Source of the DNA: Eutreptiella sp. 'Long Island Sound 2002'
Lineage: Eukaryota > Euglenozoa > Euglenophyceae > Eutreptiales > Eutreptiaceae
Length of the DNA stretch: 64,000 bases
Assembly: GCA_964036045.1 (NCBI GenBank)
Contig: OZ038380.1
Span: forward strand, 70,881,137-70,945,136
Reading direction: 5' to 3'
Part shown: piece by piece, positions 1-64,000 of the stretch
How the letters are laid out: each line of letters opens with the position of its first letter
Numbering within the stretch: the stretch's first letter is position 1
Translations under genes and position numbers: made by a program
The notes under the pieces: model-generated
What the model was told of the DNA's origin: nothing
Database searches by the model: none
What the model saw: only the letters and a program-made list of their open reading frames with translations

Positions 1-153
1 CGCTCACAAACGCAGGCCCAGCAAGAACAAGGAGCCAAGCGTGAGCATGAAGGTGGTGATGACGGCAACGCTAAGAAGAGGAGCCGTTTCATGAGGATGG
101 CCCGCAAACTGCGGAACAAGGGGTTCGAGGTGACCTGTCCCGCGGAGTTCTGA
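1..153 (+). CDS. gag: Gag C-terminal end (partial), terminated by UGA before pol
   Basis: The frame is open from the window edge to TGA at 151-153. It encodes a Q/T/S-rich stretch, an acidic DDG and a basic K/R-rich tail (KKRSRFMRMARKLRNK), as expected for the nucleic-acid-binding end of a Gag. The stop is in the same frame as pol, with no intervening stop before the protease, and is followed directly by CGG. The same UGA CGG junction is present in copy 2 at 42448-42453. This is compatible with Gag-Pol made by stop-codon readthrough, because UGA-CGG is one of the known leaky contexts in plant RNA viruses. That role is inferred and has not been tested here. Confidence 0.75.
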   Translation, partial: RSQTQAQQEQGAKREHEGGDDGNAKKRSRFMRMARKLRNKGFEVTCPAEF

Positions 154-3100
154 CGGGGACGCTCTGGTGGCACCCAAGACCTGGTGTTTTGGGTACGTAT
201 CCGACTAGGGGGACGCGAATACCTGGGGGTATTGGACACTGGCGCCACCATATCTATAGTGGCCAAGAAAATTTTACCTTGTGGGAGCCTGAAGAACACC
301 ATGACCACTGCTGCTATACGCATGGGGGATGGACATGTGGTGCACAGCTGCGGGGACTGTGAAGTGGAGGTACCTATGGGCTCCCGGACTATCGCCCATC
401 GGTTCTATGTGATGGACACTGAGGCCTTCGACTTTGTATTGGGGACTGACTTCTTCGTACAGCACTCCCAGATACAATCCCTGACGCTGCAAGCGCCCTA
501 CCTCCTCTACGTGGACCACAGCAGTGGCAGAGAGTCTGTGCCACTGGAGCAGTCGGAACATACCTCGAGTTACCTGAGACTATCGAAGGAGGAGCCCTCG
601 AACATGATGGCGGCCTCCAAAACTGAGGACTATCAACTATTGGGGGAAGTCCTAGACCAAGGTCTGAAGGAGTTGGGTTACTCTCGAGAAGACCTGAGTG
701 TGGAGTTGTTCGCCAGCGACAAGCAGCATGTACTGGACCTTTACTGCAGCAAGGGGAAGAACTGCAGCTACAAATTTTACTGGCCCTCTTTCGGGATGGC
801 CTACGGGAACCCCAGGTTCAGTGAACTGGGGAAGGTGCTGACCAAGGTGGCCTTGGAACGTTCCCGTATGGTCCTTTGTTCCCCCGATTGGGGAGCCCAT
901 GGGGGCAACGAATACTGGCGAAACGTCCTGGACAGGCTGACTATCAGCTCTGTTCGTTTGCCTGATGAGGCCATCTACGTACCTCTGGGTCGTAAGACGC
1001 CTATTGGGAAACCCGGATGGGGGAGTATGCTGAGCGTGGTGGACGGAGGTCTTACCTCCATCCCCTGGGAGGATCTGGACCCGACTCTGGTCCAGGCTAT
1101 ACAACGAGAAAGCGACGGACTCGCCTTGGGTGACTTGAAGGATCGCCTACGACCTCAAGATGCTGTTGAGACTACACCCGGAGGAGACGAGTACGTCGTG
1201 ACTGACACCAACGCCCCCAACTCTCCCTGTCATGTACCTGTTCCTGATGGACTCTCTGAGTGTGGACTATCTGAGCTACCTAGCTCTATCCACTCAGACG
1301 ACGAGACTGAGCACGACGCCTTCTTCGTGCAGACCTGTGTGGAGGAAGTGGAGAACGCCGAGTACGTCGCCCCACTGAAACCCCTACTCTCCATGAGGGT
1401 GGAAGACCCCGTGGACGAGGAGCTGGACCCTCGATCCAGGCTCAGAGAGTATGTGGATTCCAAGAGGAAGTTGGTGGCGAAAAAGCTATGCTACGCGAAG
1501 CCTACCCGCAGCTCATGGCCACTGAAGCAAGGACGTATGGGAGACCTATCCCAATTGAAGGAGGACCTCGAACAGAAGATCACCACCTGGCAAAGGGAGG
1601 TAGATCTTAAGCTCATGAAGAGCGTGTGGGGCGCCCATGTGAGGACCCCAGAGGAGGACGACCTCTCGGAGGAATATGTATGTGAACCCCCTCGAGCGTG
1701 CCTATGTTGCCATCGTCCACCGGAGATGGTTGAACAAGACCTTCTATATGCCTACCAAGGGCTGAAGGACACTACCACGGGCGAAGAGTCGGTGGAGGAC
1801 CACCTCCCGACGTCTATTCAGGGGGCAAGCAACTTACACTCTGACAAGGACATGGAGGAAAAGATCAAGGTATTGGACCCGCGGGTACAGAAGCTTATAA
1901 GGACCTATCTGGAGGTGTTCGGAGAACTACCCCCTCCAGCCTCATGTGACAAGCTGGTACAGATGGACCTCAAGCTGAAACCCGAGTTCGTGGGTCACAA
2001 GATCCGGAGGAGACCCTATCCAGCTCCTAAAGAGCAGGCCGACAAGATCGAGCGACAGATACAAGAATGTATCGACGCTGGCCTAGTCCTGGAGTACAAG
2101 GACGCGGACTACCCCCTACACTGCAGCCCCTGTTTCTTGGTGGCTAAACCTGGGTCTACGGCCAAACGGCTGGTAGTGGACTACGGAGAGCTGAACAAGA
2201 AGACGCTGAACCACTCAGGGTCCATTCCCAATATGGAGTCTACCCTGGAGAAGATAGCCTCCTGCCGCTACAAGACCAAAATGGACAAGAGGAGCGGATT
2301 CTGGCAAGTGGACCTGACGCCCAACGCACAGGAACTACTGGCCTTCATCACCCCTCAGGGGAGGGTGTTCAAGTGGAACGTCATGCCGTTTGGCGTGGCT
2401 AACGCACCCGCTCTATTCCAAGAGCTGATGAACAAGATCTTGTCCATCCTACGAAGGAGACCTAACGTGCAGGAGCTCATATCCCGTGGTGCCCAGATGG
2501 AGGCTCACATCGACGATGTATGCCTCGGGACCAATACCTAGGAGGATCACCTAATCCTCTTGGGTGAGTTCTTTGCGGTCTGCCAGGAGAACCACACACG
2601 ACTCAAGCTGGAGAAGTGTGAGTTCATGCAGGAGACCATGCAGTACCTGGGGTTTGACGTTGGCTATGGGTGGTGGACCCCAGCGGCCTCTAAGGCCAAA
2701 CCCCTGATGGATGCCAAGGTACGACACGAAGACCCCAAGAAAGGACTTCATGATGTACGCAGTTTCATTGGGGCGTGCAACTTCTATCGCCGCCACATCA
2801 AAAACTTCACCTACACCAGCGCCGTTCTGACGGACTTGATCAAGAAGAGTACTACTTGGCGCTGGGGCCCACAAGAGCAACAAGCGTTTGACGAGCTCAA
2901 AGACAAGGTAGCCAACGCTAAGTGCTTGGGCGTGCCTAGGGCACAAGGGGAGATTATCCTGGTGACCGACGCCAGCAATGTGGGCGATCGTGGAACGTTG
3001 TTCCAATGGCAAGCACTAGAGAAGGAGGAGTTCGACTCGGCCATTTCCCAATGGGGGACGAAAGGTCTCAACCGAGATGGAACCCTCAAGCACAGCTACC

Positions 3101-5086
3101 CTGACGACAAGTGGGTCGTAGTACCTCTGGGCCACTGGAACTGGTAGTGGAACCAGGCCAGGGGGAACTACTCCACCTATGAGCAGGAATTGCTCGCGGG
3201 TATGCTGGTGCTATCCTCACAAGCACGACTGTTGGGGAGTGACCCTGTGGTCTGGCTGTGCGACCAAGAACCGGTCCGCAGTTTCCAGAAGGGTCCCCCA
3301 CCTGAGAAGGCCAAGCTACGGCGCTGGTGGACCTACCTCAGTCAACTACGGCTGACGGTGCACCATATCCAGGGAGTGAAGAACGAGTGTGCCGACTACA
3401 TCAGCCGCAACAACTTCGACGCCCTGATTGGTGCCCGGTCTGAAGCGCTGGCTAAGGAGGCGTTCAGCCGTATGGACGTCCACTTGGACCTCAACATGAC
3501 GATGATACGCCCCCTGGATGCACTCCAACAATCGGAGTACCTGAAAGAGTTCGGGGATATCTACAAGCGCCTGGAGAAACGCCTTGAACCCCTCCTGGTC
3601 AACCAAGACCAGTGGAAGAGGGACAAGAGCTACCTCTGGCACGAGGACCGCATCGTGGTGCCTAGTGACCGAGTCCCAGCGCTGCTGAAGTGGACCCATG
3701 CATGAGTCCAGCGGTCATGTGGGTGCTGACCATACCCTGAGGCTCTTCAAGCAGTGGTTCCACACTACGTGGACTGACGACCAACTGCGGAAAACCCTCC
3801 AGCCAATCGTGGACAAGTGCCCGTGCAGGTCCTGTAAACCAGGGGATATCAGGGACAGAGGTCTCTACTCGACCCTGCCCATCCCTCACTGTGCTAACAG
3901 TGTTCTATATGTGGACTACATGGAGATGCCGAAGTTCGGGGGCTATGACTTCGCCCTCGTGGTAACCTGTGGGTTGACCAGGTTTACCAGGGTGTTCCCA
4001 TGTACCAAGCACATTACCGGGGAGGAGACTATCAAGATACTCCTGGAGGAGTGGTTTTGTGTCTATGGGGCGCCCAAGGAGATCAACTCCGATGAGGACG
4101 TTCGAGTACGCTCAGATACCGGTTGGTACAAGAGGGTCCTGAGATCCCTCAATGTCCAGGTGTCTACGGGGATTCCCTACTCTCACAGGAGCAACCCCCT
4201 ATGTGAGCGACAGATCCGTGTCCTAAAGGAGAACGTACGGATATGGTGCAAAACTGAACGCACCAGAGACTGGGTGAGACTACTCCCCGTCATATCCTTG
4301 ATGATGAACTCCCAAGAGAGTTCAGCTACTGGCTACTCGCCCCATGAGCTATTCCTAGGGCGCCTGGCGTGGTTCCTACATGCCCCCTATCCAGAGGACA
4401 CCCATTGTTCTGTGGGTGAATGGGTCCAAGAGCAACAAGCGAAGGTGGACAAGGCCAAGGCTATGCTCCAGAGAGTGAGGGAGCGTCAGTGGAACAAGAA
4501 GAACAAGCACCGAGTACCGGCCACCTACCAAGAGGGGGACTGGGTGCTGGTGCACCACAGTCGACTACCCGCCTGGCCACGCTCTACCAGCGATGACCCA
4601 TACTTCGGGCCGTACAAGATTCTATCAGTGGATGGACACCGTATCACCGTGCGGTGTTCTCCCCGTCTAAGGGGGACCCTGGTGTGCGCTGCTCAACACC
4701 TGAAGCGCTACTATGATCCTGAAGACCTCTGTGGGGAGGAGTGGGAGCTGAACGACGAGGAAATCGCCGCTCTGGACCTACAAGGGGCTGCCAGCCCTAT
4801 GGAAGTTGAAGGTGAACTCCCCGACATCAACGCCGAGGAGATGGCTAAGGAGGGCTTCTACCTGGTGAAGTCTGTCCTACGCCACCGCTATCGCCAGGGT
4901 TGGCGCTTCCTCACCCTCTTGGAAGGCTTTGGAGTCGAAGAGGCCACCTGGGAGCCCTTCTCTGCATTTGTTCTACCTGAGGGACGCCTAAACTCAGTTC
5001 TGGTTGACTATTTGTCCCAGAACAACCTTGGTGAGTTGCTGAGGCTCGCTGAGACGCTTGCCTCCAAGACTAAAGCTAGGGACTGA
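154..5086 (+). pseudogene. pol: Chromovirus pol, copy 1 (two nonsense codons and a 4-bp insertion)
   Basis: One long frame encodes protease (DTGAT at about 235-250), a long spacer, reverse transcriptase (VVDYGELNKKT, then FGVANAPALFQ, then the catalytic HIDDV at 2506-2520), RNase H (VTDASN near 2960), and integrase. The integrase has a zinc-finger region ending CPCRSC, a first Asp in VDYMEM, the second in NSDEDV and the Glu in LCERQ. A C-terminal chromodomain lies at about 4850-5000. Compared with copy 2, TAG at 2539-2541 replaces a Gln codon and TAG at 3145-3147 replaces a Lys codon. A CATG duplication at 3697-3704 shifts the frame, and translation resumes in the next frame from about 3698 to TGA at 5084-5086. 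The RT catalytic pair DD is intact, unlike copy 2. In the chromodomain the Trp of copy 2's LWKGF is Leu here. The annotated 184 start would be GTG, so the frame probably enters by readthrough from gag. Confidence 0.93.
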
Positions 5087-7341
5087 ACCTTACCCTTACC
5101 TGCCAAAGCGTATGTGTGAGTGTGCTAGTCCTAAGGTCCTGAGAGCAAGCCGCAGAAGTGGTGTCCCAATTATACCCAAGTCTGCACGCTTGCTAAACCT
5201 GGAGGGTTGGCTTATTGATGCCACGGGGTACGCCCCGGGTCTCCCCTCCCCTAAGCGCCCAATTTCTGTGCTGGCGCAAAACCTTTGGGGAATACCCAGC
5301 GTACTAATCCAGGTATTGTTTTCCCTACCTATCTGTCTACTACAGGGAGGGGTGGCCAAAAGCTATGAAGGCTTGAAAACGCCGTTTTGCTAAGTGGCCA
5401 AAACACTGACCTAACCACTGCCACAGCCCACCAACCCTGCTAAAATTGCAGGAAACGGGTGGGACAGTGACACACGCACTACAGGTCCTACACACCCTAC
5501 AGTGGCACCATCCTGGTGGGCGAGCACTGGGGCAACTGGCGCAAGCCCCCACTGAGGACTACCACTCCTACACGCACACTCTACTTGGTGTTGTTGAAGA
5601 ACATGTCGTGGGTCCTAGCGACCCTCCTGTGAAATGACAAGAGAACACAGCGCTGCTAAGCAACTGTGGCCTAACAGGGGACGCCACAACGCGTTTCCCC
5701 TGCTAGGGCTTGGAGGGAAGGAGTGCTCTTGCGTGCACGGCGCAGATGTCGATGGAGTCGGACTCCCTGCTCTGCCACAGGCAGAGGGGAGTTACTTGTT
5801 TGTGTGATCTGCGCCCTTGTTTAGCAGGGCATGAAAAAAATGGTATGCTGCTGCACCAATCACCCTACCTGCCCACCTGTAAAACAAAGGCAAATGAAGG
5901 GGCGTTTGCGGCGGAGGAACCAAGCCACTCTCCACGTATTATACGCTTCTCAGAGTGACCTATAATACACTGTCCGCAAACACGCTGAAGAATCAGCTAC
6001 CCCTGTCAAGCAAGCAAGCGTTAAGGGACTCCTCAGGTTCTCTTAAAGAACGTACCGAGGAGCCCCTGGGTAGCCTAAACAAGGTTTACCGTGCGCACTT
6101 CGCGTGGCCTACCCTTTAATGCGTGTGTGAATGCGCGAGCATGCATGAGTGTTGTGGGCAAACCTGCCCATCTCAACCTGAATCACGAACTCCACCAGGG
6201 GGTGGCCCCGCCTGGGCTTACTCACCTTACCTACCGCTGGAGAGAGAGAGCAAGTGAGGGGCGCACGCGAAGAACGTTGCTATGCACTTGTGTGTATGTC
6301 TAATCACCCTGATCTGACCTCTAATCATCTGCAATCTTTCTAATCAATCCCTCTATCGCGTCCTATCGTTGTTAGCGGTGCTACAAGACTCGTTCACGGA
6401 GACACGAGGCGAGCAATGTGTATGCGGCATACGAGACGAGCATACGTGTAGTTTATACCTGATTCATTGAAGTCTTTTCGTTGATTTTCGAATTCTTGGA
6501 TTTTTGACACTTCTATTAGTGTAGGTGGAATCTGTATGTTTATTTATTAATGTGTGTCTCGTCATTTTCAAGACTACGTGAGACATACGTTCATAATTCC
6601 ATTATTTCTTCATTTTCCGGCGCTTCGCTAGGAGCCGCTCCTGCGCGCCGCCTTTTTATGCGTATGAATTTCTGGATTTAAAAAAATCTAGAGATGACTA
6701 TAATTTTTATAAAAATGTGCTTCTGATGCACAATTGGATTCTGCTCAGGTGTGTCGTTTCAGAAAAATTCTACGCCGTCATTTGACGGATTTTGATGTCG
6801 TCGCTTCGTCTTTGCGTGGATTCGTCCATAATTCTCCCTTTCCTGCCTCTGCAGATACCCACGCGCAGCCTCGCTGAGTAGGCCGTGTTCTGGCCGAAAC
6901 GCAGCAGCCTGGAGAGACTGAGCAGAACCCAAGACCCCACCAAGGGGCAATTTAATTTTTTCACGACTCCCTTCGCCCTAAGACAGGTCACAGGTCGCCA
7001 GCAGGTTTACGACAACCCATGCGAGTGTGTATATTGTGTCTTGCGTTGGGTTTGTGTCGACGCTGCGTCTTGGAGGGAGGGTGCATATGCACATGTTTGG
7101 CATGCTCCCATACTAACCCAACCAAGCCACAGGAGCCCCGGCAGCGCCATGAGCGCTGAGTCTTCTGTAGGAAATGTTACAAACAGAGCAGCAAAAGAGC
7201 GCCAGCCATGGTGAGCGCCCATTTTTCAGTGTGAGGGAAACTATAGGTATTTTAAAGTAGATGTGGAAACCAAGGAAAGGCCAAGAAAAAATCCCTTTTT
7301 CCTAAAAGGCGACAGTGGTGGCCACCACAGCACAAGGGGGG
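5087..7341 (+). other. Long 3' non-coding region of chromovirus copy 1
   Basis: This is 2.25 kb between the pol stop and the 3' LTR. It is collinear with 48077-51471 of copy 2 apart from a 1.1-kb insertion there. I find no convincing gene. A 111-codon open frame at 5058-5393 recurs in copy 2 but lacks an ATG, and most of its few differences change the protein. Near 6400-6450 there is a GTATGCGGCATAC palindrome. The region ends in a purine tract (AAGGGGGG, 7334-7341) next to the LTR, the expected plus-strand primer. Confidence 0.7.
7334..7341 (+). other. Polypurine tract of chromovirus copy 1
   Basis: AAGGGGGG lies directly before the LTR start at 7342. It is the usual plus-strand priming site and is identical in copy 2 (51464-51471). 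Confidence 0.75.
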
Positions 7342-8062
7342 AGTAGGAAAAAGTGCTTTTCCATTGCTTTGAGGCATACTCTAGTTGTATTAGAGATGCA
7401 CTGAGCATCCGGGCATTTCTATCTTAGTATTGGTCCCACCAAAACTGGTGATAACACATTTTGACCTATGGAACCAAACACCCAATCAGGATATGGAGTG
7501 GACCCCTTGATCCCCTTTCAATGTGAGGCAAATCATCTTTTCCTGAGTTGACTGAGAACTGACATATCCAAGGCAGAGCCTATGAATTTATCTATGTTTT
7601 TCCATGAATTCTTAGCTATCCTAGTGGTATGCACCCTAGGGGGCTGGGCACCTCTTTTTGAGAGGTCCTGGGTTCAATTCCCGGTCAGCCTAGCTAAGTA
7701 GGAAGATCCCATGTGACATGGCAGTGACCTCATCGCCACATGCCCTGCCACCTCAGCACATATGGGACCCAAAACAAAGAGTGCACATCTCCTGAGATGG
7801 CACTATGGAGAGAGAGTGACCATGGGGCAGTTTTCCAACTCTTTTCCAAAACATTTTAGCTATCTTTGTGAATATGCATTCCGATTTGACCTGAGTTGCA
7901 GTTTCTGTGAATATCCAATCATCTTTCACTGTTTACACTGCAGCCCTTCATGCTTTGATCCTGATTCTCTTCTCCTTGCACACCTCTGGCTTGGGTTATC
8001 CTGGATTGACTCTATTTCTGCAAACAAAAGGTTTTCATCTTCCAAAACAAGCAGCAGGAACC
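7342..8062 (+). repeat. 3' LTR of copy 1, 5' segment (interrupted)
   Basis: This matches the two LTRs of copy 2 (38952-39735 and 51472-52257) from their first base (AGTAGG/AGTAAG) to about 720 bp in. It stops at GCAGCAGGAACC, where the Penelope-like element begins. The missing last ~70 bp of the LTR are found at 21816-21883. Confidence 0.92.
7611..7698 (+). promoter_or_regulatory. tRNA-like segment with Pol III A and B boxes inside the LTR
   Basis: TATCCTAGTGG (7617-7627) fits the A-box pattern at 10 of 11 positions. GGTTCAATTCC (7671-7681) fits the B box. They are 43 bp apart. CTTAGCT at 7611-7617 is the exact reverse complement of AGCTAAG at 7692-7698 and could close a stem. Between them are ACCTC/GAGGT enclosing a 7-nt loop TTTTTGA, and a T-arm-like hairpin. 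The D-arm spacing and variable loop are not those of a good tRNA, so I call it tRNA-derived or Pol III-promoter-like, not a tRNA gene. It is kept in all three LTRs of the window. Confidence 0.5.
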
Positions 8063-8321
8063 AAACCTATCCGTGAGTCGGCAATGAGCACAAAAGCGAT
8101 GCAAAGACAAAAAACGTTCTCAAACGGCCATGACCTGCGGACACAAATAGTTTACAGTGCTGCCACGCACTATTTCACCGTTCATTTCCACTGGTTGGTG
8201 GTTTCTGCTTTCTGTCTCACCATATGGTATTGCCTCTCTACACTAGCTCTATGTACCCGATAAATCTCTGGCGCATAGTATGTATGTATGCCATGACACA
8301 TTCATGCATAGGTTCCACATC
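8063..8321 (-). repeat. Penelope terminal direct repeat (pseudo-LTR), left copy
   Basis: This 259-bp sequence begins AAACCTATCCGTGAG and ends GGTTCCACATC. It is nearly identical to 21557-21815 (for example one G/A difference in AAAAAACGTTC). Directly inside it, at 8325-8342, is a CCCCCACA-GG-TGTGGGGG hairpin. Confidence 0.88.
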
Positions 8322-8352
8322 AAGCCCCCACAGGTGTGGGGGCTGCCTGCGG

Positions 8353-9741
8353 TCAGTCACTGTCTGAGCTGGTGACCGCTTGCATCTCCAGCATATTCTG
8401 GCGATGTGTCCACGCCTGTGCCTCTGATGTCTGTAAGTGCAGGATGTCATCCTGCCACATGGGCTGTGGGGGGGGCGGCTCCGTACGCGGCTGATAATGG
8501 ACTTCAAAGTCGAACCGATACTTTACAGAGTACCATCGGTTGACTATGTCCATATGCTGTATCCTGCGGGCTTCATGTGTCCCCAGGATGATCGCCCGCC
8601 ACGGCCAGATTTCCTGCTCCCACCACGCCCAAACCTCAGATACATGCTCTGGGGTGGCATTTGGCCCCAGCGGTATGTGTGTGAGCAAGGGTGCGGGCTC
8701 GTCATCGGACGAGTCCTGCGTGGGCTGCGCGTGCATGTGTGCGTCTGTTGGTGTCTCCTCTGATGAACTGTCTGCATTGTACACCTCATGCCTGGCTGTA
8801 TGTGTGTGTATCTCATCTGGCTCAGTGCCGGGCACTGTGCCATCCAAGGAGCTGTGAATACTGATCACCTCAACGTCGCTGTGCTCACCCTCTGGTCCCT
8901 CCGTTTCCCTCTGGTGCACCGACTGCTGCCTCACCTGTGTTCGTGGTGCTTTGTGTGCTCTAGGCGACGGTGGCCTGTCACGTCGTCTTTTTCTGGGCAC
9001 GCGCGCGGGCTTCCTGGCACTGAATTTTGGGGCCGGTTCCGGCGACTCTGTCTCGTGTGGGCCCCACTGTGTGCGTGTCCTCTTTCGCCCATCTCTCCTA
9101 CTGTAGGTCCATTGCTGACCAACTTGTCCTGGGCGATGGCGCACCTGAACATGCTGAAGCGATGTCATACTGGACGGGGCGGGGGTTGATGGCATGTGTG
9201 CACCCGACTTCCGAGCAGTCTTGGGCACTATGTGTGGCGCTGTCTGTGTGATGCTGCATGTGTGTGGTTGCGCCTCTCGCTGCATGTCATCGACATGGGA
9301 TCGTGTGATGCCCATAGCCCTGGTCATAGACCTGGTTATACGGTGACTTCTCGCTGGTGCTGCCTGGGCAGTGGGGCGATCGCCTGAGTGTCCTGTGGTG
9401 TTTGGCTGGTGGACAGCTGCAGGCGTCGTACCCATTTGTGGTGTCGTCTGTGGTTCGCGTGTGGGTATGTGTGCGTGCACGTATTCCTTCAATGTCTGCA
9501 TATGATACGGTGCGAACAAATCCCTGCTGGGTAGTTCAGACAGCAGATTGAGCATGGGCAATGGTGGGCATGTCCGTGCCACATACACCTTGTCTGCTGG
9601 GCTGGGGCACTGCCAGGGCATGGTATCGTACACTTCTGCCCATGGCATGATTCGCTGCAGATTCTCTTTACTATACCTGGCCTTCAGCGTGGGTCTCCAC
9701 CACGCAATCGGGTATTCATTGTACTTCTGATCATCTCCCAT
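8353..9741 (-). CDS. Penelope-element ORF3, unknown function
   Basis: About 462 aa from ATG at 9739-9741, overlapping the end of the RT ORF by 58 nt in another frame. The N-terminal ~100 residues are ordered and Trp/Pro-rich (NEYPIAWWRP, YDTMPWQCPSP). The middle is basic and low-complexity (RKRRRDRPPSPR) and then acidic with Ser/Asp clusters (SSEETPTD, SSDDEP). The C-terminus regains structure with many aromatic residues (VWAWWEQEIWPWRAIILG). I recognise no domain. The overlap could mean reinitiation or a frameshift that adds this as a C-terminal extension of the RT protein. Its length without stops in GC-balanced DNA supports real coding. It is part of the element, not a host gene. Confidence 0.6.
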   Translation of the reverse strand: MGDDQKYNEYPIAWWRPTLKARYSKENLQRIMPWAEVYDTMPWQCPSPADKVYVARTCPPLPMLNLLSELPSRDLFAPYHMQTLKEYVHAHIPTREPQTTPQMGTTPAAVHQPNTTGHSGDRPTAQAAPARSHRITRSMTRAMGITRSHVDDMQREAQPHTCSITQTAPHIVPKTARKSGAHMPSTPAPSSMTSLQHVQVRHRPGQVGQQWTYSRRDGRKRTRTQWGPHETESPEPAPKFSARKPARVPRKRRRDRPPSPRAHKAPRTQVRQQSVHQRETEGPEGEHSDVEVISIHSSLDGTVPGTEPDEIHTHTARHEVYNADSSSEETPTDAHMHAQPTQDSSDDEPAPLLTHIPLGPNATPEHVSEVWAWWEQEIWPWRAIILGTHEARRIQHMDIVNRWYSVKYRFDFEVHYQPRTEPPPPQPMWQDDILHLQTSEAQAWTHRQNMLEMQAVTSSDSD

Positions 9742-12700
9742 ATGGCCTGGGAGAAGTTCCACACTTTACATATATCTGTGCTGGCAATCTGCACAGATTT
9801 ACTTGCAAGGCTCTGCGCCATCGCTGTTACTACCTGCCTGGCATGCGGTAATGACCTGTGCACGTATCTGGATACGGGTGGGGAAGTGGTTAGCTTTGAT
9901 TGCAACACCTTGTTTTTCATGCACCACGTGATTTCTGTACCCTGCACTGACAGTTGACACTCCAGGAAAGTGGCAGTGGATCCCACTGATTCCACTTTAA
10001 GTGGCATATTGTACAACTCTGATAGCTTAGAATGCAGAAATGGCAGCCACACTGCCAGCTCCTCCTCAGGGCATATAACAAATATGTTGTCCCTAAACCT
10101 GCCCACTTTTACACGCAGTGGTAAGAGGCTACCCCACCGGACGTCGCTCTCAGTGCTGGTGAGCACTGTATCTGCATTCGCCGCGCTCAACATACCTCCA
10201 ATGCCGACGCCGGTGGATTGCTCCCACACCTCGTCACCCATCACAAACAGATTATTGCAGTGTAGATCATATTCAATCAGGGACCTTATGTCAGACACAG
10301 AAAACACGTTATAGTGGTCCCGGGATCTGCCCCCTACGCAGTCCATGGTTTTGTCTTTTTGCTTACCAATGGATACATACGTGTCCTGCTGCCCCCGGAC
10401 GATTTTTTGCATTTGTGTCATCCTGGTATGCAGGTTTTCGTATGCCTGGTTCACCTTGGCGCGTGGTATGTTGGGAAACATGCGCTCCAGGTCGAATTCT
10501 ATAAAGGCTGGGGTGATACCCTGTGTCATATAATATTCGCGTGCAGGTTTCAGGAAACAATTGATCAATTCGGCCTGGGTGTTTATCTGCATCGTTTGAA
10601 ACATTTCAGTGTATTGCCGAAGGAGCACCTGCTGCGCCCTCCCTACCTTGCGGAGGAGGGGTTGATGAGGGTGTCTGGCTTGAGTAAAAATTTCTCGGGT
10701 TTTCGCCTCATCGTCTGGCAGCGGCAACCCGCTGTTTTTCATGCTCACTCGCACACCTGGTACCTTCCACGGCAATTGCGAGCCTATGTGCCTTGGGACC
10801 CGCAGGTTGCCATGTTGTGCGCTTGCGTCGTCCAATATGGCTTCTGCTGCCTGCAGCAGTTGACGCTGAGTGGCTGGCCATCTGTCGGTCGCCTCCTGTG
10901 TGGAGAAGTCCACAGGCAGAAGGAGATCTTCAGTCAGTGTGAGCCCCAGTGCCTTCAGTTTTTCCCTGGTGATCTGGTAACTTTTCAGGGGGGGTACTGC
11001 CTGCGACAATTGCTGTCTCATAGCCGTGTGCCTGATGTGTGTTCGGAGTACAGGGTGTACCAGGGTCAGCACGTAATAGTATATGAATAGCACATCCTGT
11101 GCTTTCTGGGCTGTCTGGTATGTGTACACCTTTTTGTAATTTTCAGACCCGTGGAAGGCACGGATAATGATCGTCATGTACAGCAGCCAGCACATCACAA
11201 CGTAACAGTCTGTGTTTTTGTCAATACGCACCACCCTCCAATTTGGGTGTTCTTTTCTGAACTGCTGTATGTGTGTCATGGTGATGCCTGCCACCTGATC
11301 TGACATCGTGTGTGCATCGGGTGTGTGTCCGTGCATCAGCGCTGCGCCGTGCTGGTGTACAGTCGATATGAACGGTTGTATGCGAAAAGGCTTGACCTTG
11401 GGCAGATCCCTGATTATGACTTGCAGTTCAGCTGCCAGCTGCCTATGCAACTCCTGTACAGCGGGCATAATGGGCTGATTCAGCCGCATCTGCGATAGCT
11501 GCTGCATGGCCCCGCCCAAGATCTCCGCTTTGTCGTCTGTCTGGTATATGCACATTCGTTGGCACACATCAGCCTGTTGGGGGAGGTCGCGGCATCCGCA
11601 GCATACGGTACTGTCTGTCGTCCACTTCTGCAGCGTGGAGATCGACTGTTCGACCCGGTCCTGACAGAACACCTGTACAGCACGTGGTGGTACTGTGAGC
11701 GGTATACGGAGACAATGTCGCAGGTATCGCCGAACGTGTGTGGAATAGGGTACGGTATTTAGAAACGCATGCCACGCTGCGCGTATATCTTTGGCTGTCC
11801 GTGCAGATGCATATGGGATGCGCAACGTGAGTGTGGGTGGCAAATCAATCCCTGTTGTATTATGGAAGTACGTGAGGACACGACGCCGCAGCATGCCATA
11901 CTTTACCGGGTCCATTGCCTTTTCGGCAAGTGCCAGCAGTCTGAGGCAATCTGTGGGTTCCAGGCTGATTCTTTTCGCATGTATCAGCTGCTCCCACCGT
12001 CTCGGATCGGCTAAGGCTGTATCTGTGATGTGCCTATATAGTCTTGACCGGACCAGGTGTCTCATATACTGCCTGCGCGCTATACGTACAGCATTCAGGC
12101 AGTGTGGTTTTGTTCTTATAAGGTGCATTTCTATGTTGTCTGCCTGCATTGGGTGTACCTTGTAGAGTGGAATGATCACCCATCCCTCCACGCCGATGTG
12201 GTGCATGGTATGGATGTACGGTGGTCCTCGTATACCTTTGCTACCATACAGTTTGTACCAGCTCAGCGCGTCTCGTACTTCCTCGTAGAAACGGTCTGTC
12301 ACCGAGCGTGGCTCGGTCTTTGCACCTGTCTGGCCCCAGTATCTGAGGCCATACTTGGGGTGGTAGGCGGCATATACCCAGGTACCCTTTTCCCTCAGGT
12401 CAGATGTTTTTCGATACCTGGATAGTTGGGCCAGCTCTCTGACCCAGCGGACAGGGCAGTGCTGTATGACCTCGTTTACTCTGCCCATAGAGTCGATACA
12501 CTGTTCCCAGGTACCTCGTGTGTGCTGCAGTTTTCTCCTCAAGGTACACTCGCGACGCCAGACACTCCAGAATATTTCCCTGCTGTCACTCGCCGGTGTT
12601 CTGTCTGTTTCCAGGCTGTGATCAGGGTAGAGCATGCGCATGCCCCATGCGAAAACAGCATGACCCACATGGTTGGATACCAGGCCATAGTGGATGGGTC

Positions 12701-13622
12701 GCGCATGCGCCGTGTGCAGGCTGTACATGGTCATCGGTATATTCTGTGGCGTGGTGCCAGCTGCGAGCGGGAGTGCGACGTGTGGGGTGTAGGGTTGTAC
12801 ATGCACAGTTATATCGAACTCCTGGGGTCTACAGAGGACTTTCAATTTCTGTTCATCCTCCCACCATTGTTGTGGTGCCAATACTATAACTCGTGTGTTA
12901 CGGCAGTGCGCAAGAGTGCGTTGTATGTCACATACCATGTCCTGATATTCAGGCCTCCACTCCCAGGATCTCGGGATCCACATGGCCGTGGTGTGGTCGT
13001 GCGCCTGTGCATACTGCTCCAGGGTAGGCCACGCTCCCAGGATGTGCTCCTCGGTGAGTGTAGATTGGTATCGCAGCGGATGCAGTGTTGTGTGGACTTG
13101 CTCCTGCAAAAGCAGTGTGCAGTTTAGCGCCACGTGACATGCACGATATAGTTTGTGTCTCTTGGCTCGCGATATACAGTGCGTGCCTGTGCGCGCTCCC
13201 TGATCCCTGGGTCCTGTCTGTCTGCGCTCCGCCTCTGGCGCTGTCGCACGCAGTGTGTCAGGATGATACTGCAAGGTGGACAGTGGCTGCAGCCGCGTCA
13301 GTGTGCTATTTGTGGTCGCCTGCAGCCACTTTGTGAGCCATTGCAGATATAGCAGTGTCTGTGTGGGTGTTACCTCTGTCCACATGCTGATGCCGTGCGC
13401 TCGGGTCCATGCATCCCACATTGGCCTCAGCGCCCTCCATCTATGGGTGTAGTGACCTAGAGCTCGTACCATGGCATGCGGGGGATAATCTGATTCATAT
13501 ATGAAATGTGCATGTTTATTTTCACGCATATACAGTGTAGCTTTATTGAGCTGTGCCCGTTGCAGCTCAATCTCTCTGATTCGTGCATCAATACCTGCCC
13601 TGATAGCCTGCATACTGGCCAT
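9684..13622 (-). CDS. Penelope-like GIY-YIG endonuclease / reverse transcriptase
   Basis: 1312 aa from a true ATG. A long N-terminal region is followed by a GIY-YIG-like nuclease at about residues 414-510 (WVYAAYHPKYG, then RYWGQTG, and a conserved Asn/Glu region near 496-510). A CCGC zinc motif lies at 674-677 and a RIDKN motif at 799-803. The RT domain follows, with motif A FIEFDLERMF (Asp 1044), motif B TGVGIGGMLS (about 1137-1146) and motif C RFRDN (1175-1179). The second catalytic Asp of the usual xDD is therefore Asn. The nuclease lying before the RT is the permuted order of the Naiad/Chlamys type of Penelope element, opposite to classical Penelope. No internal stop or frameshift is seen, so this ORF looks intact. 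It would nick DNA and copy element RNA by target priming. Confidence 0.88.
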   Translation of the reverse strand: MASMQAIRAGIDARIREIELQRAQLNKATLYMRENKHAHFIYESDYPPHAMVRALGHYTHRWRALRPMWDAWTRAHGISMWTEVTPTQTLLYLQWLTKWLQATTNSTLTRLQPLSTLQYHPDTLRATAPEAERRQTGPRDQGARTGTHCISRAKRHKLYRACHVALNCTLLLQEQVHTTLHPLRYQSTLTEEHILGAWPTLEQYAQAHDHTTAMWIPRSWEWRPEYQDMVCDIQRTLAHCRNTRVIVLAPQQWWEDEQKLKVLCRPQEFDITVHVQPYTPHVALPLAAGTTPQNIPMTMYSLHTAHARPIHYGLVSNHVGHAVFAWGMRMLYPDHSLETDRTPASDSREIFWSVWRRECTLRRKLQHTRGTWEQCIDSMGRVNEVIQHCPVRWVRELAQLSRYRKTSDLREKGTWVYAAYHPKYGLRYWGQTGAKTEPRSVTDRFYEEVRDALSWYKLYGSKGIRGPPYIHTMHHIGVEGWVIIPLYKVHPMQADNIEMHLIRTKPHCLNAVRIARRQYMRHLVRSRLYRHITDTALADPRRWEQLIHAKRISLEPTDCLRLLALAEKAMDPVKYGMLRRRVLTYFHNTTGIDLPPTLTLRIPYASARTAKDIRAAWHAFLNTVPYSTHVRRYLRHCLRIPLTVPPRAVQVFCQDRVEQSISTLQKWTTDSTVCCGCRDLPQQADVCQRMCIYQTDDKAEILGGAMQQLSQMRLNQPIMPAVQELHRQLAAELQVIIRDLPKVKPFRIQPFISTVHQHGAALMHGHTPDAHTMSDQVAGITMTHIQQFRKEHPNWRVVRIDKNTDCYVVMCWLLYMTIIIRAFHGSENYKKVYTYQTAQKAQDVLFIYYYVLTLVHPVLRTHIRHTAMRQQLSQAVPPLKSYQITREKLKALGLTLTEDLLLPVDFSTQEATDRWPATQRQLLQAAEAILDDASAQHGNLRVPRHIGSQLPWKVPGVRVSMKNSGLPLPDDEAKTREIFTQARHPHQPLLRKVGRAQQVLLRQYTEMFQTMQINTQAELINCFLKPAREYYMTQGITPAFIEFDLERMFPNIPRAKVNQAYENLHTRMTQMQKIVRGQQDTYVSIGKQKDKTMDCVGGRSRDHYNVFSVSDIRSLIEYDLHCNNLFVMGDEVWEQSTGVGIGGMLSAANADTVLTSTESDVRWGSLLPLRVKVGRFRDNIFVICPEEELAVWLPFLHSKLSELYNMPLKVESVGSTATFLECQLSVQGTEITWCMKNKVLQSKLTTSPPVSRYVHRSLPHARQVVTAMAQSLASKSVQIASTDICKVWNFSQAIWEMIRSTMNTRLRGGDPR

Positions 13623-13879
13623 CTCCTGCAGTACTGTGGTGGCAATTTTATGGCCATGTGCTTTAAGCTCTTTAAGCTCTGCCTGATATTGCGCATCTGG
13701 GGTCTGTGTCTCAGGCTGTTCGACACATTTTCTCCACCATGTGCACGTCCATCTGCATGCCGGTATTTTCCAACCGCGTGCTATCTTGCGTATGGCTGGT
13801 GTGTGGTCTGTGTGTTTGTGTGTGTCGTGCAGCGCGTAGTATGTACAGCCACATACCCAATCGGGTAGACTACTCGGTT

Positions 13880-14986
13880 TTAGTTTAAAGCCACATCATT
13901 TGCCGTCGGCTCGTTCATGAGGTGCTTCGGATCTCCTTCGATTGATATTTCGGGCATTGGGATCCCGGTCTCCGTCCACGGCATTGCTTTGAAGCTGCCG
14001 TCCTTCACGCTTGTGATTGTGACCTTCGATGCACGCCATGTTGTCATCCCCGGCACTTTGTACACGACGTGTGCGACCCCTCCTTGTACCATATCCATCG
14101 GTGTCGCTCCTCCCGGTCGTGAACGCAACTCCGGTGCCGCCGGCTTTCCCGCACCATCTTTAAGTAGTGTCTCGATGCAATTCATCCCGTCTCCCAGATC
14201 GTTCACCTTGTGCTTTAATTCTCCCATGTCCTTGTCGATCTGCTCAAACTTCTCGTCCGTTTTCTTCATGTACGCCGTTGGCACTTCGTCCGGTACCATC
14301 TCCACATCTTCATTTGGGCTCCCCGCGGGCGTTGTTGGTTGTGTCTGCACCTGGGGTTCCTTCACGGGCGTCGTTGTTCCAAAATCGATTGTTCCGGACC
14401 CAAACTCCACTGGATTGTCGTGTCCATGTGCTCCTTGGCGTACCCATTTCTCTAGCGTGACCGGTTTTCCATTATCCGTGGCCTTGGCGAGCCTCTTTTC
14501 CAGCATGTCTCGTTCGGCGTCGTCACGTGTTTGCACCAACACGTGATTGTCCCTCGGGTACATGAGACCCAGTCCTGGTAGGAGATTGCGCAGCGTGTTG
14601 ACGTCGTTATCTGTGGCCTTTCTTTCAAAACGCACCATGACGCCGTGCTCAATATTCATGTCGAGTAGTGGTTTTGCGAATTGCGGTAATGCTGCCGCCA
14701 TGATCTCGCGTATCTCCACTGCATTTGACTTCGATGGGTACGGTGTGTATCGTGTGGCTCCTTTTCCCGCTTGCCCTTTGCCACCGGCTTTTCCCCAGCA
14801 ATCTTCCGTCTTATGTCCCACATATTTTTGGTGATAGTCACACCAGTATTTTGGTCGGCCATCTGGGAAGGTGCCTACTTGGCCTCCGCCTTGTGTCGTC
14901 GGTGGAGCGCCTCCGGTATTTGCCGTCGGGCAGTCTCTTGCAAGGTGTCCTTGGCCTCCACATCGATAACACGTTACGCTCTGCAT
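13880..14986 (-). CDS. Penelope-element ORF1, CCHC zinc-knuckle (Gag-like) protein
   Basis: 368 aa from ATG at 14984-14986, upstream of and in the same direction as the RT ORF, with a 257-bp gap. It starts with a CCHC knuckle (CYRCGGQGHLARDC, residues 5-18) and has a second Cys/His cluster (WCDYHQKYVGHKTEDCW, about 48-64). Then come a Gly/Lys-rich linker, a region of ~100 ordered residues (MIEHGVMVRFERKAT, LRNLLPGLGLMYPRDNHVLVQ), and a coiled-coil-like segment (EKFEQIDKDMGELKHKVNDL). Nucleic-acid binding and packaging of the element RNA is the likely role, by analogy with ORF1 or Gag proteins. The reading frame is unbroken. Confidence 0.72.
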   Translation of the reverse strand: MQSVTCYRCGGQGHLARDCPTANTGGAPPTTQGGGQVGTFPDGRPKYWCDYHQKYVGHKTEDCWGKAGGKGQAGKGATRYTPYPSKSNAVEIREIMAAALPQFAKPLLDMNIEHGVMVRFERKATDNDVNTLRNLLPGLGLMYPRDNHVLVQTRDDAERDMLEKRLAKATDNGKPVTLEKWVRQGAHGHDNPVEFGSGTIDFGTTTPVKEPQVQTQPTTPAGSPNEDVEMVPDEVPTAYMKKTDEKFEQIDKDMGELKHKVNDLGDGMNCIETLLKDGAGKPAAPELRSRPGGATPMDMVQGGVAHVVYKVPGMTTWRASKVTITSVKDGSFKAMPWTETGIPMPEISIEGDPKHLMNEPTANDVALN

Positions 14987-15092
14987 GTGCTATAGTGTAC
15001 AACTCTCTTTGACTCCGATCGTGTAGTCCTTGATTATCTCGTAAGGTATTCCACGCAAAAGTCAGGCGTGTGCTTGCGAGAAATGGTAACCA

Positions 15093-15128
15093 TGGGATGC
15101 AGCGTTCTAGGGCGTGGTGCGGAACCCC
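15093..15128 (+). repeat. Left terminal inverted repeat of the oxygenase transposon
   Basis: 36 bp from TGGGATGC to GGAACCCC. It is the exact reverse complement of 21520-21555. Confidence 0.92.
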
Positions 15129-15284
15129 TAGTTAGAACGCAATTTCTGGAACACCCACCTACCCTCAATTTTGGGGCAAACCACCTAAAAAAATGGATTC
15201 AGCACCCTCAAAAACCCCCCATCCCCTTTCTTTCCCCACATAACCCGCATCATGGGGGTGGTTTTTGGGGGGGGGGTCAAAGAG

Positions 15285-15412
15285 TTAGAGCACAGTTAGA
15301 ACAGAGTTAGAACGCAGTTAGAGCACCTTGCTCTAACTAGTTATCGCGCTAGTTATCGCGCGATAACTCAGTTATCGCGCAGTTATCGCGGGTAGTTATC
15401 GCGCACCCCTCC
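15285..15412. repeat. GTTAGAGC / GTTATCGCG motif array, 3' side of the transposase gene
   Basis: About five GTTAGAGC or GTTAGAAC-type units are followed by six or so GTTATCGCG units, including the palindrome GTTATCGCGCGATAAC. It lies just beyond the transposase stop codon. The same motifs form the other arrays of the element. Confidence 0.85.
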
Positions 15413-15473
15413 TCCCTCCCTCCCTAGGACAAACAACACAAAACACTTGGCACAAAGCATCTGTGGTCGTTTT

Positions 15474-17147
15474 TCATACAAAGTCATCAATGTCTGTGGC
15501 CTTGGCTGCCTCCAGTCCCAAAAGCCCTTGCTCCAGGGCGTTCATGGACATGCAATGGTGCATGTGGCGGAGGGACATACTTGGCCTCAGCAAAGACCAA
15601 CCCTTAAAACAATTTTTGAGCCTCCTCTTGTAAGGCCCATGCCGATACTCCGTTGGGATGGAGGAAAACTGAAAAATGTTCCTCCATTTCTCGGCAAAAA
15701 AGGTGGAATGTGCCAAGCACCAATGGATCCACCTGGTGGGGGACCAACCTGAGTCTCCCCACGCTTTTGAAAATTTTGTGGTCAACGCACGGTGGCGTTC
15801 CACTTGGGTTAGAGTGTACAACTCCCTCACCCTCCAAAGCTCATACAAACCCTCAATGCATTTCACCATGACATGCACAACAACCCATAACATAGGTCCC
15901 CCAGGGGTCCTCACTGTGGGGACATGCTCTTTGAGGCATTCCACAAATTGCCTTTGGAAGGGGGGGGAGGTTAGGAAAACTTTGGTGCTGGTTAGATCGA
16001 AATCTTTTTCTGTGGCCCTCGAGGCCGAAGGGAGGCGTTCCCTAAGAGGGATGCCTGCGGTCTCATCCTTGAGGGCTTGTTTGAAGGCCTGCAAAGCTGC
16101 AAGAGCTTGGGCCTTACCAGGGGTACTAGGGGGGAGGGCCTGGAGGGTGGTCTCAATGCGCTTTGCAATGCCGTTTAGGATGCGGCATGCTGCATGTTGG
16201 TAGTCCCCCGGCCGCCTATCAGGGGTCACACTTCTCAAGAATGACCCCCATCTTGAGGTGGACTCCACCCCCATTTGCTCAACAATCCCATTGGGGTCTT
16301 TGCACAACCAACACTTAGACCCAGCCCCCCCCATTGCTTGCATCCCCTTCCCATCCCCTGTCAAAATGACAGTGCAAGTCAAAAATTGGTTTTGAAAGAG
16401 GACAACGTCCTCTTCCACATCCCTCACCTCTTGGTTGAGGTTGGCGGAGATGTCAAGGCTTCTCAAAAAAGCCTGTTCATCCCCGCCATCCATGCAAAAC
16501 CATGAGGCCCATAGCTTCACCTTCGAAGCATATTTTGCCCCCCCCCATACATTAACCCATACATCCGCACGGGTAGAGGATGCCTTCCACAAGGAAGTCG
16601 CATCAACTGAAATAACAATAATGGCAACGCCACTAGGGGGGGGTTTCCCAATAACTCGGGCCATAGATATTGCATTTTGCACAATTGATTGCAAAGGCAC
16701 ATGGGCAGCTGCCCTATTGCGGCCTGTGGTAGACTTTACAATGGTGGTTTGGGGAAAGTAGGGCATGATCCGTTGCCGAACGGTCCTTAGGTCCCGTTGT
16801 GTGCAACGGCGGGGCATTCGCAAAAGGGCCCGTTGGGAGAGATGCATGCTGCATGCCATGCGTAGCATGCTCAGGGCCTCATGCTCCTGAGCTGTTAATG
16901 CAAGATGGCCGCCAAGTGGGCCAGACAGGGCAGTGCACGCCCCACCACTTAAACAAACTTCGCCTTTGGTGTTGGTGCCACACACGACGTCTGGGTCACC
17001 CAATAGAACTCGCACCAGCCGCTGAACCGCCTTCAAACGCCGCCGCCGGGCCTTGGGGCACTGCAGATCGGTGTACCGCCGCAGGTTGGCTGTGTTGAGA
17101 GCCCGCAGGGCCTCATTGACAGCATTGTCCATGAAGAATAAGAGGAC
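15474..17147 (-). CDS. DDE-type transposase (3' exon of a possible polyprotein)
   Basis: The first ATG is at 17130-17132, giving 552 aa. The open frame extends upstream to a CAG at 17148-17150 that looks like a splice acceptor after a pyrimidine-rich run. Likely catalytic residues, counted from that ATG, are Asp 177 (VISVDATSLWK), Asp 260 (LTGDGKG) and Glu 495 (SSIPTEYRHGPYKRRL). A CWLC pair at 274/277 follows the second Asp. These blocks are shared with the plus-strand homologue at 59693-61090 (SADATPLWK, TGDGKN, KCWIC, SSIPSEKRNSPFKR), the best evidence that they matter. The N-terminus has a Cys-rich segment (VVCGTNTKGEVCLSGGAC). hAT-like and KDZ-like DDE proteins are candidates for its family. 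The frame is intact. Confidence 0.72.
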   Translation of the reverse strand, partial: VLLFFMDNAVNEALRALNTANLRRYTDLQCPKARRRRLKAVQRLVRVLLGDPDVVCGTNTKGEVCLSGGACTALSGPLGGHLALTAQEHEALSMLRMACSMHLSQRALLRMPRRCTQRDLRTVRQRIMPYFPQTTIVKSTTGRNRAAAHVPLQSIVQNAISMARVIGKPPPSGVAIIVISVDATSLWKASSTRADVWVNVWGGAKYASKVKLWASWFCMDGGDEQAFLRSLDISANLNQEVRDVEEDVVLFQNQFLTCTVILTGDGKGMQAMGGAGSKCWLCKDPNGIVEQMGVESTSRWGSFLRSVTPDRRPGDYQHAACRILNGIAKRIETTLQALPPSTPGKAQALAALQAFKQALKDETAGIPLRERLPSASRATEKDFDLTSTKVFLTSPPFQRQFVECLKEHVPTVRTPGGPMLWVVVHVMVKCIEGLYELWRVRELYTLTQVERHRALTTKFSKAWGDSGWSPTRWIHWCLAHSTFFAEKWRNIFQFSSIPTEYRHGPYKRRLKNCFKGWSLLRPSMSLRHMHHCMSMNALEQGLLGLEAAKATDIDDFV

Positions 17148-17617
17148 CTGGGCGCGAAATGAGGGAGGGTTTTGAAGCAAGGGCCCAAAAAACACACGCG
17201 ATAACCCACGCGATAACCCCCGCGATAACTAGGTTATCGCGCGATAACCCCCGCGATAACCCCCCGCGATAACTAGTTAGAGCGCGATAACCCCCCGCGA
17301 TAACTAGTTAGAGCACCCAGTTAGAGCGCGATAACCCCCGCGATAACTAGTTAGAGCAGGGGTTAGTGCGCACTAACTGGTGGTGTTAGAGCAAGCGTTG
17401 GGCACCCTAAAACCTTCACAAACGTTGATTTTGCACCCAGGAAACCTTGGAGATGTCAACAATGTGCAGGCACGGGGTACATGGCGCCACAATCACAAAT
17501 TCAAATCAGTCACACAGTCTTTTGGATGATTTGGATAGGGTGCCTCTCAAATGTTCCGGGCTAGACAGTAATAGAAATAGTGAACAATAATCGAATCAGC
17601 TGGAGGGGTTAGAGGAC
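17148..17617 (-). other. Candidate intron 2 of the oxygenase-transposase gene, holding a motif array
   Basis: On the minus strand a GT at 17617, in GGTTTTAGG^GTCCTC just before the oxygenase 2 stop, and an AG at 17148, in CATTTCGCGCCCAG^GTCCTC, would join the two frames in phase 0. GTCCTC is present on both sides, so the exact site is ambiguous, and the donor is weak after its GT. It contains the array at 17200-17400 and ~200 bp without recognisable features (17401-17608). Confidence 0.4.
17200..17400. repeat. CGCGATAAC / GTTAGAGC motif array between oxygenase 2 and transposase
   Basis: More than ten CGCGATAAC or GTTATCGCG units alternate with CTAGTTAGAGC units. The 16-bp palindrome GTTATCGCGCGATAAC occurs at the centre of one cluster. 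Confidence 0.88.
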
Positions 17618-18797
17618 CCTAAAACCCATGGACAGCAGCTGCTGCCGCCACACAGGCGTGCAGTGCAGAACCCCCCCCGCACTATAAAAAATCACGCTCC
17701 ATCGCTCGCCCTCCCATGACAATGGAGCGTGTAGTGCCCTGGTGTTGAACAACACCGGGGCTTGGGGGGTGGCGGTGCATGCCCAACCCTCCACCGCCCT
17801 ACCCTTGCACACACGGGTGTGCCGCTTTTTTTCCCTCAAGGAGGGATTCAGCAGGCCACCACTCTCCACCCAAAACTCACCCCCCGTGAAAGACCCCACA
17901 CACACAATAAGCGCCATGGGCGCCCCATCCCGCAAATGGGAGTGGAGGCCCATGGTGTCCGTCCCTTGGGGGCGAACAATTTGGATGCTACACCATGTGA
18001 ACCATGGTGGAGCATTGGAGGTGCAATACCCATTGAGGTCTGCTACCAAGGGGGTGAGGGCAGGCCTGAGGGTAGCAGCGGCCATGTGGGTCGCCCTAAA
18101 ATTAGAGGGGTTGGGGTTTCCACTTCCCACGAGGCCAAAGTGGCACATGTCCACTTGGGCCCCATATCGCTCCTCCCCACGAAAAATGCCCTTGGGCAAC
18201 CCCCTGAGCAAATCCACTAGTCATTGGCTCCCACTCCTACTCCCGCTACCCTGACTCTGCAACCCTTGCGGCGCCAGCCCCTGCTGGGCCTGCTGCGCCC
18301 CGAAGGAGGCACAGAGGGTGGAGGTGAGGCTGCGCACCTGCGCCTCAGCCACCCCCAAGCGCTGCCCAAGGTCATCCCCCCTCCTCCGCTGCCCCTCCAC
18401 CTCCACCCTAAGCTGGGCCACCTCCACCTCCGCCTTCCGCCTCCCCTCCTGGGCCTCCCTCAGGGCCTCCCTCATCGCCTCCACCTCCTCCCCCCTCTTG
18501 GCGGCCAGGTTGAGGGCCTGGTCCAGGGCACGCTGGGTGTTGCCCTGGGCCTTTTCGGCCTTTGCCAAGGCCGACCTGTGGTCGGCCGACCGACCCTTGG
18601 CCAGTGCGGGCCTCATCCCCAGGCTCCCCAAACCGCCACGACGCCCCCTCCGGCAGCCTCTTCTCCCCCTCCAGCTCCAACCGGGCCGCCACCGGCTTGG
18701 CGGGCCGTGCCCCCGCTGCTGCTGCCGCTCCGCCCGCTGCGTCGGCTGCCTGGGCGTCGTCCTTGACGAAGATGCGGGGCAGCTGCAAGATGGTGGC
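17609..18797 (-). pseudogene. Coiled-coil plus TET/JBP-like 2OG-Fe(II) oxygenase (one in-frame TGA, one frame change)
   Basis: The region opens after a strong-looking acceptor (TTTTTTTCAG, ending 18798) with an ordered stretch (ILQLPRIFVKDD) and an Ala-rich linker. A frame change at about 18600-18640 leads into a coiled coil (EEVEAMREALREAQEGRRKAE). TGA at 18221-18223 is in the same frame as the following oxygenase, so either a nonsense mutation or recoding separates them. The oxygenase, numbered from 18217, has LHSHLRD (His 92/94, Asp 97), a strand with GGEF, and RALHAPLSWEGERWSVIFYS (His 163, Arg 172). That pattern of proximal His/Asp, then His and Arg about 9 apart is the layout of TET/JBP-type 2OG dioxygenases acting on modified bases. 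The base specificity is unknown. It may still be functional if the breaks are introns I cannot resolve. Confidence 0.62.
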
Positions 18798-19039
18798 CTG
18801 AAAAAAACAAAAGAAACAAAAAAAAAACACGCGATAACCCGCGCGATAACCCCCGCGATAACTAGGTTATCGCGCGATAACCACCGCGATAACCCCCCGC
18901 GATAACCCCGCGATAACTAGTTAGAACGCGATAACCTAGCGCGATAACTAGTTAGAGCACCTAGTTAGAACGCGATAACCTAGCGCGATAACTAGTTAGA
19001 GCAGGGGTTAGAGCAGGGTGTTGTGGGAGGTTTTCACAC
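18798..19039 (-). other. Candidate intron 1 of the oxygenase-transposase gene, holding a motif array
   Basis: The donor is CACCAG^GTGTGA, with GT at 19039-19038, two codons before the apparent oxygenase 1 stop. The acceptor is TTTGTTTTTTTCAG^GCC, ending at 18798. Joining them is phase 0 and continues into the ILQLPRIFVKDD reading frame. The 242 bp between are almost entirely CGCGATAAC / GTTAGAGC units. Confidence 0.55.
18828..19016. repeat. CGCGATAAC / GTTAGAGC motif array between oxygenase 1 and the coiled-coil region
   Basis: This dense array of CGCGATAACCC and CTAGTTAGAGC/GTTAGAAC units includes a tandem copy of a ~50-bp block (CTAGTTAGAACGCGATAACC... repeated). Confidence 0.88.
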
Positions 19040-21169
19040 CTGGTGACATGGACACATGCCTTGGCCCTCCTTCTTGGCGTCGTCCAGCACCAGGCCCAGC
19101 CTCCGCAGCCACACGAAGTCCGTGACGGCCGCATACTCCCCCACCTGCCGCCACTCCACCACCTGGGCCACCCCCTCCGCCTCAGGGGCCACCCTTGCCA
19201 CTCCCCCATACAACCCCCTCCTCACCACCAAAATGGTGCCCGCCGGCACCTTCATCCCAACATGCCCTTGCAGGGTGGGCCAGGGCAGTGCCTCCCCATG
19301 GCACACCTTGGCCAAGGGGCACTGATCGGGGTGGCCTGCGACCGCCCCCGCCTCCTCATTAGTGAGGGGGGCAATCACCTCCCTCCCAACCCCCCACCCC
19401 GACAACAAAAAATGCCCGGTGGTTGTTCCCACCGGGAGCAAGCACTGAGCAGATTGCTCAATGCTGACCCCATTGGGGTCCACCACCACCTCCTCCTCCT
19501 CCCCCCCCTCCACCTCCTCCCCCTCCTGGCATGGCACACAAAGGCCATCTTTGTGGGCGGTGCACAAAATCAGCCGATTGCATCCGTAGCAATTGGCTAC
19601 CACCTTCCCCCTACACCTAACCGCCCCATCACACTGGACTGTCCTGGCCACCCGGCCACCAGGTGCCCCCAGCTGGGGCCTCTTAATGGACTGGGTCACG
19701 TGCAGGTTGGGGAATCGAAGATTCCCCCCCACGGTAAGCTCAATGGCAAAAAATGCCATGAGGCGGGGGTGGGACACCCCCGTGGGGGAGGCCTTGGGAA
19801 TCCCCGACCCCCGGTGTACATCAAGGGCATTAAAAAAAAAGGCAGTGCCTCTCTTGAATGGCACAGCCCTCTCCACCCAAGGGTCAGGGAACCCCGAACT
19901 GCTGGAGGGCACAAAAAGAAAATGTGTCAATGACCCATCCTCCTCCTCATGATTATGGGTTAGCATAATAAGGCAATTGACAATCAATGTGCCTTCAGGA
20001 ATGGTGTAGGGGGGGGCGTCGCGATGGAGGTGCTGGGGGGTGTGGTCATAGCTCGAAATTTCGGCCATGTCAAGGATGGTGCAGCTCCATCCAACCCCCC
20101 CCACCACAGTCTTCTTCGCCGTCTCAAGCACACGATCTGCCACCCTTTTGAGGACTGGCAGATCATGGAGCTTGTGGGGGTTGTGCCTGTGGTGGTTGGC
20201 ACCCCCATAGTTGCCATACAATGTACGGCGGGTCCCAGAATCTTGGGGCCTGCCGACAATGGGGGGGTTCTCATTGAAAATGGGTGCCTTCTCTGAGAGA
20301 GGCACCCTATCCAAATCATCCAAAAGACTTTGGAGCTGCACATCACTCAAAAAATCGTGCTCCAGGAGGTGGTTGACCACCAGCTTCCCCCCCACGGTGA
20401 GCACAAGGTCATTGGGGTCCCTATTAAAGGCCCCCAAGGGCTCGGCGGCAACCACCTCCTCCGCCTCCCCAATAAGGGGGGGTGTTGCCCCAAATGGAAA
20501 AAGAATCACCCCCTGCCCCGAAACAATGTTGGGAGTGGTGACCCCATACCACTCACGCTCCCACTCCCTTGTGGGGCAAAGGGAGTGCATGGGGAGCTTG
20601 TTTTCGGGGTCGTCAGTGCAGACCCGGCGGGTGTTGTGGGTGAGGGGTTGGGGGAACCAACCATCCGACTGCCCCTTCCCCTTACCAGGTCGGATCCTTA
20701 CCTTCTGGACACTAATCATGAGGGGGTTGTGGGGCTTCTCCTTCCTCCCCCCAGCCCCCACCCCCCCCGCATCCTCCTCCTCCTCCTCCACTTCCTCCAC
20801 TTCCTCCTCCTCCTGACCCACATAGAGGGTCGTCTTCGTCCCCGCACCCTTCTCGGCATGGGCGGTGACGGACTCCACCACCGCGTCCACATCGTCCGGA
20901 TGAAGCTGGATCAAAAATCCAGCAACCCCTGGATTTACCTCTAGCAACTCGAAGATGTAGTTGCTGAGAACCAGGGGGTCTCGGTTGTCCGCCATGAAGG
21001 GGGACTTATGGACAAGGAGTCCAAAGTCCACACCATGTTCAAAGCGGGTCGCCACAGGGCGCCTCACATTGGCATCACCCATCGTAAACCCCTCAGGACC
21101 GCCAAGGCGACGGACCCCAAGGAGCTTTTGATGGTGCTCGCACCAAGCGTGGGCAGCAGCAAGGGCCAT
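19034..21169 (-). CDS. 2OG-Fe(II) oxygenase with C-terminal zinc module (oxygenase 1)
   Basis: 711 aa from ATG at 21167-21169. Numbering from the TTG two codons upstream, a ~110-residue N-terminal domain is followed by an acidic linker (QEEEEVEEVEEEEED, about 121-135). The oxygenase core then has HLHRD (His 384, Asp 386), DVHRGSG (His 454) and HPRLMAFF (Arg 471), the iron and 2-oxoglutarate ligand set. After it comes a Cys/His cluster (Cys 515, 521, 529, 532, 538, His 541, Cys 546, 549) resembling a B-box or treble-clef zinc fold. A C-terminal domain of ~150 residues contains LLPVGTTTGHFLL and AGTILVVRRGLYGG. All blocks recur in order in 57805-59744, with the same HxD, His and Cys spacing. 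The frame is intact. The substrate is unknown, and nucleic acid is likely given the neighbours. The apparent end (HQV stop) coincides with a good splice donor. Confidence 0.8.
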   Translation of the reverse strand: MALAAAHAWCEHHQKLLGVRRLGGPEGFTMGDANVRRPVATRFEHGVDFGLLVHKSPFMADNRDPLVLSNYIFELLEVNPGVAGFLIQLHPDDVDAVVESVTAHAEKGAGTKTTLYVGQEEEEVEEVEEEEEDAGGVGAGGRKEKPHNPLMISVQKVRIRPGKGKGQSDGWFPQPLTHNTRRVCTDDPENKLPMHSLCPTREWEREWYGVTTPNIVSGQGVILFPFGATPPLIGEAEEVVAAEPLGAFNRDPNDLVLTVGGKLVVNHLLEHDFLSDVQLQSLLDDLDRVPLSEKAPIFNENPPIVGRPQDSGTRRTLYGNYGGANHHRHNPHKLHDLPVLKRVADRVLETAKKTVVGGVGWSCTILDMAEISSYDHTPQHLHRDAPPYTIPEGTLIVNCLIMLTHNHEEEDGSLTHFLFVPSSSSGFPDPWVERAVPFKRGTAFFFNALDVHRGSGIPKASPTGVSHPRLMAFFAIELTVGGNLRFPNLHVTQSIKRPQLGAPGGRVARTVQCDGAVRCRGKVVANCYGCNRLILCTAHKDGLCVPCQEGEEVEGGEEEEVVVDPNGVSIEQSAQCLLPVGTTTGHFLLSGWGVGREVIAPLTNEEAGAVAGHPDQCPLAKVCHGEALPWPTLQGHVGMKVPAGTILVVRRGLYGGVARVAPEAEGVAQVVEWRQVGEYAAVTDFVWLRRLGLVLDDAKKEGQGMCPCHQV

Positions 21170-21227
21170 TATCAAAGAATATGAAAGCTTTGAGAGCTAA
21201 AGCGAAAAGGGGAAACATAAAATGAAG

Positions 21228-21378
21228 CGCGATAACCCACGCGATAACCCACGCGATAACTAGTTATCGCGCGATAACCCCCGCGATAACCCCCGCGATA
21301 ACTAGGTTATCGCGCGATAACCCACGCGATAACTAGTGCTCTAACCCCGTTCTAACCCCGCGATAACTAGTTAGAGCA
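21228..21378. repeat. CGCGATAAC array upstream of oxygenase 1
   Basis: About ten CGCGATAAC/GTTATCGCG units and CTAGTTAGAGC sit 60 bp upstream of the oxygenase 1 start, in the promoter or 5' leader position. Homologous DNA is at 62451-62560. Confidence 0.88.
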
Positions 21379-21519
21379 CACAAAGATCAAATCGCAAAAA
21401 GTGCAAAACGGGCAATATCGAGCAAACGAAACATGGAAGGCACATTGTTGCATCATAGTGCACCCATGTAACATGTGAAATTCCGGGTTCCAACCATATT
21501 AACAACACCCAAAATTGGG

Positions 21520-21555
21520 GGGGTTCCGCACCACGCCCTAGAACGCTGCATCCCA
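21520..21555 (-). repeat. Right terminal inverted repeat of the oxygenase transposon
   Basis: GGGGTTCCGCACC...GCATCCCA is the reverse complement of 15093-15128. It abuts the right-hand Penelope terminal repeat after one C. Confidence 0.92.
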
Positions 21556-21556
21556 C

Positions 21557-21815
21557 AAACCTATCCGTGAGTCGGCAATGAGCACAAAAGCGATGCAAAG
21601 ACAAAAAACATTCTCAAACGGCCATGACCTGCGGACACAAATAGTTTACAGTGCTGCCACGCACTATTTCACCGTTCATTTCCACTGGTTGGTGGTTTCT
21701 GCTTTCTGTCTCACCATATGGTATTGCCTCTCTACACTAGCTCTATGTACCCGATAAATCTCTGGCGCATAGTATGTATGTATGCCATGACACATTCATG
21801 CATAGGTTCCACATC
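21557..21815 (-). repeat. Penelope terminal direct repeat (pseudo-LTR), right copy
   Basis: Second copy of 8063-8321 in the same orientation. On the minus strand it is upstream of the element's ORFs and would carry the promoter. Confidence 0.88.
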
Positions 21816-21883
21816 AACCCTACACCAGCAGCAAGCAGCAGGAGAGACACAAACACAGTGCTGAAACGACTATAAACTTTTCT
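21816..21883 (+). repeat. 3' LTR of chromovirus copy 1, terminal segment
   Basis: AACCCTACACCAGC...ACTATAAACTTTTCT corresponds to the last ~68 bp of the LTRs of copy 2 (compare 52191-52257). It proves that everything between 8063 and 21815 is an insertion. Confidence 0.9.
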
Positions 21884-24800
21884 CTCGCCTGTGGCTGCTG
21901 CTTGCTGCTGCTGCTGCTGCTGCTTGCTGTTGCTTGCTAAAACGTGTAGCTCAGCCTTGGACCCTAAAAGGTGGTGTAAAACCTCGACAGGGTAAACCCA
22001 GCTCGGTAATCAAGACTCGACCTAGGACCGAGCTGGGTCCTAGTCTTGCGTAACGCATGGGAAATCACCGTTGAAGAAAGACCGCTTGCTTTAGAGATGT
22101 GCCTCCATGGTTACGGCGATTGTCCTCAAACACGACTCGAAAACAGCTCGTCTTAACCTCAAAATGGACCACCGCGTGGCACCACGGCATGGTACATGCC
22201 TTATTGAACACCCATTTGCCATCATTTCATAGCCCAATCGCCATGAAAGAACAACGGCCCTCATCGCAAACACCTGCTTGGCGTAGCGGCGATCGTCCTG
22301 AACTTTCAGGACGATCGTCCTGAAAACAGCCGAAAAAAGCCCAAAAACGGCCATTTTTGGACACTAAATTGGCCGTAGAACTGGCTAGACGGCTCGAAAT
22401 GCAACGAAACTTGTTTGTGGTAATGCGCCTTGACTCTCCGGTCGTTTTAAGCTACTTCGATGCCGGTTTTGAGCCACGGTGTGGTCGCAAGGACTTTTTA
22501 CTCGCCTGCAGCTTGCTGCTGCTGCTGCTGCTTGCTGCTGCTGCTGCTGCTTGCTAAAACGTGTAGCTCACCCTTGGACCCTGAAAGATGGTGTAAAACC
22601 TCGACAGGGTAAACTCAGCTCGGTAATATAGACTCGAACTAGGACCGAGCTGGGTCCTAGTCGTGCGTAAAGCACCGGAAATCACCGTTGAGGAAAAACC
22701 GCTTGCTTTAGAGATGTGCCTCCATGGTTACGACGATTGTCCTGAAACAGGGCTCAAAAACGGCTCATTTTCACCGCAAAATGGACCACCGCGTGGCACC
22801 ACGGCGTGGTACACGCCTTATTGAACACCCAGTTGCCATCCTTTGATAGCCGAATCGCCATGAAAGAACAACGGCCCTCATCGGAAACACCTGCTTGGCG
22901 TAGCGGCGATCGTCCTGAACTTTCAGGACGATCGTCCTGAAAACAGCCGAAAACAGCCGAAAAACGGCCTTTTTTGGACACTAAATCGGCGGTAGAATGG
23001 GCTAGACGGCTCGAAATGCAACGACAATTGTTGGCGGTGATGCGGCTTTGCTCCCCGGTCGTTTTGAGCTACTTGGATGCCGGTTTTGAGCCGGGGTGTG
23101 GTCGCAAGGACTTTCTACTCGCATGTTGCTGCTGCTGCTGCTGTTTGCTGCTGCTGCTAAAAGGTGTTGCTCATCCTTGGACCCTAAAAGGTGGTGTAAA
23201 ACCTCGAAAGGGTAAACCCAGCTTGGTAATCAAGACTCGAACTAGGACCGAACTGGATCCTAGTCTTGCGTAACGCATTGGAGATCACCGTTGAAGAAAG
23301 ACCGCTTCCTTTAGAGATGTGCCTCCATGGTTACGGCGATCGTGCTGAAAGGCGGCTCGAAAGCGGCTCATTTTCACCTCAAAATGGACAACCGCGTGGC
23401 ACCACGGAGTGGTACACGCCTTATTGAACCCCTATTTGCCATGCTTTGATGGCCGGATCGCCATGAAAGAACAACGGCCCTCATCGGAAACACCTGCTTG
23501 GCGTAGCGGCGATCGTCCTGAGTTTTTAAGACGATCGTCCTGAAAACAGCCAAAAACAGCCCAAAAACGGACATTTTTGGACACCAAATCAGCCGTAGAA
23601 TGGGCTAGGCGGCCCAAAACGCAACAAAACTTGTTTGTGGCAATGCGCCTTGGTTCCGCGGTCGTTTTGAGCTACTTGGATGCCGGTTTTGACCCACGGT
23701 GTGGTCGCAAGGACTTTTTAACCGCCTGCTGCTGCTGCTGCTGCTTGCTGCTTGCTGCTGCTAAAACGTGTTGCTCACCCTTGGCCCCTAAAAGGTGGTG
23801 TAAAACCTCGACAGGGTAGACCCAGCTCCGTAATCAAGACTCGAACTAGGACCGAGCTGGGTCCTAGTCTTGCGTAACGCATTGGAGATCACCGTTGAGG
23901 AAAGACCTCTTGTTGTAGCGTTGTGCCTCCACGGTCGGAACGATTTTCATGAATCAGGGCTCAAAGACGGCTTGTTTTCACCTCAAAATGGGCCACCGCG
24001 TGGCACCACGGCGTCGTACACGCCTTACTGAACACCCATTTGCCATCCTTTGATAGCTCAATTGCCATGAAAGAACAACGGCCCTCATCGGAAACACCTG
24101 CTTGGCGTAGCGGCGATCGTCCTGAACTTTCAGGACGATCGTCTTGAAAACAGCCGAGAACAGCCGAAAAACGGCCTTTTTTGGACACTAAATCAGCCGT
24201 AGAACGGGCTAGACGTCTCAAAATGCAACGAAAATTGTTTGCCCTGATGCGCCTTTGCTCCCCGGTCGTTTTGAGCTACTTGGATGCCGGTTTTGACCCA
24301 CGGTGTGGTCGCAAGGACTTTTTACTCGCCTGCTGTTGCTGCTGCTGTTTGCTGCTGCTGCTAAAAGGTGTTGCTCATCCTTGGACCCTAAAAGGTGGTG
24401 TAAAACCTCGACAGGGTAAACCCAGCTCGGTAATCAAGACTCGAACTAGGACCGAACTGGGTCCTAGTCTTGTGTAACGCATTGGATATCACCGTTGAAG
24501 AAAGACCGCTTCCTTTAGAGATGTGGCTCCATGGTTACGGCGATGGTCTTGAAACGCGGCTGGAAAACGGCTCATTTTCACCTCAAAATGGACAACCGCG
24601 TGGCACCACGGAGTGGTACACGCCTTATTGAACCCCTATTTGCCATGCTTTGACCGCCCGATCGCCATGAAAGAACAACGGCCCTCATCGGAAACACCTG
24701 CTTGGCGTAGCGGCGATCGTCCTGAGTTTTCAGGACGATCGTCCTGAAAACAGCCAAAAACAGCCCAAAAAACGGCCATTTTTGGACACCAAATCGGCGG

Positions 24801-25492
24801 TAGAATGGGCTAGACGGCTCAAAACGCAACAAAATATGATTGTGGCAATGCGCCTTGGGTCCGCGGTCGTTTTGAGCTACTTGTATGCCGGTTTTGAGCC
24901 ACGGTTTGGTTGCAGTGACTTTTTAACCGCCTGCTGCTGCTGCTGCTGCTTGCTGCTTGCTGCTGCTAAAACGTGTTGCTCACCCTTGGCCCCTAAAAGG
25001 TGGTCTAAAACCTCGACAGGGTAAACCCAGCTCCGTAATCAAGACTGGAACTAGGACCGAGCTGAGTCCTAGTCTTGCGTAACGCATTGGAGATCACCGT
25101 TGAGGCAAGACCTCTTGTTGTAGCGTTGTGCCTCCACGGTCGGAACGATTGTCCTGAAGCACGGCTCAAAGACGGCTTGTTTTCACCTCAAAATGGGCCA
25201 CCGCGTGGCACCACGGAGTGGTACACGCCTTATTGAACACCCATTTGCCATCCTTTGATAGCCCAATTGCAATGAAAGAACAACGGCCCTCATCGGAAAC
25301 ACCTGCTTGGCGTAGCGGCGATCGTCCTGAGTTTTCAGGACGATCGTCCTGAAAACGGCCGAAAACAGCCCAAAAACGGCCATTTTTGGGCACCAAATCG
25401 GCCGTAGAACGGGCTAGACGGCTCGAAATGCAAAGGAACTTGTTTGTGGTGATGCGCCTTGGCTCCCCGGTCGTTTTGAGTTACTTGGATGC
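21884..25492. repeat. Satellite of six ~605-bp units with CTG runs and a conserved hairpin
   Basis: Six head-to-tail units 600-618 bp long each contain a (CTG/CTT)n tract, TTGGACCCTAAAAGGTGGT, CTCGACAGGGTAAACCCAGCTCGGTAATCAAGACTCGA, a CTAGGACCGAGCTGGGTCCTAG partial palindrome and the hairpin GATCGTCCTGAAcTTTCAGGACGATC. The hairpins lie at about 22291, 22909, 23511, 24115, 24715 and 25320. Open frames seen on both strands start without ATG and follow the repeat period, so they are probably not genes. Chromovirus copy 1 ends at its left edge. The right edge is cut by a transposase relic. Confidence 0.9.
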
Positions 25493-26215
25493 ATACAACT
25501 CGCAGTCCAAGTTGTCGTTCCGAAGCACCTCGGCCCACCCCTTCCTCAATGCTCGGCGTGCCCCCCGTAGGCGAGACCCCCGTTTCTTACTTCCCCCCTT
25601 GAAGCTCCTCTTCCTAATCTCACTCTTCGACGACTGATGCCTCCCCTCACCCTTAAAAGCACGGAATGTGGACAAGGTACCCCATTCCCTCGCAATCCCC
25701 CACATGTGGTCCACCCAAAGGTGGGCCCACAGGGTCACCACAAACCCACAAGCTTTGTGCGCACTCCCCATCTCGGACAAAGCACTTCTCAACACATTCA
25801 TATCGCGAAGGTCCAACCTCCCCTCTTTCCACACAAGGTCACAAGTCACTGCAAATCCTCTCCGCACAAACGCCAACAAGCAGTACATGTCATTGTAACC
25901 CCCCCAACTCGCAACGGGACTTGTAAAAGATTGTCCCCCTCCAAGTAGTCGGCAACGCAATCCCACCCTTGCGGTTTCACCCATGCCGCCGCGGTAGTTT
26001 GCTCCAAACGGAGGGCCTTCTGCCCGACCTTCTCTTGCTCACAATTGGCCGCCGTGGCCGTACGGCTGTCAACCCTCATGTCATCCCAGAACCGCTGCAC
26101 CCAAACCAATGCCCTCCCCTTTGTCCACCCATGCTGATGCATCAAACCCTTAACCAACCCACTGCCCGCCCATTGGACAATGCAACAAACGGTTTGAGGT
26201 TTGAGGTTTGATTTT
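25493..26215 (-). pseudogene. C-terminal fragment of a DDE-type transposase
   Basis: Two overlapping minus-strand frames (26280-25846 and 25984-25481) together read as one protein with a frame change near 25930. An N-terminal part has HQHGWTKGRALVWVQRFWDDM and WDCVADYLEGDNLLQVPLRVGG. The C-terminal part has YCLLAFVRRGFAVTCDLVW, LWAHLWVDHMWGIAREWGTLS and FKGEGRHQSSK, then a basic tail. The WGTLS...F..EGRH..K block resembles the region around the third catalytic acid of DDE transposases, and loosely the SSIPTEYRHGPYK block of 15474-17147. There is no start codon or complete domain. It lies directly against the truncated satellite unit. Confidence 0.5.
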
Positions 26216-28739
26216 GCGGGTACTAGACGCCTTTCGGCCCCGGGGGGCCACCTGGTCGGGCCAGGTGATATCCTCCCCACCGGGTCCTAGTGGGGGGCCC
26301 TCCAAGACGCACCTCCTGCCTGGTGGCAGAGTCCCCCGGGTTCACAGAGCTCGGAGCCCCGTCCTTCCCCGGCTTCCCCGTTTCGCCACTCCCCGGTCAG
26401 TGCATCAATTCGCAGCCGTGGCTGCGGGCGCTTACCCACTGCGTCGCCCCCCTAATGCGTGGTCGCCCGGCGCGCCGGCGCCGCCGGGCCCGTGCTACTG
26501 GCTTGTCGCCAGTGGGACCCCCTTGGGCTGGCGCCGAGGCTGCCTAGCCCAGGGGTTGGGGCTTGGCGCTGTGCGCCACTACTGTCTTGGCGGGTGCAGT
26601 GCCCCGTCTGTGTGTGCGCGGCGCTCGCGGCCGGTTCGGGGGGTTTGGGCCGGTACCTGGTGTTGTGTCTCTCCCGTTTCTGCCTCCCCGCACCGCGTGT
26701 CCCGCGCTGCGTGTGGCGGGCCGTCCCGTCCGGGTGTCCCTTACCCTCGCTCGCTGGTACGCCATTCCACGCGGTCTGTGCGTTCCGCGCGCTCGGTCCG
26801 GTTGCCCTTCTGGTAGTCCCCGCGCTTCCCTTTCGTGTGTGTGCGCTCGCGCTCTCGCGGTGTCCACTCCCCCCCCCCCTGGGTGGTGTGGTGTGCGCAC
26901 CTCGCGTGGTCCCGGCACTGGGCGCTGGTAGGGCTCTTCCACGTGGTCCGTGCCCCTCCGCGTGTCCTGCCCCGGTCCCTTGCTCCGTCTGGCGTGCTTG
27001 GGGGGGGGCGGTCCGGTACCGGTTCCCCCCTACTTGGCTTGGGGCTGTGGGAGTGGCGGCAGGGCGCCCCCAGGGGGGGGTGCCTTCTACCGTTGCGAGG
27101 GGCGTCTGGGGTCATGCGCTCCCCCTCCCCCGACTGCTCGCTCACTGGGCAGGCTGTCGGGGTCCGCGATCCACGTGTTGTGAACGCGGGCGTGCGGGTG
27201 TGGGGGCCCTGCTCTGTCCCCTCCGCCGGCAAGCCCTGTGGGGGCTGCGCGCCGCGGGGCGGGTCCGTGGCGTTCATGTGCTGGGGGGCGGGTTCGGGGG
27301 GGGCGGGGGGGGCGTGCGCCGTACCCCCCGGTTGTGCGGCCGGGGGGGGGCCTGTAGGGCGGGGGGTCGCTCTGCCTCATTCCGTCCCTCTGCCTTCCCA
27401 GGGCTGGCAACAAAGCGGGTGTCCCTGGCGTTGTGCTGTCCATGGGGGGCGTGGCCCCCCATACCACTCCGGTTCGTGCTCACCAGGCTTCTCTGGGTAC
27501 GATCTGTGCGGCTTCCTGGTGCGTAGGCGCGGGCTCGCTTGTTCTTCGCGGCCCCCATGGGAGCCGGCGGCTGGGGCAGGGGGGCGGGTCGCGCTCCGGC
27601 TCCTCTCTCGGGCGGGGGGGGGACCACCCCCCCTGCCTCGGGGGTTGGGGGCCGGGGCTCCCGCGGCTTGCGGGCCGGTGGGGGGGCGGGGGGGGGGGTG
27701 TCGCGCCGCGGCCTCCCTGCTCCCCTTCTGGGCGGCGGCCTGCGGTACTCAATCCTGGCCCCCTTCGTGTCGCCGGCGCGCTCCCTTCCGGCGTGCACGT
27801 GCGGTCGGGGCCGGAGTGCCGCCCCGGGATGGGGGGGGGTGAGGGGCGGCCCGCGGACCGCTCCCCCGGGGGCCCTTGCAGACCTGAACCCCCCCTCTGC
27901 CCTCCCTGAGTGGGCTGTGGTCACGGGAGGGTCATGCGGGGCGCGGCCTCCATACTGTTCCGCTGTGCGCGTTGCTCCGGCACGCCAGTGTGGGCTCGCG
28001 GGAGCAGGTCCAGCCGCCGCTCCCCCCACCGCGTCGCCGTCCCTTCTGGGGGGGGGGGGCGCCCCCCCGGCTCCGGGGGGGCGGAGGGCCGCGCCTGTGG
28101 CTCCCCAGCTGGGGGGGGTGCGGGGGGGGGGGTGGGGGGGCCGCCCCCCCGCCCGCTCTCGGGCCTGAGTGGGAGGGGGGGGGGAGTGGGGGGGCCCTCT
28201 GGTCCCCTGGCGACGCCTCCTGACGGCCGGGGGGGGGGGGGGGGCGGCATGGCAGTCCCAGCCCCGGGGGCCAGCCATCGGCTGGGGGGTCGCGCCCTTC
28301 CCCCGCCCCCCTCTACCTAGGGCTCCGGTACTGCCTCCAGGTTGGAGTCCGTGCCCGCGTCCCCTTATGGGGGGTCTCCTTCGCCGTCTCTGAGTCCCAG
28401 CGCCCTGATGACCTCGTGTGCTTCGTCCAGCGTCGGAGACCGGGGGCGTGTTTTGCGTGGGGCCGCGGGTTCCGCCATTGTTGTGTCGCTGTGCCTAAGA
28501 GCAGGCGGTGGGGTGCGGATGTCCCGTGGCTGGTGCGTTGGTGCGTGGGTGCGTTGCTCGTTGTGGGGGTGGCGGATGGGCGTCCCGGGGGGGGGCGCTT
28601 TCCAGCATTGCGAGGGGCGTCTGGTGTTAGGCGCTGTCCCTCCGCCGGCCGCCCGTCCTCTGGAGCCCTTGCGCCCTTGCGTTGCTCGCTGTGGGGGTGG
28701 CGGGAGGGCGTCCCCGGGGGGGCTGCCTTCCACCATTGC
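26216..28739. other. Very GC-rich region with homopolymer G/C runs and degenerate satellite units
   Basis: There is no credible gene. Open frames occur in all six frames because stop codons are rare in this base composition. At about 27095-27300 there is a diverged A-type unit of the satellite that follows (TTGCGAGGGGCGTCTGGGGTCA). 28040-28260 contains many G8-G16 runs. CGGGCCGCTTGCGGGCC-type short inverted repeats are frequent. Confidence 0.6.
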
Positions 28740-31700
28740 GGGGGGCGTCTGAGGCCAGGCGCCCTCCCTCCCCCAACTGCCCGCCCGCTGGGCAGGCTGT
28801 TGGGGTCCGCCACCCACGTGCTGTGGGCGCGGGTGTGTGGGTGTGGGGGCCCAACACTGTCCCCTCGGCCTGCATGTCCTGCGGGGGCTGCATGCCGCGG
28901 GGGTGGTGGGGGGCCGTCCCCGGGGGGGTGGCCTGCCACCGTTGCGAGGGGCGCCTGGTGTCAGGCGCTGTCCCTCCCTCGGCCGCCCGTCCTCTGGAGC
29001 GGGCAGCTAGGGTTCCGCGGCCCGTGTGTCCCGGGTGCGGTCGGTGTGGGCGTGGGGACCCAGCACCTGCCCCACAGCGTGCGCCCTTGCGGGCCGGCGT
29101 TGCTCGCTGTGGGGGTGGCGGAGGGGCGTCCCCGGGGGGCGTGCCTTCCGCCGTTGTGAGGGGCGTCTGAGGTCAGGCGCTGTCCCTCCCCCGATTGCCC
29201 GCCCATTGGGCGGGCTGTTGGGGTCCGTCACCCATGTGCTGTGGGCGCGGGTGTGTGGGTGTGGGGGCCCAACACTGTTCCCTTGGCCTGCATGCCCTGT
29301 GGGGGCTGCGTGCCGCGGGGGTGTGGTGGGGGGCCATCCCTGGGGGGGCTGGCCTGCCACCGTTGTGAGGGGCGCCTGGTGTCAGGCGCTGTCCCTCCCC
29401 CGGCCGCCCGTCCTCTGGAGCGGGCAGCCAGGGTTCCGCGTCCCGTGTGTCCCGCGTGCGGTCGGTGCGGGCGTGGGGACCCATCACCGGCCCCACAGCG
29501 TGCGCCCTTGCGGGCCGGCGTTGCTCGCTGTCGGAGTGGCGGAAGGGCGTCCCCGGGGGAGGCGCCTTCCACCATTGTGAGGGGCGTCTGGGGTCAGGCG
29601 CTGTCCCTCCCCCAACAGCTTGCCCACTGGGCGGGCTGTTGGGGTCTGCCACCCACGTGCTGTGGGTGCGGGTGTGTGGGTGTGGGGGCCCAACACTGTC
29701 CCCTTGGCCTGCATGCCCTGTGGGGGCCGCGTGCCGCGGGGGTGGCGGGGGGCTGTCCCCGGGGGGGTGGCCTGCCACCGTTGTGAGGGGCGCTTGGTGC
29801 CAGGCGCTGTCCCTCCCCCGGCCGCCCGTCCTCTGGAGCGGGCGGCCAGAGTTCCGCAATCCGTGTGTCCCGGGTGCGGTCGGTGCGGGCGTGGGGACCC
29901 AGCACCGGCCCTACAGCGTGCGCTCTTGCGGGCCGGCGTTGCTCGCTGTGGGGGTGGCGGAGAGGGTATCCCCTGGGGGGGTGTCTTCCACCATTGTGAG
30001 GGGCGTCTGGGGTCAGGCGCTGTCCCTCCCCCGACTGCCCGCCCATTGGGCGGGCTGTTGGGGTCCGCCACCCACGTGCTGTGGGTGCGGGTGTGTGGGC
30101 GTGGGGGCCCAACACTGTCCCCTTGGCCTGCATGCCCTGTGGGGGCTGCGTGCCACGGGGGTGGCGGGCAGCCGTCCCCGGGGGGGGTGGCCTGCCACAG
30201 TTGTGAGGGGCGCCTGGTGTCAGGCGCTGTCCCTCCCCCGGCCGCCCGTCCTCTGGAGCGGGCGGCCTGGGTTCTGCGACCCGTGTGTCCCGGGTGCGGT
30301 CGATGCGGGCGTGGGGACCCAGCACCGGCCCCACAGCGTGCGCCCTTGCGGGCCGGCGTTGCTCGCTGTGGGGGTGGCGGAAGGGCGTCCCCGGGGGGGT
30401 GCCTTCCACCATTGTGAGGGGCGTCTGAGGTCAGGCGCTGTCCCTACCCCGACAGTCCGCCCTCTGGGCAGGCTGTTGGGGTCCGCCACCCACGTGCTGT
30501 TGGCGGGGGTGTGTGGGTGTGGGGGCCCAACACTGTCCCCTTGGCCTGCATGCCCTGTGAGGGCTGCATGCCGCGGGGGTGGTGGGGGGCCGTCCCCGGG
30601 GGGGGGTGGCGTGCCACCGTTGTGAGGGGCGCCTGGTGTCAGGCGCTGTCCCTCCCCCGGCCGCCCGTCCTCTTAAGCGGGCAGCCAGGGTTCCGCGTCC
30701 CGTGTGTCCCGGGCGCGGTCGGTGCGGGCGTGGGGACCCGGCACCGGCCCCACAGCGTGCGCCCTTGCGGGCTGGCGTTGCTCGCTGCGGGGGTGGCGGA
30801 AGGGCGTCCCCGGGGGGGGTGCTTTCCACTGTTGTGAGGGGCGCCTGGTGTCAGGCGCTGTCCCTGCCCCGGCTGTCCGTCCTCTGGAGCGGGCAGCCAG
30901 GGTTCCGCGTCCCGTGTGTCCCGGGTGCGGTCGGTGCGGGCGTGGGGACCCAGCACCGGCCCCACAGCGTGCGCCCTTGCGGGCTGGCGTTGCTCGCTGT
31001 GGGGGGGGCGGAAGGGCGTCCCCTGGGGGGGTGCCTTCCACCATTGTGAGGGACGTCTGGGGTCAGGCGCTGTCCCTCCCCCGACTGCCCGCCCATTGGG
31101 CGGGCTGTTGGGGTCCGCCACCCACGTGCTGTGGGCGCGGGTGTGTGGGTGTGGGGGCCCAACACTGTCCCCTTGGCCTGCATGCCCTGTGCGGGCTGCG
31201 TGCCGCGGGGGTGGTGGGGGGCCGTCCCCGGGGGGGGTGGCCTGCCACTGTTGTGAGGGGCGCCCCGTGTCAGGCGCTGTCCCTCCCCCGGCCGCCCGTC
31301 CTCTGGAGCGGGCAGCCTTGGCTCCGCGACCCGTGTGTCCCGGGTGCGGTCGGTGCAGGCGTGGGGACCCAGCACCGGCCCCACAGCGTGCGCCCTTGCG
31401 GGCTGGCGTTGCTCGCTGTGGGGGTGGCGGAAGGGCGTCCCTGGGGGGGGTGCCTTCCAGCGTTGTGAGGGGCGCCTGGTGTCAGGCGCTGTCCCTCCCC
31501 CGGCCGCCCGTCCTCTGGAGCGGGCAGCCAGGGTTCCGCGTCCCGTGTGTCCCGGGTGCGGTCGGTGCAGGCGTGGGGACCCAGCACCGGCCCCACAGCG
31601 TGCGCCCTTGCTGGCTGGCGTTGCTCGCTGTAGGGGTGGCGGAAGGGCGTCCCTGGGAAGGGTGCCTTCCACCATTGTGAGGGGCGCCTGGTGTCAGGCG

Positions 31701-32790
31701 CTGTCCCTCCCCCAGCCGCCCGTCCTCTGGAGCGGGCAGCCAGGGTTCCGCGTCCCGTGTGTCCCGGGTGCGGTCGGTGCGGGCGTGGGGACCGAGCACC
31801 GGCCCCACAGCGTGCGCCCTTGCGGGCTGGCGTTGCTCGCTGCGGGGCTGGCGGAAGGGCGTCCCCGGGGGGGGTGCTTTCCACCGTTGTGAGGGGCGCC
31901 TGGTGTCAGGCGCTGTCCCTCCCCCGGCCGCCCGTCCTCTGGAGCGGGCAGCCAGGGTTCCGCGCCCCGTGTGTCCCTGGTGCGGTCGGTGCGGGCGTGG
32001 GGACCCAGCACCGGCCCCACAGCGTGCGCCCTTGCGGGCTGGCGTTGCTCGCTGTGGCGCTGGCGGAAGGGCGTCCCCTGGGGGGGTGCCTTCCACCATT
32101 GTGAGGGGCGTCTGAGGTCAGGCGCTGTCCCTCCCCCGACTGCCCGCCCATTGGGCGGGCTGTTGGGGTCCGCCACCCAATGGCTGTGGGCGCGGGTGTG
32201 TGGGTGTGGGGGCCCAACACTGTCCCCTTGGCCTGCATGCCCTGTGGGGGCTGCGTGCCGCGGGGGTGGTGGGGGGCCGTCCCCGGGGGGGGTGGCCTGC
32301 CACCGTTGTGAGGGGCGCCTGGTGTCAGGCGGTGTCCCTCCCCCGGCCGCCCGTCCACTGGAGCGGGCAGCCTGGGTTCCGCGACCCGTGTGTCCCGGGT
32401 GCGGTCGATGCAGGCGTGGGGACTCAGCACCGGCCCCACGGCGTGCGCCCTTGCGGGCTGGCGTTGCTCGCCGTGGGGGTGGCGGAAGGGCGTCCCCGGG
32501 GGGGGGTGCTTTCCACCGTTGTGAGGGGCGCCTGGTGTCAGGCGCTGTCCCTCCCCCGGCCGCCCGTCCTCTGGAGCGGGCAGCCAGGGTTCCGCGTCCC
32601 GTGTGTCCGGGGTGCGGTCGGTGCGGGCGTGGGGACCCAGCACCGGCCCCGAAGCGTACGCCCTTGCGGGCCGGCGTTGCTCGCTGTGGGGGTGGCGGAA
32701 GGGCGTCCCCGGGGGGTTGCCTTCCACCATTGTGAGGGGCGTCTGAGGTCAGGCGCTGTCCCTCCCCCGAATGCCCGCCCACTGGGCGGG
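28740..32790. repeat. ~210-bp satellite with two alternating monomer types
   Basis: Some twenty monomers each begin GTCAGGCGCTGTCCCTCCCCC and end TTGTGAGGGGCG. Type A continues with GACTGCCCGCCCATTGGGCGGG and carries CCACCCACGTGCTGTGGG. Type B continues with GGCCGCCCGTCCTCTGGAGCGG and carries GGACCCAGCACCGGCCCCAC. Reading the order from 28750 gives A B A B A B A B A B B A B B B B A B B A. The regular AB dimer (~420 bp) in the left half and B-runs in the right half suggest unequal exchange. I see no transcription unit. Confidence 0.9.
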
Positions 32791-34560
32791 CTGCCGGGGC
32801 TCGTTGGGTGTGTGCGGTGTGTGTGGTGTCTGTGCCGTGCGTGTCGCGGTGCGTGGTGCCGCTCTTCCCTTGTTCCTCTGGTGCTCCCCTCTCCGGTGTC
32901 TCGGTGCGGTGTTGTGTTCGCCGTGTGCCTGCCGTGTCCCCTTCCCTGTGCGCGCCCGTTGCTCGGCCGCTGGCTACCCCTTGTTCCTTTCTTGTCTTCG
33001 TTGCTCTTTACCCTTTCCCCTACCCTTCTCCTTGACATGCACTTTTTCCCTTCCTCCGCTTTGTCGCGTGTCTCGGTCTTTTTCCTTGCCGGCTCGCCAT
33101 GCTCTCTCGTTGGGCTTTCTCCTTTGCACCTGCGTAGAGAGAGGGTGTAAACGGGCGTGCGGCGGCGGCGGTTTTGTCGCGACACGGCACCTCGAGCTGG
33201 CTGCTACGTCATGCGACATGCGTGTGCGACAGGCGTGTGCGTAGGTTTATTTCCTACTTGCTCTCGTCTTGGCTCCACACACCTCTTTGGCCGCTACCTT
33301 TGCTCGTTGCCCGTTCCGCGCGCGCGGCGTGACATGCAACATACTTGTTTCTTTCTCCACTACCTTAATGTGTCCTAGTCCTCTCGCCTTGCCTACGTGT
33401 GTATGGCGTGGGCCGGGCGTACGCGAATGAGAGACGACGACACGACGCAAAACATGCCTAAGCGTCTAAGACAACCCTACTTTAACGCCCAGACGACGCA
33501 AACACGAGCATACACTTCTCCTTGGGACCTGTGAGGGGAAGGGAACGTGGGTGCACGCACAAGGTAGCGTGGCAACGTGTGTTTGTCTGAATCCGGCACA
33601 CGACGACGCTATGCTATTTGTGTGTATGTTCTAATCAGCGCAACAAAAAGGGACGTTGTGCTGTAAGAGCAGTTGTCACGGTTGCCCCGCATTGCACCGC
33701 AGGGCAGGACCGTTAGCCCCCCGTGACAACCACTCCCTGGCCGAAGGCCATTTCTTCTTTCCCCCTTCTCGGTTGGTGGCGCGGGCCGGGCGGTTGGCGG
33801 CGTGGCACGACATGGTAACATACTTGCGTTCTTGGTGGCGGTGTGTGGCTTGCCTACTATTTGTTTGTTGTGCCTCACCTCGGTGGTGTGTGGCCTCCTT
33901 CCCGCGTTCTTCTCTCCTTTGTTGGTTTTTTGTTCCCCCGTCGTGTCCCTTCATACCATTTTGCTCGTCCGTGGCGGTGATGACCTTGCGGCGATCCGGG
34001 CACGCGCGTACGGGCATACCTTTCTTTCCCTATGTGTGCGGGGGTGAGCATAGGCATTCATTCGGTGTCATCTCTTGTTGGTTTTCCTTGCCGGTGCGGT
34101 TTTCGTTGCGCTTTTCGTGGCGGCGCACTTTGGCGTTGCTTGACACGTAACTTCCTTGTATTGCGTTTGTTACGGCGTTATGCATATAACACATGGCATA
34201 TAACATACTTGTTTTTCGGCGGCCGGTGGCGTTGTTGTTGCTTGTGTGTATTATTCATGCATGACATGCAACATACTTGTGCGGCTTCTTTTTTCTTTTG
34301 TTGTGATCTCCTTCGCGTGTTACGGCGTCGTCGTACTCCCTATGCGATTCGGCTTGCATTGCTTGGTCGTGTACTTGTGGTATATCTCCACCGTGGTGCG
34401 GTTTGTTACATACTTGTTCTCTCCTTTTCTACCTCTTACCGCGTTGTGCTTGTTTCGTTGGTTTCTAGCGTTGCGCGGCATATAACATACTTGTTTGTCG
34501 GCGGCCGGTGGCGTTGTTGTTGTCTATGTGTGGTTTGTTTTGGGGCGCGCACAAATCCCT
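32791..34560. other. GT/T-rich unassigned region with a dispersed AACATACTTG motif
   Basis: After the satellite the plus strand becomes T/G-rich. Six copies of a YAACATACTTGT-like motif occur at about 33338, 33815, 34201, 34269, 34406 and 34482. The third and last are followed by the same GTTTKTCGGCGGCCGGTGGCGTTGTTGTTG. Palindrome-rich CGTGCGC stretches occur near 33150-33250. 33590-33640 resembles the chromovirus 3' region near 6270 (TATGCTATTTGTGTGTATGTTCTAATC). I find no convincing coding region. Confidence 0.5.
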
Positions 34561-35039
34561 AGCGCCTAGGGCACGCATTTTGCTAGGTGGTTTAGGGCAA
34601 GCAACGCTCAGCTTCTTCGCCGTCGCGACTCTATTGTTCGTCTTTTTTGAAGAGTTTCCTAAATTTTGCGACCTCACCAAACAGCGGCGTAAAATTGTTG
34701 GGGGGGTTTCTGAGGTCGGAAAAGACGATTTTTCGCTTTATTTCTTCTGGCCTTGCGTCATTTTCTTGGTATTTCATTTTTCTTCTGCTGCAATCGCGCG
34801 ACGGAAGGGGCATCCTCTGGTGACAAGCAACAGAAGGCTCAATGTACCAAACAGTGCATCCCATGGAGTCCAAAGTCGAGGGGTCTTTGGAAAGGGAGGA
34901 CTGCTGCCAATGTCATCCCTCCCAATTGCCAAAGCCGGAGCAAAAGTGAATTAAATTTCCCTGCCCAAACGCACCCAAACAATGAAGGCGGTTCCCCCCG
35001 CGAAGCCAGCACACAGGTGCCAAAGGATCATTACACGAA
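34561..35039. other. Unassigned stretch
   Basis: Mixed composition. Short plus-strand open frames (34508-34954, 34753-35118) have no recognisable domain. I see no repeat structure in it. Confidence 0.4.
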
Positions 35040-35405
35040 TTATACGAATTTAAAAAGCACCCTCGTGTCCGCGGCACCCCGCAACGTAAGCATGAACTCG
35101 CGGTGCGGCCATTGGTAGCCCCGCCAGGGGGGGGCGTCCATCCGTTCCACCAACCGGGGCTCCCGGTCCGCCAGATCATCAAGCACCGGGAAAAGGTCTG
35201 CCAAAATGCGCAGCAAACGCCACTTGATTTCCGAGGGAAGCCACTTGTTCACCGTTCCCGGGGCGTTTTGCCTGCGCCCACCACCTTGGTTGTGCCCCTG
35301 AAGGAGAATGTCTTCCGAATTCTCATCTCCCTCCAAATGCACGGGACATAACTGATCCACCAAGTCCCCTGGCAGAATGTCCTCCACCAAGCGGTAGCCT
35401 GGACA
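35040..35405 (-). CDS. Small coding-like block, unknown
   Basis: About 120 codons are open to a stop at 35040. No ATG is visible at the 5' end (the frame opens after a TAA near 35408), so it is at best a 3' exon or a truncated piece. The protein is hydrophilic and ordered (LVDQLCPVHLEGDENSEDILLQ, KWLPSEIKWRLLRILADLFPVLDDL, WPHREFMLTLRGAADTRVLF). The amphipathic Leu/Ile pattern suggests real coding ancestry. I recognise no family. It abuts the minisatellite on its 5' side. Confidence 0.35.
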   Translation of the reverse strand, partial: CPGYRLVEDILPGDLVDQLCPVHLEGDENSEDILLQGHNQGGGRRQNAPGTVNKWLPSEIKWRLLRILADLFPVLDDLADREPRLVERMDAPPWRGYQWPHREFMLTLRGAADTRVLFKFV

Positions 35406-35407
35406 TT

Positions 35408-35975
35408 AGGCGTGTTAACACGGCCGGCCAACACAGAGGTAGAAAGTACCCCCCCACCCCCTCCTGTGTTGTGTTAACACAGGCCCAACACGGGCCTCAA
35501 AAGTACCCCCCAACCCCCTTTGTCCACCCCATGGCAACACAAGAAGCCGAAGATTTTGTGTTGTGTTGTGTTGTGCTGTGTTGTGTTGTGTTGTGTTGTG
35601 TTGTGTTGTGTTGTGTTGTGTTGTGTTGTGTTGTGTTGTGTTGTGTTGTGTTGTGTTACAACAGAACACCACACAACACAACACAACAAAATAAAAAAGA
35701 AAAACACTGCACAAAATGACACAAGAAAAAAACCCAAAACAAAAAAAGCAATGACACAACACAACACAACACAACACAACATAACACAACATAACACAAC
35801 ATAACACAAAACGAAAACAACACAACACAACAACACGTACCACAACACACCACCTATTGGATGTGTTAACACAGCCCCAACACAGGCGGTGAAAAGTACC
35901 CCCCCCAACCCCCTCATGTGTTGTGTTAAAATAGGCCCAACACAGACCTGAAAAGTACCCCCCCTCCCCCCCTGC
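35408..35975. repeat. GTGTTAACAC minisatellite split by inverted TGTTG / CAACA microsatellites
   Basis: About four ~75-bp units share GTGTTAACACRGCCCCAACAC and AAAAGTACCCCCC. Between the second and third, a (TGTTG)n tract (35556-35665) is followed by (ACAAC)n / (ACAACATA)n tracts (35672-35850). The two tracts are complementary and could form a long hairpin. Any ORF through here is repeat-derived. Confidence 0.85.
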
Positions 35976-37760
35976 CTATTGCCCCCTGTGGCCTCATATT
36001 CCTCGAGGGTCTTAGAGGGCGGATCCGGGAACGGATGCCAAGACACAGGGTATTTCACTGTGATGTCAGGTGACGGGCAACACATGCCAAGCGCAAAAAA
36101 ATCGTCATGTGTTACGGAAATTGTGGGCTGCGTCAAATCAGGGATGGACGGTCCTTTCAAGGTCTCACGCCGATTCACTGAAATTGGCATATGAACACAA
36201 ATAAAGCAAAGTTGGGGAAAGAGGTAAACATACACATTCACAACCATAAACCCCTCATTCCCTGGACTCAAGACCTTCCCTTGACTCACCAACATATTGC
36301 CCTGAACCAGGTCAAATGAGATGGCTGAATACCATATGTCAAAAGTCACTACATAAACCCCAAAAATGTGTTCACTCCCAAGCCTCTAAATCCTAGCCCA
36401 ATAGGTGAGGTGGCGTGTCATGGCCTAGAGTGGCACTCAGGACCATGCCCTACCCTGACATAACCTTAGTTGGACTTGGAGTCGAATGGGCTTAGAGAAA
36501 TGACCTATGAGTTTGAACTCATAACATGTCAAAAACTGCCAATTCATACCATATTGGCCATATATCAAAAATATGCTCAAAATTGAAGTTACTAATTATC
36601 CGAAGGCTCCAAGCATGCATGGAATCGAAGTCTACTATTCATGGAGGATAGAGACCAAAGGCCACTGCCCATGTACATCCCCATTTTACCCTCGAAACCC
36701 CTTCGGATATGGGCGCCACGCACTGCCCAAGTCAGCCCATGAATTTGAGACCAATTCTTGAAATCCTTCGTGTGCCAAGCCAAATGGAGTACGCGATCCG
36801 GCATATGGTGGTGTTCAACTCCAAAGCATATGCCAACATATGAACAACATACCATAGTTCGACTCTCCATAGGCTTCTTGCTGTTAGCTGACCAGGTGAG
36901 TACACAAAACGCAAAAATGAGCAAAAATTGAGGTCAAAAACATGAAAATATGACCAAATACAAAGTTGTCATGATAGTATATCTCTATGCTCACCCATGA
37001 TATCCGCTCATGGTTCAATACACAAATGATTGGAACCATTTGCGAACAATTCCCCCACTTGGATCCCCAATCGGGCGCATGGAGATACCTTCGCCACTAA
37101 TATCTACATGCCCCATGAAAATGGGAGTGCACCCATGGATCTCTTTGTCAAACATACCATGAGCAATACATACGCGGTAGACTTGGTCTAGCGCTTTGAA
37201 TTCCACAATTGGGACATGGGCAAAGCCCTTGTCACGTATGGCTCCCCATCTCTTCGGCCACACGAAGATATATAACATGGACGTGAGCATATCAAACATA
37301 TACCATGCATATAACAAATACCCTCAAAATGTGGCTCCCACCATGATATGCCATGTCCCTCCATTGACATAACTTCACGTTAAAAATACGTAGGAACCCA
37401 AGGAAAGTTGCTATGCAACCCCAACACCCATGCGGCACACTCTAAAGTCGCATTAAAATATTCGGTTGCACGGTCCAAGAGTTATATATCACTTTATACC
37501 TTCTTGACCCTTTTCCCTTGCTACACCGGGCATGTGTGCGAACCAAAGGCGTTTGATGCTTCCTAAATTAAGTTGAGACCAAGGCAGTTCCAACCCAACC
37601 TTCCTTATTCTCATTCCTCACACTCGCGCGTAGATATGGCTCTTCAAAGTGATCCCACGATTCGATTTTGTTTCCCTTATATCTCCAAGTCAAATGGGTG
37701 GCAAGTATAAGGGAAACCTGATTCGGGCATAGGGGAAGGAGTATGACCACTCGAAGAAGT
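35976..37760 (-). other. Possible exons of an intron-containing gene, or old transposon remains
   Basis: Successive minus-strand open blocks look coding-like but lack stops and starts expected of single-exon genes. They are 37740-37570 (LILATHLTWRYKGNKIESWD), 37290-37018 (RWGAIRDKGFAHVPIVEFKALDQ then FMGHVDISGEGISM), 36790-36595 (KDFKNWSQIHGLTWAVRGAH) and 36349-35976 (FDLVQGNMLVSQGKVLSPGNEG then SVTHDDFFALGMCCPSPDITV). All are on one strand, together with 38817-38145. I could not define consistent GT-AG junctions by eye, so the linkage is tentative. Composition here is close to 45-50% GC and lacks repeats, unlike most of the window. Confidence 0.28.
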
Positions 37761-38144
37761 CCAAATCAAGTGCGGCGATGTTGAAGTCGAAAATCCGATT
37801 TCGACATCACGAAAAATTCCGATTAAAGTTTCGAGTGCTTATTTAGAAAAATGCGGAAGCAACGATCCCTTTACAGATGAAATCTGACCCTTCAGAAACG
37901 TTTCCGCCAAAATATCTGGAAATAACAGTTAACCAATCGGTTAACGCAAAATCGCGAGCCAACTGACAGTCGCCGATACATTGACCATCAGAACGCAAGG
38001 CTGAAAAATTACGGAAACATTATGATAATAAAACCCTGTTGATTCCTGATATTCCGATATATAAATCTCCGCTGGCGGTGCCTCGGTTCTGAATATGGCC
38101 GCTCATAGCCGGAATGGCCAAACCTATCACACTATCACATCGGG

Positions 38145-38817
38145 TTAGTCCAGGTGGATGGGAGAGTATGATATCAGCCAATGGCGGCTTGCCGGCACAT
38201 AGATACACACCCCAAGTGACCCCAAGATGGCCACGGGGGTCCGAACCGGCTTCACTGAATCGCTCCGTAGGCCGACCAGTCCTGAAATTTGGACTCCCGG
38301 AAAAAGAATGTGCATGCCCGTATCGAGGCGCTCTGCCCAATGTTTCACCTTGACAGGTTCTGACCACATCAGTCGGTTACCGGCCTCCTTTTCCTGGTCC
38401 GCATCCAGCACATGGTACGCCGACACATATTGCTTTTGGGGGCCTTGGACACGTTGCATCATGGCAAACAATGCCGTTAAGGTCTCTGCGCTAAGTTGTA
38501 GGATTATCCCCGTTGGGGCAGGGCTCAACCAGTGATATAGGCCTAGAGCAAAATAGCTCAAAATGCCGTTGGACAAAGCAACTGGACCGGCCTGCAGGTT
38601 GACCCTCAAAAAATATTTCAAGGGTTCACCTTTTTCCTGCTGCAATTTTTGCAGCCGCTTTCTCACCGAGCAAACATCCTCGGGGATAGCCGGCAGCCCC
38701 TTAATCTCATTCACTGAGAGTGCACAGTCCAACAATTGCATACCGGATCCCGCCACATTTTCCACACCCACCACCTTCACATAGGGTGATTTGCCGAACT
38801 GCGAGCAGTTTCCGCCC
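38145..38817 (-). CDS. Coding-like ORF, unknown function (possible 5' exon)
   Basis: About 220 codons are open from a TGA near 38820 to TAA at 38145-38147. No ATG is near the start (GTG at 38780 is the first candidate), which suggests an upstream exon or truncation by the chromovirus, whose LTR begins 135 bp away. The sequence has predicted helices (DVCSVRKRLQKLQQEKGEPL), hydrophobic segments (NGILSYFALGLYHWLSPAP, TGIILQLSAETLTALFAMM) and a globular C-terminus (WAERLDTGMHILFPGVQISG). No family is recognised. Low repeat content and unbiased composition make it one of the few candidate host sequences here. Confidence 0.4.
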
Positions 38818-38946
38818 GTGGGTCACAGTCGCGTCGATTTCTCAAAATTTTTTTTGGGATCTGCAGAATTTTTCTAGATAGATCTACAGATTGAGAGCCA
38901 GGCTCTCGATTGATGTAAAAATATCCAGATTTGGTGGTAAAAATCG

Positions 38947-38951
38947 CCAGA
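38947..38951 (+). repeat. Target-site duplication CCAGA, left
   Basis: CCAGA directly precedes the 5' LTR. The same 5 bp follow the 3' LTR at 52258-52262. Confidence 0.85.
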
Positions 38952-39735
38952 AGTAAGAAAAAGTGCTTTTCCAATGCTTCGAGGCATACTCTAGTTGTAT
39001 TAGAGATGCACTGAGCATCCAGGCATTTCTATCTTAGTATTGGTCCCACCAAAACTGGTGATAACACATTTTGACCTATGGAACCAAACACCCAATCAGG
39101 ATATGGAGTGGACCCCTTAATCCCCTTTCAATGTGAGGCAAATCATCTTTTCCTGAGTTGACTGAGTACTGACATATCCAGGGCAGAGCCTATGAATTTA
39201 TCTATGTTTTTCCATGAATTCTTAGCTGTCCTAGTGGTATGCACCCTAGGGGGCTGGGCACCTCTTTTTGAGAGGTCCGGGTTCAATTCCCGGTCAGCCT
39301 AGCTAAGTAGGAAGATCCCATGTGACATGGCAGTGACCTCATCGCCACATGCCCTGCCACCTCAGCACATATGGGACCCAAAACAAAGAGTGCACATCTC
39401 CTGAGATGGCACTATGGAGATAGAGTGACCATGGGGCAGTTTTCCAACTCTTTTCCAAAACATTTCAGCTATCTTTGTGAATATGTAATCCAATTTGACC
39501 TGAGTTGCAGTTACTGTGAATATCCTTTCATCTTTCACTGTTTACACTGCAGCCCTTCATGCTTTGATCCTGATTCTCTTCTCCTTGCATACTTCTGGCT
39601 TGGGCTATCCTGGAGTGACTGTATGTCAGCAAACAAAAGCTTTTCATCTCCAAAAACAAGCAGCAGGAAACCCTACACCAGCAGCAAGCAGCAGGAGAGG
39701 CAAAAACACAGTGTTGAAACCACTATAAACCTTTC
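38952..39735 (+). repeat. 5' LTR of chromovirus copy 2
   Basis: The LTR starts AGTAAGAAAAAG and ends AAACCTTTCT, so the ends form a short imperfect inverted repeat (AGAAAAAG / CTTTTCT). It contains the tRNA-like segment at 39221-39307. Comparison with the 3' LTR shows about a dozen substitutions and one 1-bp indel. Confidence 0.93.
39221..39307 (+). promoter_or_regulatory. tRNA-like Pol III promoter segment in the 5' LTR
   Basis: TGTCCTAGTGG (39227-39237) is the A-box-like element and GGTTCAATTCC (39280-39290) the B box. CTTAGCT and AGCTAAG close the segment. In this copy the T-arm-like hairpin is CCGGG-TTCAATT-CCCGG, perfectly paired, while the other LTRs have CTGGG. Confidence 0.5.
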
Positions 39736-39750
39736 TGGTAGCAGGAGGCA
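39736..39750 (+). other. Primer-binding site, initiator-Met tRNA type
   Basis: TGGTAGCAGGAGGCA lies directly after the 5' LTR. TGGTAGCAG followed by a near match is complementary to the 3' end of eukaryotic initiator methionine tRNA, the common primer of Ty3/gypsy elements. The last bases are imperfect. Confidence 0.75.
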
Positions 39751-39834
39751 GACTGTCTCTGCGCACCGGCAGCAACCCCGCGCCGTACATCCAGTGCGGC
39801 GAGCAGTCACATATAAGCAGAAGGGCGAACGAAG

Positions 39835-42450
39835 ATGGATACAAGGAAAGAGGACGCCGACCTGAAGACAGCGCCTGAGGCACCGGCAAGGCCAGCACCT
39901 GGTGAACCTGGACCTGGACCTCGCGCTGTACCTTCGGAGCCCTTACATGGGCCAGTGGAAGTGGCTGAGGACTCGTTGGATGGACTCCAGACGGCCTTCA
40001 GGGCCCTCTCAGTCGAGGAGGTGGTCACTCAGCCTGTGAAGAGGAAGAGAGAGAGCGAGAAGGATGCTGGAGACGAAGCAGACGAAGGAGAGGAACAAGG
40101 GCAAGACCTGACGAATGACCCTACCTTCGAAGGCGCACCAAGCGCTTCTGGCCTCCACGCATCACCCTCTCCTATAACCACCACACTCCCAATTCCAGAC
40201 CCAGCCGCTGCAACATCCGCTCCCATAACCAACCCGCCTATGGCAGAGGGCAAAGGCTTTACTGGCATGCCTCCCTACCCCGCCTATGGTATGGGCCCAC
40301 CTACCACTGCGCTCCCTGAGGCAACTACTGCCAGTGAGCCGGTGGCTTCCAGCTCTGCGCCGCGATGGTATGCGGCTGAATATCCCCATCCACTACCCGC
40401 TACTGGAACCTATGTGGATGTTCCTGGGTATGCACCTGTGTATGCAACCTTGAGTGGGTTGAGGAGAGGACCTGAGTCTCTTGGAGGCAGGAGTAGAGGA
40501 TCGGGGAGATCCTCCAACAGGTTCCTGACGCGGTCGGAGATCAACGAGGTGCTCCGAGGAGCCACTTCAAAAATCGTGGGCGACCTCAGTCAAGAGATCC
40601 GGGAGAAACTGGAGCCCCTGATGATACCGCCTCAAGCGTCACCTACCACGGTGGGAATGTGACCCCACCGAGTACAGGCCAACCACCTGGCGGCAGACTC
40701 CTATGTCACTGCCACCCAGCCAGCACTGAACTCAGTTTGTTGTTACACTTTGGGCGGGAAACCGCCATGCCTCAAAAAAAAAAAAACCACCTGGCGGCAG
40801 GGTTGACAAACACCCTGGGGAGCCTGAGGAGCCGACCGATGCCGACTCCTGCAGCGATACCGAGAAGTCCTTTCGTACCGAGAACGGCCCAGCCGCCCTA
40901 CAGCCACGTGACAAACTCTACGAGGGCCGAGCTAGACCGGCTGGGGCTGACAGCCTTGAGGGCAATGGTGGACGTGGAGCCTGATGGCTCTAGTGATCTA
41001 GGCGGAGACCCCTCCGATGATGAGCCGCCGTCGATGACTTCCGCTTCGCCCTCGGAGGACGATGACCCGGAGGACCCCGAGGACCCAAGGGGTAAGAAGA
41101 AGAAGAAGAAGAACAAGAAGACCCGACGCCCTGAGGGACGCAGGTCTCAGGAGGCGAAGGCTATTGCCACCTCCAAGATGGTGGTGAACCTGCCTGAGTT
41201 CACAGGCAAGGACCTCAGCGAGTTTGCTGAGAATTTTGGCCGGTTTCTCCGATTGACCGGCCAAACCCACGCTAGTGGGCGAGTCAAGTGCGATCTGCTC
41301 CTGCAGTGCTGCAAGACCAAGTACCTGGAGAAGCAGGTCAGGCAGATCGTGACTAACTCCGCCACCTTTGCCGATGTGTTGGTTGCCCTGGAGAGGCAGT
41401 ACCCGACCTACGAAACCGACCTCTCCATCAGGGCCGAGATCCAGAACCTGCCCGTGCTGCCCAACAACCCCAAACCTGGCAGGGTCTCCGAGCTGTTGGC
41501 TGACCTGGATCATCGGGCTGGATGACTGACGCCCGGTTCCTACAGCAGCGACGACCTGCTGTTCTGGTTGGTGGCCAAGCTCCCTCGAGAGCTGTGTAAC
41601 GAGTGCCGTTCGACGGCGGAGCGCAAGGCTAGATCCCTCCGCTACGAGGATCTATGCGTGCTACTCCTGGAGCTGGCGCTGGAGAAGGAGAGCGACCAGC
41701 ACTTGAACAACTACCGTCCTGGTGGTGGAGGTTCTGGAGGCCAGGGCAAAGGGTACCAAGGGTCCCGACCTCGGCAGGGGACTACCCCCAAACACGCCCA
41801 CGCCCGTATCATGGAGAACGTTAAGGAGCTATTCTGGTGTGATGCCAGGAACGAGCAGGGCCACCTGCAGCACGCCCCTGACTGCGAGCAGCGAGACTGC
41901 TTCGTAGTCCAGGGGAAGCAGCAGGAGAAGAACACCGGCGCCAAAGCGAAGCTGCCGGATCATTACAGGTGCACCATCACGTGTGCATTCTGCGGGAAGC
42001 GGAAGCACTACGAGGATGAGTGCTACCATAAGCAACGCCTATCGGCGAAGCTTAAAGGTGAAGATCCTGGCAAAGGCTCAGGCAAAGGTGGAGGCAAAGG
42101 CAAAGGCAACGACTCCGGCAAGGGCAAGTCGAAAGGACGTGGTCAAGGGCAAGACAAGGGTCAAGGTGGATGAGGAGGAGGCGCTAACCGCCAGCCAGAC
42201 AAGGACAACAAGAACAAGGACAAGAACGGAGGGAAACCCCAACCCTAATCCAGGAGGGAACTCCGAGCCCTCGGGAGGGCAGTCTGGTCCTACCACACGC
42301 TCACAAACGCAGGCCCAGCAAGAAAAAGGAGCCAAGCGTGAGCATGAAGGTGGTGATGACGGCAACGCTAAGAAGAGGAGCCGTTTCATGAGGATGGCCC
42401 GCAAATTGCGGAACAAGGGGTTCGAGGTGACCTGTCCCGCGGAGTTCTGA
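39835..42450 (+). pseudogene. gag: Gag of chromovirus copy 2 (nonsense codons, insertion, frame change)
   Basis: ATG at 39835 starts a Pro/Glu-rich N-terminus. TGA at 40660-40662 interrupts, then the 104-bp retroposed insertion at 40697-40800. The frame across both is continuous once the insertion is discounted. A second TGA lies at 41523-41525. The Gag core is at about 41180-41720 (MVVNLPEFTGKDLSEFAENFGRF, LLLQCCKTKYLEKQV). A CCHC-like finger follows (CAFCGKRKHYEDEC, about 41983-42028), then a Gly/Lys-rich tail. The reading frame changes between about 42170 and 42250. The last part, in frame with pol, ends with UGA CGG at 42448-42453 exactly as in copy 1. The protein would form the particle and bind RNA. 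Confidence 0.85.
40697..40784 (+). mobile_element. Short retroposed insertion with poly-A tail inside gag
   Basis: 88 bp ending in a run of about a dozen A is flanked by a 16-bp perfect duplication AACCACCTGGCGGCAG (40681-40696 and 40785-40800). A poly-A tail plus a long target duplication is the signature of LINE-type target-primed reverse transcription, so a LINE is or was active in this genome. The source RNA is not recognised. The insertion adds 104 bp and shifts the gag frame. Confidence 0.82.
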
Positions 42451-45400
42451 CGGGGACGCTCCGGTGGCACCCAAGACCTGGTGTTTTGGGTACGTATCCG
42501 ACTAGGGGGACGCGAATACCTGGGGGTATTGGACACGGGCGCCACCATATCTATAGTGGCCAAGAAAATTTTACCTTGTGGGAGCCTGAAGAACACCATG
42601 ACCACCGCTGCTATACGCATGGGGGATGGACATGTGGTGCACAGCTGCGGGGACTGTGAAGCTGAGGTACCTATGGGCCCCCGGACTATCGCCCATCGGT
42701 TCTATGTGATGGACACTGAGGCCTTCGACTTTGTACTGGGGACTGACTTCTTCGTACAGCACTCCCAGATACAATCCCTGACGCTGCAAGCGCCCTACCT
42801 CCTCTACGTGGACCACGGCAGTGGCAGAGAGTCTGTGCCACTGGAGCAGTCGGAACATACCTCGAGTTACCTGAGGCTATCGAAGGAGGAGCCCTCGAAC
42901 ATGATGGCGGCCTCCAAAACTGAGGACTATCAACTATTGGGGGAACTCCTAGACCAAGGTCTGAAGGAGTTGGGTTACTCTCGAGAAGACCTGAGTGTGG
43001 AGTTGTTCGCCAGCGACAAGCAACATGTACTGGACCTCTACTGCAGCAAGGGGAAGAACTGCAGCTACAAATGTTACTGGCCCTCTTTCGGGATGGCCTA
43101 CGGGAACCCCAGGTTCAGTGAACTGGGGAAGTTGCTGACCAAGGTGGCCTTGGAACGTTCCCGTATGGTCCTTTGTTCCCCCGATTGGGGAGCCCATGGG
43201 GGCAACGAGTACTGGCGAAACCTCCTGGACAGGCTGACTATCAGCTCTGTTCGTTTGCCTGATGAGGCCATCTACGTGCCTCTGGGGCGCAAGACGCCTA
43301 TTGGGAAGCCCGGATGGGGGAGTATGCTCAGCGTGGTAGACGGAGGTCTTACCTCCATTCCCTGGGAGGATCTGGACCCGACTCTGGTCCAGGCTATACA
43401 ACGAGAAAGCGATGGACTCGCCTTGGGTGACTTGAAGGATCGCCTACGACCTCAAGATGCTATTGACACTACACCTGGAGGAGATGAGTACGTCGTGACT
43501 GACACCAACGCCCCCAACTCTCCCTGCCATGTACCTGTTCCTGATGGAGTCTCTGAGTGTGGATTATCTGAGCTACCTAGCTCTATCCACTCAGACGACG
43601 AAACTGAGCACGACGCCTTCTTGGTGCAGACCTGTGTGGAGGAAGTGGAGAACGCCGAGTACGTCGCCCCACTGAAACCCCTACTCTCCATGATGGTGGA
43701 AGACCCCATGGACGAGGAGCTGGACCCTCCATCCAGGCTAAGGGAGTATGTGGATTCCAAGAGGAAGTTGGTGGCGAAAAAGCTATGCTACGCGAAGCCT
43801 ACCCGCAGCTCATGGCCACTGAAGCAAGGACGTATGGGAGACCTATCCCAATTGAAGGAGGACCTCGAACAGAAGATCACCACCTGGCAAAGGGAGGTAG
43901 ATCTTAAGCTCATGAAGAGCGTGTGGGGCACCCATGTGAGGACCCCAGAGGAGGACGACCTCTCGGAGAAATGTGTTTGTCAACCCCCTCGAGCGTGCCT
44001 ATGTTGCCATCGTCCACCGGAGATGGTTGAACAAAACCTTCTGTATGCCTACCAAGGGCTGAAGGACACTACCACGGGTGAAGAGTCGGTGCAGGACCAC
44101 CTTCCGACTTCCATTACTCAGGGGGCAAGCAACTTAACCTCTGACGAGGACATGGAGGACAAGATAAAGGTATTGTACCCGCGGGTACAGAAGCTTATAA
44201 GGACCTATCTGGAGGTGTTCGGAGAACTACCGCCTCCAGCCTCATGTGACAAGCTGGTACAGATGGACGTCAAGCTGAAACCCGAGTTCGTGGGTCACAA
44301 GATCCGGAGGAGACCCTATCCAGCTCCTAAAGAGCAGGCCGACGAGATTGAGCGACAGATACAAGAATGTATCGACGCTGGCCTAGTCCTGGAGTACAAG
44401 GACGGGGACTACCCGCTACAGTGCAGCCCCTGTTTCCTGGTGGCTAAACCTGGGTCTACAGCCAAAAGGCTGGTAGTGGACTACGGAGAGCTGAACAAGA
44501 AGACGCTGAACTACTCAGGGTCCATTCCCAATATGGAGTCTACCCTGGAGAAGATAGCCTCCTGTCGCTACAAGACCAAAATCGACAAGAGGAGCGGATT
44601 CTGGCAAGTGGACCTCACGCCCAACGCACAGGAACTACTGGCCTTCATCACCCCTCAGGGGAGGGTGTTCGAGTGGAAGGTCATGCCGTTTGGCGTGGCT
44701 AACGCACCCGCTCTATTCCAAGAGCTGATGAACAAGATCTTGTCCATCCTACGAAGGAGACCTAAGGTGCAGGAGCTCATATCCCGTGGTGCCCAGATGG
44801 AGGCTCACATCGACCATGTATGCCTCGGGACCAATACCCAGGAGGATCACCTAATCCTCTTGGGTGAGTTCTTTGCGGTCTGCCAGGAGAACCACACACG
44901 ACTCAAGCTGGAGAAGTGTGAGTTCATGCAGGAGACCATGCAGTACCTGGGGTTCGATGTTGGCTATGGGTGGTGGACCGCAGCGGCCTCTAAGGCCAAA
45001 CCCCTGATGAATGCCAAAGTACGACAAGAAGACCCCAAGAAAGGACTTCATGATGTACGCAGTTTCATTGGGGCGTGCAACTTCTATCGCCGCCACATCA
45101 AAAACTTCACCTACACCAGCGCCGTTCTGACGGACTTGATCAAGAAGAGTACCACTTGGCGCTGGGGCCCACAAGAGCAACAAGCGTTTGCGAGCTCAAA
45201 GACAAGGTAGCCAACGCTAAGTGCTTGGGCGTGCCTAGGGCACAAGGGGAGATTATCCTGGTGACCGACGCCAGCAATGTGGGCGGTGGTGGAACGTTGT
45301 TCCAAGGGCAAGCACTAGAGAAGGAGGAGTTCGACTCGGCCATTTCCCAATGGGGGACGGAAGGTCTCAACCGAGATGGAACCCTCAAGCACAGCTACCC

Positions 45401-48076
45401 TGACGACAAGTGGGTCCTAGTACCTCTGGGCCACTGGAACTGGAAGTGGAACCAGGCCAGGGGGAACTACTCCACCTATGAGCAGGAATTGCTCGCTGGT
45501 ATGCTGGTGCTATCCTCACAAGCACGACTGCTGGGGAGTAACCCTGTGGTCTGGCTGTGCGACCAAGAACCGGTCCGCAGTTTCCAGAAGGGTCCCCCAC
45601 CTGAGAAGGCCAAGCTACGGCGCTGGTGGACCTACCTCAGTCAACTACGGCTGACGGTACACCATATCCAGGGAGTGAAGAACGAGTGTGCCGACTACAT
45701 CAGCCGCAACAACTTCGACGCCCTGATTGGTGCCCGGTCTGAAGCGTTGGCTAAGGAGGCGTTCAGCCGTATGGACGTCCACTTGGACCTCAACATGACG
45801 ATGATACGCCCCCTGGATGGACTCCAACAATCGGAGTACCTGAAGGAGTTTGGGGATATCTACAAGCGCCTGGAGAAACGCCTTGAACCCCTCCTGGTCA
45901 ACCAAGACCAGTGGAAGAGGGACACCGGACCATGTCTTTCTTGGAGGGCTTGATCCAGGCTAAGCCCCCCTTAAAACCCTTTGTTGATGCTAAGACAAAC
46001 TTAAGTGTTTTTATCTCTTTTTTGTTGCCTAAAGTACACTTTCTCAAAGTAACTAGGGTCGTGACCCTAGCCCCCCCATGAAGCTCACCCCTACCACTCA
46101 ACTGAGTGGAGGTACCTTCCTTCATGGAGGACATACCAAAATAAATCAGGCATTTCATGCTTGTGGGCCTTGGAGGTTAAGCCTAGTGGTCTCCCACCCC
46201 AAGACCCCTATACTCAATGGTTTCTACCACTTATTGTGGTCCTACTTTGTAACTGTTTCTGAATTCAGTTGCTTGGCCAAGTCATTTTCTGTGTGGTCCT
46301 GACATCCATGCCCCTCAGTCCTAACCAGCACCACTTCACCCAAAAGAGTGCACATGAAGTGCCTATTGCAACCTCTGAGGCAAGAGTCAGACCAATTTTC
46401 ATATAAAACCTTTTGTATTATCCATTTGTGATTGAATTCATGTGCATAAACCTGCTTTGTTTATCTGCAGCCCTTCTGTGTTACACTGGATTCCAAAACC
46501 AATCATTGATTCGATTCACATCCTCTTATTGCTCTACTTGCTGCTTTGGTTTGGGTTTTCAACTACAAAACCTGCAGGACATCATCAAAATATCTAGGGC
46601 ATAAAGCAAGGACATCTTTCTAGCTACCTCTGGCACAAGGACCGCATTGTGGTGCCTAGTGACAGAGTCCCAGCGCTGCTGAAGTGGACCCATGAGTCCA
46701 ACGGTCATGTGGGTGCTGACCGTACCCTGAGGCTGTTCAAGCAGTGGTTCCACACTACGTGGACTGGCGACCAACTGCGGAAAACCCTCCAGCCTATCGT
46801 GGACAAGTGCCCGTGCAAGTGCTGTAAACCAGGGGACATGAGGGACAGAGGTCTCTACTCGACCCTGCCCATCCCTCACTGTGCTAACAGTGTTCTATAC
46901 GTGGACTACGCGGAGATGCCGAAGTTCGGGGGCTATGACTTCGCCCTCGTGGTAACCTGTGGGTTGACCAGGTTTACCAGGGTGTTCCCATGTACCAAGC
47001 ACATTACCGGGGAGGAGACTATCAAGATACTCCTGGAGGAGTGGTTTTGTGTCTATGGGGCGCCCAAGGAGATCAACTCCGATGAGGACGTACGAGTACG
47101 CTCAGATACCGGTTGGTACAAGAGGGTCCTGAGATCCCTCAATGTCCAGGTGTCTACGGGGATTCCCTACTCGCACACGAGCAACCCCCTATGTGAGCGA
47201 CAGATCCCTGTCCTGAAGGAGAATGTACGGATATGGTGCAAAACTGAACGCACCAGAGACTGGGTGAGACTACTCCCCGTCATATCCTTGATGATGAACT
47301 CCCAAGAGAGTTCAGCTACTGGCTACTCGCCCCATGAGCTATTCCTAGGGCGCCCGGCATGGTTCCTACATGCCCCCTATCCAGAGGACACCCATTCTTC
47401 CGTGGGTGAATGGGTCCAAGAGCAACAAGCGAAGGTGGACAAGGCCAAGGCTATGCTCCAGAGAGTGAGGGAGCGTCAGTGGAACAAGAAGAACAAGCAC
47501 CGAGTACCGGCCACCTACCAAGAGGGGGACTGGGTGCTGGTGCACCACAGTCGACTACCCGCCTGGCCACGCTCTACCAGCGATGACCCATACTTCGGGC
47601 CGTACAAGATTCTATCAGTGGATGGACACCGTATCACCGTGCGGTGTTCTCCCCGTCTAGGGGGGCCCCTGGTGTGCGCTGCTCAACACCTGAAGCGCTA
47701 CTATGATCCTGAAGACCTCTGTGGGGAGGAGTGGGAGCTTAACGACGAGGAAATCGCCGCTCTGGACCTACAAGGGGCTGCCAGACCTATGGAAGTTGAA
47801 GGTGAACTCCCCGACATGAACGCCGAGGAGATGGCTAAGGAGGGCTTCTACCTGGTGAAGTCTGTCCTACGCCACCGCTATCGCCAGGGTTGGCGCTTCC
47901 TCACCCTCTGGAAAGGGTTTGGAGTCGAAGAGGCCACCTGGGAGCCCTTCTCTGCGTTTGTTCTACCTAAGGGACGCCTAAACTCAGTTCAGGTGGACTA
48001 CCTGTCCCAGAAGAACCTTGGTGAGGTCCTGAGGCTCGCTGAGACGCTTGCCTCCAAGACTAAAGCTGGGGACTGA
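42451..48076 (+). pseudogene. pol: Chromovirus pol, copy 2 (catalytic Asp lost, 1-bp deletion, inserted DNA)
   Basis: Same architecture as copy 1: protease DTGAT near 42535, RT about 44250-44900, RNase H near 45250, integrase 46620-47350, chromodomain about 47840-47990. The RT catalytic pair reads HIDHV (GAC CAT at 44812-44817) where copy 1 has HIDDV, so this RT should be dead. The two Gln/Lys codons that are stops in copy 1 are sense here. One base is missing at 45190/45191, after which the frame continues from about 45190 to 45953. A 697-bp insertion (45925-46621) then splits RNase H from integrase. The integrase keeps VDYAEM, NSDEDV and LCERQ, and the chromodomain keeps LWKGFGVEEATWEPF, which would direct integration to marked chromatin. 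Confidence 0.93.
45925..46621. mobile_element. Unidentified ~700-bp insertion in pol of copy 2
   Basis: It is absent from the same place in copy 1 (around 3623-3626). The left flank ends GAGGGACA and AAGGACA occurs just inside the right end, so a GGACA duplication is possible, but two bases of the target are replaced at the right edge. It contains a CTAGGGTC-GT-GACCCTAG palindrome and no gene. It has no clear terminal repeats. The right end (TTTCTAG) resembles a splice acceptor but there is no matching donor. Confidence 0.75.
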
Positions 48077-49399
48077 ACCATACCCTTACCTGCCAAAGCG
48101 TATGTGTGAGTGTGCTATTCCTAAGGTCCTGAGAGCAAGCCGCAGAAGTGGTGTCCTAATTATACCCAAGTCTGCACGCTTGCTAAACCTGGAGGGTTGG
48201 CTTATTGATGCCACAGGGTACGCCCCGGGTCTCCCCTCCCCTAAGCGCCCGATTTCTGTGCTGGCGCAAAACCTTTGGGGAATACCCAGCGTACTAATCC
48301 AGGTATTGTTTTCCCTACCTATCTGTCTACTACAGGGAGGGGTGGCCAAAAGCTATGAAGGCATGAAAACGCCGTTTTGCTAAGTGGCCAAAACACTGAC
48401 CTAACCACTGCCACAGCCCACCAACCATGCTAAAATTGCAGGAAACGGGTGGGACAGTGACACACGCAATACAGGTCCTACACACCCTACAGTGGCACCA
48501 TCCTGGTGGGCGAGCACTGCTGCAACTGGCTCGAGCCCCCACTTAGGACTACCACTCCTACACGCACACTCTACTGGGTGTTGTTGAAGAATATGTCGTG
48601 GGTCCTAACGACCCTCCTGTGAAGAAGACAAGAGAACACAGAGCTGCTAAGCAACTGTGGCCTAACAGGGGACGCCACAACGCGTTTCCCCTGCTAGGGC
48701 TTGGAGGGAAGAGGTGCTCTTTTTGCGTTCACAGCGCAGATGTCGATGGAGTCGGACTCCCTGCTCTGCCACAGGCAGAGGCGGAGTTATTTGTTTGTGT
48801 GATCTGCGCCCTTGTTTAGCAGGGCATGAAAAAAATGGTATGCTGCTGCACCAATCACCCTACCTGCCCACCTGTAAAGCAAAGGCAAATGAAGGGGTGT
48901 TTGCGGCGGAAAAACCAAGCCACACTCCACGTATTATACGCTTCTCAGTGTGACCTATAATACACTGTCCGCAAACGCGCTGAAGGATCAGCTCCCCTGT
49001 CAAGCAAGCAAGCGTTAAGGGACTCCTCAGGTTCTCTTAAAGAACGTACCGAGGAGCCCCTAGGTAGCCTAAACAAGGTTTACCGTGCGCACTTCGCGTG
49101 GCCTACCCTTTAATGCGTGTGTGAATGCGCGAGCATGCACGAGTACTTTGGGCAAACCTGCCCATCCGAATGCCAATCACGAACTCCACCAGGGGGTGGC
49201 CCCGCCTGGGCTTACTCACCTTACCTACCGCTGGAGAGAGAGAGCAAGTGGGCACGTGAGGGGCGCAAGCGAAAAACGTCACTATGCACTTGTGTGTATG
49301 TCTAATCACCCTGATCTGACCTCTAATCATCTGCAATCTTTCTAATCAATCCCTCTGTCGCGTCCTATCGTTGTAAGCGCTGCTACAAGACTCGTTCAC

Positions 49400-50521
49400 C
49401 TCCCCCCCCATGGGGGGCTTTTAATTGGGGGGCCGGGGAATGGGGCCCCGCCCCCCTCTAAAAGCAGTCCTTATGCCATTACATACAGTCCGCGCGCGGA
49501 AACGAAACATACTTCAAAAGTCTACGATGCAGCCCCTCTAAATGACCGCCTCAGAGAGCTGATTCGCACTGTCAGATTTGTTTTGATCAATCATGGCTGT
49601 TTTTCAAAGTTACAAACCTTTACAAGGTTTTAACTTCTTTAACAGCATCCACTAATTCCATATAACCTAGGGATGCGATTTAAAGGTGCACCAGCAAACT
49701 ATATATAAGCCACAGGCCCCAAATCCCAATAAATCTATTTGCCATATTAATTATTTGCTGTGCACGCGTGCATTTCGCAGTCGCCGGCATTTGCGATCTC
49801 TCATTTTGACTGTTCAAAGTGAAATCGGGCTACAGTGCACGAAATTTTGATCTGAGACCAGTCTTATAAATGATTCTAAAAGCTTCGTCTTGCTGTATAG
49901 TTGAAAAACCGCCGTCATTTTGTTTTGGCACCGATTTTCGATTTGACAGTTTTCAGCGCATACGGCCGCCTTAACCAGATCAACAATGAAAAGAATACCC
50001 CCAAATTGACCGAAATTGCCATTCATTTCGTCAAAACCCGATACAATAGGCCCGAGTTATGAATACGTCAATTTTATGCTATTTGCAACCTGTGTCGCTA
50101 ATCTTGCCAAATGCACCCTCCCTGTCTTTGCGCTGCTAGCTTAAACACAAGGCAAAGGAGTGTTTTTGCTCTTGTTTGTCACCGCCTGGCTTCACTTCCG
50201 ACATAGAAAGGTGACGCGAAAAAGGCTAAAAACGTGATAAGGCCTTTCTTTTGATGGTGCTTCGCACCAGCAAAGGAAAAGCCAGACCAAGCACGAAAGG
50301 TGAAGGATTCATTTAATCCTACTTTTCCACACCCTCAACAACATATCATGTATCATTGCTTCATTGCAATTTCCTCAACATGCTCATCGTTGTTTGTTAT
50401 AAATACTTGATCATGCATGTGCATATTGTGCAATTTGACTTCCACGTCCGACAGATACCTTTCAGAGGCGATCGCAGCTCGCACACTGCCCTTCGCCATC
50501 TCGTGGAGCCCCCCTCCACTT
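49400..50521. mobile_element. 1.1-kb insertion with GTTCAC target duplication
   Basis: The copy 1 sequence ...CTCGTTCACGGAGACACG... is interrupted here. GTTCAC occurs on both sides (49394-49399 and 50522-50527), and TCGTTCAC versus TTGTTCAC would extend it to 8 bp with one mismatch. The insert starts with C- and G-rich inverted sequence (CTCCCCCCCCATGGGGGG) and is AT-rich inside. I see no ORF with a recognisable domain and no clear terminal inverted repeat, so its class is open. Confidence 0.75.
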
Positions 50522-51463
50522 GTTCACGGAGACACGAGACGAGCAATGTGTATGCGGCATACGAGACGAGCATACCTGTAGTTTATACCTGATTCATTGA
50601 AGTCTTTTCGTTCATTTTCGAATTCTTGGATTTTTGATACTTCTCTTAGTGTGGGTGGAATCTGTATGTTTATTTATTAATGTGTGTCTCGTCATTTTCA
50701 AGACTACGTGAGACATACGTTTATAATGCCATTATTTCTGCATTTTCCGGCGCTTCGCTAGGAGCCGCTCCTGCGCGCCGCCTTTTTAGGCGTAGGAATT
50801 TCTTGATTTAAAAAAATCTAGAGATGACTATAATTTCTATAAAATGTGCTTCTGATGCACAATTGGATTCTGCTCAGGTGTGTTGTCTTAGAAAAATTCT
50901 AGGCCGTCATTTGACGGATTTTGGTGTCGTTGCTTCGCTTTTGCGTGGATTCGTCCATAATTCTCCCATTCCTGCCTCTGCAGATACCCACGCGCAGCCT
51001 CGCCGAGTAGGCCGTGTTCGGGCCGAAACGCAGCAGCCTGGAGAGACTGAGCAGAACCCAAGACCCCACCAAGGGGCAATTTAATTTTTTTTCGACTCCC
51101 TTCGCCCTAAGACAGGTCACAGGTCGCCAGCAGGTTTACGACAACCCATGCGAGTGTGTATATTGTGTCTTGCGTTGGGTTTGTGTCGCGCTGCGTCTTG
51201 GAGGGAGGGATGCACATGCACATGTTTTGGCATGCTCCCAAACTAACCCAACCAAGCCACAGGAGCCCCGGCAGCGCCATGAGCGCTGAGTCTTCTGTAG
51301 GAAATGTTACAAACAGAGCAGCAAAAGAGCGCCAGCCATGGTGAGCGCCCATTTTTCTGTGTGAGGGAAACTATAGGTATTTGAAAGTAGATGTGGAAAC
51401 CAAGGAAAGGCCAAGAAAAAATCCCTTTTTCCTAAAATGCGACAGTGGTGGCCACCACAGCAC

Positions 51464-51471
51464 AAGGGGGG
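51464..51471 (+). other. Polypurine tract of chromovirus copy 2
   Basis: AAGGGGGG abuts the 3' LTR start at 51472 and matches copy 1. Confidence 0.75.
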
Positions 51472-52257
51472 AGTAAGAAAAAGTGCTTTTCCAATGCTTT
51501 GAGGCATACTCTAGTTGTATTAGAGATGAACTGAGCATCCAGGCATTTCTATCTTAGTATTGGTCCCACCAAAACTGGTGATAACACATTTTGACCTATG
51601 GAACCAAACACCCAATCAGGATATGGAGTGGACCCCTTGATCCCCTTTCAATGTGAGGCAAATTATCTTTTCCTGAGTTGACTGAGTACTGACATATCCA
51701 GGGTAGAGCCTATGAATTTATCTATTTTTTTCCATGAATTCTCAGCTGTCCTAGTGGTATGCACCCTAGGGGGCTGGGCACCTCTTTTTGAGAGGTCCTG
51801 GGTTCAATTCCCGGTCAGCCTAGCTAAGTAGGAAGATCCCATGTGACATGGCAGTGACCTCATCGCCACATGCCCTGCCACCTCAGCACATATGGGACCC
51901 AAAACAAAGAGTGCACATCTCCTGAGATGGCACTATGGAGATAGAGTGACCATGGGGCAGTTTTCCAACTCTTTTCCAAAACATTTCAGCTATCTTTGTG
52001 AATATGCAATCCAATTTGACCTGAGTTGCAGTTACTGTGAATATCCTTTCATCTTTCACTGTTTACACTGCAGCCCTTCATGCTTTGATCCTGATTCTCT
52101 TCTCCTTGCATACTTCTGGCTTGGGCTATCCTGGATTGACTGTATTTCAGCAAACAAAAGCTTTTCATCTCCAAAAACAAGCAGCAGGAAACCCTACACC
52201 AGCAGCAAGCAGCAGGAGAGGCAAAAACACAGTGTTGAAACCACTATAAACTTTTCT
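51472..52257 (+). repeat. 3' LTR of chromovirus copy 2
   Basis: 786 bp from AGTAAG to CTTTTCT, followed by the CCAGA duplication. The tRNA-like segment is at 51741-51828 (A-box-like TGTCCTAGTGG, B box 51801-51811). Its left closing arm is CTCAGCT, giving one mismatch with AGCTAAG. Confidence 0.93.
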
Positions 52258-52262
52258 CCAGA

Positions 52263-52771
52263 TATACCGCTGGCAAGAGAGCGCCCTCATGGGATGCGCT
52301 AAATGCGGCATTTGCCAAATGGCGCCGCAGGTCACAGTGACGGCTTGTTTTAGCGCTACATAGCACCAAATCTTGTAAATCGTGGTTCTACGGGTAGCTA
52401 CGGACCCAGGCTAGGTAGGAGGGACGGATCCTCTGGGTTTTCCCTGGTTGGGCTCTTTTTCTGCCTTGGGCACTGGTGGTACCTCGTGCTTTTCACTACG
52501 GTTTTCCTGTTTTTTCTAAGGGTGTCCATGGAAAGCAGCCACCTTGGTCTTGATGAAGGACAGTTTTCTTTGTCTTTCAAGTGCACAGATTCCACGAGTC
52601 TCTGGTTGGCTCAAAAAGATCCTTTTGTGGCTACTCTACTCGATGAAACAGAGAGTATTGTGGGTTGGAGCAGGGAGCAGTCAAGCAGTTCAGAGGGACT
52701 GCTGTTTTCTGCTAGTGAGGTTGAAGAGTTGGAGAAAAGTTGCCATTGATGTATTTGCAAGGGAAAGATCG
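52263..52771. other. Flank of chromovirus copy 2, unassigned
   Basis: A plus-strand frame from about 52486 to 52749 reads coding-like (SSHLGLDEGQFSLSFKCTDS, SREQSSSSEGLLFSASEVEELEK) but has no recognised domain. It lies just left of the TAA-flanked element and may belong to the same disrupted locus as the helix-turn-helix fragment on the other side. Confidence 0.3.
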
Positions 52772-52774
52772 TAA

Positions 52775-52814
52775 GGACCCGTCTTTTTTTCAAAACCTGA
52801 AGCTGTAGCTTCAG
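52775..52814 (+). repeat. Left terminal inverted repeat of the TAA-flanked element
   Basis: 40 bp, paired with 56417-56456 with about five mismatches. It contains the palindrome GAAGCTGTAGCTTC. Confidence 0.8.
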
Positions 52815-53145
52815 AAGGCCAAGGACCCCCCCCTTCCGGTGAAGCTGCCCGACCAAATCTGCAAGTGGTTGCCTACCAGCTTTGCGTATTCCTTTACTAA
52901 CCAGTGTTGCACATAGAAAGCCCTCCCTTTTGGAACCCACAAACAAAACACAAGCAATTGAAGCATTAATGGACACCAAAGTGCGACCTCATTGATCATT
53001 TGCGTCGGAGTCACCTCAACGACTGGAAACAACAGTAGATATCCAATGGAGTTATCTAAATGTCAACAACACCTGAATCACACCTGAACTGCTCAAGAAG
53101 CCACGGCGGCAGGTTACCCTCCGGTTCGACGGTGTCGCTCTCTGC

Positions 53146-53745
53146 TGTTTTAGACTACGAGTTTTCATAGCCTTTTGGGCTCATAATTTTCCTTGTCTCC
53201 AAGACTGCCAATGCCGCTGATTCTTTTGTGCCTTCGCAAACTCTGTACTATCTCACGTACAACTGAACTCGATTCCTCCACGACGTTTTTTGCTCTCGGA
53301 CTCTGCCAAAACGTTTATCAAAATCAAAGTACACCCAGTTGCCTCCTTGGTCCTCCTCCCTCAACAGTGCATGCATGAACACAACTCCTTCACTCTGGTG
53401 TCTTTCTCCTTGTTGTCCGTGGTTCCTTGGTTGGCTGAGCGATTGTGGGCGGCGTTGATCGCGGCCCATGGAGGACTTTGCCAGCCCCGCAGGGAAACAT
53501 ACACCTAGAGTACAAAGGAGTATTTACACCGTGAGTGCGCTGACCAAATCCTATAAATTGAATTATACATAACTCCCACAGAACAATCTTAGAAAACTTG
53601 ATTTTCCTACAAAATCTCTTCTCCCACTGTTCTGTCTTCTCTCACTCTGATCGTTACTGTTAGCTGCGCTGATGGTCGCTCGCGCCACCCCTCTCTTGTC
53701 AAGGCCAAGGGCCACACAAGAGGCACATGGCCCTGACCTATTACA
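53146..53745 (-). repeat. 3' LTR of the non-autonomous element
   Basis: 600 bp, TGTTTTAGACTACGAG...CTGACCTATTACA in plus orientation. It is about 97% alike to 55051-55650 by eye. Confidence 0.92.
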
Positions 53746-53820
53746 CTCCCTTCACTATCCCAGCACCACGACTCCGCAAGACGGAGTGGGGCGCCTGGAT
53801 AAGACCTAACAGCGCGTCTC

Positions 53821-53945
53821 GCGCTCTCCCTTCACAGGGCAACGCTCTCCCTTCACAGAGCAGCGCTCTCCCTTCACAGAGCAGCGCTCTCCCTCAGCAA
53901 ACTTGGACCCTACCCTTAAAAAGTAGTGCTCTCCCTTCACAAAGT
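53821..53945. repeat. 21-bp tandem repeat inside the non-autonomous LTR element
   Basis: CGCTCTCCCTTCACAGAGCAG is repeated three times, with a fourth and fifth degenerate copy. It resembles the adjacent purine tract complement (CTCCCTTCAC). Confidence 0.8.
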
Positions 53946-54515
53946 AGCAGTACTCCACTGACAAATACAGATCCCCCGGCAAAAAGGAGGAAAAACAGAG
54001 CAAAGCTGCATATATATGCAACAACCCAACACCGCTCAGGTAGTTTTCAGGACCTCTCAATACAATGGCACAAAAGTCATTTTGGATGCATGAATCATTT
54101 TGCACATTCTTACACAACCGCAACTAACCAACAGCCACTTTCATCTAGCCAAACCTGCCGTGCCTCACACTGCCAACAGCAAACAAAAACAAACTACTGT
54201 TCACTCGCCTAACACTGCTGCCTCATCACACGCCACCAAAGAATGGCCGTCAGGGTGCACGCCACCAAAAAATTGCCCTGAAGGTGCCACCAAGGGCACT
54301 CATGACGTGTCAGGGCACTTGCAAAAGCTTAAGCATATATACCTCACAAGCCCGTACCAGGGCTCTTCTCCAAAGGATCAAAAACTTACTGAAGCTGCTC
54401 CCTGCAGCTCATCCGTACAGTGCCACCCTTGGGGGCACTAGCGTTGTCGCGGTGTCGCTGGCAATCGTTCAAGTCTGCGAAGACCTGCCCAGCGCGGCCG
54501 TGGCGTCGGCGTTCG

Positions 54516-55004
54516 TTAACGGCAATTCGTTGTCACTGATTGTTGCTCCTGTGCACTAAATCCACCCTCCGAGATTGACTTGCGTCTGCCATATCTTGCG
54601 CGGTACCCTCTTTTGCTACCTCTCCTTGTTTGAACTCGTGGCATCATGCTCGCCAACACTGGCCCTCCAGTAAGTGTTGACACAACTCGTAAACTTCGTG
54701 ACATCTCGGTTGTCTTCTGCAACTCACAAGTCCCGCGTAGCGCGTTCACTTCGTGCTTTGGGTCCTCAACTCGTCTCTCTCTTCCTGCCGCGCGTCGCCG
54801 CCAATACCTGTTTGCCTTGGAAACCCTCGCCAGCTTCCTTCTCAGCTCTTGCACTTCGTCGCGAAGCTCATCTCGCTCGCGGAGGTAACGACGGCGTCGC
54901 TCATCATCTATCTCTTCTTCCTCCTGTTGCTCAGCCGGCGCTAGATGTAAAACCTTCTTGGCAGCGTTGCGCTGCACTCTCTCCTTGCGGCGCTTGGCTC
55001 CCAT
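54516..55004 (-). CDS. Small basic coiled-coil protein of the non-autonomous LTR element
   Basis: 162 aa from ATG at 55002-55004, 47 bp inside the 5' LTR boundary. It has a very basic N-terminus (MGAKRRKERVQRNAAKK), an acidic patch (EQQEEEEIDDERRRR), a heptad-like Leu/Arg coiled coil (RDELRDEVQELRRKLARVSK) and an Arg-rich tail. It is the only ORF of size in the element and occupies the Gag position, so an RNA-binding Gag-like role is possible. No retroviral capsid or zinc-knuckle motif is present. Confidence 0.5.
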   Translation of the reverse strand: MGAKRRKERVQRNAAKKVLHLAPAEQQEEEEIDDERRRRYLRERDELRDEVQELRRKLARVSKANRYWRRRAAGRERRVEDPKHEVNALRGTCELQKTTEMSRSLRVVSTLTGGPVLASMMPRVQTRRGSKRGYRARYGRRKSISEGGFSAQEQQSVTTNCR

Positions 55005-55050
55005 AGCTGTCGAAAAAAAAAACAGGATCAGAACTCTTGCGAAGCTACCA

Positions 55051-55650
55051 TGTTTTAGACTACGAGTTTTCATAGCCTTTTGGGCTCATAATTTTCCTTG
55101 TCTCCAAGACTGCCAATGCCGCTGATTCTTTTGTGCCTTCGCAAAATCTGTACCATCTCACGTACAACTGAACTCGATTCCTCCACGACATTTTTTGCTC
55201 TCCGACTCTGCCAAAACTTTTATCAAAATCAAAGTACACCCAGTTGCCTCCTTGGTCCTCCTCCCTCAACAGTGCATGCATGAACACAATTCCTTCACTC
55301 TGGTGTCTTTCTCCTTGTTGTCCGTGGTTCCTTGGTTGGCTGAGCGATTGTAGGCGGCGTTGATCGCGGCCCATGGGGGACTTTGCCACCCCCGCACGGA
55401 AACATACACCTGAAGTACAAAAGAGTATTTACACCGTGAGTGCGCTGACCAAATCCTATAAATTGAATAATAAATAACTCCCACAGAACAATCTTAGAAA
55501 ACTTGATTTTCCTACAAAATCTCTTCTCTCACTGTTCTGTCTTCTCTCACTCTGATGGTTACTGTTAGCTGCGCTGATGGTCGCTCGCGCCAGCCCTCTC
55601 TTGTCAAGGCCAAGGGCCACACAAGAGGCAAATGGCCCTGACCTATTACA
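55051..55650 (-). repeat. 5' LTR of the non-autonomous element
   Basis: 600 bp ending TATTACA at 55650, next to the TCTGC duplication. Its right neighbour is the interrupted chromodomain codon. Confidence 0.92.
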
Positions 55651-56416
55651 TCTGCCCCAAACCCCTTCCAGCGCACTTGATAATGCACCTTCCCGCGCCT
55701 TTTTACTGATTTGATGATCCTTTCAGGCTCATACATGGTCTCATCACCATTTTCTCTCTCATATGCATCTACCAACTCCTGACAATGGCGCAATGACTCT
55801 GCGGGCTGCTCTGTGTCATCCCCCTCCCCATACCCTTTCCACCGAACTACATAATGCACCACCCCATCCCGCATCGCTTTCCCAACAATGGCCTCTACCT
55901 CTGCCTCGTCCTCCCCTTCACTCTCTTCTTCCCCGCGGCGCTTGTGAGGGACAACCTCATCTACTCCCCGGTAGGCTTTGGGCCTTTTGGCCCTTTTGAG
56001 CGGGGGCTTTTGGGAGAGGTTACGTTTGCGTACACGTAGGCGTGGCAAAAGCCGGAGCAAATGCGCCCATTAATGTGTACCAGTCCCCTCCCAAGTGCAT
56101 TGATGCACCCAAGCGGGACAGCCGGTGTGGGCTGAGGCACCACACCAGGGTTTAGCCAGATCCTTAACTCCGGGCCTTCTATCATCCACCGCTGTCACCC
56201 TTGTCTCTGAATCGTGTCCTAATTGGTGATTGGATAGAACTAACACTATTAGCATCGTTGTTAAGGCCATCGATGGGCTGGCCTGCTGTGAGCACGCCGC
56301 CGAATGCAGGGAGCGCGCTGCCACCACAGGCCCTAAATCCGCCGAATCAGGACCAAATTTGGCATTCCACAAATTTCTCCAGCTGTGTAGCCGGCCCAAC
56401 CCCCCCCCCCCCCCCT

Positions 56417-56456
56417 CTGAAGCTACAGCTTCACGATTTGAAAAAAAGACGCGTCC
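56417..56456 (-). repeat. Right terminal inverted repeat of the TAA-flanked element
   Basis: Partner of 52775-52814. A C18-like homopolymer lies just inside it at 56399-56415. Confidence 0.8.
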
Positions 56457-56459
56457 TAA

Positions 56460-57170
56460 GATGAACAGCGTTGAACGTGCAGTTGCTCGAATGATTGGTC
56501 AAATCACACTTCATCAAGTGTCCCGGCATCATACAACTAAATCTGCGGTCCAGGCACGAATGACAAGGTTGCGGAAGGGTCTAAGCACCTCGGGCCGCAA
56601 ACCAACCTTGCCGCATAGTATTGAGCAAGCATTGTGCGAGAAACAGAAATCAGCCAAAAACCGCAGCTGGGCAGTGAACTTAAGGTTCGGAATCGGTTTT
56701 ACCAATTAATCGGATAATCGGATGAATGGGATTGATTGGGTCTAATGTGACAAATAATCGATAAAACTGATTATTTTGAAAACTGGTAGAAACTAAATTA
56801 ATCGGACAAGTTATGTATGAAAAAGAAATATTTCTTTGATACACCATGAAATGTTTCTTATCAAAAACCAGACGATTTTGGAAAATCACAGGAAATTTGG
56901 GATAAAAGTCAAAGGTTTAGCATGTCTTTCACCTCTATTTTCCTGTTTACTATCCTTTAGGTAAACTTTCACAGCTTTTCGGCAATAATTGCATTTTGTA
57001 GAGACAACGGTCGAAAAGAACCGATCATTTTTATGTCATATAATCGGAATAATTGGTTATTTCTATAGAAATAATTGAAAACAATTGGTTATTTTTGCAT
57101 GAAACCAATTCCGAACCTTAAGTGAACTGCTTAGCAAACCCCTCTCCCTCCATGGGGTAAATGGTGTCAA
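56460..57170 (+). pseudogene. Helix-turn-helix (Pipsqueak-like) fragment of a pogo/Tc5-type transposase
   Basis: An open block from 56461 reads MNSVERAVARMIGQITLHQV, SRHHTTKSAVQARMTRLRKG, then SGRKPTLPHSIEQALCEKQK. Helix, turn and helix followed by GRKP/GRPP and an acidic helix is the N-terminal DNA-binding layout of pogo and Tigger transposases. It is cut on the left by the TAA-flanked element and on the right by a MITE at 56681-57120. Past one 8-bp target copy the frame goes on for about ten codons to a stop. No catalytic region remains. The pogo-like gene at 62877 shows the same layout with different sequence. Confidence 0.5.
56681..57120. mobile_element. 440-bp hAT-type MITE
   Basis: TAAGGTTCGGAATCGGTTTTA at the left end is matched by the reverse complement of GAAACCAATTCCGAACCTTA at the right. 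An 8-bp duplication AGTGAACT flanks it (56673-56680 and 57121-57128). Eight-bp duplications are typical of hAT elements. The inside is AT-rich with no ORF, so it is non-autonomous. Confidence 0.85.
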
Positions 57171-57544
57171 AACACTTCAACAACGGCATTTCTGAGTAGC
57201 CTGGGTCAAGCCCTACACGTACATATGTTTGGACTTTGCCAACTCATCGGTGACATCACTCACTCAGCTTGACCGTGACCCGCGCAGTTCTGGACACGTC
57301 ATTTGGCAACTGCTAGCTTATCGGCAAATCACCCTACTCATCAACAACCTGCCGGGTGGGCTCATGGGTGGTGCGGTGAGGTGTCGCGCGACAGGCGCTG
57401 ATGGAAAAGGGTCGTGAATTTGAAAGCGCATTTGGCGCCACACCATAATTTATATTCTGCTAAATCTCGTGAATCTGTTATTTTAAATGTTGTTTTTAGA
57501 AAATATCCAAGTGCCAGCAGCGAAAACCTATAATTCGCCTGTGC

Positions 57545-57715
57545 TGAACTACCCTTGTCGCACCCTTGTTGCGCCCTTGTTGCGCCCTTGTCGCGCCCCG
57601 TGTCGCGCCCCTTGTCGCGCGATAACACCGCTTATCGCGCCCTTATCGCGCACCCTTACCGCGCGATAACCCCCTTACCACAGCCCTTGTTGCACCCCCT
57701 TGTCGCGCCCCCTTT
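57545..57715. repeat. Subterminal array of the second oxygenase-transposon (left)
   Basis: CCCTTGTCGCGCCCC / CCCTTGTTGCGCC units are mixed with CGCGATAAC and TTATCGCG. The array at 61128-61262 carries the inverted counterparts (GGTGCAACAAGGGG, TTATCGCGCGATAA), so the two bracket the element. Confidence 0.8.
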
Positions 57716-57804
57716 TGTGTTGTATCAGTAGGTTTCCATTGCACTTTTCCCTCTTCCTTTGTTCTCACACCTTCTCTTGTGTCCGTGGGGACTTGCCGGT
57801 GGTC

Positions 57805-59744
57805 ATGGAGGCTTTGGGTGCATCCGAAGTGTGCATTGGGGATTGGGTGGAACAACATCGGCGGGTCTTGGGGACCCGAAGGGTGGTGGGACCGGGGCTG
57901 GTGTTGCAAGCTGCCACGGTAAGGGCATCTGATGAGCAGCTAACATTCGATGCAACCACCACTTTTGCCCACATCCGTGTGTCACGACAGGTTTTTGGGG
58001 AGGTCACTGGGTCGTGTCTCAGTGACATGATGTAAGCTTACCCCATTATGGATGCCAACCCCAACGTTTGGGGTTGCGCCCTTGATTTGGTGAATGCCGA
58101 CACCGATGCACTGGTGTCTGTTTTTCAAAGCAAGGTGAGCGCGAAGGTTGGAACACGGGTCACAAACTTCATCACCCCCCTTGTCCAGGAACTCGATGAA
58201 GGTGGGAAAAAAAAAACCGGGTGCCAATTTTCTGCCCAAAGGGCAAAGAAGGAAGAGGTCCCCGTGATACATCACGAGCGAGTTTTTGAGGTGAAGGACT
58301 GTGCCTCTGTTTTGCCGGTTTTTCTCTTCCTTCAAATGGGTCCATGGCCTGGGCCAACCCATACTATGGTTTCACCACCCCTTTTTTTTATACTTCCGCC
58401 ACTGTTGTTGCATGGCCATTGCATAGAGCAGATCCACCCATTGGTTCTGCTGACGAACCAAGTGAGTCCCCTGAGTGGATGGGATTCAATGAATCACTCG
58501 CAGACCTTGATCGCTTGGAGCACTGTGTTTTGCGTGCCACTTTGAGTGCCTCATTGTACAAATTACAAACTGAGGTTGCTACCCTCGATCCGCTCCAAGG
58601 CACACCAATTTTTAACGAAAGGTTTCCTTCTATTGGAAGGAAGTTTGATTTCTATGACAGGGTGCAGTTTTTTGGAAAGCATCATAGCATCCCTATCAAT
58701 GAATGGGGTCAGGATTCTCATGACTTTACACACCTTGAGAATGTTACGACAGATTTGCACCATGACATTCAGACCCAAACAGGCCTGCCCTTGAATATTG
58801 AGATTGTTGCCTATGTTGGTGCACTTGGTTCTGCTCAACATTGGCATAGGGATTTTCCCCGCAGGGTGATCCCCGAGTGACATCATGCATTTGCTGTTTT
58901 TTTCCCTTTGAATTATCAACTTAAGGGAAACCAGTGGATACATGGTTCATCGCTGGGTTTTCCTGTTCCTTGGGCTGTCCGGGAGATGGATGCTGGTTTG
59001 GGAGACGCATTTGTGTTGAATGTGTGTTCCATTCATCGTGGTGGTGGCTTGCCGGAGGGTGTGCCGCCGGTTGATGAGATCTCACAGAGAAGGAATGTAC
59101 GGTGGGTGGGTTTCATGCTTCTGTCTACCACTGCCCTGCCCAAAAATGTCACGGAAGGTATTAACCCACCGTTTTGGGCAGAAGACCCTTCCGTGACATT
59201 AGATGCTCCCGATGTTGCCCACTGTGGTGTCAAGTCATGCAGAAAACGCCCTACCTCCATTTGTTTTGGGTGTAAAGAAAAGGTTTGGTGCCCCACACAC
59301 AAGACCCAGATGTGTGCATCATGTGATGCTCCTGTGACTGCCCAGGATGTACCGTCCTCCTCTAGAGCTGGGGATGTCGCGATGCCAGACAGTAATGGCT
59401 CTGTTTCTGTGGATTTCCCATACACATGTTTTTTCGCTGTGGGCACGACATCTGTTCATCTCATGTGGCACCCTCAGAAGCCAAGGGTGCACAAGGCACG
59501 TGATGAGTTGGACTGTCCTTGTTGGGAAGCGATGCATGGAGGTGGTGAAATTGGCACCCCCACCCCCGAGGATTCTCACCTGATCCGTGCTGATGCTGGA
59601 ACCGTGTTGGTGTTGCGACATGGGAGGTCGGGGGGCTTTGCATTGGGTGGTGACAAGGAGGGTGTTGGCAAAGAGAAAGCGGAGGTGTTTGGTTGGTACA
59701 TGGTCCCCAAGGAACACAAAATGGCTTACGCATGCAGCCACTGA
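57805..59744 (+). pseudogene. 2OG-Fe(II) oxygenase homologue (oxygenase 1 type)
   Basis: ATG at 57805 begins MEALGASEVCIGDWVEQHRR, aligned with the N-terminus of the 19034-21169 protein. TAA at 58033-58035 interrupts. The frame changes near 58330-58344. The core then has QHWHRDFP (HxD, near 58836-58850), TGA at 58878-58880, SIHRGGG (distal His near 59030) and RWVGFMLL. The zinc module keeps the Cys/His spacing (CGVKSCRKRPTSICFGCKEK, then CPTH and CASC, 59222-59330). The C-terminal domain has FFAVGTTSVHLMW and AGTVLVLRHGRSGG. TAA at 58033 overlaps a GTAAGC that would be a good splice donor, so some breaks might be introns. No matching acceptor that preserves the homologous residues was found. 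The end overlaps the transposase start in another frame. Confidence 0.75.
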
Positions 59745-61090
59745 AGAAAGTCTCCCGGAAGCAACAACAGAAACGTTTGAAAATGGCTGAGCAGATTCTT
59801 AGGTCACTGTTACAGACACGTGCACCTCGGGCCTCAGCGGGCAACAAGCTTGCTGAGGTTGCCAACCACCAAATTAGTTTGTCGAAAGCTGCCAAAACAT
59901 TTAAGACCCATGGCCCCGACTTCATTGTGGTGTTGTCGGCTGATGCCACCCCTTTATGGAAACCATCTGCAACTCGGTGTGACATTTCTGTCCACTGTTG
60001 GCAACAACCAAGTGATGCAGGGGCCCCTAACCTATGGCCAAATTGGTGGGCCATGTGGGGGGGTGATGACACACAATTCATGCTAGCCATGGAAACGGCA
60101 CATGACCTCAATGGTCAGGTGCAGGATTTGTGTCACAACTGTGACATTGTGTGGGAAGGGAAAACACTAGGGTTCAAGTGTGTCATCACGGGGGATGGGA
60201 AAAATATGCATGCGGGGAACCCCTCCTCCAAATCCAAGTGTTGGATTTGTGAGGAAGATAATGGCCTAGCATTTTTTGTAGGAGACATGAAGGGGGGGTT
60301 GAGGTGCTGTGCTTACCTCAGGTGCATCCCAACCGCGGGGAGAGTAAGTGACTACGTGCATGCAACATGTAGAATCCTGTGCATCCTCGTGAAAAGGCTA
60401 AGGGGGGAGTTCCACCAAAGAGGGATCCATGTTGGGGTGCGTGAGCTAGACGGCGAGATGCACGAGATCAAAGAACTTTGCAAGGGGATCCCAGAGGCAG
60501 AGAGGATTGCACCGAGGCGGGCCAAAGAGGGAAGTTTTGACCTTACAAGTGCCAATGCCTTCATGGCCAACCCCCAATGGGCAGACAATATTGTCACTAT
60601 TGCCAAGGCACGTACGGGGAATGTGGAGACCCCTGCTGGGCCTTTGGTATGGGTGGTCCTTCGTACCCTCTTGCACCATTTTGCACATATCCATAGGTTT
60701 TGGAGGCAAAAAGAATTTTTTATAGATAGTGATGTTGCCATGTACACTAATGCGGTGGACCGCTTCCGCGAGGCATGGGAGGACTTAGGGTGGAAGGTGA
60801 GCATGTGGGTCCATTGGACATATGCTCACTCACCTTATTTTGCGGAGGCATATAGGAATATATATACATTTTCAAGCATTCCCAGTGAAAAAAGGAATAG
60901 CCCTTTCAAGAGGGACCTACACAACAGTTGTAAAGGATGGGCTCTCTTAAAGCCAAGGTTATCTAGGCTTTCCATGGGCCATGTTGTAAATATGAATAAC
61001 CTGGACATGGGGTTGCTTGCACGGAAGGTACAGGACGCAGAGGGGAGAGACAAAGCAGAAATCCCACTAGGACGTCGCAGGGTGCGGTAG
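59693..61090 (+). CDS. DDE-type transposase homologue of the second oxygenase-transposon
   Basis: 465 codons are open. ATG at 59693, 59731 or 59782 are candidate starts. Conserved blocks with the minus-strand homologue are LSADATPLWKPSATR (first Asp), ITGDGKNM (second Asp), KCWICEEDNG, TPAGPLVWVV and SSIPSEKRNSPFKRDL with NSCKGWALLKP (Glu). It lacks the ~120 N-terminal residues, including the Cys-rich part of the other protein. In the first element the oxygenase and transposase frames look spliced together, and here they overlap by 52 nt in different frames. That fits a former fusion with a lost intron or a frameshift. The uninterrupted frame suggests recent activity or constraint. Confidence 0.7.
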   Translation: MVHGPQGTQNGLRMQPLKKVSRKQQQKRLKMAEQILRSLLQTRAPRASAGNKLAEVANHQISLSKAAKTFKTHGPDFIVVLSADATPLWKPSATRCDISVHCWQQPSDAGAPNLWPNWWAMWGGDDTQFMLAMETAHDLNGQVQDLCHNCDIVWEGKTLGFKCVITGDGKNMHAGNPSSKSKCWICEEDNGLAFFVGDMKGGLRCCAYLRCIPTAGRVSDYVHATCRILCILVKRLRGEFHQRGIHVGVRELDGEMHEIKELCKGIPEAERIAPRRAKEGSFDLTSANAFMANPQWADNIVTIAKARTGNVETPAGPLVWVVLRTLLHHFAHIHRFWRQKEFFIDSDVAMYTNAVDRFREAWEDLGWKVSMWVHWTYAHSPYFAEAYRNIYTFSSIPSEKRNSPFKRDLHNSCKGWALLKPRLSRLSMGHVVNMNNLDMGLLARKVQDAEGRDKAEIPLGRRRVR

Positions 61091-61127
61091 ACAAGGGATG
61101 TCACAAAGTGGTTGTCTTGTGCATGCT

Positions 61128-61262
61128 TCATAGGGTGCAACAAGGTGTGCAACAAGGGGTGCAACAAGGGGGGTTATCGCGCGATAAGGGGGTGCAACAA
61201 GGGGTGCAACAAGGGCGGGTTGTTGCGCAACAAGGGGTGCAAGAAGGGTGCAACTAGGGGTT
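61128..61262. repeat. Subterminal array of the second oxygenase-transposon (right)
   Basis: GGTGCAACAAGGGGTGCAACAAGGGG units surround TTATCGCGCGATAA, the inverse of 57545-57715. It starts about 40 bp after the transposase stop. Confidence 0.82.
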
Positions 61263-61828
61263 GTACCCATTTTTGAAAAAGCTTAACAATGGAGTACGTG
61301 GTTTGGAAACACAGTCCCTATAGGTCATTTGGGCCCCCTCAGGACACATGACCCCTTAAAACCCCCCATGAGTACTACAAGACACTTTTTAGGTGTTTAC
61401 AAGTTTGGGTGCAACAAGGTACCTTTTTCCATCAGGTCCCAGTGCACCACACCACAGGGGAGGAGCTGCAGGCTTGCGCGGTGGCTGCGGATCCCTGGGG
61501 GCTTGGACAGCAGCCTTGGCTCTGGTCTTCTTGCCAGGCATGTCCCATGAAAGAGAAGCCCCTAAGAGTGAAAGAGGCAATAACATGGATTTTGCGTTCC
61601 CAAAAGGCCCAATTTGCGTCCGCAACAGAATTCACGAGACAAGTAAATAAGCCCTTTTACGTGCGTAACTGACCCTTTTTTGCGTCCGAGCTAAACTTAT
61701 AGTAACCACGCAAATACACCCTTTTACGCGCGAAAGAACGCAGTAAAGGACAAACGTTGCACGTACATGGGGGTGTTGTTGTGCGAGAGACGTAAAAGTG
61801 GCAAAACGCTTCCGTTCTCACCCATATT
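61263..61828. other. Unassigned stretch with one short minus-strand ORF
   Basis: A minus-strand frame from ATG near 61538 to 61389 encodes a ~49-residue basic, Pro-rich peptide (MPGKKTRAKAAVQAPRDPQP). It looks like the N-terminus of a DNA-binding protein but stops after WCGALGPDGKRYLVAPK. Nothing else is recognised. Confidence 0.35.
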
Positions 61829-62450
61829 TCAGCCTATTTGCATGCAAATATGTCCGTTACACATCATAAGAGAGGGGAACCATCCATCCGACTTCCCCTT
61901 CGCCTTACCAGGTCGAATCCTTACCTTCTGGACACTAATCATGAGGGGGTTCAGGGGTTTCTCCTCCCCCCTCCCAGCCCCTACCTCCATCACCTCCTCC
62001 ACTTCCCCCTCCACTTCCTCCTCTTCCTCCTGACCCACATAAAGGGTCGTCTTCGTCCCCGCACCCTTCTCGGCATGGGCGGTGACGGACTTCACCACCG
62101 CATCTACATCCTCCGGATGAAGCTGGATCACAAATCCAGCAACCCCTGGATTTACCTCTAGCAACTCGAACATGTAGTTGCTGAGGACCAGGGGTCTTTC
62201 TCGTCAGCCATGAAGGGGGACTTATGGACGATGAGTCCAAAGTCCACACCATGTTCAAAGCGAGGCCACAGGGCGCCTCGCGTTGACGTTACCCATCGTA
62301 AACCCCTCGGGACCGCCAAGGCGACAGACCCCAAGGAGCTTTTGATGGTGCTCGCAGCAAGCGTGGGCAGCAGCAAGGGCCATTACAAAGGATATGAAAG
62401 CTTTGAGAGCTAAAGCAAAGAGGGGAAGCATAAAACAAGAGAGAATGAAG
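61829..62450 (-). pseudogene. Truncated 5' end of an oxygenase 1 gene from a third oxygenase-transposon
   Basis: 61866-62450 matches 20643-21225 closely on the same strand: the acidic linker, NPGVAGFVIQLHPEDVDAVV, FEHGVDFGLIVHKSPFMAD, and the start region (AAHAC for AAHAW). Small deletions near 62190 and 62260 break the frame. It ends at about 61866 in the middle of the N-terminal half, so the catalytic core is absent. Confidence 0.85.
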
Positions 62451-62560
62451 CGCGATAACCTACGCGATAACTTGCGCGATAACTAGGTTATCGCGCGATA
62501 ACCCCCGCGATAACCCCGCCAATAACTAGGTTATCGTGCGATAACCCACGGGATAACTAA
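62451..62560. repeat. CGCGATAAC array of the third oxygenase-transposon fragment
   Basis: Corresponds to 21228-21330, with mutations such as CCAATAAC and GTGCGATAAC. Similarity ends at about 62560, where unrelated DNA begins. No inverted terminal repeat follows. Confidence 0.85.
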
Positions 62561-62876
62561 GGTAAGATAGCCAATTACTGTACCAAATCAATGCTACAAA
62601 AATTATAGGCCGCAATTAAAGCTGGCAGCTAGAAAATAGCCAATGTTTTAGGTCAAATCCTGAAGTTTTCAAATGTTTTTGGTTCAATATGCGAAATCTA
62701 ACTGGTATTGGAGAAATCGGTGCCAGACGGGGCCGCGCAGAGATCACGGGATCGCCGTCGCGCCTGTTTCTGTGCCAACAAAGAAGAGAGAAGATCTCAG
62801 GTATTTTACGACAAAATTCATAATAAATTAGACAGAAATCTGCGAAATTAATTTTTCTCTGGATGGATGTGCTCAG
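62561..62876. other. Unassigned stretch before the pogo-like gene
   Basis: AT-rich sequence with no repeat or ORF that I can support. It may hold the promoter of the following gene. Confidence 0.35.
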
Positions 62877-64000
62877 ATGCGTGACAGGAAAAGAAGGGCA
62901 CGCCAGTGGATTGCGGAGGTAACAAAAGGGAAAACACGAAGCACAGGAAGCAAACGCCAGAAGACCGCGGTCCCGAAGCCTCCCTCCCAGGTCCTATACA
63001 TCCTTCCACTATGGGAAAAGCCGTCAGACATGGAACGCGTCGCCGTCGACTGCCTTATCAAAGCCAACAGCGTTCGCAAGGGTGCGACTGAGTTGGGAGT
63101 CCACCCCCAGACTCTAACTGACGCGATGGGGCGAATGAGGTGTGCTGCGTTACCTGTAACGCAGTATGAAAGGGCACCGCACATCCAACAGGACGCGACG
63201 CGCAAGAGAAAAGAAGCTGGCGCGCGTCGCGCTTTTTGCTTTGTCCTCTTTGCTGCAGCCGCTATGAGCCGTGTGAGGTGAAGAGGGGCCCAAAGCCCTG
63301 TCTGGTGGAGTGGCCCTTGACAACCTGGATGGATGAGTGTGCGGATCAAATGGTGTGCCCTACACTGACTGAGATCAAAGATGAAGCTCAAGCCATGGCA
63401 GAGAAGAAAACGAGTGTGCAGAACCCAGCTCTCCCTTGTAAGTTTGGTAAGACATGGTGGAAACTGTTTAAGCGTCGCAACAGTGACTTTGTTTCAAGAC
63501 TTGCTCAAAATGTTGAATCGCAGCATGCCTCCGCCTGTTTGAGCCCTCAGCAGTGGACAGAGTTTTTTAGTAATCATTTACAGCCAGGTTTACAAAACGT
63601 TGCCTATAACCCCTGCCATATCTGGAACGAGGATGAGTCCGGGTTTTTTTTCGACAGTTCACCACGGTGGGACAGCGTGTGTGGTTGAGGAAGGGAAGAA
63701 AAACTGTGGCGCGGAGTTTGTAGATAAGGTCAGTGAAAAAGAAAATGGTGCTGCCGCAAAACCAGCACCCAAACTGAGGGCACGGCAACTGGGAGAGCCT
63801 CTGAGACGGGTTGACAGGCCTGCAGCAAAAGGTCCTGCCACAGGAGCCGCCACGCGGATAGCTGGGAGGCACAGTGCAAAAATAAAAAGGTCCTGCCAAA
63901 GCAGCCCCAAAACCCACAGCTGAGAAACGCCGAAGGGTTGATGACCCTGCCCCAGCAGCAGCCCCTGGTCCTGACCAAGCACAGTCGTCCTCCGACGAAG
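62877..64000 (+). CDS. Pogo/CENP-B-like transposase-derived gene with one intron (runs off the edge)
   Basis: ATG at 62877 starts a basic N-terminus. A Pipsqueak-type helix-turn-helix follows (MERVAVDCLIKANSVRKGAT, ELGVHPQTLTDAMGRM). A 119-bp intron (63140-63258) joins this in phase to RYEPCEVKRGPKPCLVEWPL, the usual GRP-K-P link, and then a CENP-B-like domain (KFGKTWWKLFKRRNSDFVSR, SPQQWTEFFSNHL). The start of the DDE domain is HIWNEDESGF (first Asp, near 63628-63640). About ten codons on, the frame meets TGA at 63686. Beyond it the DNA encodes a repetitive Ala/Pro/Lys-rich tail (EPLRRVDRPAAKGPATGAA, then RRRVDDPAPAAAPGPDQAQS) in shifted frames. The rest of the catalytic domain is absent, so it is a truncated or rearranged transposase, possibly with more introns. 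Confidence 0.62.
63140..63258 (+). other. Predicted spliceosomal intron in the pogo-like gene
   Basis: The donor is ATGAG^GTGTGC at 63140 and the acceptor is CTCTTTGCTGCAG^CC, ending at 63258. Splicing restores a single frame between the helix-turn-helix and the CENP-B-like domain. Reading through gives an unrelated Ala/Phe-rich tail and a stop. Confidence 0.6.

Follow-up and report, generated by a model that had tools for sequence, protein, structure and literature searches.

A Eutreptiella transposon with a RAG1/CACTA-like transposase and two candidate oxygenases on either side of a conserved in-frame UGA

Oxygenase-carrying DNA transposons are already known from fungi. The TET+ CMCT transposons (EnSpm, ESTA, Plavaka) are described by Kojima (2025; PMC12730594) as having a DDE transposase whose last E is preceded by C(2)C and H(3-4)H, a short target duplication and a transposon-borne oxygenase gene, and the Eutreptiella element is alike in these respects. 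It differs from them in that its oxygenases gave no TET/JBP match in Pfam, in that there are two of them, apparently joined via an intron, a coiled coil and a conserved UGA, and in its TGG..CCA termini. Such termini are not a strict requirement for CMCT elements because PlavakaA ends in TGT..ACA (PMC12730594).

KDZ transposons (Kyakuja, Dileera, Zisupton) likewise combine an oxygenase gene with a transposase gene, and a preliminary description of the locus had named them as carriers, in fungi, of TET/JBP oxygenases encoded by separate genes. Membership was rejected on the 2-bp target duplication (14/14 loci), compared with 8 bp for Zisupton (PMC12730594), and on the C(2)C...H(4)H...E pattern of the transposase, which is of RAG1/CACTA (CMCT) type and gave no Pfam match. 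Transposases of the Transib/RAG1 group are alike in order and spacing (D, D, C2C, H4H, and E 20 residues past the second H), but the element differs in its accessory gene, its 2-bp duplication and the lack of a detectable sequence match. The target duplication of Transib is 5 bp. CACTA/En-Spm elements encode two products, TnpA and TnpD, and have subterminal repeat arrays; two products and subterminal arrays are found here as well, but TnpA is not an oxygenase, whereas one product here is oxygenase-like, and the termini are not CACTA.

Readthrough genes (LDHB, MDH1, AQP4; alphavirus-like contexts) share with the element a conserved in-frame extension and, for part of one family, the UGA CUA G context. 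Here, in contrast, the UGA lies in a DNA transposon, a whole enzyme-like domain would be added and the context varies among families. Among the titles and abstract openings listed from the open-licence literature, none gave an account of a linked two-oxygenase product or of a conserved UGA in such an element.

Element ends, copies and related families

The window (the whole stretch of 64,000 nucleotides that was analysed) contains an element at 15093-21555, of which many copies are present in the 2.28-Gb genome. The perfect 36-bp inverted ends reported in the preliminary description were confirmed (Table 1); with 3 mismatches allowed, two matches to the first 25 bases were found in none of 100 shuffles. 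The first 208 bp of the transposase-side end were 100% identical in at least 40 genome places, this being the number scored among 1122 first-look candidates. An unoccupied paralogous sequence, AACCAAACC from 8059, supports CA as the target duplication of the window copy. Among 20 loci of family E1, six had no exact second end, and all 14 testable loci with both exact ends showed a 2-bp duplication, scored on the inner pairs for L015 and L019, which have more than two end copies. The E4 copy L029 showed a CC duplication; for the E2 copy L030, no duplication match was found at the ends used. The termini are TGGGATG..CATCCCA in E1, TGGTG.. in E2 and TGGGG.. in E4.

Table 1. Features of the element and of related sequences in the window
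Feature	Position	Strand	Remarks
Target site duplication CA	15091..15092, second copy 21556-21557	.	flanks of window copy
Terminal inverted repeat, transposase-side end	15093..15128	+	36/36 perfect vs 21520-21555
CpG-rich CGCGATAAC/CTCTAAC repeat array, subterminal	15281..15405	.	CpG o/e 1.74
Predicted transposase gene	15474..17132	-	552 aa and TGA stop, own ATG; D177 D260 C274 C277 H470 H475 E495
Repeat array upstream of transposase gene	17197..17370	.	CpG o/e 1.63
OG2, putative oxygenase domain (HSHLRD...H...R)	17609..18220	-	203 codons in ORF2 frame, own stop TAA
In-frame UGA, ORF2/OG2	18221..18223	-	context CAA UGA CUA GUG
ORF2 exon (coiled coil), damaged	18224..18797	-	632 nt missing, frame shift near 18609
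Predicted phase-0 GT-AG intron, OG1/ORF2	18798..19039	-	sequence comparison
Repeat array within intron 1	18830..19020	.	CpG o/e 1.77
OG1 exon, 2OG-Fe(II)-like putative oxygenase (HRD...H) and Cys/His-rich segment	19040..21169	-	710 codons
Repeat array upstream of OG1	21227..21385	.	CpG o/e 1.99
Terminal inverted repeat, OG1-side end	21520..21555	-	36/36 perfect vs 15093-15128
Family E2 relic	57378..61454	+	approximate ends (by eye vs L030); OG1 and transposase parts kept
Truncated E1-like copy	61856..62570	-	OG1 N-terminal part and upstream array; 71% identical aa

Seven of the 20 fetched copies were examined for open frames, and in three of these (L010, L016, L024) every frame is open, with no stop inside the joined exons. 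The genome search for further full-length copies suggested in the preliminary description found the same gene order in E1, E2 (L037, L038) and E4 (L031-L033, L035), although L032 and L035 have a deletion in OG2. Separated blocks, to which that description had looked for evidence against their linkage, do occur in internal-deletion derivatives, but the full copies examined keep the block order. In the E2 relic in the window, ORF2 and OG2 were not found. Relatives of the element were found neither in viral contigs nor in prokaryote contigs or plasmids; a tRNA search found none, and Rfam gave nothing at gathering level across the window.

Candidate oxygenase domains, intron 1 and repeat arrays

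Three coding blocks do lie on one strand, the minus strand, as described earlier, but in the window copy the second is not one open frame, being frame-shifted and interrupted by the TGA between coiled coil and OG2. The first of the two gaps has, as described, the sites of a predicted phase-0 GT-AG intron: its donor (CAG/GTGTGA) and acceptor (TTTTTTTCAG/GC) are both conserved, and the acceptor is exceptional in having 15/16 pyrimidines upstream, a value of 15 being reached by only 14 of the window's 7716 AGs, both strands counted. Probe-matching rows numbered 12 for the donor (the window copy plus 11 of the 20 fetched) and 10 for the acceptor (the window copy plus 9 of the 20), and all of them had the site; the remaining fetched copies gave no probe match. 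The intron position, after C-x-C-H-Q, is the same in E1, E2 and E4. Splicing would thus connect OG1 with the coiled coil.

Gene A is damaged in the window copy: the ORF2 exon there measures 574 nt, compared with 1206 in L010 and L024, and the missing 632 nt, a deficit to which the protein P0089 also points, shift the frame. Intact ORF2 exons have 1200-1206 nt (L010, L016, L024). Intact copies predict 1108-1110 aa for gene A (OG1 and ORF2) up to the UGA and 203 or 211 aa after it.

OG1 shows 29-46% identity between families. Its H-x-D...H metal triad is present as LHRDAPP...VHRGSG in E1 and WHRDFP...IHRGGG in E2, the three triad residues being invariant across eight alignment rows, and as WHRDLP...VHRGGG in E4; the Arg varies, being Cys in P0048, a decayed E1 relative. 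Two residues are inserted in OG1 of the window copy (DGS-LT-HFLF) that the six relatives aligned at this place lack. OG2 is 35% and 31% identical to its E2 and E4 relatives and only 31-69% identical across four families. Read in one representative each of E1, E2 and E4, its metal site is H-x-H-x2-D rather than H-x-D/E (HSHLRD, HSHPRD and HCHPKD, respectively), with the distal H and R kept in all three; the first His varies in the decayed E1 relatives P0076, P0079 and P0088. Of the two oxygenases and the DDE transposase announced in the preliminary description, the DDE motif and the OG1 triad hold; OG2 is oxygenase-like but lacks a canonical HxD.

Neither domain passes a Pfam cut-off. The nearest family for OG1 is PhyH, and 2OG-FeII_Oxy_3 also matched, both below cut-off only. 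No TET/JBP model of Pfam-A matched OG1 or OG2 at a limit of E 10, at which the HMMER filters drop most matches above about 0.1. TET/JBP membership is unsupported by Pfam, and very distant kinship may escape; profile searching of this kind can miss very distant TET/JBP members (PMC12730594). PDB sequence searches gave no meaningful match, the best ones, Epsin 4 (E 0.013) and MdcD (E 0.98), being judged chance. From their motifs, OG1 and OG2 may be oxygenases by activity.

As to the substrate, it is quite possible that the oxygenases act on proteins or RNA, OG2 for example being prolyl-hydroxylase-like and acting on host chromatin or on the transposase. Besides the lack of a TET/JBP match and the sub-threshold closeness of OG1 to PhyH, this is favoured by the Arg of OG2, which was read from the sequence as lying nine residues beyond the distal His. 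That is the spacing of PHD2-type hydroxylases. The four CpG-rich arrays might instead be taken as DNA targets, but CpG decay in one old copy did not clearly differ between array (3/21 sites) and coding part (9/31), and so does not point to the arrays as target. Rfam searches of L016, L031 and L037 gave weak miRNA-like matches below cut-off to the palindromic arrays, and a snR190 match in L037 (40.1 bits against a cut-off of 40) was taken as an array palindrome. Against a protein or RNA substrate stands the transposon-related CcTET, which acts on 5mC and 6mA in DNA (PMC12730594).

The UGA junction and the transposase gene

The coiled coil had been described as part of one protein with the second oxygenase, but a conserved UGA intervenes, and inspection by eye in E1 recognised no splicing that would remove it. 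In 29 sampled copies, which belong to four families (E1 11, E2 10, E4 5, E5 3) and include the window copy, OG2 continues the frame of ORF2 past a single UGA. Together with L012, L030 and L046, this gives 32 copies that keep the site with TGA, and UAA or UAG was found in 0/32. Among 20 E1 copies, the whole junction was present in five (L009, L010, L016, L019, L024) and half of it in L012, with no match in 14. Six of the eight junctions of L031-L038 are in frame (exceptions L034 and L036); L030 has the TGA followed by a frame break, and ORF2 and OG2 were not found in L029. Among 20 short loci, picked for diversity and not at random, 16 are in frame, as is L050 at the junction, being broken further on; L046 has the TGA but its frame is broken, in L047 no ORF2 could be recognised, and L052 has lost the site. 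The matches in L044, L045 and L057 are local to the junction, with the upstream coding part broken or replaced.

The UGA CUA G context, a known high-readthrough motif (PMC12233894 and PMC4359377), was present in only 7/11 E1 junctions, all other copies having CUC, CAG, CAC or AGG after the UGA. The first codons after the UGA showed pN/pS values of 0.46 (E1), 0.60 (E2) and 0.55 (E5), pooled over non-independent pairs from 5/11, 7/10 and 3/3 copies, respectively, with dead copies included and a Met inside the stretch in L042 and L040. For the 15 codons before the UGA, the values were 0.24 in E1 and 1.70 in E2; synonymous changes were very few in E2 and E5 in this comparison. The OG2 of the window copy lacks any ATG ahead of codon 25; the first Met is at codon 25 in L010 of E1 and codon 98 in L037 of E2. 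Comparison with 14 relatives showed that residues 3-23, preceding the first Met, are identical at 16-21 of 21 positions in eight longer relatives (76-94% identical over residues 24-170) and at 10-21 of 20-21 in six that are truncated, rearranged or more diverged.

Among 103 matches in a protein collection, 43 end at the junction stop (by pattern) and five read through. Five more proteins (P0080, P0083, P0092, P0109, P0113) have ORF2 and OG2 joined by deletion. Five stop-lost E1 proteins have W (P0063), R, R, C (P0140) and S at the site, all one step from TGA; R and C cannot be reached from TAA or TAG in one step.

We consider programmed UGA readthrough to be the best explanation of the junction, preferred because OG2 has no early AUG in E2. 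A conserved in-frame stop, downstream constraint and no alternative start were found together, with the exception of the E4 start. UGA as an ordinary sense codon was rejected, as the OG1 exon of L010 contains none and the transposase ends in TGA. That OG2 is instead made independently, the UGA being spliced out or RNA-edited, or translation beginning at an internal non-AUG codon (GTG in E1), appears unlikely. In E4 an AUG lies six codons past the UGA, so that an independent start is possible there; a pyrimidine-AG just precedes the UGA in E2 (CTCAG/GAG) and E4 (TTTAG/TGAG), and the Trp of P0063 would fit as well. However, all four families share one frame, the first 97 codons past the UGA include no AUG in L037 of E2, and the GTG codon of E1 is not GTG in E2, E4 or E5. 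No frame-keeping intron was seen in E1 by non-exhaustive inspection by eye, the one candidate (GTAGCG..CTCAG, 46 nt) breaking the frame.

The transposase shows the pattern D, D, C2C, H4H and E exactly 20 residues on, which by motif places it among DDE-type transposases of the RAG1/CACTA (CMCT) group; no profile match was found in Pfam or among PDB sequences. In one representative each of E1, E2 and E4 the spacing is 83-84 (D-D), 14-15 (D-C), 187-193 (C-H) and 20 (H-E), compared with 108, 19, 207 and 20 in mouse RAG1 (PMC4914335). The preliminary description had joined OG2 to this transposase through a second intron (17617-17148), giving one protein of about 1,600 residues from OG1 to transposase, a reading that we consider very improbable. 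A phase-0 GT and AG do flank the gap, the AG before the transposase ATG, with 13/16 pyrimidines upstream, is present in every copy that matched the probe (the window copy plus 11 fetched ones), and its CAG codon is kept in 4/5 N-extended transposase proteins. The fifth, P0027, is however changed where the acceptor would lie, and the proposed donor is poor (AGG/GTCCTC; AGG/GTGCCC in L010). Because, in addition, OG2 has its own stop, at the same place in E2 and E4 though with two alleles in E1, and because the open transposase frames of three families, preceded by an array, have their first Met in a span of four alignment columns, the gap is very probably not an intron. The transposase is thus very probably a separate gene, and the predicted linkage would be confined to the two oxygenases and the coiled coil; the proposed linkage of modifying enzymes and recombinase stands as carriage on the same element, very probably not as one protein.

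Least credible is that the UGA encodes selenocysteine: it is conserved in frame and P0140 has Cys there, but no SECIS family matched at E up to 1 in L016, L031 or L037 (the last two sequences stop within the transposase gene), the variable linker that holds the site has no Cys next to it in E1, E2 or E4, and the other replacements are W, R, R and S.

Proposed mechanism and significance

Overall, it is reasonably probable that these elements form a transposon superfamily with a RAG1/CACTA-like transposase and a gene A in which OG1-ORF2 is extended to OG2 by UGA readthrough. The ends, duplications, gene order, intron sites, in-frame UGA in four families and conserved motifs are observed, and from them we infer splicing, readthrough, enzyme activity, a substrate and an anti-silencing role. 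The gene A transcript would start at the OG1 end, be spliced once and be translated into OG1-ORF2 of about 1,110 aa, a fraction of ribosomes passing the UGA and adding OG2 to give about 1,320 aa, so that the long product would have two oxygenases joined through the coiled coil. Gene B would be translated from its own ATG into the 552-aa transposase, which would cut at the inverted repeats and leave 2-bp duplications. The coiled coil may multimerise the gene A product, and the oxygenases may have the DNA of the element, or else its RNA or chromatin, as substrate, possibly at the CpG-rich arrays that lie close to the ends and precede each block, and thereby keep the element expressed or mobile. 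Only tentatively do we propose the more specific form, in which a two-oxygenase protein, its second enzyme being of a new H-x-H-x2-D type and dosed by UGA readthrough in at least four families, modifies the element's own CpG-rich arrays or their RNA and so licenses expression and transposition.

One predicted product comprises two oxygenase-like enzymes and a coiled coil across a UGA, in four families of one genome and many young copies. The long retention of the UGA suggests that the balance between the short and the long product is important, and offers a case of DNA-transposon recoding that can be put to the test. The element also supplies candidates for DNA-, RNA- or chromatin-modifying enzymes whose metal site is unusual and, if borne out, could show how elements alter chemical marks to stay active.

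Element E1 and its copies in the genome

The 36-bp perfect inverted ends claimed for the window element of the transposon family E1 were present at both ends, and the element was found inserted into a retroelement, a few bases inside one of two 266-bp terminal direct repeats (99.2% identical). The E1-free copy of this repeat reads AACCAAACC compared to AACCA-E1-CAAACC at the insertion, which supports a 2-bp target duplication (CA). The 1403-aa ORF of the retroelement had no Pfam match above cut-off, but looked PLE-like by eye. Other repeats in the window, among them two copies of one LTR-type retrotransposon, are included in the table.

Features of the window
Feature	Position	Description
E1	15093-21555	36-bp perfect inverted ends
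Interrupted retroelement	8062-21820	Terminal repeats 8062-8327 and 21556-21820
Retroelement ORFs	8353-14989	Large, minus strand; one with CCHC knuckle
LTR-type retrotransposon	154-5086	
LTR-type retrotransposon	42451-48076	RT and protease domains found
Tandem array	28665-32799	75% GC; 419-bp period (about 2 x 212)
Pyrimidine-AG site	21190-21200	27 nt before OG1 ATG; also in old copy 61856-62570
Pyrimidine-AG site	17145-17150	15 nt before transposase ATG
36-nt stretch	17513-17548	Between OG2 and transposase; 97% antisense copy of OG1 coding 20297-20332

In the 2.28-Gb assembly of this single genome (2,205 contigs), whose content is eukaryotic, the first 208 bp of one E1 end were 100% identical at at least 40 places (1122 first-look candidates). 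Twenty copies, hand-picked and not a random sample, were fetched; all 14 with both exact ends in the fetched stretch showed a 2-bp duplication, and 12 of these were internal-deletion derivatives of less than 7 kb.

The window copy does not encode the single protein of about 1,600 residues (OG1, coiled coil, OG2 and transposase) proposed in the preliminary description. OG1 is open (710 codons, with a two-residue insertion), and the ORF2 exon comprises 574 nt compared to 1206 nt in copies L010 and L024, so that the missing 632 nt shift the frame; a TGA follows between the coiled coil and OG2. Among seven copies examined in detail, L010, L016 and L024 (the last with no exact far end within the fetched stretch) were open throughout: an OG1 exon of 2124 nt, an intron of 242–243 nt, an ORF2 exon of 1200–1206 nt, UGA, OG2 of 203 or 211 aa, 477–491 nt to the transposase ATG and a transposase of 552 aa. 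The full ORF2 form was also seen in the related protein P0089 (219 members). The 36-nt antisense stretch recurs in L010 and L016, so it is characteristic of the family, and it may be able to base-pair with the mRNA.

The predicted intron and the UGA of gene A

Comparison supported the proposed intron between OG1 and the coiled-coil ORF2, which is predicted to be spliced: the donor CAG/GTGTGA was kept in 12 of 12 probe-matching rows and the acceptor TTTTTTTCAG/GC in 10 of 10 (window copy included in both), and the intron lies at the same place in the diverged families E2 and E4 (MCPCHQ/ATILQLPRIF, WCTCHQ/VTVVQWPRLD, WCTCHQ/VTIGQWPRLD). The first 65 residues of ORF2 contain no Met; in P0089, Met occurs at positions 1, 77, 134 and 330, position 1 being GTG in the window copy. 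The stretch before the first Met was conserved in nine relatives (52–60 of 58–62 residues), with 32 of 60 residues in protein P0140.

Exactly one codon, always UGA, separated in-frame ORF2 and OG2 in 29 of the copies sampled, which were not chosen at random (E1, 11; E2, 10; E4, 5; E5, a further diverged family, 3). In three more copies the UGA was present but either the frame was broken or only half of the site was there, and neither UAA nor UAG occurred at the junction in any of these copies. The contexts were UGA CUA G (7) and UGA CUC G (4) in E1, UGA CUC (9) and UGA CAC (1) in E2, UGA CAG in E4 and UGA AGG in E5; two reports describe UGA CUA G as an established high-readthrough motif (PMC12233894, PMC4359377). 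Of the 103 matches from the protein collection, 43 terminate at this stop and five continue through it, with W, R, R, C and S at the site, each one step from TGA. The first Met of OG2 is at codon 98 in E2 (L037), 25 in E1 (L010) and 6 in E4 (L031). After the UGA, pN/pS was 0.46 in E1 (first 22 codons, 5 copies), 0.60 in E2 (first 50, 7 copies) and 0.55 in E5 (first 40, 3 copies), values pooled over non-independent pairs that include dead copies as well as L042 and L040, which have a Met inside the compared stretch. We infer from the sequences that this UGA is probably subject to programmed readthrough.

Over the 15 codons before the UGA (L037:4989-5033 for E2; L039–L041), synonymous changes were rare, at 5.5 of 222 sites in E2 and 0 of 29 in E5, compared to 11–12% after it; although the numbers are small, this possibly reflects a nucleotide-level readthrough signal. 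A more distant OG2 (L047, 40% identical), in which ORF2 was not recognisable, has an in-frame TGA lying 15 codons upstream of the aligned region and perhaps represents a fifth family.

Oxygenase-like domains and the transposase gene

The H-x-D...H motif of OG1 was kept in E1, E2 and E4, and its Pfam matches were sub-threshold only (PhyH 0.017–0.029; 2OG-FeII_Oxy_3 0.068). OG2 had no Pfam match; representatives of the three families share H-x-H-x2-D, G-x-F-x-GG, a distal A-x-H-x-P and G-x-RWS, the first His varying in decayed E1 relatives. H-x-H in place of H-x-D is unusual; the motif pattern, together with known features of the family, suggests that OG2 is a 2OG enzyme. E1, E2 and E4 are 24–62% identical to each other over four parts, and the stretch of OG2 seen in E5 shares 66–69% identity with E4; the design is therefore old and has been kept.

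The claimed fusion of OG2 and transposase was not borne out. OG2 has its own stop (position conserved in E2 and E4, variable in E1), the first Met of the transposase frame falls within four alignment columns across E1, E2 and E4, with similarity starting just past it, and a repeat array lies upstream of this Met. The transposase is therefore very probably a second gene, gene B. The structure of the element and its conservation are seen directly in the sequences. The pyrimidine-AG sites preceding both ATGs suggest either introns in the 5'UTR or acceptor sites for a spliced leader.

The E1 transposase motifs are spaced D-83-D-14-C-3-C-193-H-5-H-20-E, the H-E spacing of 20 recurring in E2 and E4. 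RAG1, for which PMC4914335 gives D600, D708, C727, C730, H937, H942 and E962, has the same motif order with identical C2C, H4H and H-E steps, and the pattern is also that of CMCT as described by Kojima (PMC12730594); no profile or PDB sequence match independently backed a RAG1/CMCT-type assignment.

Repeat arrays and a proposed mechanism

The window contains 49 CGCGATAAC repeats (0.17 expected), in arrays near both ends of E1, within intron 1 and upstream of the transposase, and three of the four arrays directly precede a pyrimidine-rich AG (21197, 18798, 17148). CpG o/e was 1.63–1.99 in the arrays compared to 0.46 in the remaining E1, which fits methylated coding DNA with protected or selected arrays; in one old copy, CpG decay showed no clear difference between array and coding part. 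In other families (L029, L030, L031, L037) the arrays consist of long, nearly perfect palindromes that could fold into hairpins, with weak miRNA-like Rfam matches in L031 and L037.

Most likely, the transposase would cut and join, and the gene A product, multimerised by its coiled coil, would oxidise a silencing mark, whether this sits on the element itself or on its RNA or chromatin, while UGA readthrough would set the fraction of this product carrying OG2.
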